Assembly: GCA_949358305.1 (NCBI GenBank)
Contig: OX442317.1
Coordinates: 14,326,491 to 14,390,490 of the forward strand
Source: Strigamia acuminata
Lineage: Eukaryota; Arthropoda; Chilopoda; Geophilomorpha; Linotaeniidae
Reading direction: 5' to 3'
DNA length: 64,000 bases
Part shown: positions 1 to 64,000 of the stretch, piece by piece
Position numbering within the stretch: position 1 is the first letter of the stretch
Layout of the letters: every line of letters begins with the position of its first letter
Translations under genes and position numbers: made by a program
The notes under the pieces: generated by a model
What the model saw: the letters and a program-made list of their open reading frames with translations, nothing else
What the model was told of the DNA's origin: nothing
The model's database searches: none

Positions 1-3000
1 TTCTACTAAGGTTTAAACACTATTTCAGAACATTTAGAGACATTGGTCTTGTGATGTTTGTGCTAAGTCAACTGTGATGTCAAATGAGATCAAAAGTTTA
101 TTCTTTCAAATCATTGCTTGGATGTTGCTAAAACTTACATTAAAGCCTTCTACTAGGGTTTAAACACTATTTCAGAACATTCAGAGACATTGGTCTTGTG
201 ATGTTTGTGCTAAGTCAACTGTGATGAGATCAAAAGTCTATTCTCCAAAATCATTGCTTAAATGTTGCTAAAACTTACATTGAAGCCTTCTACTAAGGTT
301 TAAACACTATTTCAGAACATTCAGACACATTGGTCTTGTGGTGTTTGTGCTAAGTCAACTGTGACGTCAAATGAGATCAAAAGTTTATTCTTTCAAATTA
401 TTGCTTGGATGTTGCTAAAACTTACATTGAAGCTTTCTACTAAGGTTTAAACACTATTTCAAAACATTCAGAGACATTGGTCTTGTGATGTTTGTGCTAA
501 GTCAACTGTGATGAGATCAAAAGTCTATTCTCCCAAATCATTGCTTGGATGTTGCTAAAACTTACATTGAAACCTTCTACTAAGGTTTAAACACTATTTC
601 AGAACATTCAGAGACATTGGTTTGTGGTGTTTGTGCTAAGTCAACTGTGATGTCAAATGAGATCAAAAATTTATTCTTTCAAATTATTGCTTGGATGTTG
701 CTAACACTTACATTGAAGCCTTCTACTAAGGTTTAAACACTATTTCTAAACATTCAGAGACATTGGTCTTGTGGTGTTTGTGCTAAGTCAACTGTGACGT
801 CAAATGAGATCAAAAGTTTATTCTTTCAAATTATTGCTTGGATGTTGCTAAAACTTACATTGAAGCTTTCTACTAAGGTTTAAACACTATTTCAGAACAT
901 TCAGAAACATTGGTCTTGTGATGTTTGTGCTAAGTCAACTGTGATGTCAAATGGGATCAAAAGTTTATTCTTCCAAATCATTGCTTGGATGTTGCTAAAA
1001 CTTACATTGAAGCCTTCTACTAAGGTTTAAACACTATTTCAGAACATTCAGAGACATTGGTCTTGTGATGTTTGTGCTAAGTCAACTGTGATGTCAAATG
1101 AGATCAAAAGTTTATTCTTTCAAATCATTGCTTGGATGTTGCTAAAACTTACATTAAAGCTTTCTACTAAGGTTTAAACACTATTTCAGAACATTCAGAG
1201 ACATTGGTCTTGTGATGTTTGTGCTAAGTCAACTGTGATGTCAAATGGGATCAAAAGTTTATTCTTCTAAATCATTGCTTGGATGTTGCTAAAACTTACA
1301 TTGAAGCCTTCTACTAAGGTTTAAACACTATTTCAGAACATTCAGAGACATTGGTCTTGTGATGTTTGTGCTAAGTCAACTGTGATGTCAAATGAGATCA
1401 AAAGTTTATTCTTTCAAATCATTGCTTGGATGTTGCTAAAACTTACATTAAAGCTTTCTACTAAAGTTTAAACACTATTTCAGAACATTCAGAGACATTG
1501 GTCTTGTGGTGTTTGTGCTGTCAACTGTGATGAGATCAAAAGTCTATTCTCCCAAATCATTGCTTAGATGTTGCTAAAACTTACATTGAAGCCTTCTACT
1601 AAGGTTTAAACACTATTTCAGAACATTCAGAGACATTGGTTTGTGGTGTTTGTGCTAAGTCAACTGTGATGTCAAATGAGATCAAAAGTTTATTCTTTCA
1701 AATTATTGCTTGGATGTTGCTAAAACTAACATTGAAGCCTTCTACTAAGGTTTAAACACTATTTCAGAACATTCAGAGACATTGGTCTTGTGGTGTTTGT
1801 GCTAAGTCAACTGTGATGAGATCAAAAATCTATTTTCCCAAATCATTTCTTGGATGTTGCTAAAACTTACATTAAAGCTTTCTACTAAGGTTTAAACACT
1901 ATTTCAGAACATTCAGAGACATTGGTCTTGTGATGTTTGTGCTAAGTCAACTGTGATGTCAAATGGGATCAAAAGTTTATTCTTCCAAATCATTGCTTGG
2001 ATGTTGCTAAAACTTACATTGAAGCCTTCTACTAAGGTTTAAACACTATTTCAGAACATTCAGAGACATTGGTCTTGTGATGTTTGTGCTAAGTCAACTG
2101 TGATGTCAAATGAGATCAAAAGTTTATTCTTTCAAATCATTGCTTGGATGTTGCTAAAACTTACATTAAAGCTTTCTACTAAGGTTTAAACACTATTTCA
2201 GAACATTCAGAGACATTGGTCTTGTGATGTTTGTGCTAAGTCAACTGTGATGTCAAATGGGATCAAAAGTTTATTCTTCTAAATCATTGCTTGGATGTTG
2301 CTAAAACTTACATTGAAGCCTTCTACTAAGGTTTAAACACTATTTCAGAACATTCAGAAACATTGGTCTTGTGATGTTTGTGCTAAGTCAACTGTGATGT
2401 CAAATGAGATCAAAAGTTTATTCTTTCAAATCATTGCTTGGATGTTGCTAAAACTTACATTAAAGCTTTCTACTAAAGTTTAAACACTATTTCAGAACAT
2501 TCAGAGACATTGGTCTTGTGGTGTTTGTGCTGTCAACTGTGATGAGATCAAAAGTCTATTCTCCCAAATCATTGCTTAGATGTTGCTAAAACTTACATTG
2601 AAGCCTTCTACTAAGGTTTAAACACTATTTCAGAACATTCAGAGACATTGGTTTGTGGTGTTTGTGCTAAGTCAACTGTGATGTCAAATGAGATCAAAAG
2701 TTTATTCTTTCAAATTATTGCTTGGATGTTGCTAAAACTAACATTGAAGCCTTCTACTAAGGTTTAAACACTATTTCAGAACATTCAGAGACATTGGTCT
2801 TGTGGTGTTTGTGCTAAGTCAACTGTGATGAGATCAAAAGTCTATTTTCCCAAATCATTTCTTGGATGTTGCTAAAACTTACATTAAAGCTTTCTACTAA
2901 GGTTTAAACACTATTTCAGAACATTCAGAGACATTGGTCTTGTGATGTTTGTGCTAAGTCAACTGTGATGAGATCAACAGTCTATTCTGCCAAATCATTG

Positions 3001-6000
3001 CTTGGATGTTGCTAAAACTTACATTAAAGCTTTCTACTAAGGTTTAAACACTATTTCAAAACATTCAGAGACATTGGTCTTGTGATGTTTGTGCTAAGTC
3101 AACTGTGATGAGATCAAAAGTCTATTCTCCCAAATCATTGCTTGGATGTTGCTAAAACTTACATTGAAACCTTCTACTAAGGTTTAAACACTATTTCAGA
3201 ACATTCAGAGACATTGGTTTGTGGTGTTTGTGCTAAGTCAACTGTGATGTCAAATGAGATCAAAAATTTATTCTTTCAAATTATTGCTTGGATGTTGCTA
3301 ACACTTACATTGAAGCCTTCTACTAAGGTTTAAACACTATTTCTAAACATTCAGAGACATTGGTCTTGTGGTGTTTGTGCTAAGTCAACTGTGACGTCAA
3401 ATGAGATCAAAAGTTTATTCTTTCAAATTATTGCTTGGATGTTGCTAAAACTTACATTGAAGCTTTCTACTAAGGTTTAAACACTATTTCAGAACATTCA
3501 GAAACATTGGTCTTGTGATGTTTGTGCTAAGTCAACTGTGATGTCAAATGGGATCAAAAGTTTATTCTTCCAAATCATTGCTTGGATGTTGCTAAAACTT
3601 ACATTGAAGCCTTCTACTAAGGTTTAAACACTATTTCAGAACATTCAGAGACATTGGTCTTGTGATGTTTGTGCTAAGTCAACTGTGATGTCAAATGAGA
3701 TCAAAAGTTTATTCTTTCAAATCATTGCTTGGATGTTGCTAAAACTTACATTAAAGCTTTCTACTAAGGTTTAAACACTATTTCAGAACATTTAGAGACA
3801 TTGGTCTTGTGGTGTTTGTGCTAAGTCAACTGTGACGTCAAATAAGATCAAAAGTTTATTCTTTCAAATCATTGCTTGGATGTTGCTAAAACTTACATTA
3901 AAGCTTTCTACTAAGGTTTAAACACTATTTCAGAACATTCAGAGACATTGGTCTTGTGATGTTTGTGCTAAGTCAACTGTGATGAGATCAAAAGTCTATT
4001 CTCCCAAATCATTGCTTGGATGTTGCTAAAACTTACATTGAAGCCTTCTACTAAGGTTTAAACACTATTTCAGAACATTCAGAGACATTGGTCTTGTGAT
4101 GTTTGTGCTAAGTCAACTGTGATGAGATCAAAAGTCTATTCTCCCAAATCATTGCTTGGATGTTGCTAAAACTTACATTGAAGCCTTCTACTAAGGTTTA
4201 AACACTATTTCAGAACATTCAGAGACATTGGTTTGTGGTGTTTGTGCTAAGTCAACTGTGATGTCAAATGAGATCAAAAATTTATTCTTTCAAATTATTG
4301 CTTGGATGTTGCTAACACTTACATTGAAGCCTTCTACTAAGGTTTAAACACTATTTCAGAACATTCAGAGACATTGGTCTTGTGATGTTTGTGCTAAGTC
4401 AACTGTGATGTCAAATGAGATCAAAAGTTTATTCTTTCAAATCATTGCTTGGATGTTGCTAAAACTTACATTAAAGCCTTCTACTAAGGTTTAAACACTA
4501 TTTCAGAACATTCAGAGACATTGGTCTTGTGATGTTTGTGCTAAGTCAACTGTGATGAGATCAAAAGTCTATTCTCCAAAATCATTGCTTGGATGTTGCT
4601 AAAACTTACATTGAAGCCTTCTACTAAGGTTTAAACACTATTTCAGAACATTCAGAGACATTGGTTTGTGGTGTTTGTGCTAAGTCAACTGTGATGTCAA
4701 ATGAGATCAAAAGTTTATTCTTTCAAATTATTGCTTGGATGTTGCTAAAACTTACATTGAAGCCTTCTACTAAGGTTTAAACACTATTTCTGAACATTCA
4801 GAGACATTGGTCTTGTGGTGTTTGTGCTAAGTCAACTGTGATGTCAAATGAGATCAAAAGTTTATTCTTTCAAATTATTGCTTGGATGTTGCTAAAACTT
4901 ACATTGAAGCCTTCTACTAAGGTTTAAACACTATTTCAGAACATTCAGAGACATTGGTTTGTGGTGTTTGTGCTAAGTCAACTGTGATGTCAAATGGGAT
5001 CAAAAGTTTATTCTTCTAAATCATTGCTTGGATGTTGCTAAAACTTACATTGAAGCCTTCTACTAAGGTTTAAACACTATTTCAGAACATTCAGAGACAT
5101 TGGTCTTGTGATGTTTGTGCTAAGTCAACTGTGATGAGATCAAGTCTATTCTCCAAAATCATTGCTTGGATGTTGCTAAAACTTACATTGAAGCCTTCTA
5201 CTAAGGTTTAAACACTATTTCAGAACATTCAGAGACATTGGTCTTGTGATGTTTGTGCTAAGTCAACTGTGATGTCAAATGGGATCAAAAGTTTATTCTT
5301 CTAAATCATTGCTTGGATGTTGCTAAAACTTACATTGAAGCCTTCTACTAAGGTTTAAACACTATTTCAGAACATTCAGAGACATTGGTCTTGTGATGTT
5401 TGTGCTAAGTCAACTGTGATGTCAAATGAGATCAAAAGTTTATTCTTTCAAATCATTGCTTGGATGTTGCTAAAACTTACATTAAAGCTTTCTACTAAAG
5501 TTTAAACACTATTTCAGAACATTCAGAGACATTGGTCTTGTGGTGTTTGTGCTGTCAACTGTGATGAGATCAAAAGTCTATTCTCCCAAATCATTGCTTA
5601 GATGTTGCTAAAACTTACATTGAAGCCTTCTACTAAGGTTTAAACACTATTTCAGAACATTCAGAGACATTGGTTTGTGGTGTTTGTGCTAAGTCAACTG
5701 TGATGTCAAATGAGATCAAAAGTTTATTCTTTCAAATTATTGCTTGGATGTTGCTAAAACTAACATTGAAGCCTTCTACTAAGGTTTAAACACTATTTCA
5801 GAACATTCAGAGACATTGGTCTTGTGGTGTTTGTGCTAAGTCAACTGTGATGAGATCAAAAGTCTATTTTCCCAAATCATTTCTTGGATGTTGCTAAAAC
5901 TTACATTAAAGCTTTCTACTAAGGTTTAAACACTATTTCAGAACATTCAGAGACATTGGTCTTGTGATGTTTGTGCTAAGTCAACTGTGATGAGATCAAC

Positions 6001-9000
6001 AGTCTATTCTGCCAAATCATTGCTTGGATGTTGCTAAAACTTACATTAAAGCTTTCTACTAAGGTTTAAACACTATTTCAAAACATTCAGAGACATTGGT
6101 CTTGTGATGTTTGTGCTAAGTCAACTGTGATGAGATCAAAAGTCTATTCTCCCAAATCATTGCTTGGATGTTGCTAAAACTTACATTGAAACCTTCTACT
6201 AAGGTTTAAACACTATTTCAGAACATTCAGAGACATTGGTTTGTGGTGTTTGTGCTAAGTCAACTGTGATGTCAAATGAGATCAAAAATTTATTCTTTCA
6301 AATTATTGCTTGGATGTTGCTAACACTTACATTGAAGCCTTCTACTAAGGTTTAAACACTATTTCTAAACATTCAGAGACATTGGTCTTGTGGTGTTTGT
6401 GCTAAGTCAACTGTGACGTCAAATGAGATCAAAAGTTTATTCTTTCAAATTATTGCTTGGATGTTGCTAAAACTTACATTGAAGCTTTCTACTAAGGTTT
6501 AAACACTATTTCAGAACATTCAGAAACATTGGTCTTGTGATGTTTGTGCTAAGTCAACTGTGATGTCAAATGGGATCAAAAGTTTATTCTTCCAAATCAT
6601 TGCTTGGATGTTGCTAAAACTTACATTGAAGCCTTCTACTAAGGTTTAAACACTATTTCAGAACATTCAGAGACATTGGTCTTGTGATGTTTGTGCTAAG
6701 TCAACTGTGATGTCAAATGAGATCAAAAGTTTATTCTTTCAAATCATTGCTTGGATGTTGCTAAAACTTACATTAAAGCTTTCTACTAAGGTTTAAACAC
6801 TATTTCAGAACATTTAGAGACATTGGTCTTGTGGTGTTTGTGCTAAGTCAACTGTGACGTCAAATAAGATCAAAAGTTTATTCTTTCAAATCATTGCTTG
6901 GATGTTGCTAAAACTTACATTAAAGCTTTCTACTAAGGTTTAAACACTATTTCAGAACATTCAGAGACATTGGTCTTGTGATGTTTGTGCTAAGTCAACT
7001 GTGATGAGATCAAAAGTCTATTCTCCCAAATCATTGCTTGGATGTTGCTAAAACTTACATTGAAGCCTTCTACTAAGGTTTAAACACTATTTCAGAACAT
7101 TCAGAGACATTGGTCTTGTGATGTTTGTGCTAAGTCAACTGTGATGAGATCAAAAGTCTATTCTCCCAAATCATTGCTTGGATGTTGCTAAAACTTACAT
7201 TGAAGCCTTCTACTAAGGTTTAAACACTATTTCAGAACATTCAGAGACATTGGTTTGTGGTGTTTGTGCTAAGTCAACTGTGATGTCAAATGAGATCAAA
7301 AATTTATTCTTTCAAATTATTGCTTGGATGTTGCTAACACTTACATTGAAGCCTTCTACTAAGGTTTAAACACTATTTCAGAACATTCAGAGACATTGGT
7401 CTTGTGATGTTTGTGCTAAGTCAACTGTGATGTCAAATGAGATCAAAAGTTTATTCTTTCAAATCATTGCTTGGATGTTGCTAAAACTTACATTAAAGCC
7501 TTCTACTAAGGTTTAAACACTATTTCAGAACATTCAGAGACATTGGTCTTGTGATGTTTGTGCTAAGTCAACTGTGATGAGATCAAAAGTCTATTCTCCA
7601 AAATCATTGCTTGGATGTTGCTAAAACTTACATTGAAGCCTTCTACTAAGGTTTAAACACTATTTCAGAACATTCAGAGACATTGGTTTGTGGTGTTTGT
7701 GCTAAGTCAACTGTGATGTCAAATGAGATCAAAAGTTTATTCTTTCAAATTATTGCTTGGATGTTGCTAAAACTTACATTGAAGCCTTCTACTAAGGTTT
7801 AAACACTATTTCTGAACATTCAGAGACATTGGTCTTGTGGTGTTTGTGCTAAGTCAACTGTGATGTCAAATGAGATCAAAAGTTTATTCTTTCAAATTAT
7901 TGCTTGGATGTTGCTAAAACTTACATTGAAGCCTTCTACTAAGGTTTAAACACTATTTCAGAACATTCAGAGACATTGGTTTGTGGTGTTTGTGCTAAGT
8001 CAACTGTGATGTCAAATGAGATCAAAAGTTTATTCTTTCAAATTATTGCTTGGATGTTGCTAAAACTTACATTGAAGCCTTCTACTAAGGTTTAAACACT
8101 ATTTCTGAACATTCAGAGACATTGGTCTTGTGGTGTTTGTGCTAAGTCAACTGTGATGTCAAATGAGATCAAAAGTTTATTCTTTCAAATTATTGCTTGG
8201 ATGTTGCTAAAACTAACATTGAAGCCTTCTACTAAGGTTTAAACACTATTTCAGAACATTCAGAGACATTGATCTTGTGGTGTTTGTGCTAAGTCAACTG
8301 TGATGAGATCAAAAGTCTATTCTCCAAAATCATTGCTTGGATGTTGCTAAAACTTACATTGAAGCCTTCTACTAAGGTTTAAACACTATTTCAGAACATT
8401 CAGAGACATTGGTCTTGTGATGTTTGTGCTAAGTCAACTGTGATGTCAAATGAGATCAAAAGTTTATTCTTTCAAATCATTGCTTGGATGTTGCTAAAAC
8501 TTACATTAAAGCTTTCTACTAAGGTTTAAACACTATTTCAGAACATTTAGAGACATTGGTCTTGTGATGTTTGTGCTAAGTCAACTGTGATGAGATCAAA
8601 AGTCTATTCTCCAAAATCATTGCTTGGATGTTGCTAAAACTTACATTGAAGCCTTCTACTAAGGTTTAAACACTATTTCAGAACATTCAGACACATTGGT
8701 CTTGTGGTGTTTGTGCTAAGTCAACTGTGACGTCAAATAAGATCAAAAGTTTATTCTTTCAAATCATTGCTTGGATGTTGCTAAAACTTACATTAAAGCT
8801 TTCTACTAAGGTTTAAACACTATTTCAGAACATTCAGAGACATTGGTCTTGTGATGTTTGTGCTAAGTCAACTGTGATGAGATCAAAAGTCTATTCTCCC
8901 AAATCATTGCTTGGATGTTGCTAAAACTTACATTGAAGCCTTCTACTAAGGTTTAAACACTATTTCAAAACATTCAGAGACATTGGTTTGTGGTGTTTGT

Positions 9001-10074
9001 GCTAAGTCAACTGTGATGTCAAATGAGATCAAAAGTTTATTCTTTCAAATTATTGCTTGGATGTTGCTAAAACTTACATTGAAGCCTTCTACTAAGGTTT
9101 AAACACTATTTCAGAACATTCAGAGACATTGGTCTTGTGATGTTTGTGCTAAGTCAACTGTGATGAGATCAAAAGTCTATTCTCCCAAATCATTGCTTGG
9201 ATGTTGCTAAAACTTACATTGAAGCCTTCTACTAAGGTTTAAACACTATTTCAGAACATTCAGAGACATTGGTTTGTGGTGTTTGTGCTAAGTCAACTGT
9301 GATGTCAAATGAGATCAAAAATTTATTCTTTCAAATTATTGCTTGGATGTTGCTAACACTTACATTGAAGCCTTCTACTAAGGTTTAAACACTATTTCAG
9401 AACATTCAGAGACATTGGTCTTGTGATGTTTGTGCTAAGTCAACTGTGATGTCAAATGAGATCAAAAGTTTATTCTTTCAAATCATTGCTTGGATGTTGC
9501 TAAAACTTACATTAAAGCCTTCTACTAAGGTTTAAACACTATTTCAGAACATTCAGAGACATTGGTCTTGTGATGTTTGTGCTAAGTCAACTGTGATGAG
9601 ATCAAGTCTATTCTCCAAAATCATTGCTTGGATGTTGCTAAAACTTACATTGAAGCCTTCTACTAAGGTTTAAACACTATTTCAGAACATTCAGAGACAT
9701 TGGTTTGTGGTGTTTGTGCTAAGTCAACTGTGATGTCAAATGAGATCAAAAGTTTATTCTTTCAAATTATTGCTTGGATGTTGCTAAAACTTACATTGAA
9801 GCCTTCTACTAAGGTTTAAACACTATTTCTGAACATTCAGAGACATTGGTCTTGTGGTGTTTGTGCTAAGTCAACTGTGATGTCAAATGAGATCAAAAGT
9901 TTATTCTTTCAAATTATTGCTTGGATGTTGCTAAAACTTACATTGAAGCCTTCTACTAAGGTTTAAACACTATTTCAGAACATTCAGAGACATTGGTTTG
10001 TGGTGTTTGTGCTAAGTCAACTGTGATGTCAAATGAGATCAAAAGTTTATTCTTTCAAATTATTGCTTGGATGT
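1..10074. repeat. Satellite array 1 (140/146/147-bp monomers)
   Basis: Head-to-tail A+T-rich satellite of about 70 monomers. Two adjacent monomers, 1-147 and 148-287, show the main length forms: a 147-bp form with GATGTCAAATGAGATC and a 140-bp form with GATGAGATC, differing by 7 bp. A third form loses one base (GGTCTTGTGG to GGTTTGTGG, 146 bp), and a rare form loses two (GCTAAGTC to GCTGTC, near 1517, 2529 and 5551). Almost every monomer carries the palindrome GTTTAAAC. No open frame of note and no gene is visible. The array stops at 10074 because element A is inserted there; the same satellite resumes at 19413. Confidence 0.97.
2180..8017. repeat. 3022-bp higher-order duplication inside satellite array 1
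   Basis: Marker variants recur at an exact 3022-bp offset: the GCTGTCAAC deletion at 2529 and 5551, ATCAACAGTC at about 2975 and 5997, and the CAGAAACATT monomer with CAAATGGGATC at about 3481 and 6503. The match runs from about 2180-4995 to about 5202-8017 with only scattered substitutions, and breaks where CAAATGGGATC (about 4990) faces CAAATGAGATC (about 8012). A shorter repeat of 1012 bp (1517 to 2529) lies partly within it. This points to block amplification by unequal exchange and not only monomer-by-monomer spread. Confidence 0.85.
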
Positions 10075-11643
10075 TGTTGCGGTCTGTCAACACCAAACAG
10101 CTAGGAATGGGGTTGGGGCTATTTGAATTTCCCGCCTCTTTAAACTCAAGTGATCGTATTGTTAAATTCGTACGAAAACCGCGCTGAGAACACAAATCCG
10201 CACTGAAAACTATTGATGAATGCATGGAGCATTGATGGGAACACCGATGATTAATATCCAATGGAGTGCTGAATCAATGGCTAATCCAGGGAAAGGCTTA
10301 ACTACTCACAACACATTGAAAACTAAGGTTGAAAATAGAAAACACGGGAGTTAACAAAAAACAACTTGTTTATTAAAAAGTTGGTTGAGAACTGAATAAA
10401 ATACACTGATTACATTGGTTCCTGAGGAACCGCACATGCGCAGTACCCAATTACGGCACGCGCCAAGCCGATAGCGGCGAAATACAGATACACAAGAAAC
10501 TCCGTTGTCATAGCAACGGAGGAAACGAAATCACAGCAAAGTTGTAGTTACATAAAAACTGCACGAAATAAAGATTGCGATATACCAAAATGACCACAAG
10601 AATACCAGGAATAATATATCAAATCACAACAATAAGATCTGAAAAGTAAAACAGTGCAAACGGAGTGAAAACAATGATCGTCAAGCAGACGATCGAGACA
10701 GCCAATCAGCGTCAAGCAAAATGATGCAATCAAAACATTTGAATTCCGAACGGAATAAAAATGCAAAAAATAGCAAAGAATACAGGTGAAAACACTTCGA
10801 AATGAAATAGTAAATGCAGATTATAAGAATATAAAATACAAAAATAACGGTTACATTGTGTAATCGTCGCTTGGGACAAACATGGCGACCGGCGAACAAA
10901 ACAAAGGTGTTGGATCAAACATGGCGTCCGGCGAACATTGCAAAAGCGTCAAAACAATTTGAAATTGGAATAAAAGGCACTTAAAGTAAATAACGAATAA
11001 AGTAGTGATTAAATTACAAGAGTAATTATTAATTCTTATCACAAAATACTGAAGGAAAGCACACAAGTTTAATAAATACGAAAATGTTGATCGAACCGAA
11101 CATTCTCGGCTACGCTTTTACGGCAGCCGACAACGAACGATCGAAACAACCGATCGAAGCAATTTGGGCAGTTCTAATGCATCCAGAAAGAAAGATCAGA
11201 CTCGAAATAGTCAGAAATAATAATAAAACAAACTCCAAATGAGTTTTAAAGCACTAAACGAAAGGTTAGAAGACGGAAGCAAAAGTCCGCTAGGAACCGA
11301 AACATGACGTATCGAACATCGCAAATGTATGCCAGAAAATGAAGAAAACATTAGAACTGCACGCAATAAACACAAAATCAGGGAAAATTAATAGAAAGGT
11401 TCAAAAATGCACTCAAAAAGACACGAATAAAATAATAGCAAAGTATTAACACTACATTAAATCGAAAAGTGACAATAAAAATCAGTGAAAAACATTTTAA
11501 TAAGTCAAAATTCCTGTAAAGTGAAAAATATCAATTAATTATGAAAAATAAAACACTAAAGGAAAATTAAACAAATCAAAGCAATTAGTAATATTTATTG
11601 ACACAATCTCAGCACAACAATTCTTCCACGCTGTCTTGCAACA
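10075..11643 (-). repeat. 3' LTR of element A (1569 bp)
   Basis: Matches 17844-19412 over its full length, with one substitution noticed. The element is on the minus strand, so this copy is the 3' LTR. In sense orientation it starts TGTTGCAAGACAGCG and ends GACCGCAACA. A possible poly(A) signal AATAAA lies about 45 bp inside the sense start. Short open frames inside the LTR have no recognisable product. Confidence 0.96.
10504..10517 (-). promoter_or_regulatory. RFX/X-box-like palindrome in LTR of element A
   Basis: GTTGTCATAGCAAC on the plus strand (GTTGCTATGACAAC in element sense) is an imperfect palindrome close to the RFX X-box form GTTNCC-AT-GGNAAC. It sits in a longer stem, CTCCGTTG/CAACGGAG. 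The site is also present in the unrelated-length LTR of element C. The match is seen in the sequence; function is inferred. Confidence 0.4.
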
Positions 11644-11696
11644 GCGAATTGCCGGCGAGAGAACAGAGAAGAGAAAACACGACGAGCTCAAACAAA
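11644..11696 (-). other. 3' untranslated pyrimidine tract before the 3' LTR of element A
   Basis: The 53 bp between the Gag-Pol stop codon and the 3' LTR. In sense orientation it is rich in C and T and ends in GCCGGCAATTCGC directly before TGTTGC. A purine-rich plus-strand primer would be expected here, and none is seen. The same arrangement occurs in elements B, C and D. Confidence 0.7.
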
Positions 11697-14600
11697 TCAG
11701 TCCAGTTCAAGAGCTCTCACATGCTTAACTGATCTTTTCAGTTCACGTCCATCGGGTAGCACCACTTTAATGACTCGGGTAAAACCATCCTCACCTGGAA
11801 AAATCTCCTTTATCCGGGCAAGTGGCCAAAAATAGGGATTTGTTCCTATTTTTTCTAACAACACGATCTGATTCACTTTAGGGTTTTTGAAATTTTTATC
11901 ACCTTTGGTCTCATAAAAATTTCGCAATTGCATAAGATAACTTTTTCTCCACACTCTCCAAAATTCCCAAATGAACTGTCTGCGTTTAATGTCTAATTTT
12001 CTTAAATCTGTCTTTTTGATGGCACTCAATTTTTTGTTTATAAGGTATTTTGGTAAACCACCGGTTAAAAAATTTTCAGGCGCCAAAATTCTGCCTCCAT
12101 CAACACTGTCGGGAACGTAGGACAAAGGTCTTGAATTTAATACGGAACTAATTTCCAAAGCTAAAGTTTGAAGAGTCTCCAAATCAACGGTATATCGAAG
12201 CAAAGTTTTTCGAAGTTTATCTTTAACTGAACGGACAAGGCGTTCCCATGCCCCTCCCATCCAGGGGGACAGTGGTGGAATAAAAGTCCATAACACTCTT
12301 TTTTCAGATAGGAAAGTTTGTATGTCCTTGTGACCAATGAGCTTGCCCCATGATTGTAACTTCACACTACCGCGTTCAAATGTTTTGCTATTATCTGAGA
12401 ATATTTTGGCAGGATATCCAAAGCGAGCTCCAAATCGTCGCATTGCTAACAAAAACTTGGGAACAGAAAGGTCTTCGGACACTTCTAAATGTAGGCTTCT
12501 TGTCACCATACACGTGAATAAAAGAATATAAACCTTTTTTCGTTCCTTTTTGTTGTTGCCAACATAAATGGGTCCAAGATGATCAATTCCAGTGTGTTGG
12601 AATGGAGCCGCTGGAGTTACGCGTTCAGTGGGAAGGTCACCAGTAGAAGGGTTATTTCTTGCAAGTTTAGCACGTCTGCAAATTGCACACTCTCGAATAA
12701 CTGTTTGAATTGTTTTCCTTCCTCTTATGATCCAAAATTGTTCACGTAAGTGATAAAGAGTTTCACTAATATCACCGTGAAGTAGTTCTAGATGTGCTTT
12801 TCTGATCAACAGTCGTGTTATCCAACTATCGTAATGCAAAATAATGGGATAGACTTCATCAAATGTCAATAAAGATTTTTTCAAACGGCTATGAAGTCTA
12901 AGTAATCCGTTTTCGTCAATAAAGAGTTCGAAATTTCTCAAAGTGGAATGTTTGCTTAATTCTCTTTTGTTTTTCACGTCTTCGACTTCCTCTAAAAAAT
13001 GTAGTTTCTGCGAAAGTTTTAAGATCTTCAGTTGGTTTGCCTCCAACTCGAGTGGCGAGAGGGGCTCACCGCGAACAAGTTGACTTTTCCATCTCATTAT
13101 GTAGGAAAACACTCTCAAAAGTCGATTGTAGTTGCTAAAACGTCGGAAAAATTTGTAAATAAAATTCTCTTTCACTTGAATAGTCATAACAATTAATTTT
13201 CTCTCTTCATCGGGTGGGTTTTCCTGTATAACTTCTTTCTTTTCCAGTTTTGATACATCAACTCCGTCCCACCAAAGTTTATTGTTCATCAATGTTTTTG
13301 AGTTGTGTGGACGGGTCAATAAGTCAGCTGGGTTGAATTCGGTTGGCACATGAGACCATTGCTCAGGCTTGGAAAAGGAAATAATTTCCTGAACTCGATT
13401 TGAGACATATGGTTTCCAAACATTTTTGTCTGAATTAATCCAGGCGAGTGTAATAGTGGAGTCCGAGTAGTAACGAACTTCAGTGACGGGATATCCAGGA
13501 AGAAAGTTCTCGAGCAGATATTTTGTCATTCTGACTCCAACCACTGCTGCTGTTAATTCGAGTCGAGGAAGAGTAACTTTTTTGGCCGGCGCAATGCGGC
13601 ATTTACTTAACAACAATGTTCTTTTGCCCTTCATGTTGACGACAAAAATCGTGCAGCCAAATGCTTTTGTGCTGGCGTCACAAAAAACTTCTAGGGTTAT
13701 TTCCTGACCTGAATAAGTAGTTAACCAACGTTGAACTTTTAGTTCCTTGAGTTGTTGGATGTCGGAATTCCATTCTTCAATTTCTTTTTTCTCCAAATCA
13801 AGAATTTTTTCATCCCATTTTTTCGTCCGAGCCCAGATCGCTTGAATGAGCAATTTCATTTGCAGAATCACAGGAGCCAAGAGTCCCATGGGATCGAAAA
13901 TTGAAGCTAAAAATGAGACAACTTCTCGCTTTGTAATCGGAATTTTTTCAATTTTCGGTATTTTAAACATTATCATGTCCTTTTCTGTGTCCCAAAGTAT
14001 GCCGAGCATTTTAATGATTCCAAGACTAGAAAACTCCTCGCCCCGCATGTGGAATCCCTCTTTTTTCAAGTTCTCGAAGACGTCTTTACTGCAAGTCGCC
14101 CACTTCACAAGGGGAAGTTTTCCGCTGTCTAAAATCATTTTTAACCTCTCGCAATGTGTCGTCGTGTCGGCTGGAAAATCTCCTCCAGATGTTAAGTCAT
14201 CCATAAAAATTCCATCATCAAGCGCATCAACTTCTTTGGCGTGTGTTTTCTCAAATTGTTTTGCATGTTTGCGAATGGTTGCGCATAGGAGGAATGGTGA
14301 GGAAATAACACCAAAGGGCACGACGATCATTCTCAGGATCATAATGTTGTTCCACAGATTTTGCCACGAATAAGGCTGTTTAAAATAATCACGAGCCACC
14401 CACAGAAAGCGTAGAAAGTTTCTTTGAGTCGGGTTGATCATAACCTGCAGGAATGCCTGCTTGATATCCGCTATTATCGGGATGCAATAGAGACGAAATC
14501 TCACAATCACAAGAATTAAGTCAGGGTTGAGGGAAGGTCCCGGAAATAAACAGTCATTGAGGGAAAGTTTTCCTTTTTTGGATGAAGACGCGTTAAACAC

Positions 14601-16931
14601 TACTCTAAATTTGGAAGTATCTCGATCCTCTTTTATGACGGGGTGGTGAGGTATATTATATATCCCCTTCTTGAGAAAACGTTCCTCCTTTGGGACTTCC
14701 TCCGCGTGATTTTCCTCGATGTACTGCCACATTGAGTCGTCGTAACGTTTTTTATAGTCCTCATTTGCATCGATTCGTTTAAGCGTATTTGCGAGTTGAT
14801 TCATTGCCAACTCCCAATTCGATTCTAACTCTTTTTCCTGTCCATTGAAGGGGAGCATCACTTCATATCTTCCGTCCTCCAAACGTGTTGTCGTGGATTC
14901 GAATCGATCTCGAATAAAGTCGGAATCCTTTTCTCCCGAATCTATCCCGATTGCCTCCAAATTCCAGAGCTTGTCCAACTTCTCATTTATATCAACGTTG
15001 CAAGTGTTGCAACACGTGGTTAAGTCGGCTTCATCATCAAATAAATCGATGTTTCCAGCTGCACCGGTGAGAACCCAGCCAAATAAAGTGTTTATAAGGC
15101 CCAAATCCTCGTTGATTTTCCTCTTGCCGTCTTTGAGAATTTTCCACCAAACATCCACTCCTAATAAAATGTCAATTTGGGATGTTTTGGCAGGCAATTC
15201 TTCAGCCAACTCAAGATTTAATCCTTTCACCTTTTCTATTACAGTGGAGTTTAAAATTCCTTGTACTCTTGGTAGATTTTCGACCGATAACATTGTCATT
15301 TTGATTTCTTGTGTGTCATTTCTGCTTTTCAAAGTAACGTTAAAAACGTCATAATCCGTTGAAGCAGGAGTAGAATCATTGAAGCGTTGTGTCGTGGCCG
15401 AAATGCTGCCGCACTTTTTCAACTTGATTCTTTCTACTAACTCAGTTGTTATGAAGGATCGGTGACTGCCTGGATCTATCATTCCTCGGATGTTGTGGGA
15501 TCCTCCATTTTTGGTTTTGAGGTTCGCAGTGAAGATCATTAATTGAAGAGTCGCGGAGATCGCGCACGAGACGTGTGTTGTCACTTGTGGCTCCTTGGGC
15601 TTCTCGACAATGCTTGATGAATTCTTCACATCCGATTTTCTACAAATGGTGGAGTGGTGTCTTCCGCCACAATGTTTGCAGGAAAACTTCACTTTACAGT
15701 CCCCGACGCGATGGCCAGTTCTAAAACAATTGAAGCAAAGTCTATTCTTTTTGATGATTTCAATCTTCGCATTAACTTCGAATTCCTTTTTGCATGAACC
15801 ATTCAAATGGTCTTCTTCACAAAAAATACACTTGATGGTCTTCGAGTTGGAAGATTTGTTGTCTTGTTTGGACTCTCCGGACTTCACTTTAGCATTTGAT
15901 TGCGGCTTAGAATCTTGAGTCGCAGCACACGTGGTCATGGAACCCTTTTGCTTGCCTTTTTCGACTTCAGTTTTCTCCTTCTTCACTTTTTCAGAATGAG
16001 AAGAATTGTCAGTTCTTTCCGCCATAGCTACTTCTTTCAAGAAAAAGTCAAGTAGTGTCATAATGTTTTTGTTTTGAATTCCATGCACCTGATAAAAACG
16101 CAATGCCATTTGAGTTGGAAATTTGCTGATAATATCCGGCATGAGAAAAGCACCTGAAGTTTGTATTGGTATTTTCAACTGCTCGAGGAGTCTGACGGTG
16201 GAAGAAATTTTGGTTAAATTTGTTCTTAACGCTTTAGTTGGATAGACACTCGTAACAATTTTCATTTCTCTAATTGATCTGATGAGGGCAGTTTGCTGTG
16301 CGTCCTCATCCCCGTAGTTTCTCTCCAACTCTTCACGAGCCAAATGGTATGATTCCTCGATCAAGGGAAAAGTGGAAATCAAAGTGGCTGCTTCACCAAC
16401 ACACATTGTCTGTAGATATTGAAGCTTCTCCACGTCGCTCAAGTCTGGGTCCTTATGTACTGAAGTTTCAAAGTTACTTTTGAAGGTCTTGTACTTCAAA
16501 ATGTCCCCATCAAACTTCACAGACTCCAATTTTGGCAACTTCTGGATTTTTCGGAAAGAAGCATTCATTGTCGTATGACCGCCAGATGCAGTTGACATAT
16601 TTAGTCGTCCTCCCAGTGTAGGAAGGGACCGTTTCGATACTTCCCAACGTCCGCGGAGAAGATCCACTCTTGTTTGAACTGCTTCGAGTTTTTCAATGGC
16701 TTCAAGATAAAATCCATGTTCAGAATGTATTTGAAGATCATTGAGTTCATTGACAGCACGTGTCTCTCGAATATTTGCTGTAGATAATAGCGCCTCCAAC
16801 TCTCCCGGGTCGCTGGTCTGCTCCGATACAGTCAGCAAAGCGGAGAGTGAAGTGAGTAGCGCTTCCCATTTTGTCTCCAGAATCTCGAGTTGTTCTGGAG
16901 TGATCATGTTTTGCACGGAAGGATCTGCCAT
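11697..16931 (-). CDS. gag-pol: BEL/Pao Gag-Pol polyprotein (element A)
   Basis: Uninterrupted 1744-aa polyprotein supplying all proteins for retrotransposition. Domains in order: N-terminal helical region (1-110); BEL/Pao gag (DUF1759-like, about 130-270); three zinc knuckles (C368-C380, C399-C412, C418-C430); retropepsin-like DUF1758 protease with D486-P-G-S; reverse transcriptase with D822 in ADIKQAF and F-M-D-D at 909-912; Pao-type region and RNase H-like fold (D1085 in FCDAS); integrase zinc finger (H1380, H1385, C1415, C1418); DDE core D1450, D1513, E1563; C-terminal DUF5641-like domain. The start is the first ATG after a conserved leader and matches the D copy. It differs from D at residues 569 (K), 1524 (K) and 1664 (S). 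There is no stop or frameshift between gag and pol, and no envelope gene. All catalytic residues are present, so it is probably functional. Confidence 0.96.
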   Translation of the reverse strand: MADPSVQNMITPEQLEILETKWEALLTSLSALLTVSEQTSDPGELEALLSTANIRETRAVNELNDLQIHSEHGFYLEAIEKLEAVQTRVDLLRGRWEVSKRSLPTLGGRLNMSTASGGHTTMNASFRKIQKLPKLESVKFDGDILKYKTFKSNFETSVHKDPDLSDVEKLQYLQTMCVGEAATLISTFPLIEESYHLAREELERNYGDEDAQQTALIRSIREMKIVTSVYPTKALRTNLTKISSTVRLLEQLKIPIQTSGAFLMPDIISKFPTQMALRFYQVHGIQNKNIMTLLDFFLKEVAMAERTDNSSHSEKVKKEKTEVEKGKQKGSMTTCAATQDSKPQSNAKVKSGESKQDNKSSNSKTIKCIFCEEDHLNGSCKKEFEVNAKIEIIKKNRLCFNCFRTGHRVGDCKVKFSCKHCGGRHHSTICRKSDVKNSSSIVEKPKEPQVTTHVSCAISATLQLMIFTANLKTKNGGSHNIRGMIDPGSHRSFITTELVERIKLKKCGSISATTQRFNDSTPASTDYDVFNVTLKSRNDTQEIKMTMLSVENLPRVQGILNSTVIEKVKGLNLELAEELPAKTSQIDILLGVDVWWKILKDGKRKINEDLGLINTLFGWVLTGAAGNIDLFDDEADLTTCCNTCNVDINEKLDKLWNLEAIGIDSGEKDSDFIRDRFESTTTRLEDGRYEVMLPFNGQEKELESNWELAMNQLANTLKRIDANEDYKKRYDDSMWQYIEENHAEEVPKEERFLKKGIYNIPHHPVIKEDRDTSKFRVVFNASSSKKGKLSLNDCLFPGPSLNPDLILVIVRFRLYCIPIIADIKQAFLQVMINPTQRNFLRFLWVARDYFKQPYSWQNLWNNIMILRMIVVPFGVISSPFLLCATIRKHAKQFEKTHAKEVDALDDGIFMDDLTSGGDFPADTTTHCERLKMILDSGKLPLVKWATCSKDVFENLKKEGFHMRGEEFSSLGIIKMLGILWDTEKDMIMFKIPKIEKIPITKREVVSFLASIFDPMGLLAPVILQMKLLIQAIWARTKKWDEKILDLEKKEIEEWNSDIQQLKELKVQRWLTTYSGQEITLEVFCDASTKAFGCTIFVVNMKGKRTLLLSKCRIAPAKKVTLPRLELTAAVVGVRMTKYLLENFLPGYPVTEVRYYSDSTITLAWINSDKNVWKPYVSNRVQEIISFSKPEQWSHVPTEFNPADLLTRPHNSKTLMNNKLWWDGVDVSKLEKKEVIQENPPDEERKLIVMTIQVKENFIYKFFRRFSNYNRLLRVFSYIMRWKSQLVRGEPLSPLELEANQLKILKLSQKLHFLEEVEDVKNKRELSKHSTLRNFELFIDENGLLRLHSRLKKSLLTFDEVYPIILHYDSWITRLLIRKAHLELLHGDISETLYHLREQFWIIRGRKTIQTVIRECAICRRAKLARNNPSTGDLPTERVTPAAPFQHTGIDHLGPIYVGNNKKERKKVYILLFTCMVTRSLHLEVSEDLSVPKFLLAMRRFGARFGYPAKIFSDNSKTFERGSVKLQSWGKLIGHKDIQTFLSEKRVLWTFIPPLSPWMGGAWERLVRSVKDKLRKTLLRYTVDLETLQTLALEISSVLNSRPLSYVPDSVDGGRILAPENFLTGGLPKYLINKKLSAIKKTDLRKLDIKRRQFIWEFWRVWRKSYLMQLRNFYETKGDKNFKNPKVNQIVLLEKIGTNPYFWPLARIKEIFPGEDGFTRVIKVVLPDGRELKRSVKHVRALELD

Positions 16932-16958
16932 GTTTTCTCTCCTCTCACAAATTCACGG

Positions 16959-17795
16959 CTGCAAATTGCGAAAAGGAAGATAAAATCTCGTTTGACAAAA
17001 AACACTTCGCTTTCAATTTTTTAAAAGAATAAAATTTGTTATTTTATCCCCCAAAAATACACAGAATTTTTTCAACGTTTAATTGCCCAAATGACAAAAA
17101 ATCAAATGAAAAATGCACAAGAATATCGAGTGTTTTAACAATCAGGGATGCTAAAACACACGAGCGACCTTGACCACGTATGAAAAACGTGACTCAAAAA
17201 GTCCTACACAAGTTTGAAATATTTTCGGCGATTCGTTTGGAACGAAATTCACACGAAAACCACTATTAAATTTTAACTTTAATAACTGACAGCCCTTGCA
17301 ATGAGAGACTGACCAGTAACTAGCATCAAAAAAATCTAAATCTCCCCTGGTTAGGCCAGTTATATGGAGATGCATGCATAAAATTAAAGAAAACACTAAA
17401 ACGATTTGCAATAAAATACACTTTTACTAAATTTCCCTTAAGATTAGCATATGAAACAGCAATAACACCAAAAAGAATACCCAAAACAATACCCTCATGC
17501 AAACAAAACCTCCAAAATAAATGCACTGAATGATAAAACACAAGAAAAGCAATAAATCCAGGGGCGAATCGACTTCTCAGCACAGCGCGTTGTGTTATCC
17601 AAATCCAAGATGGCGACCGTAGGAAATCGTTGCTGGCACTCAAATGTTCGTAATCGACGCACAAAATGTCACCGTTGCGACTGTAGTCACATTGAACGAC
17701 GACACGCTTTGCTGACGACGACACACGAACGTAAATTCCGCTGCTCGAACCAGATGAACAAGCTAACGTATCACTGACGTAACGGAAACACTCAC
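16959..17795 (-). other. Leader of element A; candidate 837-nt intron
   Basis: Between the primer site and gag lies a long leader. In sense orientation it begins with a consensus-like splice donor, GTGAGT (17795 downward), and ends in a pyrimidine-rich acceptor closing TTTGCAG at 16959, 27 bases before the gag ATG. The same donor and acceptor flank the leaders of C and D. Removing it would delete several upstream ATGs. Splicing is inferred; the motifs and their conservation are seen. Confidence 0.5.
17109..17218 (-). other. Conserved leader block (element A copy)
   Basis: Reverse complement of 57787-57896 in element D and closely similar to 48639-48749 in element C, although the flanking leader has diverged. 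It may be an RNA packaging or dimerisation signal or an intronic control element. The function is not known. Confidence 0.55.
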
Positions 17796-17809
17796 GAAAA
17801 GCAGACGAT

Positions 17810-17828
17810 ATCCTGGTCACGGGTACCA
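17810..17828 (-). other. Primer binding site of element A
   Basis: In sense orientation TGGTACCCGTGACCAGGAT begins 15 nt after the 5' LTR. It resembles the site of element B, which matches the 3' end expected for tRNA-His, but it carries changes near its start. The same-family element D has TGGTGCACGTGACCAGGAT at this position. Confidence 0.6.
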
Positions 17829-17843
17829 AAAGAACGTATTCGA

Positions 17844-19412
17844 TGTTGCGGTCTGTCAACACCAAACAGCTAGGAATGGGGTTGGGGCTATTTGAATTTC
17901 CCGCCTCTTTAAACTCAAGTGATCGTATTGTTAAATTCGTACGAAAACCGCGCTGAGAACACAAATCCGCACTGAAAACTATTGATGAATGCATGGAGCA
18001 TTGATGGGAACACCGATGATTAATATCCAATGGAGTGCTGAATCAATGGCTAATCCAGGGAAAGGCTTAACTACTCACAACACATTGAAAACTAAGGTTG
18101 AAAATAGAAAACACGGGAGTTAACAAAAAACAACTTGTTTATTAAAAAGTTGGTTGAGAACTGAATAAAATACACTGATTACATTGGTTCCTGAGGAACC
18201 GCACATGCGCAGTACCCAATTACGGCACGCGCCAAGCCGATAGCGGCGAAATACAGATACACAAGAAACTCCGTTGTCATAGCAACGGAGGAAACGAAAT
18301 CACAGCAAAGTTGTAGTTACATAAAAACTGCACGAAATAAAGATTGCGATATACCAAAATGACCACAAGAATACCAGGAATAATATATCAAATCACAACA
18401 ATAAGATCTGAAAAGTAAAACAGTGCAAACGGAGTGAAAACAATGATCGTCAAGCAGACGATCGAGACAGCCAATCAGCGTCAAGCAAAATGATGCAATC
18501 AAAACATTTGAATTCCGAACGGAATAAAAATGCAAAAAATAGCAAAGAATACAGGTGAAAACACTTCGAAATGAAATAGTAAATGCAGATTATAAGAATA
18601 TAAAATACAAAAATAACGGTTACATTGTGTAATCGTCGCTTGGGACAAACATGGCGACCGGCGAACAAAACAAAGGTGTTGGATCAAACATGGCGTCCGG
18701 CGAACATTGCAAAAGCGTCAAAACAATTTGAAATTGGAATAAAAGGCACTTAAAGTAAATAACGAATAAAGTAGTGATTAAATTACAAGAGTAATTATTA
18801 ATTCTTATCACAAAATACTGAAGGAAAGCACACAAGTTTAATAAATACGAAAATGTTGATCGAACCGAACATTCTCGGCTACGCTTTTACGGCAGCCGAC
18901 AACGAACGATCGAAACAACCGATCGAAGCAATTTGGGCAGTTCTAATGCATCCAGAAAGAAAGATCAGACTCGAAATAGTCAGAAATAATAATAAAACAA
19001 ACTCCAAATGAGTTTTAAAGCACTAAACGAAAGGTTAGAAGACGGAAGCAAAAGTCCGCTAGGAACCGAAACATGACGTATCGAACATCGCAAATGTATG
19101 CCAGAAAATGAAGAAAACATTAGAACTGCACGCAATAAACACAGAATCAGGGAAAATTAATAGAAAGGTTCAAAAATGCACTCAAAAAGACACGAATAAA
19201 ATAATAGCAAAGTATTAACACTACATTAAATCGAAAAGTGACAATAAAAATCAGTGAAAAACATTTTAATAAGTCAAAATTCCTGTAAAGTGAAAAATAT
19301 CAATTAATTATGAAAAATAAAACACTAAAGGAAAATTAAACAAATCAAAGCAATTAGTAATATTTATTGACACAATCTCAGCACAACAATTCTTCCACGC
19401 TGTCTTGCAACA
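17844..19412 (-). repeat. 5' LTR of element A (1569 bp)
   Basis: The direct-repeat partner of 10075-11643. It begins (plus strand) TGTTGCGGTCTG and ends CTTGCAACA, followed by the target duplication GATGT. It would contain the promoter of element A. It has one substitution relative to the 3' LTR (AGAATC near 19144, where the 3' LTR and element D have AAAATC), implying a very recent insertion. Confidence 0.96.
18273..18286 (-). promoter_or_regulatory. RFX/X-box-like palindrome in 5' LTR of element A
   Basis: Second copy of GTTGTCATAGCAAC, in the LTR that would drive transcription of element A. See the copy at 10504. Confidence 0.4.
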
Positions 19413-22400
19413 GATGTTGCTAAAACTTACATTGAAGCCTTCTACTAAGGTTTAAACACTATTTCTGAACATTCAGAGACATTGGTCTTGTGGTGTTTGT
19501 GCTAAGTCAACTGTGATGTCAAATGAGATCAAAAGTTTATTCTTTCAAATTATTGCTTGGATGTTGCTAAAACTAACATTAAAGCTTTCTACTAAGGTTT
19601 AAACACTATTTCAGAACATTCAGAGACATTGGTCTTGTGATGTTTGTGCTAAGTCAACTGTGATGAGATCAAAAGTCTATTCTCCCAAATCATTGCTTGG
19701 ATGTTGCTAAAACTTACATTAAAGCTTTCTACTAAGGTTTAAACACTATTTCAAAACATTCAGAGACATTGGTCTTGTGATGTTTGTGCTAAGTCAACTG
19801 TGATGAGATCAAAAGTCTATTCTCCCAAATCATTGCTTGGATGTTGCTAAAACTTACATTGAAGCCTTCTACTAAGGTTTAAACACTATTTCAGAACATT
19901 CAGAGACATTGGTTTGTGGTGTTTGTGCTAAGTCAACTGTGATGTCAAATGAGATCAAAAATTTATTCTTTCAAATTATTGCTTGGATGTTGCTAACACT
20001 TACATTGAAGCCTTCTACTAAGGTTTAAACACTATTTCAGAACATTTAGAGACATTGGTCTTGTGATGTTTGTGCTAAGTCAACTGTGATGTCAAATGAG
20101 ATCAAAAGTTTATTCTTTCAAATCATTGCTTGGATGTTGCTAAAACTTACATTAAAGCCTTCTACTAAGGTTTAAACACTATTTCAGAACATTCAGAGAC
20201 ATTGGTCTTGTGATGTTTGTGCTAAGTCAACTGTGATGAGATCAAAAGTCTATTCTCCAAAATCATTGCTTAAATGTTGCTAAAACTTACATTGAAGCCT
20301 TCTACTAAGGTTTAAACACTATTTCAGAACATTCAGACACATTGGTCTTGTGGTGTTTGTGCTAAGTCAACTGTGACGTCAAATGAGATCAAAAGTTTAT
20401 TCTTTCAAATTATTGCTTGGATGTTGCTAAAACTTACATTGAAGCTTTCTACTAAGGTTTAAACACTATTTCAGAACATTCAGAAACATTGGTCTTGTGA
20501 TGTTTGTGCTAAGTCAACTGTGATGTCAAATGGGATCAAAAGTTTATTCTTCCAAATCATTGCTTGGATGTTGCTAAAACTTACATTGAAGCCTTCTACT
20601 AAGGTTTAAACACTATTTCAGAACATTCAGAGACATTGGTCTTGTGGTGTTTGTGCTAAGTCAACTGTGATGAGATCAAAAGTCTATTCTCCCAAATCAT
20701 TGCTTGGATGTTGCTAAAACTTACATTGAAGCCGTCTACTAAGGTTTAAACACTATTTCAGAACATTTAGAGACATTGGTCTTGTGGTGTTTGTGCTAAG
20801 TCAACTGTGATGAGATCAAAAGTCTATTCTCCCAAATCATTGCTTGGATGTTGCTAAAACTTACATTAAAGCTTTTTACTAAGGTTTAAACACTATTTCA
20901 AAACATTCAGAGACATTGGTCTTGTGATGTTTGTGCTAAGTCAACTGTGTTGAGATCAAAAGTCTATTCTCCTAAATCATTGCTTGGATGTTGCTAAAAC
21001 TTACATTGAAGCCTTCTACTAAGGTTTAAACACTATTTCAGAACATTCAGAGACATTGGTTTGTGGTGTTTGTGCTAAGTCAACTGTGATGTCAAATGAG
21101 ATCAAAAGTTTATTCTTTCAAATTATTGCTTGGATGTTGCTAACACTTACATTGAAGCCTTCTACTAAGGTTTAAACACTATTTCTAAACATTCAGAGAC
21201 ATTGGTCTTGTGGTGTTTGTGCTAAGTCAACTGTGATGAGATCAAAAGTCTATTCTCCCAAATCATTGCTTGGATGTTGCTAAAACTTACATTGAAGCCT
21301 TCTACTAAGGTTTAAACACTATTTCAGAACATTCAGAGACATTGGTTTGTGGTGTTTGTGCTAAGTCAACTGTGATGTCAAATGAGATCAAAAGTTTATT
21401 CTTTCAAATTATTGCTTGGATGTTGCTAACACTTACATTGAAGCCTTCTACTAAGGTTTAAACACTATTTCTAAACATTCAGAGACATTGGTCTTGTGGT
21501 GTTTGTGCTAAGTCAACTGTGACGTCAAATGAGATCAAAAGTTTATTCTTTCAAATTATTGCTTGGATGTTGCTAAAACTTACATTGAAGCTTTCTACTA
21601 AGGTTTAAACACTATTTCAGAACATTCAGAGACATTGGTCTTGTGGTGTTTGTGCTAAGTCAACTGTGATGAGATCAAAAGTCTATTTTCCCAAATCATT
21701 TCTTGGATGTTGCTAAAACTTACATTAAAGCTTTCTACTAAGGTTTAAACACTATTTCAGAACATTCAGAGACATTGGTCTTGTGATGTTTGTGCTAAGT
21801 CAACTGTGATGAGATCAAAAGTCTATTCTCCTAAATCATTGCTTGGATGTTGCTAAAACTTAAATTAAAGCTTTCGACTAAGGTTTAAACACTATTTCAA
21901 AACATTCAGAGACATTGGTCTTGTGATGTTTGTGCTAAGTCAACTGTGATGAGATCAAAAGTCTATTCTCCCAAATCATTGCTTGGATGTTGCTAAAACT
22001 TACATTGAAGCCTTCTACTAAGGTTTAAACACTATTTCAGAACATTCAGAGACATTGGTTTGTGGTGTTTGTGCTAAGTCAACTGTGATGTCAAATAAGA
22101 TCAAAAATTTATTCTTTCAAATTATTGCTTGGATGTTGCTAACACTTACATTGAAGCCTTCTACTAAGGTTTAAACACTATTTCAGAACATTTAGAGACA
22201 TTGGTCTTGTGATGTTTGTGCTAAGTCAACTGTGATGTCAAATGAGATCAAAAGTTTATTCTTTCAAATCATTGCTTGGATGTTGCTAAAACTTACATTA
22301 AAGCCTTCTACTAAGGTTTAAACACTATTTCAGAACATTCAGAGACATTGGTCTTGTGATGTTTGTGCTAAGTCAACTGTGATGAGATCAAAAGTCTATT

Positions 22401-25400
22401 CTCCAAAATCATTGCTTAAATGTTGCTAAAACTTACATTGAAGCCTTCTACTAAGGTTTAAACACTATTTCAGAACATTCAGACACATTGGTCTTGTGGT
22501 GTTTGTGCTAAGTCAACTGTGACGTCAAATGAGATCAAAAGTTTATTCTTTCAAATTATTGCTTGGATGTTGCTAAAACTTACATTGAAGCTTTCTACTA
22601 AGGTTTAAACACTATTTCAGAACATTCAGAAACATTGGTCTTGTGATGTTTGTGCTAAGTCAACTGTGATGTCAAATGGGATCAAAAGTTTATTCTTCCA
22701 AATCATTGCTTGGATGTTGCTAAAACTTACATTGAAGCCTTCTACTAAGGTTTAAACACTATTTCAGAACATTCAGAGACATTGGTCTTGTGGTGTTTGT
22801 GCTAAGTCAACTGTGATGAGATCAAAAGTCTATTTTCCCAAATCATTTCTTGGATGTTGCTAAAACTTACATTAAAGCTTTCTACTAAGGTTTAAACACT
22901 ATTTCAGAACATTCAGAGACATTGGTCTTGTGATGTTTGTGCTAAGTCAACTGTGATGAGATCAACAGTCTATTCTCCCAAATCATTGCTTGGATGTTGC
23001 TAAAACTTACATTAAAGCTTTCTACTAAGGTTTAAACACTATTTCAAAACATTCAGAGACATTGGTCTTGTGATGTTTGTGCTAAGTCAACTGTGATGAG
23101 ATCAAAAGTCTATTCTCCCAAATCATTGCTTGGATGTTGCTAAAACTTACATTGAAGCCTTCTACTAAGGTTTAAACACTATTTCAGAACATTCAGAGAC
23201 ATTGGTCTTGTGATGTTTGTGCTAAGTCAACTGTGATGTCAAATGAGATCAAAAGTTTATTCTTTCAAATCATTGCTTGGATGTTGCTAAAACTTACATT
23301 AAAGCTTTCTACTAAGGTTTAAACACTATTTCAGAACATTTAGAGACATTGGTCTTGTGATGTTTGTGCTAAGTCAACTGTGATGAGATCAAAAGTCTAT
23401 TTTCCCAAATCATTTCTTGGATGTTGCTAAAACTTACATTAAAGCTTTCTACTAAGGTTTAAACACTATTTCAGAACATTCAGAGACATTGGTCTTGTGA
23501 TGTTTGTGCTAAGTCAACTGTGATGAGATCAAAAGTCTATTCTCCCAAATCATTGCTTGGATGTTGCTAAAACTTAAATTAAAGCTTTCTACTAAGGTTT
23601 AAACACTATTTCAAAACATTCAGAGACATTGGTCTTGTGATGTTTGTGCTAAGTCAACTGTGATGAGATCAAAAGTCTATTCTCCCAAATCATTGCTTGG
23701 ATGTTGCTAAAACTTACATTGAAGCCTTCTACTAAGGTTTAAACACTATTTCAGAACATTCAGAGACATTGGTTTGTGGTGTTTGTGCTAAGTCAACTGT
23801 GATGTCAAATAAGATCAAAAATTTATTCTTTCAAATTATTGCTTGGATGTTGCTAACACTTACATTGAAGCCTTCTACTAAGGTTTAAACACTATTTCAG
23901 AACATTTAGAGACATTGGTCTTGTGATGTTTGTGCTAAGTCAACTGTGATGTCAAATGAGATCAAAAGTTTATTCTTTCAAATCATTGCTTGGATGTTGC
24001 TAAAACTTACATTAAAGCCTTCTACTAAGGTTTAAACACTATTTCAGAACATTCAGAGACATTGGTCTTGTGATGTTTGTGCTAAGTCAACTGTGATGAG
24101 ATCAAAAGTCTATTCTCCAAAATCATTGCTTAAATGTTGCTAAAACTTACATTGAAGCCTTCTACTAAGGTTTAAACACTATTTCAGAACATTCAGACAC
24201 ATTGGTCTTGTGGTGTTTGTGCTAAGTCAACTGTGACGTCAAATGAGATCAAAAGTTTATTCTTTCAAATTATTGCTTGGATGTTGCTAAAACTTACATT
24301 GAAGCTTTCTACTAAGGTTTAAACACTATTTCAGAACATTCAGAAACATTGGTCTTGTGATGTTTGTGCTAAGTCAACTGTGATGTCAAATGGGATCAAA
24401 AGTTTATTCTTCCAAATCATTGCTTGGATGTTGCTAAAACTTACATTGAAGCCTTCTACTAAGGTTTAAACACTATTTCAGAACATTCAGAGACATTGGT
24501 CTTGTGGTGTTTGTGCTAAGTCAACTGTGATGAGATCAAAAGTCTATTTTCCCAAATCATTTCTTGGATGTTGCTAAAACTTACATTAAAGCTTTCTACT
24601 AAGGTTTAAACACTATTTCAGAACATTCAGAGACATTGGTCTTGTGATGTTTGTGCTAAGTCAACTGTGATGAGATCAACAGTCTATTCTCCCAAATCAT
24701 TGCTTGGATGTTGCTAAAACTTACATTAAAGCTTTCTACTAAGGTTTAAACACTATTTCAAAACATTCAGAGACATTGGTCTTGTGATGTTTGTGCTAAG
24801 TCAACTGTGATGAGATCAAAAGTCTATTCTCCCAAATCATTGCTTGGATGTTGCTAAAACTTACATTGAAACCTTCTACTAAGGTTTAAACACTATTTCA
24901 GAACATTCAGAGACATTGGTTTGTGGTGTTTGTGCTAAGTCAACTGTGATGTCAAATGAGATCAAAAATTTATTCTTTCAAATTATTGCTTGGATGTTGC
25001 TAACACTTACATTGAAGCCTTCTACTAAGGTTTAAACACTATTTCTAAACATTCAGAGACATTGGTCTTGTGGTGTTTGTGCTAAGTCAACTGTGACGTC
25101 AAATGAGATCAAAAGTTTATTCTTTCAAATTATTGCTTGGATGTTGCTAAAACTTACATTGAAGCCTTCTACTAAGGTTTAAACACTATTTCAGAACATT
25201 CAGAGACATTGGTCTTGTGATGTTTGTGCTAAGTCAACTGTGATGTCAAATGAGATCAAAAGTTTATTCTTTCAAATCATTGCTTGGATGTTGCTAAAAC
25301 TTACATTAAAGCTTTCTACTAAGGTTTAAACACTATTTCAGAACATTTAGAGACATTGGTCTTGTGATGTTTGTGCTAAGTCAACTGTGATGAGATCAAA

Positions 25401-28400
25401 AGTCTATTTTCCCAAATCATTTCTTGGATGTTGCTAAAACTTACATTAAAGCTTTCTACTAAGGTTTAAACACTATTTCAGAACATTCAGAGACATTGGT
25501 CTTGTGATGTTTGTGCTAAGTCAACTGTGATGAGATCAAAAGTCTATTCTCCCAAATCATTGCTTGGATGTTGCTAAAACTTAAATTAAAGCTTTCTACT
25601 AAGGTTTAAACACTATTTCAAAACATTCAGAGACATTGGTCTTGTGATGTTTGTGCTAAGTCAACTGTGATGAGATCAAAAGTCTATTCTCCCAAATCAT
25701 TGCTTGGATGTTGCTAAAACTTACATTGAAGCCTTCTACTAAGGTTTAAACACTATTTCAGAACATTCAGAGACATTGGTTTGTGGTGTTTGTGCTAAGT
25801 CAACTGTGATGTCAAATAAGATCAAAAATTTATTCTTTCAAATTATTGCTTGGATGTTGCTAACACTTACATTGAAGCCTTCTACTAAGGTTTAAACACT
25901 ATTTCAGAACATTTAGAGACATTGGTCTTGTGATGTTTGTGCTAAGTCAACTGTGATGTCAAATGAGATCAAAAGTTTATTCTTTCAAATCATTGCTTGG
26001 ATGTTGCTAAAACTTACATTAAAGCCTTCTACTAAGGTTTAAACACTATTTCAGAACATTCAGAGACATTGGTCTTGTGATGTTTGTGCTAAGTCAACTG
26101 TGATGAGATCAAAAGTCTATTCTCCAAAATCATTGCTTAAATGTTGCTAAAACTTACATTGAAGCCTTCTACTAAGGTTTAAACACTATTTCAGAACATT
26201 CAGACACATTGGTCTTGTGGTGTTTGTGCTAAGTCAACTGTGACGTCAAATGAGATCAAAAGTTTATTCTTTCAAATTATTGCTTGGATGTTGCTAAAAC
26301 TTACATTGAAGCTTTCTACTAAGGTTTAAACACTATTTCAGAACATTCAGAAACATTGGTCTTGTGATGTTTGTGCTAAGTCAACTGTGATGTCAAATGG
26401 GATCAAAAGTTTATTCTTCCAAATCATTGCTTGGATGTTGCTAAAACTTACATTGAAGCCTTCTACTAAGGTTTAAACACTATTTCAGAACATTCAGAGA
26501 CATTGGTCTTGTGGTGTTTGTGCTAAGTCAACTGTGATGAGATCAAAAGTCTATTTTCCCAAATCATTTCTTGGATGTTGCTAAAACTTACATTAAAGCT
26601 TTCTACTAAGGTTTAAACACTATTTCAGAACATTCAGAGACATTGGTCTTGTGATGTTTGTGCTAAGTCAACTGTGATGAGATCAACAGTCTATTCTCCC
26701 AAATCATTGCTTGGATGTTGCTAAAACTTACATTAAAGCTTTCTACTAAGGTTTAAACACTATTTCAAAACATTCAGAGACATTGGTCTTGTGATGTTTG
26801 TGCTAAGTCAACTGTGATGAGATCAAAAGTCTATTCTCCCAAATCATTGCTTGGATGTTGCTAAAACTTACATTGAAACCTTCTACTAAGGTTTAAACAC
26901 TATTTCAGAACATTCAGAGACATTGGTTTGTGGTGTTTGTGCTAAGTCAACTGTGATGTCAAATGAGATCAAAAATTTATTCTTTCAAATTATTGCTTGG
27001 ATGTTGCTAACACTTACATTGAAGCCTTCTACTAAGGTTTAAACACTATTTCTAAACATTCAGAGACATTGGTCTTGTGGTGTTTGTGCTAAGTCAACTG
27101 TGACGTCAAATGAGATCAAAAGTTTATTCTTTCAAATTATTGCTTGGATGTTGCTAAAACTTACATTGAAGCTTTCTACTAAGGTTTAAACACTATTTCA
27201 GAACATTCAGAAACATTGGTCTTGTGATGTTTGTGCTAAGTCAACTGTGATGTCAAATGGGATCAAAAGTTTATTCTTCCAAATCATTGCTTGGATGTTG
27301 CTAAAACTTACATTGAAGCCTTCTACTAAGGTTTAAACACTATTTCAGAACATTCAGAGACATTGGTCTTGTGATGTTTGTGCTAAGTCAACTGTGATGT
27401 CAAATGAGATCAAAAGTTTATTCTTTCAAATCATTGCTTGGATGTTGCTAAAACTTACATTAAAGCTTTCTACTAAGGTTTAAACACTATTTCAGAACAT
27501 TTAGAGACATTGGTCTTGTGATGTTTGTGCTAAGTCAACTGTGATGAGATCAAAAGTCTATTTTCCCAAATCATTTCTTGGATGTTGCTAAAACTTACAT
27601 TAAAGCTTTCTACTAAGGTTTAAACACTATTTCAGAACATTCAGAGACATTGGTCTTGTGATGTTTGTGCTAAGTCAACTGTGATGAGATCAAAAGTCTA
27701 TTCTCCCAAATCATTGCTTGGATGTTGCTAAAACTTAAATTAAAGCTTTCTACTAAGGTTTAAACACTATTTCAAAACATTCAGAGACATTGGTCTTGTG
27801 ATGTTTGTGCTAAGTCAACTGTGATGAGATCAAAAGTCTATTCTCCCAAATCATTGCTTGGATGTTGCTAAAACTTACATTGAAGCCTTCTACTAAGGTT
27901 TAAACACTATTTCAGAACATTCAGAGACATTGGTTTGTGGTGTTTGTGCTAAGTCAACTGTGATGTCAAATAAGATCAAAAATTTATTCTTTCAAATTAT
28001 TGCTTGGATGTTGCTAAAACTTACATTAAAGCCTTCTACTAAGGTTTAAACACTATTTCAGAACATTCAGAGACATTGGTCTTGTGATGTTTGTGCTAAG
28101 TCAACTGTGATGAGATCAAAAGTCTATTCTCCAAAATCATTGCTTAAATGTTGCTAAAACTTACATTGAAGCCTTCTACTAAGGTTTAAACACTATTTCA
28201 GAACATTCAGACACATTGGTCTTGTGGTGTTTGTGCTAAGTCAACTGTGACGTCAAATGAGATCAAAAGTTTATTCTTTCAAATTATTGCTTGGATGTTG
28301 CTAAAACTTACATTGAAGCTTTCTACTAAGGTTTAAACACTATTTCAGAACATTCAGAAACATTGGTCTTGTGATGTTTGTGCTAAGTCAACTGTGATGT

Positions 28401-31400
28401 CAAATGGGATCAAAAGTTTATTCTTCCAAATCATTGCTTGGATGTTGCTAAAACTTACATTGAAGCCTTCTACTAAGGTTTAAACACTATTTCAGAACAT
28501 TCAGAGACATTGGTCTTGTGGTGTTTGTGCTAAGTCAACTGTGATGAGATCAAAAGTCTATTTTCCCAAATCATTTCTTGGATGTTGCTAAAACTTACAT
28601 TAAAGCTTTCTACTAAGGTTTAAACACTATTTCAGAACATTCAGAGACATTGGTCTTGTGATGTTTGTGCTAAGTCAACTGTGATGAGATCAACAGTCTA
28701 TTCTCCCAAATCATTGCTTGGATGTTGCTAAAACTTACATTAAAGCTTTCTACTAAGGTTTAAACACTATTTCAAAACATTCAGAGACATTGGTCTTGTG
28801 ATGTTTGTGCTAAGTCAACTGTGATGAGATCAAAAGTCTATTCTCCCAAATCATTGCTTGGATGTTGCTAAAACTTACATTGAAACCTTCTACTAAGGTT
28901 TAAACACTATTTCAGAACATTCAGAGACATTGGTTTGTGGTGTTTGTGCTAAGTCAACTGTGATGTCAAATGAGATCAAAAATTTATTCTTTCAAATTAT
29001 TGCTTGGATGTTGCTAACACTTACATTGAAGCCTTCTACTAAGGTTTAAACACTATTTCTAAACATTCAGAGACATTGGTCTTGTGGTGTTTGTGCTAAG
29101 TCAACTGTGACGTCAAATGAGATCAAAAGTTTATTCTTTCAAATTATTGCTTGGATGTTGCTAAAACTTACATTGAAGCTTTCTACTAAGGTTTAAACAC
29201 TATTTCAGAACATTCAGAAACATTGGTCTTGTGATGTTTGTGCTAAGTCAACTGTGATGTCAAATGGGATCAAAAGTTTATTCTTCCAAATCATTGCTTG
29301 GATGTTGCTAAAACTTACATTGAAGCCTTCTACTAAGGTTTAAACACTATTTCAGAACATTCAGAGACATTGGTCTTGTGGTGTTTGTGCTAAGTCAACT
29401 GTGATGAGATCAAAAGTCTATTCTCCCAAATCATTGCTTGGATGTTGCTAAAACTTACATTGAAGCCTTCTACTAAGGTTTAAACACTATTTCAGAACAT
29501 TCAGAGACATTGGTTTGTGGTGTTTGTGCTAAGTCAACTGTGATGTCAAATAAGATCAAAAATTTATTCTTTCAAATTATTGCTTGGATGTTGCTAACAC
29601 TTACATTGAAGCCTTCTACTAAGGTTTAAACACTATTTCAGAACATTTAGAGACATTGGTCTTGTGATGTTTGTGCTAAGTCAACTGTGATGTCAAATGA
29701 GATCAAAAGTTTATTCTTTCAAATCATTGCTTGGATGTTGCTAAAACTTACATTAAAGCCTTCTACTAAGGTTTAAACACTATTTCAGAACATTCAGAGA
29801 CATTGGTCTTGTGATGTTTGTGCTAAGTCAACTGTGATGAGATCAAAAGTCTATTCTCCAAAATCATTGCTTAAATGTTGCTAAAACTTACATTGAAGCC
29901 TTCTACTAAGGTTTAAACACTATTTCAGAACATTCAGACACATTGGTCTTGTGGTGTTTGTGCTAAGTCAACTGTGACGTCAAATGAGATCAAAAGTTTA
30001 TTCTTTCAAATTATTGCTTGGATGTTGCTAAAACTTACATTGAAGCTTTCTACTAAGGTTTAAACACTATTTCAGAACATTCAGAAACATTGGTCTTGTG
30101 ATGTTTGTGCTAAGTCAACTGTGATGTCAAATGGGATCAAAAGTTTATTCTTCCAAATCATTGCTTGGATGTTGCTAAAACTTACATTGAAGCCTTCTAC
30201 TAAGGTTTAAACACTATTTCAGAACATTCAGAGACATTGGTCTTGTGGTGTTTGTGCTAAGTCAACTGTGATGAGATCAAAAGTCTATTTTCCCAAATCA
30301 TTTCTTGGATGTTGCTAAAACTTACATTAAAGCTTTCTACTAAGGTTTAAACACTATTTCAGAACATTCAGAGACATTGGTCTTGTGATGTTTGTGCTAA
30401 GTCAACTGTGATGAGATCAACAGTCTATTCTCCCAAATCATTGCTTGGATGTTGCTAAAACTTACATTAAAGCTTTCTACTAAGGTTTAAACACTATTTC
30501 AAAACATTCAGAGACATTGGTCTTGTGATGTTTGTGCTAAGTCAACTGTGATGAGATCAAAAGTCTATTCTCCCAAATCATTGCTTGGATGTTGCTAAAA
30601 CTTACATTGAAACCTTCTACTAAGGTTTAAACACTATTTCAGAACATTCAGAGACATTGGTTTGTGGTGTTTGTGCTAAGTCAACTGTGATGTCAAATGA
30701 GATCAAAAATTTATTCTTTCAAATTATTGCTTGGATGTTGCTAACACTTACATTGAAGCCTTCTACTAAGGTTTAAACACTATTTCTAAACATTCAGAGA
30801 CATTGGTCTTGTGGTGTTTGTGCTAAGTCAACTGTGACGTCAAATGAGATCAAAAGTTTATTCTTTCAAATTATTGCTTGGATGTTGCTAAAACTTACAT
30901 TGAAGCTTTCTACTAAGGTTTAAACACTATTTCAGAACATTCAGAAACATTGGTCTTGTGATGTTTGTGCTAAGTCAACTGTGATGTCAAATGGGATCAA
31001 AAGTTTATTCTTCCAAATCATTGCTTGGATGTTGCTAAAACTTACATTGAAGCCTTCTACTAAGGTTTAAACACTATTTCAGAACATTCAGAGACATTGG
31101 TCTTGTGATGTTTGTGCTAAGTCAACTGTGATGTCAAATGAGATCAAAAGTTTATTCTTTCAAATCATTGCTTGGATGTTGCTAAAACTTACATTAAAGC
31201 TTTCTACTAAGGTTTAAACACTATTTCAGAACATTTAGAGACATTGGTCTTGTGATGTTTGTGCTAAGTCAACTGTGATGAGATCAAAAGTCTATTTTCC
31301 CAAATCATTTCTTGGATGTTGCTAAAACTTACATTAAAGCTTTCTACTAAGGTTTAAACACTATTTCAGAACATTCAGAGACATTGGTCTTGTGATGTTT

Positions 31401-33506
31401 GTGCTAAGTCAACTGTGATGAGATCAAAAGTCTATTCTCCCAAATCATTGCTTGGATGTTGCTAAAACTTAAATTAAAGCTTTCTACTAAGGTTTAAACA
31501 CTATTTCAAAACATTCAGAGACATTGGTCTTGTGATGTTTGTGCTAAGTCAACTGTGATGAGATCAAAAGTCTATTCTCCCAAATCATTGCTTGGATGTT
31601 GCTAAAACTTACATTGAAGCCTTCTACTAAGGTTTAAACACTATTTCAGAACATTCAGAGACATTGGTTTGTGGTGTTTGTGCTAAGTCAACTGTGATGT
31701 CAAATAAGATCAAAAATTTATTCTTTCAAATTATTGCTTGGATGTTGCTAACACTTACATTGAAGCCTTCTACTAAGGTTTAAACACTATTTCAGAACAT
31801 TTAGAGACATTGGTCTTGTGATGTTTGTGCTAAGTCAACTGTGATGTCAAATGAGATCAAAAGTTTATTCTTTCAAATCATTGCTTGGATGTTGCTAAAA
31901 CTTACATTAAAGCCTTCTACTAAGGTTTAAACACTATTTCAGAACATTCAGAGACATTGGTCTTGTGATGTTTGTGCTAAGTCAACTGTGATGAGATCAA
32001 AAGTCTATTCTCCAAAATCATTGCTTAAATGTTGCTAAAACTTACATTGAAGCCTTCTACTAAGGTTTAAACACTATTTCAGAACATTCAGACACATTGG
32101 TCTTGTGGTGTTTGTGCTAAGTCAACTGTGACGTCAAATGAGATCAAAAGTTTATTCTTTCAAATTATTGCTTGGATGTTGCTAAAACTTACATTGAAGC
32201 TTTCTACTAAGGTTTAAACACTATTTCAGAACATTCAGAAACATTGGTCTTGTGATGTTTGTGCTAAGTCAACTGTGATGTCAAATGGGATCAAAAGTTT
32301 ATTCTTCCAAATCATTGCTTGGATGTTGCTAAAACTTACATTGAAGCCTTCTACTAAGGTTTAAACACTATTTCAGAACATTCAGAGACATTGGTCTTGT
32401 GGTGTTTGTGCTAAGTCAACTGTGATGAGATCAAAAGTCTATTTTCCCAAATCATTTCTTGGATGTTGCTAAAACTTACATTAAAGCTTTCTACTAAGGT
32501 TTAAACACTATTTCAGAACATTCAGAGACATTGGTCTTGTGATGTTTGTGCTAAGTCAACTGTGATGAGATCAACAGTCTATTCTCCCAAATCATTGCTT
32601 GGATGTTGCTAAAACTTACATTAAAGCTTTCTACTAAGGTTTAAACACTATTTCAAAACATTCAGAGACATTGGTCTTGTGATGTTTGTGCTAAGTCAAC
32701 TGTGATGAGATCAAAAGTCTATTCTCCCAAATCATTGCTTGGATGTTGCTAAAACTTACATTGAAACCTTCTACTAAGGTTTAAACACTATTTCAGAACA
32801 TTCAGAGACATTGGTTTGTGGTGTTTGTGCTAAGTCAACTGTGATGTCAAATGAGATCAAAAATTTATTCTTTCAAATTATTGCTTGGATGTTGCTAACA
32901 CTTACATTGAAGCCTTCTACTAAGGTTTAAACACTATTTCTAAACATTCAGAGACATTGGTCTTGTGGTGTTTGTGCTAAGTCAACTGTGACGTCAAATG
33001 AGATCAAAAGTTTATTCTTTCAAATTATTGCTTGGATGTTGCTAAAACTTACATTGAAGCTTTCTACTAAGGTTTAAACACTATTTCAGAACATTCAGAA
33101 ACATTGGTCTTGTGATGTTTGTGCTAAGTCAACTGTGATGTCAAATGGGATCAAAAGTTTATTCTTCCAAATCATTGCTTGGATGTTGCTAAAACTTACA
33201 TTGAAGCCTTCTACTAAGGTTTAAACACTATTTCAGAACATTCAGAGACATTGGTCTTGTGGTGTTTGTGCTAAGTCAACTGTGATGAGATCAAAAGTCT
33301 ATTTTCCCAAATCATTTCTTGGATGTTGCTAAAACTTACATTAAAGCTTTCTACTAAGGTTTAAACACTATTTCAGAACATTCAGAGACATTGGTCTTGT
33401 GATGTTTGTGCTAAGTCAACTGTGATGAGATCAACAGTCTATTCTCCCAAATCATTGCTTGGATGTTGCTAAAACTTACATTAAAGCTTTCTACTAAGGT
33501 TTAAAC
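19413..33506. repeat. Satellite array 2 with ~2.0-kb higher-order repeat
   Basis: About 98 monomers of the same 140/146/147-bp satellite, organised in a higher-order repeat. The marker TTGCTTAAATGTTGC recurs at 20271, 22417, 24131, 26138, 28145, 29872 and 32026, giving spacings of 2146, 1714, 2007, 2007, 1727 and 2154. The independent marker GATCAACAGTC recurs at 22963, 24677, 26684, 28691, 30418 and 32572, giving 1714, 2007, 2007, 1727 and 2154. The basic unit is therefore 2007 bp (14 monomers); the others differ by about one or two whole monomers (2007-280, 2007+147). No genes are seen in these 14 kb. Confidence 0.96.
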
Positions 33507-34463
33507 TGTTTCGAGCAACAGAAAGGAGGAAAGAGAGACCACAACTGCTCGTCAATTTGATAGTAGTTTGATTTTATGTGTTCGAAAATGTAAAGAAGAG
33601 TTACTAATTTCGGTCTTATAATTGTATTATTTATTTAGCAAATATCTAATCTTTTTCTGTTGTAATAGGAATTTTACATGTCTTTTTTTGTGTGCCAATT
33701 TTCAGTAAAGACAATGTTTGTTAGGTATTTTATCTCTTAGAATGACAAGGTCAAGGTTTAGGAATTTTTAGTCTTGTTTTCCAATGTTTTCATGTTATGT
33801 TTACCTATTTCTAAGTCTTGTCCTGTTCCCAGTTCAGTTGTGAAGGCGGAATGACGGGTTTGAAGCATCTGAGTTGCTTTAAAGGTGCATTAGAAAAGAA
33901 GGAATTGTTAATTTTGTAATGGATTGCAATTAATGCATTTTTACAGTGTATTTGACTTGCTTTAGATGCGTTATTTGCATATTTAGTTAAGTTTATTCCT
34001 ATTCTATTTGTTATAATTCTTTCCAATGATTTCTGTTAATTTTAGTTGATTTTATCTCTATTATGAGGCACAATGCAAGCTTTAACTTATGTTATTTAGA
34101 AATTTAGTCACTAGGTGCCTCATGAATTTGTTGTTGCTATAGAATTGTTGTTGTTATGAAGTTGTTACACTCTTGTTATGAAGAATTAGATGTAGTTAAG
34201 TTGAATTTGCCTCCATGTTAATGTTTTGAAATGATTAAAAGCATTATCTGGATTTTTCTACACAAAGGTTTATTTTATTCAACATCCAACATGTGTGAGT
34301 AGGGAGATTTAACCCCAAACTCCCTGGAGCAGCTCCCCACAAGATCCAGTGCAGAAACTCAAGTCAACTCATTTCTCCTCTCAGTATAGGCCTATGGGAA
34401 ATTTGCCAAGAATTCCCCATCGCGTTACAACTCGTCGCATCACGGCAGTGGCGAGTTGCAACA
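33507..34463 (+). repeat. Element B LTR 1 (957 bp)
   Basis: Starts TGTTTCGAGCAACAG and ends GAGTTGCAACA. It repeats at 38711 and 43915, with no differences noticed. As the outer 5' LTR it should hold the promoter. It shares the terminal TGTT and GCAACA with the LTRs of A, C and D but is otherwise dissimilar, so B is a separate family. Confidence 0.95.
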
Positions 34464-34467
34464 TTTT

Positions 34468-34485
34468 TGGTGCCGTGACCAGGAT
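34468..34485 (+). other. Primer binding site, element B copy 1 (tRNA-His type)
   Basis: TGGTGCCGTGACCAGGAT starts 4 nt after the LTR. Its complement ends in TCACGGC-A-CCA, the 3' acceptor strand expected for animal tRNA-His (whose 5' end is GCCGTGA). The tRNA assignment rests on recalled tRNA features and was not searched. Confidence 0.75.
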
Positions 34486-35629
34486 TTTGTTGTTGCCAAC
34501 CAGGATTTTCGTCCAGTTCTTCCAGTGGATTTCAGTGCACGTCATTGCATTTTTAGCCAGGTGTGTGACGTCGATTTCACGGTGATTTGCGTGTGTGTTC
34601 CCGACTTCACAGTGAGGCAGTGTGTGGCATCTAGTTCGCAGTAAGCAGTGTGTGGTGCCGATTTTCGTGGTGTGAAGTGTGTGACAACACGTTTTTCGAT
34701 TTATTTCCACTGGATTATTGTCGCCATTTGCGACAGAAGTGTGTTTGTGCTGTGTCATCCTTCGCAGTCGTCAGGGAGTTGATTCGTCAGTGGATTTTAT
34801 GTCAAGTGTAACGAGTTCGGAGTCCTTCTACTGTGGCGGTCAACATAAGGAGACAAGCAAGCGATTTCCTGGTCAACAATTTGAGAAACACAACGCAATG
34901 TCAATCTTCAAGTTCATCTGCAGCTGAAAAAAGAACAAGATTAATTTTAATTCAATTGCTGTTAGAATTTAAGAATTATATTTATTTAAATTAATTCTTT
35001 ATCTGATTTTTCAAGGAAGTTTCTGCCAATTTCGAGCTGTATTTGGGGAGTTTAAAAGGGGTTTTTATGTCAATAATTTTAAATATCAAGTTATTATCTC
35101 TTAAGCGCGGAGCTATTGTATATGATAGCTAATTATCTCTTTTGTGCAGCGCTATTATAAACTATAGCTATTATCTCTTTGTGCGGGGTTATTGTAAAAT
35201 ATAACTATTTATCTCTTTGTGCGGGGTTATTGTAAAATATAACTATTTATCTCTTTTGTGCAGTGTTATTGTAAAAGATAACTAATTTATCTCGGTTGTG
35301 CGGTTAGATATTAATTATTAATTTCGAACTAAGTGCATTTTGGGGGAATTATCAAGATATTTATGCGGATAAGTTTATTTGTGCGGTCAATAATTCCGTC
35401 CCAGTGTATTACGTATAGTGTGTCAAGTCAGATTGTCTGTGGCATTTCGGAGTTGAGTTTAGCATTTTATTTCGAGGTCGTTTTTCATTTGCACACCGCA
35501 TTTGAATTAACGTTAAGCAAGTATAAGTAAGAGTCTGTGAAGTTCGGAGAATATTCGTGGGGATTTAATTAGCAGTGATTGAGTTGTTGAATAGAATTTT
35601 TATTCTCATTCTCTCTTTCTCGAGAATAA
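34486..35629 (+). other. Leader of element B copy 1
   Basis: A 1144-bp untranslated leader between the primer site and the gag start. The first third is GT-rich with repeated GTGTGTG and CAGTGTGTGG words. The middle is A+T-rich and contains the hairpin repeats at 35094-35286. The last 50 bases are pyrimidine-rich, directly before the ATG. Short frames here are not convincing genes. Confidence 0.7.
35094..35286 (+). repeat. Five tandem 38-40-nt hairpin repeats in the element B leader
   Basis: Units start at TTATCTC at 35094, 35133, 35171, 35209 and 35247; a degenerate sixth starts at 35287. Each carries a short stem with an 8-nt loop: AGCTAT/ATAGCT in unit 1, GCTAT/ATAGC in unit 2, GTTAT/ATAAC in units 3-5. 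The C-G pair of units 1-2 is replaced by a T-A pair in units 3-5 on both arms, so pairing is kept while sequence changes. This suggests RNA structure, for example for packaging or dimerisation. Confidence 0.75.
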
Positions 35630-38617
35630 ATGGCAACTGCAGCTGGTTTGACCGCGGAAGCAGCGGAAGAGAAAGAAACACAATGGCAAGCCAAGGCCCA
35701 AGGAGCAGAGGATCTGCTCTCGACATCTGCAAACGTTCTCGACGGGGGTGAGCTTGAAGCTCTCCACGCAACAATAGATGCGCAGTTGAGTGACCTTATT
35801 GATGAGCTCGCTGTCTTTAAAGACAAGATAGAACGTTCAGATTACCTGCTTAGTTTGAGACGTCTCGAAGACATTAGGACTAAGGTCAATCTTCTTAAGC
35901 AAAGGACGAAATTTTCAAAACAGATGCAGGATAAGTTTGGGGCACATCCCGGCGGAAATACGCTAATGAATTCTGGATTTCTGAACAACTCCTCAATCAT
36001 ATCACGGAAGACTACAAAGCTTCCAAAGTTGACTCTGCAGAAATTCGACGGGAATCCGATGGAGTATAAGAGCTTCATGGATATGTTTTCAACCACAGTT
36101 GACGCCGATGCCGAGTTATCGAACGTCGAAAAACTTCAATATCTTAAATCAAGCTGTATCGGGGAAGCTGAAGTGGCGATTAAGTCGTACCCACTTACTA
36201 ACGATTCGTATTTAATGGCACTTAGCAGTTTAGAAGGACTTTTTGGGTCAGAAGTAGCCCAAAAGAACGCTCTGGCGAGGAAAATTCGTGAAGCCGAAGC
36301 AGTTAAAGATTTGTACCCAATCCAGCCAGTAAAATCTCTATTGACGTCCCTCACCGGTGCTTTCCGAACATTAGAACAGTTGAAGTTCCCAGTTACGACT
36401 ACTGGATTATTTCTAATCCCGGAATTATTGCGGAAGTTTCCACCGGAATTGGGAAGACGATTTCATAGGATTTACAAAGGAAACGTGGAAAACGTTAATT
36501 TATTTCTCGAATTTGTAGCAAGCGAAGTCAGAGTAGCAGAATTATCAGACGATAGCGTATTTACCAGTCAGAAAGTCACCAAGAAGAGTGAGAAACCAGC
36601 AACTAGAGAGCAAAAAGAAGAATTACGAGGGACCATGTCATCTTGCGCGGTTGCGCAAAATACGTCATTCGGGTCCAATACGAAAGAATCATTCAAACCA
36701 AAATCAGGTCCAGTCCGGAAATTGATCTGTGCCTTCTGTGAAGGAGATCATTTCAACAATAATTGCGACGCAAATCTGGAAGTTTCGGAGAAATACGACA
36801 TCGTTAAGCGAAAACGTCTATGCTTTAATTGCCTGAGACCAAGCCATACAGTGGGTAACTGCCCTGTAAAATTTTGTTGCCGATCATGCGGTGGTCGACA
36901 CCATTCTTCAATTTGTAACAGAGGTCATGCGGAAAAGCCACCTGATACCAAAGAAGAGAACGTCTCCGCCAACGTCTCGTTGTCGGTCTCAAGTGACGTC
37001 CAGCTAATGGTTTTCACAGCATTGTTCGTCCGAAAGAGTGGCGAAACAATCCCAGTTCGTGGATTACTCGATCCGGGTAGTCATCGTTCATATATTACGA
37101 AGCGGTTAGCAAAGAAATTACACCTAAACAAGATTGAGACGTATCACACCATGACCCAGTGTCTGCTGAACAAGGAACCAGTTCCTACAACTCATGACGT
37201 GTTTAGATTCGAGTTGCAGTCTCGTCACGACAAGCAGAAAGTGTCTGTATTTGCTCTTGATACCGACACACTTCCCAATATAAAGGGAGTGATAGATCAC
37301 CAAACGCTGCAACAAATCAAGTCGTTTAATCTTGAGATGGCAGAACCACATCCCTCCGTGTCAGATGAGGTAGATGTCTTGATCGGAAGCGGAGCATGGT
37401 GGAAAATAATTCAAGCGGGAACGAAGAGAATTAGTCCAGAATTAGGAATGATGAAAACAGTTTTTGGATGGATTTTAAACGGACAAATTAACTCAAAAGA
37501 GCCTTCCATCTACAAAGACGATATCTCACTGGGAGATGTATCGTGTATGGCGATCGATTCTGGAAAGAAGATGACTTTCAACACTTCAAAAAAGGACAAA
37601 GGCGGGTTTGGACAGGCGAATTCCACATCAATGCCCGACGAGAAAAGCGAAAAGGGTGGAGTACGAGCAAAAGGCGTCATCGCTTCTCGTTTTGCCGCGA
37701 GCCGCTCTAGCGAGCTGGAGGTACGGCATCCTGACGTCCCCATCGAATTGGAAATGGATGGAAAGCGGACGTTTAAAGGGATAAGGTCGGGCAAGATGGC
37801 GATTTCTCAGAGTCCTGACACACTGGAGTCTACGGAAAAGAAAGGAGAATTTCCAAAAAATTTCAAAAAAGATGAAGAAAAGGGTTTAAGTAAATGGAGG
37901 AAGATATTGAAATGGAGTCGCAAGAAACTCACCAATTCGCACAGAAGATCAAATGCAGTCACAAAGGCCACGGGAAATATACATTTAGTAATTGGCCCAA
38001 TGTTTTCTGGAAAAACTACTGCTTTACTTAATGTAATCCGAAATGAAGAAGAAAATTCTTGCCTGCTTGTTAAGCATTTGACAGACGTTAGATATAGTAA
38101 AGATGAAATGGTTAGCCACACCGGACAACGACGTCCAGCGGTTCGGGTCGCGTCGTTACAGGAAATCAAGAAAATTGCGGAGTCGGTCAAGACGATAGGT
38201 ATCGACGAAGAGCAATTTTTCGGAGACATCGATTCGTTTTCCGACAAAATGGCGAACGAAGGAAAGAATGTAATAATTGCCGCTTTAAATGGTGATTTTA
38301 AGAGACAGGAATTCAAGGCAGTATCTAATCTCATTCCACTAGCGGAAACTATTGTCAAACTTCATGCCAAATGCCACTTTTGTGGAAACCAAGCGTCGTT
38401 CACCAAACGAATATCGGGTGAAACGCAAGTTCAGGTTGTGGGAGGAGAAGAGAGATACAAGCCAACGTGTCGTACCTGTTTTCAGAAATCAATCAATTCT
38501 ATAGAAGTCAAGAGAAAGCTAATTAATGGAGCGGCACATTTAAGTTTAGCGATTTTGAATCGAAGATTACCTCCATGGGTGGCCAGTTTGATCCGCAAAA
38601 AATTGCGCTTACCTTAA
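35630..38617 (+). CDS. Gag-protease-thymidine kinase fusion, element B copy 1
   Basis: A 995-aa protein. Residues 1-120: helical N-terminus. About 128-275: BEL/Pao gag (DUF1759-like, KLPKLTLQKFDGNP). Three zinc knuckles (C367-C379, C398-C411, C417-C429). DUF1758-like aspartic protease with D481-P-G-S and, at its end, the FGW motif near residue 617. About 625-780: Lys/Ser-rich linker unlike known domains. 783-955: type II (TK1-like) thymidine kinase, which phosphorylates thymidine to dTMP. Its key parts are present: P-loop G789-PMFSGKT, Walker-B/catalytic I858-DEEQFF with E860, a PLAETIVKL segment, the lasso with GGEERY, and structural zinc cysteines C915, C918, C947 and C950. One family position is changed (AALNG for the usual AALDG). 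No RT, RNase H or integrase follows; the stop lies 93 bp before the LTR. The start is the first ATG after a pyrimidine-rich stretch. Gag identity and TK identity are secure; activity and VLP delivery are inferred. Confidence 0.95.
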   Translation: MATAAGLTAEAAEEKETQWQAKAQGAEDLLSTSANVLDGGELEALHATIDAQLSDLIDELAVFKDKIERSDYLLSLRRLEDIRTKVNLLKQRTKFSKQMQDKFGAHPGGNTLMNSGFLNNSSIISRKTTKLPKLTLQKFDGNPMEYKSFMDMFSTTVDADAELSNVEKLQYLKSSCIGEAEVAIKSYPLTNDSYLMALSSLEGLFGSEVAQKNALARKIREAEAVKDLYPIQPVKSLLTSLTGAFRTLEQLKFPVTTTGLFLIPELLRKFPPELGRRFHRIYKGNVENVNLFLEFVASEVRVAELSDDSVFTSQKVTKKSEKPATREQKEELRGTMSSCAVAQNTSFGSNTKESFKPKSGPVRKLICAFCEGDHFNNNCDANLEVSEKYDIVKRKRLCFNCLRPSHTVGNCPVKFCCRSCGGRHHSSICNRGHAEKPPDTKEENVSANVSLSVSSDVQLMVFTALFVRKSGETIPVRGLLDPGSHRSYITKRLAKKLHLNKIETYHTMTQCLLNKEPVPTTHDVFRFELQSRHDKQKVSVFALDTDTLPNIKGVIDHQTLQQIKSFNLEMAEPHPSVSDEVDVLIGSGAWWKIIQAGTKRISPELGMMKTVFGWILNGQINSKEPSIYKDDISLGDVSCMAIDSGKKMTFNTSKKDKGGFGQANSTSMPDEKSEKGGVRAKGVIASRFAASRSSELEVRHPDVPIELEMDGKRTFKGIRSGKMAISQSPDTLESTEKKGEFPKNFKKDEEKGLSKWRKILKWSRKKLTNSHRRSNAVTKATGNIHLVIGPMFSGKTTALLNVIRNEEENSCLLVKHLTDVRYSKDEMVSHTGQRRPAVRVASLQEIKKIAESVKTIGIDEEQFFGDIDSFSDKMANEGKNVIIAALNGDFKRQEFKAVSNLIPLAETIVKLHAKCHFCGNQASFTKRISGETQVQVVGGEERYKPTCRTCFQKSINSIEVKRKLINGAAHLSLAILNRRLPPWVASLIRKKLRLP

Positions 38618-38710
38618 GGAGTCATTAGGGAGCTGATCCTAGGTGGATGAGAAGTTTTCAGATTGCTAAGAGGTTCTTCTTCACCTTCTTTTCTTTTCGG
38701 CGGCAATCTC
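38618..38710 (+). other. 3' untranslated pyrimidine tract, element B copy 1
   Basis: From the stop codon to the LTR. Positions 38673-38710 are mainly C and T and end GGCGGCAATCTC just before TGTTTCG, parallel to the GGCAATTCG ends in A, C and D. No purine tract is seen next to the LTR, and there is no remnant of pol. Confidence 0.7.
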
Positions 38711-39667
38711 TGTTTCGAGCAACAGAAAGGAGGAAAGAGAGACCACAACTGCTCGTCAATTTGATAGTAGTTTGATTTTATGTGTTCGAAAATGTAAAGA
38801 AGAGTTACTAATTTCGGTCTTATAATTGTATTATTTATTTAGCAAATATCTAATCTTTTTCTGTTGTAATAGGAATTTTACATGTCTTTTTTTGTGTGCC
38901 AATTTTCAGTAAAGACAATGTTTGTTAGGTATTTTATCTCTTAGAATGACAAGGTCAAGGTTTAGGAATTTTTAGTCTTGTTTTCCAATGTTTTCATGTT
39001 ATGTTTACCTATTTCTAAGTCTTGTCCTGTTCCCAGTTCAGTTGTGAAGGCGGAATGACGGGTTTGAAGCATCTGAGTTGCTTTAAAGGTGCATTAGAAA
39101 AGAAGGAATTGTTAATTTTGTAATGGATTGCAATTAATGCATTTTTACAGTGTATTTGACTTGCTTTAGATGCGTTATTTGCATATTTAGTTAAGTTTAT
39201 TCCTATTCTATTTGTTATAATTCTTTCCAATGATTTCTGTTAATTTTAGTTGATTTTATCTCTATTATGAGGCACAATGCAAGCTTTAACTTATGTTATT
39301 TAGAAATTTAGTCACTAGGTGCCTCATGAATTTGTTGTTGCTATAGAATTGTTGTTGTTATGAAGTTGTTACACTCTTGTTATGAAGAATTAGATGTAGT
39401 TAAGTTGAATTTGCCTCCATGTTAATGTTTTGAAATGATTAAAAGCATTATCTGGATTTTTCTACACAAAGGTTTATTTTATTCAACATCCAACATGTGT
39501 GAGTAGGGAGATTTAACCCCAAACTCCCTGGAGCAGCTCCCCACAAGATCCAGTGCAGAAACTCAAGTCAACTCATTTCTCCTCTCAGTATAGGCCTATG
39601 GGAAATTTGCCAAGAATTCCCCATCGCGTTACAACTCGTCGCATCACGGCAGTGGCGAGTTGCAACA
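38711..39667 (+). repeat. Element B LTR 2 (shared, central)
   Basis: The middle LTR, serving as the 3' LTR of copy 1 and the 5' LTR of copy 2. No target duplication or satellite separates the copies, as expected for LTR-LTR recombination or a tandem duplication and not for two separate insertions. Confidence 0.95.
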
Positions 39668-39671
39668 TTTT

Positions 39672-39689
39672 TGGTGCCGTGACCAGGAT
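39672..39689 (+). other. Primer binding site, element B copy 2
   Basis: Same 18-nt site as at 34468, offset by 5204 bp, and 4 nt after LTR 2. Confidence 0.75.
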
Positions 39690-40833
39690 TTTGTTGTTGC
39701 CAACCAGGATTTTCGTCCAGTTCTTCCAGTGGATTTCAGTGCACGTCATTGCATTTTTAGCCAGGTGTGTGACGTCGATTTCACGGTGATTTGCGTGTGT
39801 GTTCCCGACTTCACAGTGAGGCAGTGTGTGGCATCTAGTTCGCAGTAAGCAGTGTGTGGTGCCGATTTTCGTGGTGTGAAGTGTGTGACAACACGTTTTT
39901 CGATTTATTTCCACTGGATTATTGTCGCCATTTGCGACAGAAGTGTGTTTGTGCTGTGTCATCCTTCGCAGTCGTCAGGGAGTTGATTCGTCAGTGGATT
40001 TTATGTCAAGTGTAACGAGTTCGGAGTCCTTCTACTGTGGCGGTCAACATAAGGAGACAAGCAAGCGATTTCCTGGTCAACAATTTGAGAAACACAACGC
40101 AATGTCAATCTTCAAGTTCATCTGCAGCTGAAAAAAGAACAAGATTAATTTTAATTCAATTGCTGTTAGAATTTAAGAATTATATTTATTTAAATTAATT
40201 CTTTATCTGATTTTTCAAGGAAGTTTCTGCCAATTTCGAGCTGTATTTGGGGAGTTTAAAAGGGGTTTTTATGTCAATAATTTTAAATATCAAGTTATTA
40301 TCTCTTAAGCGCGGAGCTATTGTATATGATAGCTAATTATCTCTTTTGTGCAGCGCTATTATAAACTATAGCTATTATCTCTTTGTGCGGGGTTATTGTA
40401 AAATATAACTATTTATCTCTTTGTGCGGGGTTATTGTAAAATATAACTATTTATCTCTTTTGTGCAGTGTTATTGTAAAAGATAACTAATTTATCTCGGT
40501 TGTGCGGTTAGATATTAATTATTAATTTCGAACTAAGTGCATTTTGGGGGAATTATCAAGATATTTATGCGGATAAGTTTATTTGTGCGGTCAATAATTC
40601 CGTCCCAGTGTATTACGTATAGTGTGTCAAGTCAGATTGTCTGTGGCATTTCGGAGTTGAGTTTAGCATTTTATTTCGAGGTCGTTTTTCATTTGCACAC
40701 CGCATTTGAATTAACGTTAAGCAAGTATAAGTAAGAGTCTGTGAAGTTCGGAGAATATTCGTGGGGATTTAATTAGCAGTGATTGAGTTGTTGAATAGAA
40801 TTTTTATTCTCATTCTCTCTTTCTCGAGAATAA
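39690..40833 (+). other. Leader of element B copy 2
   Basis: Repeat of 34486-35629, including the hairpin repeats. I saw no differences. Confidence 0.7.
40298..40490 (+). repeat. Hairpin repeats in leader, element B copy 2
   Basis: The second copy of the five covarying hairpin units described at 35094. Confidence 0.75.
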
Positions 40834-43821
40834 ATGGCAACTGCAGCTGGTTTGACCGCGGAAGCAGCGGAAGAGAAAGAAACACAATGGCAAGCCAAGG
40901 CCCAAGGAGCAGAGGATCTGCTCTCGACATCTGCAAACGTTCTCGACGGGGGTGAGCTTGAAGCTCTCCACGCAACAATAGATGCGCAGTTGAGTGACCT
41001 TATTGATGAGCTCGCTGTCTTTAAAGACAAGATAGAACGTTCAGATTACCTGCTTAGTTTGAGACGTCTCGAAGACATTAGGACTAAGGTCAATCTTCTT
41101 AAGCAAAGGACGAAATTTTCAAAACAGATGCAGGATAAGTTTGGGGCACATCCCGGCGGAAATACGCTAATGAATTCTGGATTTCTGAACAACTCCTCAA
41201 TCATATCACGGAAGACTACAAAGCTTCCAAAGTTGACTCTGCAGAAATTCGACGGGAATCCGATGGAGTATAAGAGCTTCATGGATATGTTTTCAACCAC
41301 AGTTGACGCCGATGCCGAGTTATCGAACGTCGAAAAACTTCAATATCTTAAATCAAGCTGTATCGGGGAAGCTGAAGTGGCGATTAAGTCGTACCCACTT
41401 ACTAACGATTCGTATTTAATGGCACTTAGCAGTTTAGAAGGACTTTTTGGGTCAGAAGTAGCCCAAAAGAACGCTCTGGCGAGGAAAATTCGTGAAGCCG
41501 AAGCAGTTAAAGATTTGTACCCAATCCAGCCAGTAAAATCTCTATTGACGTCCCTCACCGGTGCTTTCCGAACATTAGAACAGTTGAAGTTCCCAGTTAC
41601 GACTACTGGATTATTTCTAATCCCGGAATTATTGCGGAAGTTTCCACCGGAATTGGGAAGACGATTTCATAGGATTTACAAAGGAAACGTGGAAAACGTT
41701 AATTTATTTCTCGAATTTGTAGCAAGCGAAGTCAGAGTAGCAGAATTATCAGACGATAGCGTATTTACCAGTCAGAAAGTCACCAAGAAGAGTGAGAAAC
41801 CAGCAACTAGAGAGCAAAAAGAAGAATTACGAGGGACCATGTCATCTTGCGCGGTTGCGCAAAATACGTCATTCGGGTCCAATACGAAAGAATCATTCAA
41901 ACCAAAATCAGGTCCAGTCCGGAAATTGATCTGTGCCTTCTGTGAAGGAGATCATTTCAACAATAATTGCGACGCAAATCTGGAAGTTTCGGAGAAATAC
42001 GACATCGTTAAGCGAAAACGTCTATGCTTTAATTGCCTGAGACCAAGCCATACAGTGGGTAACTGCCCTGTAAAATTTTGTTGCCGATCATGCGGTGGTC
42101 GACACCATTCTTCAATTTGTAACAGAGGTCATGCGGAAAAGCCACCTGATACCAAAGAAGAGAACGTCTCCGCCAACGTCTCGTTGTCGGTCTCAAGTGA
42201 CGTCCAGCTAATGGTTTTCACAGCATTGTTCGTCCGAAAGAGTGGCGAAACAATCCCAGTTCGTGGATTACTCGATCCGGGTAGTCATCGTTCATATATT
42301 ACGAAGCGGTTAGCAAAGAAATTACACCTAAACAAGATTGAGACGTATCACACCATGACCCAGTGTCTGCTGAACAAGGAACCAGTTCCTACAACTCATG
42401 ACGTGTTTAGATTCGAGTTGCAGTCTCGTCACGACAAGCAGAAAGTGTCTGTATTTGCTCTTGATACCGACACACTTCCCAATATAAAGGGAGTGATAGA
42501 TCACCAAACGCTGCAACAAATCAAGTCGTTTAATCTTGAGATGGCAGAACCACATCCCTCCGTGTCAGATGAGGTAGATGTCTTGATCGGAAGCGGAGCA
42601 TGGTGGAAAATAATTCAAGCGGGAACGAAGAGAATTAGTCCAGAATTAGGAATGATGAAAACAGTTTTTGGATGGATTTTAAACGGACAAATTAACTCAA
42701 AAGAGCCTTCCATCTACAAAGACGATATCTCACTGGGAGATGTATCGTGTATGGCGATCGATTCTGGAAAGAAGATGACTTTCAACACTTCAAAAAAGGA
42801 CAAAGGCGGGTTTGGACAGGCGAATTCCACATCAATGCCCGACGAGAAAAGCGAAAAGGGTGGAGTACGAGCAAAAGGCGTCATCGCTTCTCGTTTTGCC
42901 GCGAGCCGCTCTAGCGAGCTGGAGGTACGGCATCCTGACGTCCCCATCGAATTGGAAATGGATGGAAAGCGGACGTTTAAAGGGATAAGGTCGGGCAAGA
43001 TGGCGATTTCTCAGAGTCCTGACACACTGGAGTCTACGGAAAAGAAAGGAGAATTTCCAAAAAATTTCAAAAAAGATGAAGAAAAGGGTTTAAGTAAATG
43101 GAGGAAGATATTGAAATGGAGTCGCAAGAAACTCACCAATTCGCACAGAAGATCAAATGCAGTCACAAAGGCCACGGGAAATATACATTTAGTAATTGGC
43201 CCAATGTTTTCTGGAAAAACTACTGCTTTACTTAATGTAATCCGAAATGAAGAAGAAAATTCTTGCCTGCTTGTTAAGCATTTGACAGACGTTAGATATA
43301 GTAAAGATGAAATGGTTAGCCACACCGGACAACGACGTCCAGCGGTTCGGGTCGCGTCGTTACAGGAAATCAAGAAAATTGCGGAGTCGGTCAAGACGAT
43401 AGGTATCGACGAAGAGCAATTTTTCGGAGACATCGATTCGTTTTCCGACAAAATGGCGAACGAAGGAAAGAATGTAATAATTGCCGCTTTAAATGGTGAT
43501 TTTAAGAGACAGGAATTCAAGGCAGTATCTAATCTCATTCCACTAGCGGAAACTATTGTCAAACTTCATGCCAAATGCCACTTTTGTGGAAACCAAGCGT
43601 CGTTCACCAAACGAATATCGGGTGAAACGCAAGTTCAGGTTGTGGGAGGAGAAGAGAGATACAAGCCAACGTGTCGTACCTGTTTTCAGAAATCAATCAA
43701 TTCTATAGAAGTCAAGAGAAAGCTAATTAATGGAGCGGCACATTTAAGTTTAGCGATTTTGAATCGAAGATTACCTCCATGGGTGGCCAGTTTGATCCGC
43801 AAAAAATTGCGCTTACCTTAA
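40834..43821 (+). CDS. Gag-protease-thymidine kinase fusion, element B copy 2
   Basis: Identical 995-aa translation to the copy at 35630: gag, three zinc knuckles, DPGS aspartic protease, Lys/Ser-rich linker, type II thymidine kinase with P-loop at 789-796, catalytic E860 and the four zinc cysteines. Because both copies are intact and identical, the sequence alone cannot tell a recent duplication from an assembly repeat. If real, the locus has two complete TK fusion genes, the second driven by the central LTR. Confidence 0.92.
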   Translation: MATAAGLTAEAAEEKETQWQAKAQGAEDLLSTSANVLDGGELEALHATIDAQLSDLIDELAVFKDKIERSDYLLSLRRLEDIRTKVNLLKQRTKFSKQMQDKFGAHPGGNTLMNSGFLNNSSIISRKTTKLPKLTLQKFDGNPMEYKSFMDMFSTTVDADAELSNVEKLQYLKSSCIGEAEVAIKSYPLTNDSYLMALSSLEGLFGSEVAQKNALARKIREAEAVKDLYPIQPVKSLLTSLTGAFRTLEQLKFPVTTTGLFLIPELLRKFPPELGRRFHRIYKGNVENVNLFLEFVASEVRVAELSDDSVFTSQKVTKKSEKPATREQKEELRGTMSSCAVAQNTSFGSNTKESFKPKSGPVRKLICAFCEGDHFNNNCDANLEVSEKYDIVKRKRLCFNCLRPSHTVGNCPVKFCCRSCGGRHHSSICNRGHAEKPPDTKEENVSANVSLSVSSDVQLMVFTALFVRKSGETIPVRGLLDPGSHRSYITKRLAKKLHLNKIETYHTMTQCLLNKEPVPTTHDVFRFELQSRHDKQKVSVFALDTDTLPNIKGVIDHQTLQQIKSFNLEMAEPHPSVSDEVDVLIGSGAWWKIIQAGTKRISPELGMMKTVFGWILNGQINSKEPSIYKDDISLGDVSCMAIDSGKKMTFNTSKKDKGGFGQANSTSMPDEKSEKGGVRAKGVIASRFAASRSSELEVRHPDVPIELEMDGKRTFKGIRSGKMAISQSPDTLESTEKKGEFPKNFKKDEEKGLSKWRKILKWSRKKLTNSHRRSNAVTKATGNIHLVIGPMFSGKTTALLNVIRNEEENSCLLVKHLTDVRYSKDEMVSHTGQRRPAVRVASLQEIKKIAESVKTIGIDEEQFFGDIDSFSDKMANEGKNVIIAALNGDFKRQEFKAVSNLIPLAETIVKLHAKCHFCGNQASFTKRISGETQVQVVGGEERYKPTCRTCFQKSINSIEVKRKLINGAAHLSLAILNRRLPPWVASLIRKKLRLP

Positions 43822-43914
43822 GGAGTCATTAGGGAGCTGATCCTAGGTGGATGAGAAGTTTTCAGATTGCTAAGAGGTTCTTCTTCACCTTCTTTTCTTT
43901 TCGGCGGCAATCTC
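43822..43914 (+). other. 3' untranslated pyrimidine tract, element B copy 2
   Basis: Same as 38618-38710, ending GGCGGCAATCTC before LTR 3. Confidence 0.7.
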
Positions 43915-44871
43915 TGTTTCGAGCAACAGAAAGGAGGAAAGAGAGACCACAACTGCTCGTCAATTTGATAGTAGTTTGATTTTATGTGTTCGAAAATGTA
44001 AAGAAGAGTTACTAATTTCGGTCTTATAATTGTATTATTTATTTAGCAAATATCTAATCTTTTTCTGTTGTAATAGGAATTTTACATGTCTTTTTTTGTG
44101 TGCCAATTTTCAGTAAAGACAATGTTTGTTAGGTATTTTATCTCTTAGAATGACAAGGTCAAGGTTTAGGAATTTTTAGTCTTGTTTTCCAATGTTTTCA
44201 TGTTATGTTTACCTATTTCTAAGTCTTGTCCTGTTCCCAGTTCAGTTGTGAAGGCGGAATGACGGGTTTGAAGCATCTGAGTTGCTTTAAAGGTGCATTA
44301 GAAAAGAAGGAATTGTTAATTTTGTAATGGATTGCAATTAATGCATTTTTACAGTGTATTTGACTTGCTTTAGATGCGTTATTTGCATATTTAGTTAAGT
44401 TTATTCCTATTCTATTTGTTATAATTCTTTCCAATGATTTCTGTTAATTTTAGTTGATTTTATCTCTATTATGAGGCACAATGCAAGCTTTAACTTATGT
44501 TATTTAGAAATTTAGTCACTAGGTGCCTCATGAATTTGTTGTTGCTATAGAATTGTTGTTGTTATGAAGTTGTTACACTCTTGTTATGAAGAATTAGATG
44601 TAGTTAAGTTGAATTTGCCTCCATGTTAATGTTTTGAAATGATTAAAAGCATTATCTGGATTTTTCTACACAAAGGTTTATTTTATTCAACATCCAACAT
44701 GTGTGAGTAGGGAGATTTAACCCCAAACTCCCTGGAGCAGCTCCCCACAAGATCCAGTGCAGAAACTCAAGTCAACTCATTTCTCCTCTCAGTATAGGCC
44801 TATGGGAAATTTGCCAAGAATTCCCCATCGCGTTACAACTCGTCGCATCACGGCAGTGGCGAGTTGCAACA
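43915..44871 (+). repeat. Element B LTR 3 (957 bp)
   Basis: Outer 3' LTR, ending GAGTTGCAACA at 44871 and followed by AAAC, which matches the last four satellite bases before LTR 1. Confidence 0.95.
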
Positions 44872-45550
44872 AAACACTATTTCAAAACATTCAGAGACAT
44901 TGGTCTTGTGATGTTTGTGCTAAGTCAACTGTGATGAGATCAAAAGTCTATTCTCCCAAATCATTGCTTGGATGTTGCTAAAACTTACATTGAAACCTTC
45001 TACTAAGGTTTAAACACTATTTCAGAACATTCAGAGACATTGGTTTGTGGTGTTTGTGCTAAGTCAACTGTGATGTCAAATGAGATCAAAAATTTATTCT
45101 TTCAAATTATTGCTTGGATGTTGCTAACACTTACATTGAAGCCTTCTACTAAGGTTTAAACACTATTTCTAAACATTCAGAGACATTGGTCTTGTGGTGT
45201 TTGTGCTAAGTCAACTGTGATGAGATCAAAAGTCTATTCTCCCAAATCATTGCTTGGATGTTGCTAAAACTTACATTGAAGCCTTCTACTAAGGTTTAAA
45301 CACTATTTCAGAACATTCAGAAACATTGGTCTTGTGATGTTTGTGCTAAGTCAACTGTGATGTCAAATGGGATCAAAAGTTTATTCTTTCAAATCATTGC
45401 TTGGATGTTGCTAAAACTTACATTAAAGCTTTCTACTAAGGTTTAAACACTATTTCAGAACATTTAGAGACATTGGTCTTGTGATGTTTGTGCTAAGTCA
45501 ACTGTGATGAGATCAAAAGTCTATTCTCCAAAATCATTGCTTGGATGTTG
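44872..45550. repeat. Satellite array 3a
   Basis: About five satellite monomers continuing the higher-order order interrupted at 33506: the monomer with ACTATTTCAAAACATT, then CATTGAAACCTTC, then the GGTTTGTGG form with AACACTTACATT, as at 28770-29040. After about 45200 the order departs from that unit. The stretch ends where the fold-back element begins. Confidence 0.95.
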
Positions 45551-46130
45551 ATTAGCGCAAATCAAATTTGCGCGACCCGTATTTGCGCGAGTCAAATTTG
45601 CGCCGACCCAAATTTGCGCAAACCAAATTTGCGCGATTCAAATTTGCGCCGACCCAGATTTGCGCCGACCCAAATTTGCGCCGACCCAAATTTGCGCGTG
45701 GTCAAATTAGCGCGACGCATGCGCAGAACATTTCGTCGCCGCCGCTGTTAGGCTGAGTCCGCCTCTCGTATTCCTAAGGATGCCTAACAAGGGGGGGCTA
45801 GCGCCCCCCCTTGACCCCCCGCGAACCTAACCTTACCACTTTTTTTAAGCAATTCTCCTTCCATTGAGTATCGGTCGAAAATTAAATAAAGGGCAACTAA
45901 ATGAAGGGCGACGAAATGAAGAAACCCCGCAAAGGGGGTTGAGGGTATCCCAAGGCGCGCCCTGGCGGTCAGTCGTGACGTATGTTGCGCAAATTTGGAC
46001 CGGCGCAAATTTGGACCGGCGCAAATTTGGGTCGGCGCAAATTTGAATCGCGCAAATTTGGGCCGGCGCAAATTTGAGCCAAAATAAAGACGGCGCAAAT
46101 TTGGGTCGCGCAAATTTGGTGCTGGCCGGC
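45551..46130. mobile_element. Fold-back type element with arms of CAAATTTGCGC subrepeats
   Basis: About 580 bp of G+C-richer sequence inserted in the satellite. GCTTGGATGTTG flanks both sides (45539-45550 and 46129-46140), a duplication of up to 12 bp; the exact boundary is ambiguous by a base or two. The left arm (45555-45715) has about ten copies of CAAATTTGCGC or near variants, mostly joined by GACC-type spacers. The right arm (45984-46118) has about eight copies in reverse complement. The centre encodes no protein I recognise, so it is probably non-autonomous. Frames reading through the arms are repeat artefacts. The superfamily is unknown; a long target duplication would fit a Mutator-like or fold-back element. 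Confidence 0.75.
45788..45813. other. G/C hairpin in the fold-back element
   Basis: An 11-bp perfect stem (CAA, seven G, C against G, seven C, TTG) with loop TAGC, followed by another C run. A second, smaller stem, AACCCC/GGGGTT, lies at 45923-45940. These give the centre its own secondary structure. Confidence 0.7.
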
Positions 46131-46745
46131 TTGGATGTTGCTAAAACTTACATTGAAGCCTTCTACTAAGGTTTAAACACTATTTCAGAACATTCAGAGA
46201 CATTGGTCTTGTGATGTTTGTGCTAAGTCAACTGTGATGTCAAATGAGATCAAAAGTTTATTCTTTCAAATCATTGCTTGGATGTTGCTAAAACTTACAT
46301 TAAAGCTTTCTACTAAGGTTTAAACACTATTTCAGAACATTTAGAGACATTGGTCTTGTGATGTTTGTGCTAAGTCAACTGTGATGAGATCAAAAGTCTA
46401 TTCTCCAAAATCATTGCTTGGATGTTGCTAAAACTTACATTGAAGCCTTCTACTAAGGTTTAAACACTATTTCAGAACATTCAGACACATTGGTCTTGTG
46501 GTGTTTGTGCTAAGTCAACTGTGACGTCAAATAAGATCAAAAGTTTATTCTTTCAAATCATTGCTTGGATGTTGCTAAAACTTACATTAAAGCCTTCTAC
46601 TAAGGTTTAAACACTATTTCAGAACATTCAGAGACATTGGTCTTGTGATGTTTGTGCTAAGTCAACTGTGATGAGATCAAAAGTCTATTCTCCAAAATCA
46701 TTGCTTAAATGTTGCTAAAACTTACATTGAAGCCTTCTACTAAGG
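46131..46745. repeat. Satellite array 3b
   Basis: About four satellite monomers from the fold-back element to element C. The last is cut in TTCTACTAAGG, where C inserted. It contains one TTGCTTAAATG marker monomer near 46700. Confidence 0.95.
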
Positions 46746-48021
46746 TGTTGCAAACAACGTGGAATAATTTAGAAACTACTTTTATTGCCAATTTGTGTCT
46801 GAATAAATGTTTCCAAAGTGTGTTTTATTTTGCATAACATTTCAGTTTTTATTTACAGGATTTTTGCATTATTAAAATGTTTTTAGTGCTTTCAGATACT
46901 GATGTTTGATGAAATGTGATATTCCATTGTTTATTGCATTTATTTCTAGTGTTTATTGCGTGATTTTGTGTTACTTTATTCATTTTCTATCAATTTGTGT
47001 GATTTCGGGTGAAATTTGGTGCATTTGTCGTTGAACAGTTCACTAGTGTTATTGACGTGACGTCATATTTCAAGTTCTAGTTCGGTTTTTGTTCAAACTT
47101 CTAACCTTCCGTTTGGACGGAATTTTGATGGTTAGAATTGTTTTTGACATTGTTTTAGACTAATTTGGGGGTGATCTGTTGATTCGTGCACTCTAATTTC
47201 GTCCCGGAACAGCCGTTTTTCTGCTACGAGCGATCGTGACGGACCCCGCATGTGCGTTGCCGTCCAAGATCGTTTCGTTCGGTTTGCGGTTGATTTCAAG
47301 TGTTCTTTCATTAAAACGTGTCTTGTTTGCGGGAAATTACATTTCCTGAACTTATTTACTTATTTGGTTTTGTGTGTGACTTTGAATTCAAACTTGATGA
47401 TTATGTCATTTTGCTTGTCTCTGATTGGTTAGGCCCAATTGTCTGCTTAGCGATCACTGTTTTCGCTGTTTTCTCATTGTTTTGATTAACGAATTTTGTT
47501 GTTACGATAGACTTTATTATTCCTTAGTTTTTTGTGCTCATTTTGAGCTATTACACATTATTTTTAATACATTTCTCGTAATTTGTTGTCTTTGCTTGAA
47601 ATTGCATTTCCTCCGTTTCCGTGGCAACGGAGTATTTCTTTATTGTAAATTGCCGACAATTGGTTTGGCGTGTGCCATCCTATTATAATGTGTAATTATT
47701 CAGTTGCCATTTTTATATTTGATTAAAATAGTCGTGTTAATGTTAACTCTTACCTTTTCTGCTTTTGACCCATTTCCAATGTGTCCTGAGTAGAAAACCA
47801 TTTTTCCCAGACTGGCCAATGGATCAGCAAACACTTTGGATACCATGCAAAAGTGTTTCCAACAGTTAAACCTTCATGTAACAGGAGATTTTGAGGCGAA
47901 TCAAGTGCATTTCCACACGGTACACGTACGAATTTCACTATACGATCGTTTGAGTTTGTTGGCGGGAGTTTCGAATCGCCACATCTCAGTTCTTCTCTGT
48001 TCCTGTTGACTGACCGCAACA
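46746..48021 (+). repeat. 5' LTR of element C (1276 bp)
   Basis: Same as 54243-55518. It contains AATAAA at 46802, a perfect CRE-like palindrome TGACGTCA at 47058-47065 and an RFX/X-box-like site at 47615. It shares several blocks with the A/D LTR, for example TTTACAGGA followed shortly by TTATTAAAATG. Small hydrophobic frames (47250-47432, 47425-47688) are not convincing genes. Confidence 0.95.
47615..47628 (+). promoter_or_regulatory. RFX/X-box-like palindrome in 5' LTR of element C
   Basis: GTTTCCGTGGCAAC differs at one position from the core X-box form GTTNCC-AT-GGNAAC. It sits within CTCCGTT/AACGGAG, at the same place as the A/D site although surrounding sequence differs. Confidence 0.45.
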
Positions 48022-48036
48022 TCGAATAAGAATTTT

Positions 48037-48056
48037 TGGTGCACGTGACCATGGAT
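48037..48056 (+). other. Primer binding site of element C
   Basis: TGGTGCACGTGACCATGGAT begins 15 nt after the LTR. It resembles the tRNA-His type site of B but with an extra A after TGGTGC, as in D, and an extra T further on. Confidence 0.6.
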
Positions 48057-48070
48057 TTCGTCTGCTTCTT

Positions 48071-48918
48071 GTGAGTTTTTTCCGGTTCATCTTTGATACG
48101 TTCAACCGTGCATCTGGTGCGATTGACGGAAAATACGTCCGTGAGTCGTCGTCTGCTAGAATGGTCGTCGTTCAACGTGACAACAGCCACAACGGGGATT
48201 TATTTGGCGTCGATCACGAACATTTCTGTGCAAGCAACGAGATTCTTCGGTCGACATCTTGGATTACACAACGCGCTGTGCTGGAAAGCCGATTTGCCCC
48301 TGAAATAATTGCTTATTCTTGTGTTTTGCATTCAGTGCTTGTATTTTTAAGATTTTGGTTGCATGAGGGTATTGTATTGGGTATTTCAAAGCTGTTTTTG
48401 CTGTTTCCTAAGCTAGTTTTGAGGGAAAATTCACTGAAAGTGTATTTTATTGTGAATTTTTCAAGTGCTTTCTTGAATTTTGTGCATGCATCTCCATATA
48501 ACTGGCTTAACCAGGGGAGGTTTAGATTTTTTGGAGTTAGAAACTGTTCAGTCTCTCATTGCAAGAGCTGTCAGTTATTATCGTGAATCTGATAGTGATT
48601 TTCTGGCTAGATTCGTTCCGTACGAACAGCAGAAATAATTCAAACTTGTGTAGGACTTTCTGAGTCACGTTTTTTAATCCGTGATCAAGGTCGCTCGTTT
48701 GTTTTGGCATCCTTGATTGCTAAAACACTCGATATTCTTGTGCATTTTCAAGGTTTTTTGTCGTTTGGGCAAGAAAACTTTGAAAAATTCTGTTCTTTTA
48801 AAGTAAATGATTGTGAATTTTATTCTTTTCAAGTGTAAAGTTTATAATTTATTCCTTTTAAGTTTAAAGCGAAGTGTTTTGTTGTTCAAAATATTATCTT
48901 CTGTTTCATAATTTACAG
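48071..48918 (+). other. Leader of element C; candidate 848-nt intron
   Basis: Starts with donor-like GTGAGT at 48071, just after the primer site, and ends with TTTACAG at 48918, 13 bases before the gag ATG. Positions match the A/D leader. A frame through 48071-48586 resembles the A/D leader frame, but it starts at the donor GTG and not at an ATG. Confidence 0.5.
48639..48749 (+). other. Conserved leader block (element C copy)
   Basis: Closely matches 57787-57896 of D, including TTCAAACTTGTGTAGGACTT, GAGTCACGTTTTT, TCAAGGTCGCTCGT and ACACTCGATATTCTTGTGC, while the sequence on both sides has diverged more. Confidence 0.55.
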
Positions 48919-48931
48919 CCGTGAATTTGAG

Positions 48932-51900
48932 ATGGAGAGAGATAGAGATACAGAAACTTCCGAACGCGATTTACTCACTGTGGAGCAAATTGAAATACTA
49001 GAGACCAGGTGGGAAGCACAACTTTCATCTCTCAACGACTTGCTGTCTTTGTCGGAGAAGACGAGCGATCCAGGAGAGTTAGAAGCGCTTCTGCTTACTG
49101 CAAATCTGAAAGAGACACGCGTTGTAAATGGCCTGAACGAGCTTCAAGTCTACTGTGAGCACGCGTTTTACCTTGAGAGTGTCGAGAAACTGGAATCATC
49201 ACAAACGAGAGTGGAACTTCTCCGAAGAAGGTGGGAGGTTTCAAAGCGGTCTCTTCCAACCCTTGGAGGAAGACTCAACATGTCTACAGTTTCCGGTGCA
49301 AATACATCCCTGAATACTTCGACTTCTTTCCGCAAGAATTCCAAGTTGCCCAAACTTGAATCTGTAAAGTTTGACGGGGAGATAATCAAATACAAGACGT
49401 TTAAGAGCAACTTTGAAACTTCTGTTCATAATGACCCAGATCTGAGCAGTGTTGAAAAGTTGCAATACCTTCAAACTATGTGTACAGGTGAGGCTGCGGC
49501 TTTGATTTCCACCTTTCCTTTGATCGAGGAATCCTATGACTTGGCACGGGAAGAACTTGATCGTAACTATGGCGATGAGGATGCGCAACAGACGGCTCTC
49601 ATCCAATCCATTCGAGACTTGAAGACTGTTTCAAGCATATACCCGACAAAGGTGTTGAAAGCAAATTTGACGAAAATTTCTTCAACAATACGACTTCTAG
49701 AGCAACTGAAGATTCCTGTACGGACATCTGGTGCATTTCTGATGCCGGACATTCTTAGCAAGTTTCCTGCTCCAATGACTTTGCGTTTTTACCAAGTCCA
49801 TGGACTGTCTTGCAAGAACATTTTGACTTTGCTTGACTTTTTTCAAAAGGAAGTAGCTATGGCAGAACGCACTGAAGCTGTTTCTCCATCTGAAAAAGCA
49901 AAGAAGGAAAAGTCTGAAGTTGAAAAGGCTAAAGTTAAAGGATCCATGACGACTTGCACCGCGACGCAAGACTCAAAATCGTCTTCAAGCTCCAAAGTGA
50001 AAACAGAGTCGAGACAAGAGAACAGGTCTGCAAATTCCAAGGCACTCAAGTGCATTTTTTGTCAAGAAGACCATTTGAGCGGTTCTTGCAAAAAGGAGTT
50101 CGAAATCAATGCAAAGATTGAATTGATAAAGAAAAACAGACTTTGCTTTAATTGTTTTCGAACAGGTCATCGCGTTGGTGACTGCAAAGTGAAGTTTTCC
50201 TGCAAGCATTGTGGCGGAAGACATCATTCAACCATTTGTAAGAAGTCTGAGGTGAACAATTCTCCAAGTCCGACAGAGAAGCCAAAGGAGTCGCAAGTGA
50301 CCACACACGTCTCGTGCGCGATATCCACTTCTCTTCAACTTATGATTTTTGTTGCTGACCTCAAAACCAAATCTGGAGGTTCACACCACATCCGAGGCAT
50401 GATTGACCCGGGTAGCCATCGGTCATTCATTACAACTGAACTGGTGAACCGACTAAAACTGAAGAAGTGCGGCAGTATTTCTGCGACCACACAACGGTTC
50501 AACGATTCTATGCCTGCTGCCACTGATTACGACGTATACAACGTTACTCTTCAAAGCAAGAATGACGCACAAAACTTCAAATTATCAATGCTTTCAGTGG
50601 AAAATTTGCCGAAAGTGCAGGGCATTTTGAATGCATCGGTAATAGAAAAGGTGAAGAAGCTGAATCTTGAACTTGCCGAAGATCTGCCAGCCAAGACATC
50701 TCAAATAGACATTCTTTTGGGAGTTGATGCCTGGTGGAAAGTCATTAAAGATGGCAAAAAGAAAATCAACGACGATCTTGGACTCATAAATACGTTATTT
50801 GGATGGGTGCTTATCGGAGCAGCCGGAAATACGGATTTATTCGAAGATGAAGCTGATTTGACTTCATGTTGTAATACTTGCAACATAGAAATCCATGAAC
50901 AATTGGACAAACTTTGGAATTTAGAGGCAATTGGGATTAATGCTGGTGAAAAAGAATCCGATTTCACAAGAGATCGATTTGAAGCCACGACAAAACGTCT
51001 CGATGACGGAAGATACGAGGTGATGCTGCCTTTTAATGGACAAGAAACTGACTTGGACTCAAACTGGGAGCTCGCACTTAACCAATTAGCCAACACATTG
51101 AAGAGAATCGACTCAAATGACGATTATAAGAAGCGATATGACGACTCAATGTGGCAGTACATTGAAGAAAACCACGCTGAGGAAGTTCCAACTGAAGAAC
51201 GGTTCCTAAAGAAAGGGACATATAACATTCCACATCATCCAGTGATCAAAGAGGACCGGGAAACAACGAAATTCAGAGTCGTATTCAATGCGTCGTCTGC
51301 GAAAAAAGGAAAACGATCATTAAATGACTGCCTTTTTCCTGGACCATCTTTGAATCCAGATTTGATATTGGTGATGGTCAGATTCAGATTGTATTGCATT
51401 CCAATCATTGCTGACATTAAACAAGCATTCCTCCAAGTAATGATAAACCCCACACATAGGAACTTTCTGCGTTTTTTGTGGGTTTCGAAGCAATATTTCA
51501 AGAACCCCTATTCGTGGAGAAATTTGTGGAATAATATTATGATTTTGAGGATGATAGTCGTACCATTTGGAGTTATTTCCTCTCCTTTTCTCCTGTGCGC
51601 AACAATTCGGAAACAAGCTGATCAATACAAAGAGACACATCCGAAAGAAGTTGATGCATTGGACGCCGGGATATACATGGATGATTTAACTTCTGGAGGT
51701 GATCACACGACAGACACAACAAAGCATTGTGAAGAATTAAAAATGATTTTGGATGACGGGAAACTCCCACTTGTTAAATGGGCGACAGCCAATGAAAAGG
51801 TTTTCAATGACATCAAAGAAAAGGGATTTCACATGAGAAGTGACGAATTCTGTGAACAGGGAGTGATAAAAATGCTTGGAATCTTATGGGACACGCAAGA

Positions 51901-54184
51901 AGACGTCCTCATGTTCAGGATTCCACAAATGGACATTATTCCGAACACAAGACGTGAAGTTCTCTCTTTGGTAGCCTCTATTTTCGACCCGATGGGACTC
52001 ATTTCTCCAGTCGTTTTGAAAATGAGACTCCTTCTTCAAGACATTTGTCTACGTACAAAGAACTGGGACGGAAGAATTTCGGACTCAGAAAAGCAAGAGA
52101 TTGACGAATGGAGTCGAGACATCCAGAAATTAAAAGACTATAAAGTACCTCGATGGTTAGAAACCTATTCTAATAAAGAGTTGAGTATTGAAGTTTTCTG
52201 TGATGCCAGCACTAAAGCCTTTGGATGTGCAATTTTCATCGTCAACAACAAAGGAAAAAGAACTTTGCTACTCAGCAAATGTAGACTGGCCCCTGCAAAA
52301 AAGATTACCTTGCCTAGACTTGAATTAACTGCTGCGGTCGTTGGTGTACGGATGTGTCAGTATTTGACAAATAACTTTCTGCCAGGTTATCCAATCAAAA
52401 CCATTCGATATTTTTCTGATTCCACCATAACTTTGGCTTGGATCAACTCGAAGAAAAATGAGTGGAAGCCTTATGTTTCTAACCGCGTTCAGGAAATTGT
52501 TTCATCGTCTGACGCAAGCCAATGGTCACATATTCCGACAGAGTTCAATCCTGCAGATCTACTTACACAACCACACGATGCAAAAACATTAATGACAAAT
52601 AAACTTTGGTGGAACGGCGTGGACGTTTCTAAAATCGAAAAAGTCGAGGTCGTGCAAGAAAAACTACCCGAAGAAGAAAAAAGAATTGTGGTTATGAATG
52701 TTCAAGTCAAAGAGACATTTATAAGCAAATTTTTCAAAAGATATCGCAACTTCAACCGTCTAGTTAGAGTATTTTCGTACATTTTGCGCTGGAAATCTCA
52801 TCGTTTTCGCGGCGAAGATCTCGCGCAACGCGAAATGGAATCCAGTCAAATTAGGATTCTTCAATTTTCACAAGAAATCTACTTTCGAGAAGAGATCGAA
52901 GCTGTGAGAAACAAGACTGAAGTTGAGAGATACTCCCCTTTGAAAAATTTTGAATATTTCTTAGATGAGGATGGACTTTTACGTTTGCGCAGCAGACTGA
53001 GATTGTCTTTGCTTTCGTTTGACGAAAAATACCCGATTCTTTTGCATAACGAAAGTTGGGTAACTAGATTAATTATTCGCAAGACTCATCTTGATCTCAT
53101 GCATGGAGATTTGAGTGAAACACTTTACCGAATTCGTGAGAAATTTTGGGTTCTCCGAGGACGCAGGACCATTCAGACTGTGATAAGAGAATGTTCCGTT
53201 TGCAGAAGGACTAAACTTGCAAGAAATAATCCGTCTACTGGAGAATTACCGAAAGAAAGAGTAACCCCAGCAGCTCCTTTTCAACACACCGGAATCGATC
53301 ATTTAGGACCTATTTTTGTGGGAAAGGACAAAAAACGATTGAAGAAAACATACATTTTATTATTCACTTGTATGGTTACACGAAGTTTACATCTCGAAGT
53401 GTCCGAAGATTTATCCACTGAGAAATTCTTATTGGCATTCAGACGATTTTGTGCTCGTTACGGTTGTCCAGCAAAAGTCTTCTCGGACAACAGTAAAACC
53501 TTTGAAAAAGGAAGTACACAAATTCAGTCATGGGGAAAACTGATTGGCCGTTCGGACATAAAAACATTTCTGTCTGAGAAAAGGATTGTATGGACATTTA
53601 TCCCTCCACTTTCACCGTGGATGGGAGGAGCTTGGGAGAGACTAGTCCGTTCAGTAAAGGATAAATTGCGGAAAACTTTATTGAGACACACTGTGGATTT
53701 AGAAAATTTACAAACCTTGGTTCTTGAGATCAGCTCCGTGTTGAATTCACGACCTTTGTCGTATGTACACGAAAATATAGACGGCGGCAGAATCCTTTCA
53801 CCTGAAAACTTTTTAACGGGAGGTATGCCGAAATACATGATCAACAAGACCTTGAATGCAATCAAGAAAAGTGACCTTCGAAAACTCGACAAGAAAAGAA
53901 GACAGTTCATTTGGGATTTTTGGAGTATATGGAAACACAGTTACTTGATGCAGTTAAGAAACTTTTATGAGACTAAAGGAGATAAATCTTTTCAAAACCC
54001 CAAAATTGATCAGATTGTTCTTCTTGAAAAGATGGGAACCAACCCTTACTTTTGGCCTCTTGCCAGAATAAAACAAGTTTTTCCTGGTGATGATGGACTA
54101 ATTCGCATCGTCAGTGTTGTGCTTCCCGATGGAAGAGAGTTGCGTCGTTCTGTAAGGCATATTAGAGCCCTTGAACTTGATTGA
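48932..54184 (+). CDS. gag-pol: BEL/Pao Gag-Pol polyprotein (element C)
   Basis: Intact 1750-aa polyprotein with the same order as element A: gag (DUF1759-like, about 135-280), zinc knuckles beginning C374 and C405 plus a third, protease D492-P-G-S, reverse transcriptase with Y915-M-D-D (the usual Y, where A and D have F), RNase H-like D1091, integrase H2C2 finger, DDE core D1456, D1519, E1569, and a C-terminal DUF5641-like domain. By eye roughly three quarters or more of residues match A/D, with small indels near the N-terminus. The start is the first ATG after the conserved acceptor-like TTTACAG. All catalytic residues are present. No envelope gene. It is a possible source of RT and integrase for element B, though this is only inference. 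Confidence 0.96.
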   Translation: MERDRDTETSERDLLTVEQIEILETRWEAQLSSLNDLLSLSEKTSDPGELEALLLTANLKETRVVNGLNELQVYCEHAFYLESVEKLESSQTRVELLRRRWEVSKRSLPTLGGRLNMSTVSGANTSLNTSTSFRKNSKLPKLESVKFDGEIIKYKTFKSNFETSVHNDPDLSSVEKLQYLQTMCTGEAAALISTFPLIEESYDLAREELDRNYGDEDAQQTALIQSIRDLKTVSSIYPTKVLKANLTKISSTIRLLEQLKIPVRTSGAFLMPDILSKFPAPMTLRFYQVHGLSCKNILTLLDFFQKEVAMAERTEAVSPSEKAKKEKSEVEKAKVKGSMTTCTATQDSKSSSSSKVKTESRQENRSANSKALKCIFCQEDHLSGSCKKEFEINAKIELIKKNRLCFNCFRTGHRVGDCKVKFSCKHCGGRHHSTICKKSEVNNSPSPTEKPKESQVTTHVSCAISTSLQLMIFVADLKTKSGGSHHIRGMIDPGSHRSFITTELVNRLKLKKCGSISATTQRFNDSMPAATDYDVYNVTLQSKNDAQNFKLSMLSVENLPKVQGILNASVIEKVKKLNLELAEDLPAKTSQIDILLGVDAWWKVIKDGKKKINDDLGLINTLFGWVLIGAAGNTDLFEDEADLTSCCNTCNIEIHEQLDKLWNLEAIGINAGEKESDFTRDRFEATTKRLDDGRYEVMLPFNGQETDLDSNWELALNQLANTLKRIDSNDDYKKRYDDSMWQYIEENHAEEVPTEERFLKKGTYNIPHHPVIKEDRETTKFRVVFNASSAKKGKRSLNDCLFPGPSLNPDLILVMVRFRLYCIPIIADIKQAFLQVMINPTHRNFLRFLWVSKQYFKNPYSWRNLWNNIMILRMIVVPFGVISSPFLLCATIRKQADQYKETHPKEVDALDAGIYMDDLTSGGDHTTDTTKHCEELKMILDDGKLPLVKWATANEKVFNDIKEKGFHMRSDEFCEQGVIKMLGILWDTQEDVLMFRIPQMDIIPNTRREVLSLVASIFDPMGLISPVVLKMRLLLQDICLRTKNWDGRISDSEKQEIDEWSRDIQKLKDYKVPRWLETYSNKELSIEVFCDASTKAFGCAIFIVNNKGKRTLLLSKCRLAPAKKITLPRLELTAAVVGVRMCQYLTNNFLPGYPIKTIRYFSDSTITLAWINSKKNEWKPYVSNRVQEIVSSSDASQWSHIPTEFNPADLLTQPHDAKTLMTNKLWWNGVDVSKIEKVEVVQEKLPEEEKRIVVMNVQVKETFISKFFKRYRNFNRLVRVFSYILRWKSHRFRGEDLAQREMESSQIRILQFSQEIYFREEIEAVRNKTEVERYSPLKNFEYFLDEDGLLRLRSRLRLSLLSFDEKYPILLHNESWVTRLIIRKTHLDLMHGDLSETLYRIREKFWVLRGRRTIQTVIRECSVCRRTKLARNNPSTGELPKERVTPAAPFQHTGIDHLGPIFVGKDKKRLKKTYILLFTCMVTRSLHLEVSEDLSTEKFLLAFRRFCARYGCPAKVFSDNSKTFEKGSTQIQSWGKLIGRSDIKTFLSEKRIVWTFIPPLSPWMGGAWERLVRSVKDKLRKTLLRHTVDLENLQTLVLEISSVLNSRPLSYVHENIDGGRILSPENFLTGGMPKYMINKTLNAIKKSDLRKLDKKRRQFIWDFWSIWKHSYLMQLRNFYETKGDKSFQNPKIDQIVLLEKMGTNPYFWPLARIKQVFPGDDGLIRIVSVVLPDGRELRRSVRHIRALELD

Positions 54185-54242
54185 TGTGTGTTTTGCAGAC
54201 TTCTCTCATCTCTCTTCTCTCTCTTTCTCGCTGGCAATTCGT
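54185..54242 (+). other. 3' untranslated pyrimidine tract, element C
   Basis: 58 bp of mainly C and T ending TCGCTGGCAATTCGT before TGTTGC. It is the counterpart of 63309-63361 in D, and no purine tract is present. Confidence 0.7.
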
Positions 54243-55518
54243 TGTTGCAAACAACGTGGAATAATTTAGAAACTACTTTTATTGCCAATTTGTGTCTGAA
54301 TAAATGTTTCCAAAGTGTGTTTTATTTTGCATAACATTTCAGTTTTTATTTACAGGATTTTTGCATTATTAAAATGTTTTTAGTGCTTTCAGATACTGAT
54401 GTTTGATGAAATGTGATATTCCATTGTTTATTGCATTTATTTCTAGTGTTTATTGCGTGATTTTGTGTTACTTTATTCATTTTCTATCAATTTGTGTGAT
54501 TTCGGGTGAAATTTGGTGCATTTGTCGTTGAACAGTTCACTAGTGTTATTGACGTGACGTCATATTTCAAGTTCTAGTTCGGTTTTTGTTCAAACTTCTA
54601 ACCTTCCGTTTGGACGGAATTTTGATGGTTAGAATTGTTTTTGACATTGTTTTAGACTAATTTGGGGGTGATCTGTTGATTCGTGCACTCTAATTTCGTC
54701 CCGGAACAGCCGTTTTTCTGCTACGAGCGATCGTGACGGACCCCGCATGTGCGTTGCCGTCCAAGATCGTTTCGTTCGGTTTGCGGTTGATTTCAAGTGT
54801 TCTTTCATTAAAACGTGTCTTGTTTGCGGGAAATTACATTTCCTGAACTTATTTACTTATTTGGTTTTGTGTGTGACTTTGAATTCAAACTTGATGATTA
54901 TGTCATTTTGCTTGTCTCTGATTGGTTAGGCCCAATTGTCTGCTTAGCGATCACTGTTTTCGCTGTTTTCTCATTGTTTTGATTAACGAATTTTGTTGTT
55001 ACGATAGACTTTATTATTCCTTAGTTTTTTGTGCTCATTTTGAGCTATTACACATTATTTTTAATACATTTCTCGTAATTTGTTGTCTTTGCTTGAAATT
55101 GCATTTCCTCCGTTTCCGTGGCAACGGAGTATTTCTTTATTGTAAATTGCCGACAATTGGTTTGGCGTGTGCCATCCTATTATAATGTGTAATTATTCAG
55201 TTGCCATTTTTATATTTGATTAAAATAGTCGTGTTAATGTTAACTCTTACCTTTTCTGCTTTTGACCCATTTCCAATGTGTCCTGAGTAGAAAACCATTT
55301 TTCCCAGACTGGCCAATGGATCAGCAAACACTTTGGATACCATGCAAAAGTGTTTCCAACAGTTAAACCTTCATGTAACAGGAGATTTTGAGGCGAATCA
55401 AGTGCATTTCCACACGGTACACGTACGAATTTCACTATACGATCGTTTGAGTTTGTTGGCGGGAGTTTCGAATCGCCACATCTCAGTTCTTCTCTGTTCC
55501 TGTTGACTGACCGCAACA
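54243..55518 (+). repeat. 3' LTR of element C (1276 bp)
   Basis: Offset by exactly 7497 bp from the 5' LTR, with no differences noticed. It is followed by AAGG, the target duplication. Confidence 0.95.
55112..55125 (+). promoter_or_regulatory. RFX/X-box-like palindrome in 3' LTR of element C
   Basis: Second copy of GTTTCCGTGGCAAC. See 47615. Confidence 0.4.
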
Positions 55519-55592
55519 AAGGTTTAAACACTATTTCAGAACATTCAGACACATTGGTCTTGTGGTGTTTGTGCTAAGTCAACTGTGACGTC
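55519..55592. repeat. Satellite remnant between elements C and D
   Basis: 74 bp, half a monomer, from AAGGTTTAAAC to CTGTGACGTC. It shows that C and D inserted separately into neighbouring sites of the same satellite. D cut directly after TGACGTC. Confidence 0.95.
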
Positions 55593-57161
55593 TGTTGCAA
55601 GACAGCGTGGAAGAATTGTTGTGCTGAGATTGTGTCAATAAATATTACTAATTGCTTTGATTTGTTTAATTTTCCTTTAGTGTTTTATTTTTCATAATTA
55701 ATTGATATTTTTCACTTTACAGGAATTTTGACTTATTAAAATGTTTTTCACTGATTTTTATTGTCACTTTTCGATTTAATGTAGTGTTAATACTTTGCTA
55801 TTATTTTATTCGTGTCTTTTTGAGTGCATTTTTGAACCTTTCTATTAATTTTCCCTGATTTTGTGTTTATTGCGTGCAGTTCTAATGTTTTCTTCATTTT
55901 CTGGCATACATTTGCGATGTTCGATACGTCATGTTTCGGTTCCTAGCGGACTTTTGCTTCCGTCTTCTAACCTTTCGTTTAGTGCTTTAAAACTCATTTG
56001 GAGTTTGTTTTATTATTATTTCTGACTATTTCGAGTCTGATCTTTCTTTCTGGATGCATTAGAACTGCCCAAATTGCTTCGATCGGTTGTTTCGATCGTT
56101 CGTTGTCGGCTGCCTTAAAAGCGTAGCCGAGAATGTTCGGTTCGATCAACATTTTCGTATTTATTAAACTTGTGTGTTTTCCTTCAGTATTTTGTGATAA
56201 GAATTAATAATTACTCTTGTAATTTAATCACTACTTTATTCGTTATTTACTTTAAGTGCCTTTTATTCCAATTTCAAATTGTTTTGACGCTTTTGCAATG
56301 TTCGCCGGACGCCATGTTTGATCCAACACCTTTGTTTTGTTCGCCGGTCGCCATGTTTGTCCCAAGCGACGATTACACAATGTAACCGTTATTTTTGTAT
56401 TTTATATTCTTATAATCTGCATTTACTATTTCATTTCGAAGTGTTTTCACCAGTATTCTTTGCTATTTTTTGCATTTTTATTCCGTTCGGAATTCAAATG
56501 TTTTGATTGCATCATTTTGCTTGACGCTGATTGGCTGTCTCGATCGTCTGCTTGACGATCATTGTTTTCACTCCGTTTGCACTGTTTTACTGTTTTGATC
56601 TTATTGTTGTGATTAGATTATTTATTCCTGGTATTCTTGTGGTCATTTTGGTATATCGCAATCTTTATTTCGTGCAGTTTTTATGTAACTACAACTTTGC
56701 TGTGATTTCGTTTCCTCCGTTGCTATGACAACGGAGTTTTTTGTGTATCTGTATTTCGCCGCTATCGGCTTGGCGCGTGCCGTAATTGGGTACTGCGCAT
56801 GTGCGGTTCCTCAGGAACCAATGTAATCAGTGTATTTTATTCAGTTCTCAACCAACTTTTTAATAAACAAGTTGTTTTTTGTTAACTCCCGTGTTTTCTA
56901 TTTTCAACCTTAGTTTTCAATGTGTTGTGAGTAGTTAAGCCTTTCCCTGGATTAGCCATTGATTCAGCACTCCATTGGATATTAATCATCGGTGTTCTCA
57001 TCAATGCTCCATGCATTCATCAATAGTTTTCAGTGCGGATTTGTGTTCTCAGCGCGGTTTTCGTACGAATTTAACAATACGATCACTTGAGTTTAAAGAG
57101 GCGGGAAATTCAAATAGCCCCAACCCCATTCCTAGCTGTTTGGTGTTGACAGACCGCAACA
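55593..57161 (+). repeat. 5' LTR of element D (1569 bp)
   Basis: Same length as the LTRs of A and nearly identical in sequence. It starts TGTTGCAAGACAGCG and ends AGACCGCAACA. It includes the X-box-like palindrome at 56719, then an NRF-1-like TGCGCATGTGCGG and a GGTTCC-TCA-GGAACC palindrome near 56793-56819. Confidence 0.95.
56719..56732 (+). promoter_or_regulatory. RFX/X-box-like palindrome in 5' LTR of element D
   Basis: GTTGCTATGACAAC inside the 8-bp stem CTCCGTTG/CAACGGAG (56715-56736), followed by a T run. It could be a protein-binding site or an RNA hairpin. Confidence 0.4.
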
Positions 57162-57176
57162 TCGAATACGTTCTTT

Positions 57177-57195
57177 TGGTGCACGTGACCAGGAT
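57177..57195 (+). other. Primer binding site of element D
   Basis: TGGTGCACGTGACCAGGAT, 15 nt after the LTR. It has one extra A compared with the tRNA-His type site of B, and it differs at two positions from the site in element A. Confidence 0.6.
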
Positions 57196-57209
57196 ATCGT
57201 CTGCTTTTC

Positions 57210-58046
57210 GTGAGTGTTTCCGTTACGTCAGTGATACGTTAGCTTGTTCATCTGGTTCGAGCAGCGGAATTTACGTTCGTGTGTCGTCGTCAGCAAAGCG
57301 TGTCGTCGTTCAATGTGACTACAGTCGCAACGGTGACATTTTGTGCGTCGATTACGAACATTTGAGTGCCAGCAACGATTTTCTACGGTCGCCATCTTGG
57401 ATTTGGATAACACAACGCGCTGTGCTGAGAAGTCGATTCGCCCCTGGATTTATTGCTTTTCTTGTGTTTTATCATTCAGTGCATTTATTTTGGAGGTTTT
57501 GTTTGCATGAGGGTATTGTTTTGGGTATTCTTTTTGGTGTTATTGCTGTTTCATATGCTAATCTTAAGGGAAATTTAGTAAAAGTGTATTTTATTGCAAA
57601 TCGTTTTAGTGTTTTCTTTAATTTTATGCATGCATCTCCATATAACTGGCCTAACCAGGGGAGATTTAGATTTTTTTGATGCTAGTTACTGGTCAGTCTC
57701 TCATTGCAAGGGCTGTCAGTTATTAAAGTTAAAATTTAATAGTGGTTTTCGTGTGAATTTCGTTCCAAACGAATCGCCGAAAATATTTCAAACTTGTGTA
57801 GGACTTTTTGAGTCACGTTTTTCATACGTGGTCAAGGTCGCTCGTGTGTTTTAGCATCCCTGATTGTTAAAACACTCGATATTCTTGTGCATTTTTCATT
57901 TGATTTTTTGTCATTTGGGCAATTAAACGTTGAAAAAATTCTGTGTATTTTTGGGGGATAAAATAACAAATTTTATTCTTTTAAAAAATTGAAAGCGAAG
58001 TGTTTTTTGTCAAACGAGATTTTATCTTCCTTTTCGCAATTTGCAG
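57210..58046 (+). other. Leader of element D; candidate 837-nt intron
   Basis: Donor-like GTGAGT at 57210; the acceptor is the pyrimidine-rich run ending TTTGCAG at 58046, 27 bases before the gag ATG. The leader also carries an open frame of 222 codons from an ATG in the LTR (57011-57679), conserved in A and partly in C. Confidence 0.5.
57787..57896 (+). other. Conserved leader block (element D copy)
   Basis: About 110 nt shared with C at much higher similarity than the flanking leader and identical or nearly so in A. It is not in an open frame shared by all three elements, so a noncoding role is more likely. Confidence 0.55.
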
Positions 58047-58073
58047 CCGTGAATTTGTGAGAGGAGAGAAAAC

Positions 58074-61000
58074 ATGGCAGATCCTTCCGTGCAAAACATG
58101 ATCACTCCAGAACAACTCGAGATTCTGGAGACAAAATGGGAAGCGCTACTCACTTCACTCTCCGCTTTGCTGACTGTATCGGAGCAGACCAGCGACCCGG
58201 GAGAGTTGGAGGCGCTATTATCTACAGCAAATATTCGAGAGACACGTGCTGTCAATGAACTCAATGATCTTCAAATACATTCTGAACATGGATTTTATCT
58301 TGAAGCCATTGAAAAACTCGAAGCAGTTCAAACAAGAGTGGATCTTCTCCGCGGACGTTGGGAAGTATCGAAACGGTCCCTTCCTACACTGGGAGGACGA
58401 CTAAATATGTCAACTGCATCTGGCGGTCATACGACAATGAATGCTTCTTTCCGAAAAATCCAGAAGTTGCCAAAATTGGAGTCTGTGAAGTTTGATGGGG
58501 ACATTTTGAAGTACAAGACCTTCAAAAGTAACTTTGAAACTTCAGTACATAAGGACCCAGACTTGAGCGACGTGGAGAAGCTTCAATATCTACAGACAAT
58601 GTGTGTTGGTGAAGCAGCCACTTTGATTTCCACTTTTCCCTTGATCGAGGAATCATACCATTTGGCTCGTGAAGAGTTGGAGAGAAACTACGGGGATGAG
58701 GACGCACAGCAAACTGCCCTCATCAGATCAATTAGAGAAATGAAAATTGTTACAAGTGTTTATCCAACTAAAGCGTTAAGAACAAATTTAACCAAAATTT
58801 CTTCAACCGTCAGACTCCTCGAGCAGTTGAAAATACCCATACAAACTTCAGGTGCTTTTCTCATGCCGGATATTATCAGCAAATTTCCAACTCAAATGGC
58901 ATTGCGTTTTTATCAAGTGCATGGAATTCAAAACAAGAACATTATGACACTACTTGACTTTTTCTTGAAAGAAGTAGCTATGGCGGAAAGAACTGACAAT
59001 TCTTCTCATTCTGAAAAAGTGAAGAAGGAGAAAACTGAAGTCGAAAAAGGCAAGCAAAAGGGTTCCATGACCACGTGTGCTGCGACTCAAGATTCTAAGC
59101 CGCAATCAAATGCTAAAGTGAAGTCCGGAGAGTCCAAACAAGACAACAAATCTTCCAACTCGAAGACCATCAAGTGTATTTTTTGTGAAGAAGACCATTT
59201 GAATGGTTCATGCAAAAAGGAATTCGAAGTTAATGCGAAGATTGAAATCATCAAAAAGAATAGACTTTGCTTCAATTGTTTTAGAACTGGCCATCGCGTC
59301 GGGGACTGTAAAGTGAAGTTTTCCTGCAAACATTGTGGCGGAAGACACCACTCCACCATTTGTAGAAAATCGGATGTGAAGAATTCATCAAGCATTGTCG
59401 AGAAGCCCAAGGAGCCACAAGTGACAACACACGTCTCGTGCGCGATCTCCGCGACTCTTCAATTAATGATCTTCACTGCGAACCTCAAAACCAAAAATGG
59501 AGGATCCCACAACATCCGAGGAATGATAGATCCAGGCAGTCACCGATCTTTCATAACAACTGAGTTAGTAGAAAGAATCAAGTTGAAAAAGTGCGGCAGC
59601 ATTTCGGCCACGACACAACGCTTCAATGATTCTACTCCTGCTTCAACGGATTATGACGTTTTTAACGTTACTTTGAAAAGCAGAAATGACACACAAGAAA
59701 TCAAAATGACAATGTTATCGGTCGAAAATCTACCAAGAGTACAAGGAATTTTAAACTCCACTGTAATAGAAAAGGTGAGAGGATTAAATCTTGAGTTGGC
59801 TGAAGAATTGCCTGCCAAAACATCCCAAATTGACATTTTATTAGGAGTGGATGTTTGGTGGAAAATTCTCAAAGACGGCAAGAGGAAAATCAACGAGGAT
59901 TTGGGCCTTATAAACACTTTATTTGGCTGGGTTCTCACCGGTGCAGCTGGAAACATCGATTTATTTGATGATGAAGCCGACTTAACCACGTGTTGCAACA
60001 CTTGCAACGTTGATATAAATGAGAAGTTGGACAAGCTCTGGAATTTGGAGGCAATCGGGATAGATTCGGGAGAAAAGGATTCCGACTTTATTCGAGATCG
60101 ATTCGAATCCACGACAACACGTTTGGAGGACGGAAGATATGAAGTGATGCTCCCCTTCAATGGACAGGAAAAAGAGTTAGAATCGAATTGGGAGTTGGCA
60201 ATGAATCAACTCGCAAATACGCTTAAACGAATCGATGCAAATGAGGACTATAAAAAACGTTACGACGACTCAATGTGGCAGTACATCGAGGAAAATCACG
60301 CGGAGGAAGTCCCAAAGGAGGAACGTTTTCTCAAGAAGGGGATATATAATATACCTCACCACCCCGTCATAAAAGAGGATCGAGATACTTCCAAATTTAG
60401 AGTAGTGTTTAACGCGTCTTCATCCAAAAAAGGAAAACTTTCCCTCAATGACTGTTTATTTCCGGGACCTTCCCTCAACCCTGACTTAATTCTTGTGATT
60501 GTGAGATTTCGTCTCTATTGCATCCCGATAATAGCGGATATCAAGCAGGCATTCCTGCAGGTTATGATCAACCCGACTCAAAGAAACTTTCTACGCTTTC
60601 TGTGGGTGGCTCGTGATTATTTTAAACAGCCTTATTCGTGGCAAAATCTGTGGAACAACATTATGATCCTGAGAATGATCGTCGTGCCCTTTGGTGTTAT
60701 TTCCTCACCATTCCTCCTATGCGCAACCATTCGCAAACATGCAAAACAATTTGAGAAAACACACGCCAAAGAAGTTGATGCGCTTGATGATGGAATTTTT
60801 ATGGATGACTTAACATCTGGAGGAGATTTTCCAGCCGACACGACGACACATTGCGAGAGGTTAAAAATGATTTTAGACAGCGGAAAACTTCCCCTTGTGA
60901 AGTGGGCGACTTGCAGTAAAGACGTCTTCGAGAACTTGAAAAAAGAGGGATTCCACATGCGGGGCGAGGAGTTTTCTAGTCTTGGAATCATTAAAATGCT

Positions 61001-63308
61001 CGGCATACTTTGGGACACAGAAAAGGACATGATAATGTTTAAAATACCGAAAATTGAAAAAATTCCGATTACAAAGCGAGAAGTTGTCTCATTTTTAGCT
61101 TCAATTTTCGATCCCATGGGACTCTTGGCTCCTGTGATTCTGCAAATGAAATTGCTCATTCAAGCGATCTGGGCTCGGACGAAAAAATGGGATGAAAAGA
61201 TTCTTGATTTGGAGAAAAAAGAAATTGAAGAATGGAATTCCGACATCCAACAACTCAAGGAACTAAAAGTTCAACGTTGGTTAACTACTTATTCAGGTCA
61301 GGAAATAACCCTAGAAGTTTTTTGTGACGCCAGCACAAAAGCATTTGGCTGCACGATTTTTGTCGTCAACATGAAGGGCAAAAGAACATTGTTGTTAAGT
61401 AAATGCCGCATTGCGCCGGCCAAAAAAGTTACTCTTCCTCGACTCGAATTAACAGCAGCAGTGGTTGGAGTCAGAATGACAAAATATCTGCTCGAGAACT
61501 TTCTTCCTGGATATCCCGTCACTGAAGTTCGTTACTACTCGGACTCCACTATTACACTCGCCTGGATTAATTCAGACAAAAATGTTTGGAAACCATATGT
61601 CTCAAATCGAGTTCAGGAAATTATTTCCTTTTCCAAGCCTGAGCAATGGTCTCATGTGCCAACCGAATTCAACCCAGCTGACTTATTGACCCGTCCACAC
61701 AACTCAAAAACATTGATGAACAATAAACTTTGGTGGGACGGAGTTGATGTATCAAAACTGGAAAAGAAAGAAGTTATACAGGAAAACCCACCCGATGAAG
61801 AGAGAAAATTAATTGTTATGACTATTCAAGTGAAAGAGAATTTTATTTACAAATTTTTCCGACGTTTTAGCAACTACAATCGACTTTTGAGAGTGTTTTC
61901 CTACATAATGAGATGGAAAAGTCAACTTGTTCGCGGTGAGCCCCTCTCGCCACTCGAGTTGGAGGCAAACCAACTGAAGATCTTAAAACTTTCGCAGAAA
62001 CTACATTTTTTAGAGGAAGTCGAAGACGTGAAAAACAAAAGAGAATTAAGCAAACATTCCACTTTGAGAAATTTCGAACTCTTTATTGACGAAAACGGAT
62101 TACTTAGACTTCATAGCCGTTTGAAAAAATCTTTATTGACATTTGATGAAGTCTATCCCATTATTTTGCATTACGATAGTTGGATAACACGACTGTTGAT
62201 CAGAAAAGCACATCTAGAACTACTTCACGGTGATATTAGTGAAACTCTTTATCACTTACGTGAACAATTTTGGATCATAAGAGGAAGGAAAACAATTCAA
62301 ACAGTTATTCGAGAGTGTGCAATTTGCAGACGTGCTAAACTTGCAAGAAATAACCCTTCTACTGGTGACCTTCCCACTGAACGCGTAACTCCAGCGGCTC
62401 CATTCCAACACACTGGAATTGATCATCTTGGACCCATTTATGTTGGCAACAACAAAAAGGAACGAAAAAAGGTTTATATTCTTTTATTCACGTGTATGGT
62501 GACAAGAAGCCTACATTTAGAAGTGTCCGAAGACCTTTCTGTTCCCAAGTTTTTGTTAGCAATGCGACGATTTGGAGCTCGCTTTGGATATCCTGCCAAA
62601 ATATTCTCAGATAATAGCAAAACATTTGAACGCGGTAGTGTGGAGTTACAATCATGGGGCAAGCTCATTGGTCACAAGGACATACAAACTTTCCTATCTG
62701 AAAAAAGAGTGTTATGGACTTTTATTCCACCACTGTCCCCCTGGATGGGAGGGGCATGGGAACGCCTTGTCCGTTCAGTTAAAGATAAACTTCGAAAAAC
62801 TTTGCTTCGATATACCGTTGATTTGGAGACTCTTCAAACTTTAGCTTTGGAAATTAGTTCCGTATTAAATTCAAGACCTTTGTCCTACGTTCCCGACAGT
62901 GTTGATGGAGGCAGAATTTTGGCGCCTGAAAATTTTTTAACCGGTGGTTTACCAAAATACCTTATAAACAAAAAATTGAGTGCCATCAAAAAGACAGATT
63001 TAAGAAAATTAGACATTAAACGCAGACAGTTCATTTGGGAATTTTGGAGAGTGTGGAGAAAAGGTTATCTTATGCAATTGCGAAATTTTTATGAGACCAA
63101 AGGTGATAAAAATTTCAAAAACCCTAAAGTGAATCAGATCGTGTTGTTAGAAAAAATAGGAACAAATCCCTATTTTTGGCCACTTGCCCGGATAAAGGAG
63201 ATTTTTCCAGGTGAGGATGGTTTTACCCGAGTCATTAAAGTGGTGCTACCCGATGGACGTGAACTGAAAAGATCAGTTAAGCATGTGAGAGCTCTTGAAC
63301 TGGACTGA
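58074..63308 (+). CDS. gag-pol: BEL/Pao Gag-Pol polyprotein (element D)
   Basis: Intact 1744-aa polyprotein, differing from that of element A only at residue 569 (R here, K in A, between protease and RT), 1524 (E here, K in A, in the integrase core) and 1664 (G here, S in A, in the C-terminal domain). Domains and residues: gag, zinc knuckles C368-C430, protease D486-P-G-S, RT D822 and F-M-D-D 909-912, RNase H-like D1085, integrase finger H1380/H1385/C1415/C1418, DDE core D1450, D1513, E1563, DUF5641-like end. The start ATG follows the acceptor-like TTTGCAG by 27 nt, as in A. The element appears competent for its own transposition. Confidence 0.96.
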   Translation: MADPSVQNMITPEQLEILETKWEALLTSLSALLTVSEQTSDPGELEALLSTANIRETRAVNELNDLQIHSEHGFYLEAIEKLEAVQTRVDLLRGRWEVSKRSLPTLGGRLNMSTASGGHTTMNASFRKIQKLPKLESVKFDGDILKYKTFKSNFETSVHKDPDLSDVEKLQYLQTMCVGEAATLISTFPLIEESYHLAREELERNYGDEDAQQTALIRSIREMKIVTSVYPTKALRTNLTKISSTVRLLEQLKIPIQTSGAFLMPDIISKFPTQMALRFYQVHGIQNKNIMTLLDFFLKEVAMAERTDNSSHSEKVKKEKTEVEKGKQKGSMTTCAATQDSKPQSNAKVKSGESKQDNKSSNSKTIKCIFCEEDHLNGSCKKEFEVNAKIEIIKKNRLCFNCFRTGHRVGDCKVKFSCKHCGGRHHSTICRKSDVKNSSSIVEKPKEPQVTTHVSCAISATLQLMIFTANLKTKNGGSHNIRGMIDPGSHRSFITTELVERIKLKKCGSISATTQRFNDSTPASTDYDVFNVTLKSRNDTQEIKMTMLSVENLPRVQGILNSTVIEKVRGLNLELAEELPAKTSQIDILLGVDVWWKILKDGKRKINEDLGLINTLFGWVLTGAAGNIDLFDDEADLTTCCNTCNVDINEKLDKLWNLEAIGIDSGEKDSDFIRDRFESTTTRLEDGRYEVMLPFNGQEKELESNWELAMNQLANTLKRIDANEDYKKRYDDSMWQYIEENHAEEVPKEERFLKKGIYNIPHHPVIKEDRDTSKFRVVFNASSSKKGKLSLNDCLFPGPSLNPDLILVIVRFRLYCIPIIADIKQAFLQVMINPTQRNFLRFLWVARDYFKQPYSWQNLWNNIMILRMIVVPFGVISSPFLLCATIRKHAKQFEKTHAKEVDALDDGIFMDDLTSGGDFPADTTTHCERLKMILDSGKLPLVKWATCSKDVFENLKKEGFHMRGEEFSSLGIIKMLGILWDTEKDMIMFKIPKIEKIPITKREVVSFLASIFDPMGLLAPVILQMKLLIQAIWARTKKWDEKILDLEKKEIEEWNSDIQQLKELKVQRWLTTYSGQEITLEVFCDASTKAFGCTIFVVNMKGKRTLLLSKCRIAPAKKVTLPRLELTAAVVGVRMTKYLLENFLPGYPVTEVRYYSDSTITLAWINSDKNVWKPYVSNRVQEIISFSKPEQWSHVPTEFNPADLLTRPHNSKTLMNNKLWWDGVDVSKLEKKEVIQENPPDEERKLIVMTIQVKENFIYKFFRRFSNYNRLLRVFSYIMRWKSQLVRGEPLSPLELEANQLKILKLSQKLHFLEEVEDVKNKRELSKHSTLRNFELFIDENGLLRLHSRLKKSLLTFDEVYPIILHYDSWITRLLIRKAHLELLHGDISETLYHLREQFWIIRGRKTIQTVIRECAICRRAKLARNNPSTGDLPTERVTPAAPFQHTGIDHLGPIYVGNNKKERKKVYILLFTCMVTRSLHLEVSEDLSVPKFLLAMRRFGARFGYPAKIFSDNSKTFERGSVELQSWGKLIGHKDIQTFLSEKRVLWTFIPPLSPWMGGAWERLVRSVKDKLRKTLLRYTVDLETLQTLALEISSVLNSRPLSYVPDSVDGGRILAPENFLTGGLPKYLINKKLSAIKKTDLRKLDIKRRQFIWEFWRVWRKGYLMQLRNFYETKGDKNFKNPKVNQIVLLEKIGTNPYFWPLARIKEIFPGEDGFTRVIKVVLPDGRELKRSVKHVRALELD

Positions 63309-63361
63309 TTTGTTTGAGCTCGTCGTGTTTTCTCTTCTCTGTTCTCTCGCCGGCAATTCGC
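63309..63361 (+). other. 3' untranslated pyrimidine tract, element D
   Basis: 53 bp, mostly C and T, ending GCCGGCAATTCGC before the LTR. Identical in form to element A. Confidence 0.7.
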
Positions 63362-64000
63362 TGTTGCAAGACAGCGTGGAAGAATTGTTGTGCTGAGATT
63401 GTGTCAATAAATATTACTAATTGCTTTGATTTGTTTAATTTTCCTTTAGTGTTTTATTTTTCATAATTAATTGATATTTTTCACTTTACAGGAATTTTGA
63501 CTTATTAAAATGTTTTTCACTGATTTTTATTGTCACTTTTCGATTTAATGTAGTGTTAATACTTTGCTATTATTTTATTCGTGTCTTTTTGAGTGCATTT
63601 TTGAACCTTTCTATTAATTTTCCCTGATTTTGTGTTTATTGCGTGCAGTTCTAATGTTTTCTTCATTTTCTGGCATACATTTGCGATGTTCGATACGTCA
63701 TGTTTCGGTTCCTAGCGGACTTTTGCTTCCGTCTTCTAACCTTTCGTTTAGTGCTTTAAAACTCATTTGGAGTTTGTTTTATTATTATTTCTGACTATTT
63801 CGAGTCTGATCTTTCTTTCTGGATGCATTAGAACTGCCCAAATTGCTTCGATCGGTTGTTTCGATCGTTCGTTGTCGGCTGCCTTAAAAGCGTAGCCGAG
63901 AATGTTCGGTTCGATCAACATTTTCGTATTTATTAAACTTGTGTGTTTTCCTTCAGTATTTTGTGATAAGAATTAATAATTACTCTTGTAATTTAATCAC
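63362..64000 (+). repeat. 3' LTR of element D, first 639 bp
   Basis: Begins TGTTGCAAGACAGCG and follows the 5' LTR (offset 7769 bp) to the window edge. It includes AATAAA at 63406. About 930 bp of the LTR lie beyond the window. Confidence 0.95.

What the first reader, a model, noticed from the sequence alone, without database searches (positions are those of the whole stretch)
35630..38617. A BEL/Pao retrotransposon gene fused to a complete type II thymidine kinase
Seen: one 995-aa frame contains BEL/Pao gag, three zinc knuckles and a DPGS protease, then residues 783-955 with every landmark of TK1-like thymidine kinase (P-loop GPMFSGKT, IDEEQFF, GGEERY lasso, two CxxC zinc pairs). Known: type II TKs make dTMP; some retroelements and large DNA viruses carry nucleotide enzymes such as dUTPase or TK. 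Inference: the element captured a TK cDNA and makes it as part of Gag, so the enzyme could enter the particle and raise thymidine nucleotides during reverse transcription, for example in non-dividing cells. I know of no described LTR retrotransposon of this kind.
Basis: partly seen in the sequence, partly recalled or inferred. Interest (0 to 1): 0.96.

Follow-up and report, generated by a model that had tools for sequence, protein, structure and literature searches.

The report
Jumping gene carrying thymidine kinase
An animal genome holds many copies of a retrovirus-like jumping gene that lost its own copying enzyme but keeps, fused to its shell protein, a thymidine kinase that evolution appears to have preserved, which suggests the element profits from making its own DNA building block.

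Summary
Window 35630-38617 is an intact 995-codon frame: BEL/Pao gag, zinc knuckles, DPGS protease, linker, then a full type II thymidine kinase (TK; PF00265, 6.9e-54, profile 1-176/176). (1) No pol was found: TK sits where pol would be, so the element is non-autonomous. The window holds two identical tandem copies sharing LTRs, flanked by one 4-bp target duplication. (2) It is a family: at least 44 places of this lineage and 52 of a second one (proteins 51.5% identical end to end); 84 of these 96 have an open frame of gag-TK length. Within the fusion TK is under purifying selection (dN/dS 0.11; gag 0.13; linker 0.38). (3) TK is not a recent copy of this host's intron-bearing TK1. Element TKs form one clade that includes TKs in dispersed repeats without gag. 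Most likely Gag-Pro-TK enters particles copied by another BEL element's polymerase, and TK raises thymidine nucleotides for reverse transcription. Catalysis, packaging and helper are inferred. No description was found in the open library searched.

The parts
33503..33506 (.). Left target-site duplication AAAC, in the 140/147-bp satellite
   Evidence: Flank AAAC before the LTR and AAAC after the last LTR at 44872-44875; read
33507..34463 (+). First LTR, 957 bp, TG...CA
   Evidence: Identical to the LTRs at 38711 and 43915; satellite ends at 33506
34468..34485 (+). Putative primer-binding site (TGGTGCCGTGACCAGG...)
   Evidence: 4 bp after the LTR; similar start in the two autonomous BELs of the window and in lineage B; the tRNA was not tested
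35630..38617 (+). gag-pro-TK ORF, copy 1, 995 aa
36044..36475 (+). Gag region, DUF1759 (residues 139-282)
   Evidence: Pfam 4.8e-15
36728..36916 (+). Three CCHC-like zinc knuckles
   Evidence: Read from the sequence
37067..37486 (+). Aspartic protease region, DUF1758 (residues 480-619), LLDPGSHRSYIT motif
   Evidence: Pfam 9.5e-5, just over the cut-off; the motif is kept in lineage B and in the autonomous BELs, although Pfam does not report DUF1758 for the B copy L039 at E 1e-3
37505..37966 (+). Basic, fast-evolving linker (residues 626-779)
   Evidence: dN/dS 0.38-0.72 against 0.05-0.17 in gag and TK
37973..38482 (+). Type II thymidine kinase domain (residues 782-951)
   Evidence: PF00265 6.9e-54, full profile; structure match; dN/dS 0.108, 95% 0.058-0.176
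38483..38614 (+). C-terminal tail (residues 952-995), predicted mostly helical; shared by the gag-TK rows and absent from the C, D, E rows aligned
38691..38710 (+). 3' end of the internal region, TTCTTTTCGGCGGCAATCTC, directly before the LTR
   Evidence: Related sequence at the same place in lineage B and in both autonomous BELs
38711..39667 (+). Middle LTR, shared by the two tandem copies
   Evidence: Identical to the first LTR
40834..43821 (+). gag-pro-TK ORF, copy 2, identical
   Evidence: Internal regions identical
43915..44871 (+). Last LTR
   Evidence: Identical
44872..44875 (.). Right target-site duplication AAAC
46746..55518 (+). Autonomous BEL element (1750-aa polyprotein at 48932-54184; 1276-bp LTRs), possible polymerase donor
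   Evidence: gag only 37% identical to the gag-TK element
10075..19413 (-). Autonomous BEL element (1744-aa polyprotein at 11697-16931; about 1570-bp LTRs, 99.9% identical); a second copy starts at 55592 (+)
   Evidence: Pfam of the copy at 58074-63308 finds Peptidase_A17, Integrase_H2C2, DUF5641 and, below cut-off, RVT_1

Best explanation
A family of non-autonomous BEL/Pao LTR retrotransposons whose single gene is gag-protease-thymidine kinase. Shown: structure, copy number, absence of a detectable pol, an old fusion, and purifying selection on TK. Inferred: the polyprotein forms particles; reverse transcriptase and integrase come from an autonomous BEL element of the same genome; the kinase, free or in the particle, phosphorylates thymidine and so raises dTMP/dTTP for its own cDNA synthesis, above all in cells where the host TK1 is low.
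For: Complete TK with P-loop, catalytic Glu, lasso and all four zinc Cys kept in the six element TKs aligned and the human TK1 fold. TK dN/dS: 0.108 (0.058-0.176) between window lineage A and L035, 0.153 (0.056-0.325) and 0.173 (0.088-0.324) within lineage B; gag+protease 0.131, 0.047, 0.072; linker 0.375, 0.657, 0.717 (pairs in the same order). A and B are colinear over 1004 aa at 51.5%, and TK aligns without gaps while the linker does not: the fusion predates their split. 84 of 96 A and B places have an open frame of gag-TK length. Pol: similarity to the autonomous polyproteins stops at residue 618-639; no pol domain in the 995-aa ORF or the three forward leader frames, while the same library finds Peptidase_A17, Integrase_H2C2 and a sub-threshold RVT_1 in the neighbouring autonomous BEL (it finds no RNase H there either, and antisense frames were not searched). 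The PBS and 3' terminal motif resemble those of the autonomous BELs. LTRs are identical in the window; a lineage B copy has LTRs with 2 differences in 1358 bp and a GACT duplication.
Against: No expression, enzyme, particle or mobility data. The helper is not identified: gag is only 37-39% identical to the autonomous BELs in the window, and their LTRs do not align with those of A or B. L035 and L037 are truncated or broken copies, so part of their divergence may be neutral, which would raise dN/dS rather than lower it. dS near 1 is close to saturation for the simple NG86 method. Close A copies (L041, L036) show two TK changes each, all amino-acid changing, and none silent: too few to use, but not support. 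No tool here shows that thymidine is limiting.
Confidence: 0.6

Rival explanations
1. TK is kept as a structural module (a tetramer-forming or nucleic-acid-associated scaffold that stabilises Gag assembly where pol used to be), not for catalysis.
For: TK1-like enzymes are tetramers (recalled); TK is fused to Gag and ends in a tail conserved in the gag-TK rows only.
Against: The catalytic set is kept, P-loop Lys, Asp, catalytic Glu and zinc Cys, across A, B and the gag-less TKs aligned. The gag-less families D and E conserve TK equally (dN/dS 0.124-0.129) without a Gag in the same frame.
Confidence: 0.15
2. TK is a passenger captured by chance, without function.
For: Captured genes in LTR elements are known, such as maize Bs1 (passages of PMC7264820).
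Against: TK dN/dS 0.11-0.17, upper 95% bounds 0.18-0.33, while the linker of the same protein lies at 0.4-0.7; ungapped TK over two deep lineages.
Confidence: 0.05
3. The kinase serves the host (domesticated or dosage-selected TK genes spread by repeats) rather than the elements.
For: Many TK copies genome-wide, also in gag-less repeats.
Against: The host has its own intron-bearing TK1. Copies are near-identical; those examined are flanked by LTRs, two with target duplications found, and partly lie in satellite arrays (4 of 10 fetched gag-TK loci plus the window), as expected of selfish insertions.
Confidence: 0.1
4. Assembly artefact: gag and TK are not really contiguous, or the tandem copy is a duplication error.
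For: The two window copies are identical over the 5204-bp period.
Against: Two lineages on many contigs carry the same junction (84 of 96 places with an open frame of that length); tandem pairs about 5 kb apart recur elsewhere (C13:9876670/9881877, C21:205778/210745, L034, L037). For the tandem copy alone an artefact is not excluded.
Confidence: 0.02

Closest known systems
BEL/Pao LTR retrotransposons (autonomous)
   Same: DUF1759 gag, zinc knuckles, DUF1758-type protease, TG...CA LTRs, 4-bp target duplications, similar PBS and 3' end
   Different: No pol domain found; a thymidine kinase follows the protease
TR-GAG and related non-autonomous LTR elements of plants (passages of PMC8704663)
   Same: Two LTRs and one gag-containing ORF; need polymerase in trans
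   Different: BEL/Pao rather than the ATCOPIA63 case described there; carries a protease and an added, selected enzyme
Maize Bs1 and retroviral gag-oncogene fusions (Bs1 named in passages of PMC7264820; its structure and the oncogene fusions are recalled)
   Same: Cellular-type coding sequence joined behind gag, with pol lost
   Different: Old, multi-lineage and high-copy, with a complete metabolic enzyme under purifying selection; [quoted passage not shown]
TK1-like (type II) thymidine kinases of animals and poxviruses
   Same: Family, fold, catalytic and zinc residues
   Different: Fused behind Gag-protease; 44% identical to this host's TK1; separate clade

Membership tests
BEL/Pao LTR retrotransposon | BEL/Pao-type gag (DUF1759) and protease (DUF1758) | tested here: met
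   (DUF1758 just over its cut-off); 37-39% identity to autonomous BELs over gag and protease
BEL/Pao LTR retrotransposon | Paired LTRs with TG...CA and a short target duplication | tested here: met
   A: 957 bp, AAAC; B (L039): 1358 bp, GACT
BEL/Pao LTR retrotransposon | pol with reverse transcriptase, RNase H and integrase (autonomous member) | tested here: not met
   No such domain in the 995-aa ORF or forward leader frames, and similarity to autonomous BELs ends before pol; hence a non-autonomous derivative
Type II thymidine kinase (PF00265) | Full-length profile match over the curated cut-off | tested here: met
   182.8 bits against 20.6, positions 1-176/176
Type II thymidine kinase (PF00265) | P-loop GPM[FY]xGKT, Asp/Arg pair, catalytic Glu, lasso Gly/Tyr, two CxxC pairs | tested here: met
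   Invariant columns G7 P8 M9 G12 K13 T14, D37, R39, E78, G156, Y161, C133, C136, C165, C168 in the six element TKs; residue roles recalled
Type II thymidine kinase (PF00265) | Phosphorylation of thymidine | not testable with these tools
   Needs an enzyme assay
TR-GAG-like non-autonomous LTR element | LTRs, one gag ORF, no pol, mobilised in trans | tested here: inconclusive
   Structure met; mobilisation in trans not shown

The most novel reading that the evidence does not exclude
Thymidine kinase is a recurrent mobile cargo in this genome: one ancient TK clade, not derived from the resident TK1, sits in at least three gag-TK lineages (A, L035, B) and in gag-less dispersed repeats (C, D, E). 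In two E copies 11.9 kb is identical on two contigs, and TK is the only Pfam domain found in the parts read. Raising thymidine nucleotides would then be a selectable trait by which non-autonomous elements pay for, or outcompete others for, a helper's reverse transcriptase.
Probability: 0.4. Interest if true: 0.93.

Novelty: new variant of a known kind. Interest (0 to 1): 0.88.

Why it matters
LTR retrotransposons that carry a selected metabolic enzyme in place of pol change the picture of what a non-autonomous element needs. They suggest that the nucleotide supply, known to limit retroviruses (host SAMHD1; recalled), is also a battleground for retrotransposons. It gives a direct test: does a Gag-linked thymidine kinase raise cDNA yield in cells with little dTTP? 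The presence of the same TK clade in several repeat families of one genome would be a natural series of experiments.

Tried and rejected
Protein database: TK residues 780-995 in full-length context (547-1741 aa) gave 0 of 589 candidates at E<=1e-3. TK alone gave 224 hits, best identity 47% among the 120 listed. Gag gave 7 hits, none with a precomputed TK domain; only the 8000 candidates sharing most words were scored. Virus origin: 144 stretches of viral contigs matched a pattern, 10 encode a relative, best 37% identity. Host-TK1 capture: host TK1 found, falling with scallop TK1 and disfavoured as sister (p 0.018-0.028, groups named after seeing the tree). Autonomous partner with the same leader: 40 of 45 candidate places of the A leader were scored; by my comparison with the capped list (67 of 1269 candidates scored), 36 of 40 lie just upstream of a gag-TK gag. 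The other 4 (C5:12807363, C21:236434, C1:64226005, C1:64301796) have no listed gag hit within about 1.2 kb and were not read. LTR search: 40 of 101 candidates scored, all 98-100% identical. Repeats C, D, E: no LTR, terminal inverted repeat or Pfam domain besides TK found in the parts read of E; only a left end was reached, so they stay unclassified; C and D were read less. Satellite targeting: only 4 of 10 fetched gag-TK loci have this satellite in the fetched stretch. Species not identified. Long open frames at C130 (1999, 1118) hold runs of X from N stretches or were not resolved and were not taken as gag-pol-TK fusions; not followed further.

The dN/dS values are NG86 estimates from few sequences. 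L041 and L036 against A have too few TK changes (2 each, all amino-acid changing), which is not support. C29-C30 gives 0.33 with a wide interval (0.10-1.66), and two more pairs had no silent change. For the tree 32 of 120 listed database proteins were chosen and 3 of these (P0022, P0026, P0035) dropped for lack of the motif.
Full report
WHAT IS THERE. The window is part of a 237.5-Mb genome in 157 contigs (G000, contig C5). It holds about 25.5 kb of a 140/147-bp satellite into which BEL/Pao elements have inserted. At 33507-44871 lies LTR - gag-pro-TK - LTR - gag-pro-TK - LTR, period 5204 bp, with three identical 957-bp LTRs and identical internal regions. The flanks share AAAC once at each end, so this is one insertion, or an insertion enlarged by LTR-LTR recombination. 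Tandem pairs about 5 kb apart recur elsewhere (C13:9876670/9881877, C21:205778/210745, L034, L037).

THE PROTEIN. Residues 139-282 are DUF1759 (gag), 480-619 DUF1758 (protease, LLDPGSH; just over the cut-off), 782-951 thymidine kinase over the whole profile (6.9e-54). For the B copy L039 Pfam reports TK and DUF1759 but not DUF1758 at E 1e-3, although the DPGS motif is there. No pol domain is found in the 995-aa ORF or the three forward leader frames (antisense frames were not searched). Similarity to the autonomous BEL polyproteins ends at residue 618-639. As a control, the same library finds Peptidase_A17, Integrase_H2C2, DUF5641 and a sub-threshold RVT_1, but no RNase H, in the autonomous polyprotein at 58074-63308. 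Only 93 bp separate the stop codon from the 3' LTR. TK therefore occupies the place of pol. The model of residues 783-995 (pLDDT 91) matches human TK1 structures (1xbt_D: TM-score 0.93 normalised to the target, rmsd 1.0, 43% identity). In the six element TKs aligned, P-loop, Asp/Arg, the catalytic Glu of IDExQFF, the lasso Gly/Tyr and all four zinc Cys are invariant (residue roles recalled).

THE FAMILY. The TK search of the own genome scored 150 of 206 candidates, so counts are lower bounds. My tally of its 150 rows: 44 places of lineage A at 94-100% (32 with a 995- and 5 with a 1002-codon frame), one at 74% (L035), 52 of lineage B at 54-56% (47 with a 1009- or 1013-codon open frame without stop), 3 partial at 81-84%, 5 of family C, 3 of family D and 42 of family E. 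So 84 of 96 A and B places have an open frame of gag-TK length; the rest are shorter or, once, hold a stop. The profile search lists further places, such as six 216-codon frames, one of which (L042) is family D. A and B proteins align end to end at 51.5% over 1004 aa; in the gag search the B copies score 58%. The fusion is thus older than their split. L039, a B copy, has 1358-bp LTRs that differ at 2 positions and a GACT duplication.

SELECTION. NG86 dN/dS with codon bootstrap. A against L035: gag+protease 0.131 (0.091-0.179), linker 0.375 (0.233-0.580), TK 0.108 (0.058-0.176), tail 0.363. B L039 against L037: 0.072, 0.717, 0.173 (0.088-0.324), 0.264. B L039 against L032: 0.047, 0.657, 0.153 (0.056-0.325), 0.71 (wide). 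The linker is a built-in control: it evolves fast while TK on its C-terminal side is held about as tightly as gag. TK has no gaps between A and B; the linker has. Close A copies (L041, L036) have only two TK changes each, both amino-acid changing, too few to use. Purifying selection on a fused TK is what a functional component predicts and a passenger does not.

ORIGIN OF THE TK. The host has its own TK1 in L045 (C9:8318715), in at least six pieces separated by intron-like gaps. In a 40-row tree (10 element TKs, 1 host, 29 database proteins) it falls with scallop TK1 (93/69; 92/90 with two more rows), while all ten element TKs form one clade (95/98) with A+B inside it (99/98). The nearest outside rows are two metagenomic proteins with tandem TK-like domains (P0001, P0014; 89/86). 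Holding the host TK1 together with the element TKs is disfavoured (AU p 0.028; with A+B alone 0.018), with the caution that the groups were named after the tree was seen. Viral relatives found are distant (best 37%).

TK IN OTHER REPEATS. Families C, D and E encode TKs of about 180-220 aa in dispersed repeats with no gag-TK frame. Two E copies on C3 and C9 are identical over 11,935 bp; the C9 copy then runs into 200 N. Over about 11.3 kb upstream (C3 copy) and 4.2 kb downstream (L024) of TK, six frames each, Pfam finds nothing at E 0.01. D and E TKs are 80% identical with dN/dS 0.124-0.129. Between the two loci compared, L021 (which holds N stretches) and L024, a 510-bp stretch of the TK ORF at 78% identity was the only alignment of at least 100 bp and 70% identity. 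What moves these repeats is unknown.

MECHANISM. Shown: structure, lack of a detectable pol, copy number, near-identical copies, old fusion, selection. Inferred: Gag assembles particles; the element's protease may free TK; an autonomous BEL of the genome lends polymerase and integrase, since its PBS region and the end of its internal sequence (TCGCCGGCAAT-like) resemble those of A and B although LTRs and most of the DNA do not align; TK makes dTMP, which host kinases turn into dTTP. Cytosolic TK1 of animals falls outside S phase (recalled), so an element-borne enzyme could allow reverse transcription in resting cells. The A leader lies just upstream of gag-TK at 36 of 40 scored places; the other 4 were not read, so no autonomous twin with the same leader was seen but none is strictly excluded.

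KNOWN OR NEW. Non-autonomous gag-bearing LTR elements are known in plants (TR-GAG; passages of PMC8704663), as are transduced genes, for example Bs1 (passages of PMC7264820); background searches (8 of 30 listed; 8 of 10 listed). I found no LTR retrotransposon with a thymidine kinase: searches of the open paper library gave 0 papers; others (30 of 6,653 listed; 1 paper; 2 papers) were judged from titles and abstract starts only. Subscription papers are not held. In the protein database no other 547-1741 aa protein with this TK was found, and none of the 7 gag hits has a TK domain.

VERDICT. Observation confirmed; interpretation partly supported and changed: a non-autonomous, multi-copy, old gag-pro-TK family with a selected kinase. 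The species, the helper, expression and activity are open.

Noticed in passing
G000:C3:12197028-12208962 and G000:C9, spanning L026/L044/L046 (family E): Dispersed repeat with a 185-aa TK ORF, 100% identical over 11.9 kb on two contigs, at least 42 TK places genome-wide, no other Pfam domain in the parts read; left end TAACCCTATGGCGC, right end not found.
   Followed up: partly
L029-L031 (family C); L021-L023 and L042 (family D): Two more gag-less dispersed repeat families with an intact TK ORF of the same clade as the gag-TK elements.
   Followed up: partly
P0001 and P0014: Metagenomic proteins with two TK-like domains in tandem, nearest to the element TK clade in the tree (89/86).
   Followed up: no
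window 45551-46128: An insertion in the satellite with many short GCGCAAATTTG units, in opposite orientation at its two ends, like a MITE with subterminal repeats.
   Followed up: no
window 17326-18030 (-) and 56975-57679 (+): A 234-aa open frame (TTG start) overlapping the end of the 5' LTR and the leader of the 1744-aa BEL elements, in the same orientation as their gag-pol frame.
   Followed up: no
window 35094-35303 and 40298-40507: About five copies of a 39-bp tandem repeat in the leader of the gag-TK element.
   Followed up: no
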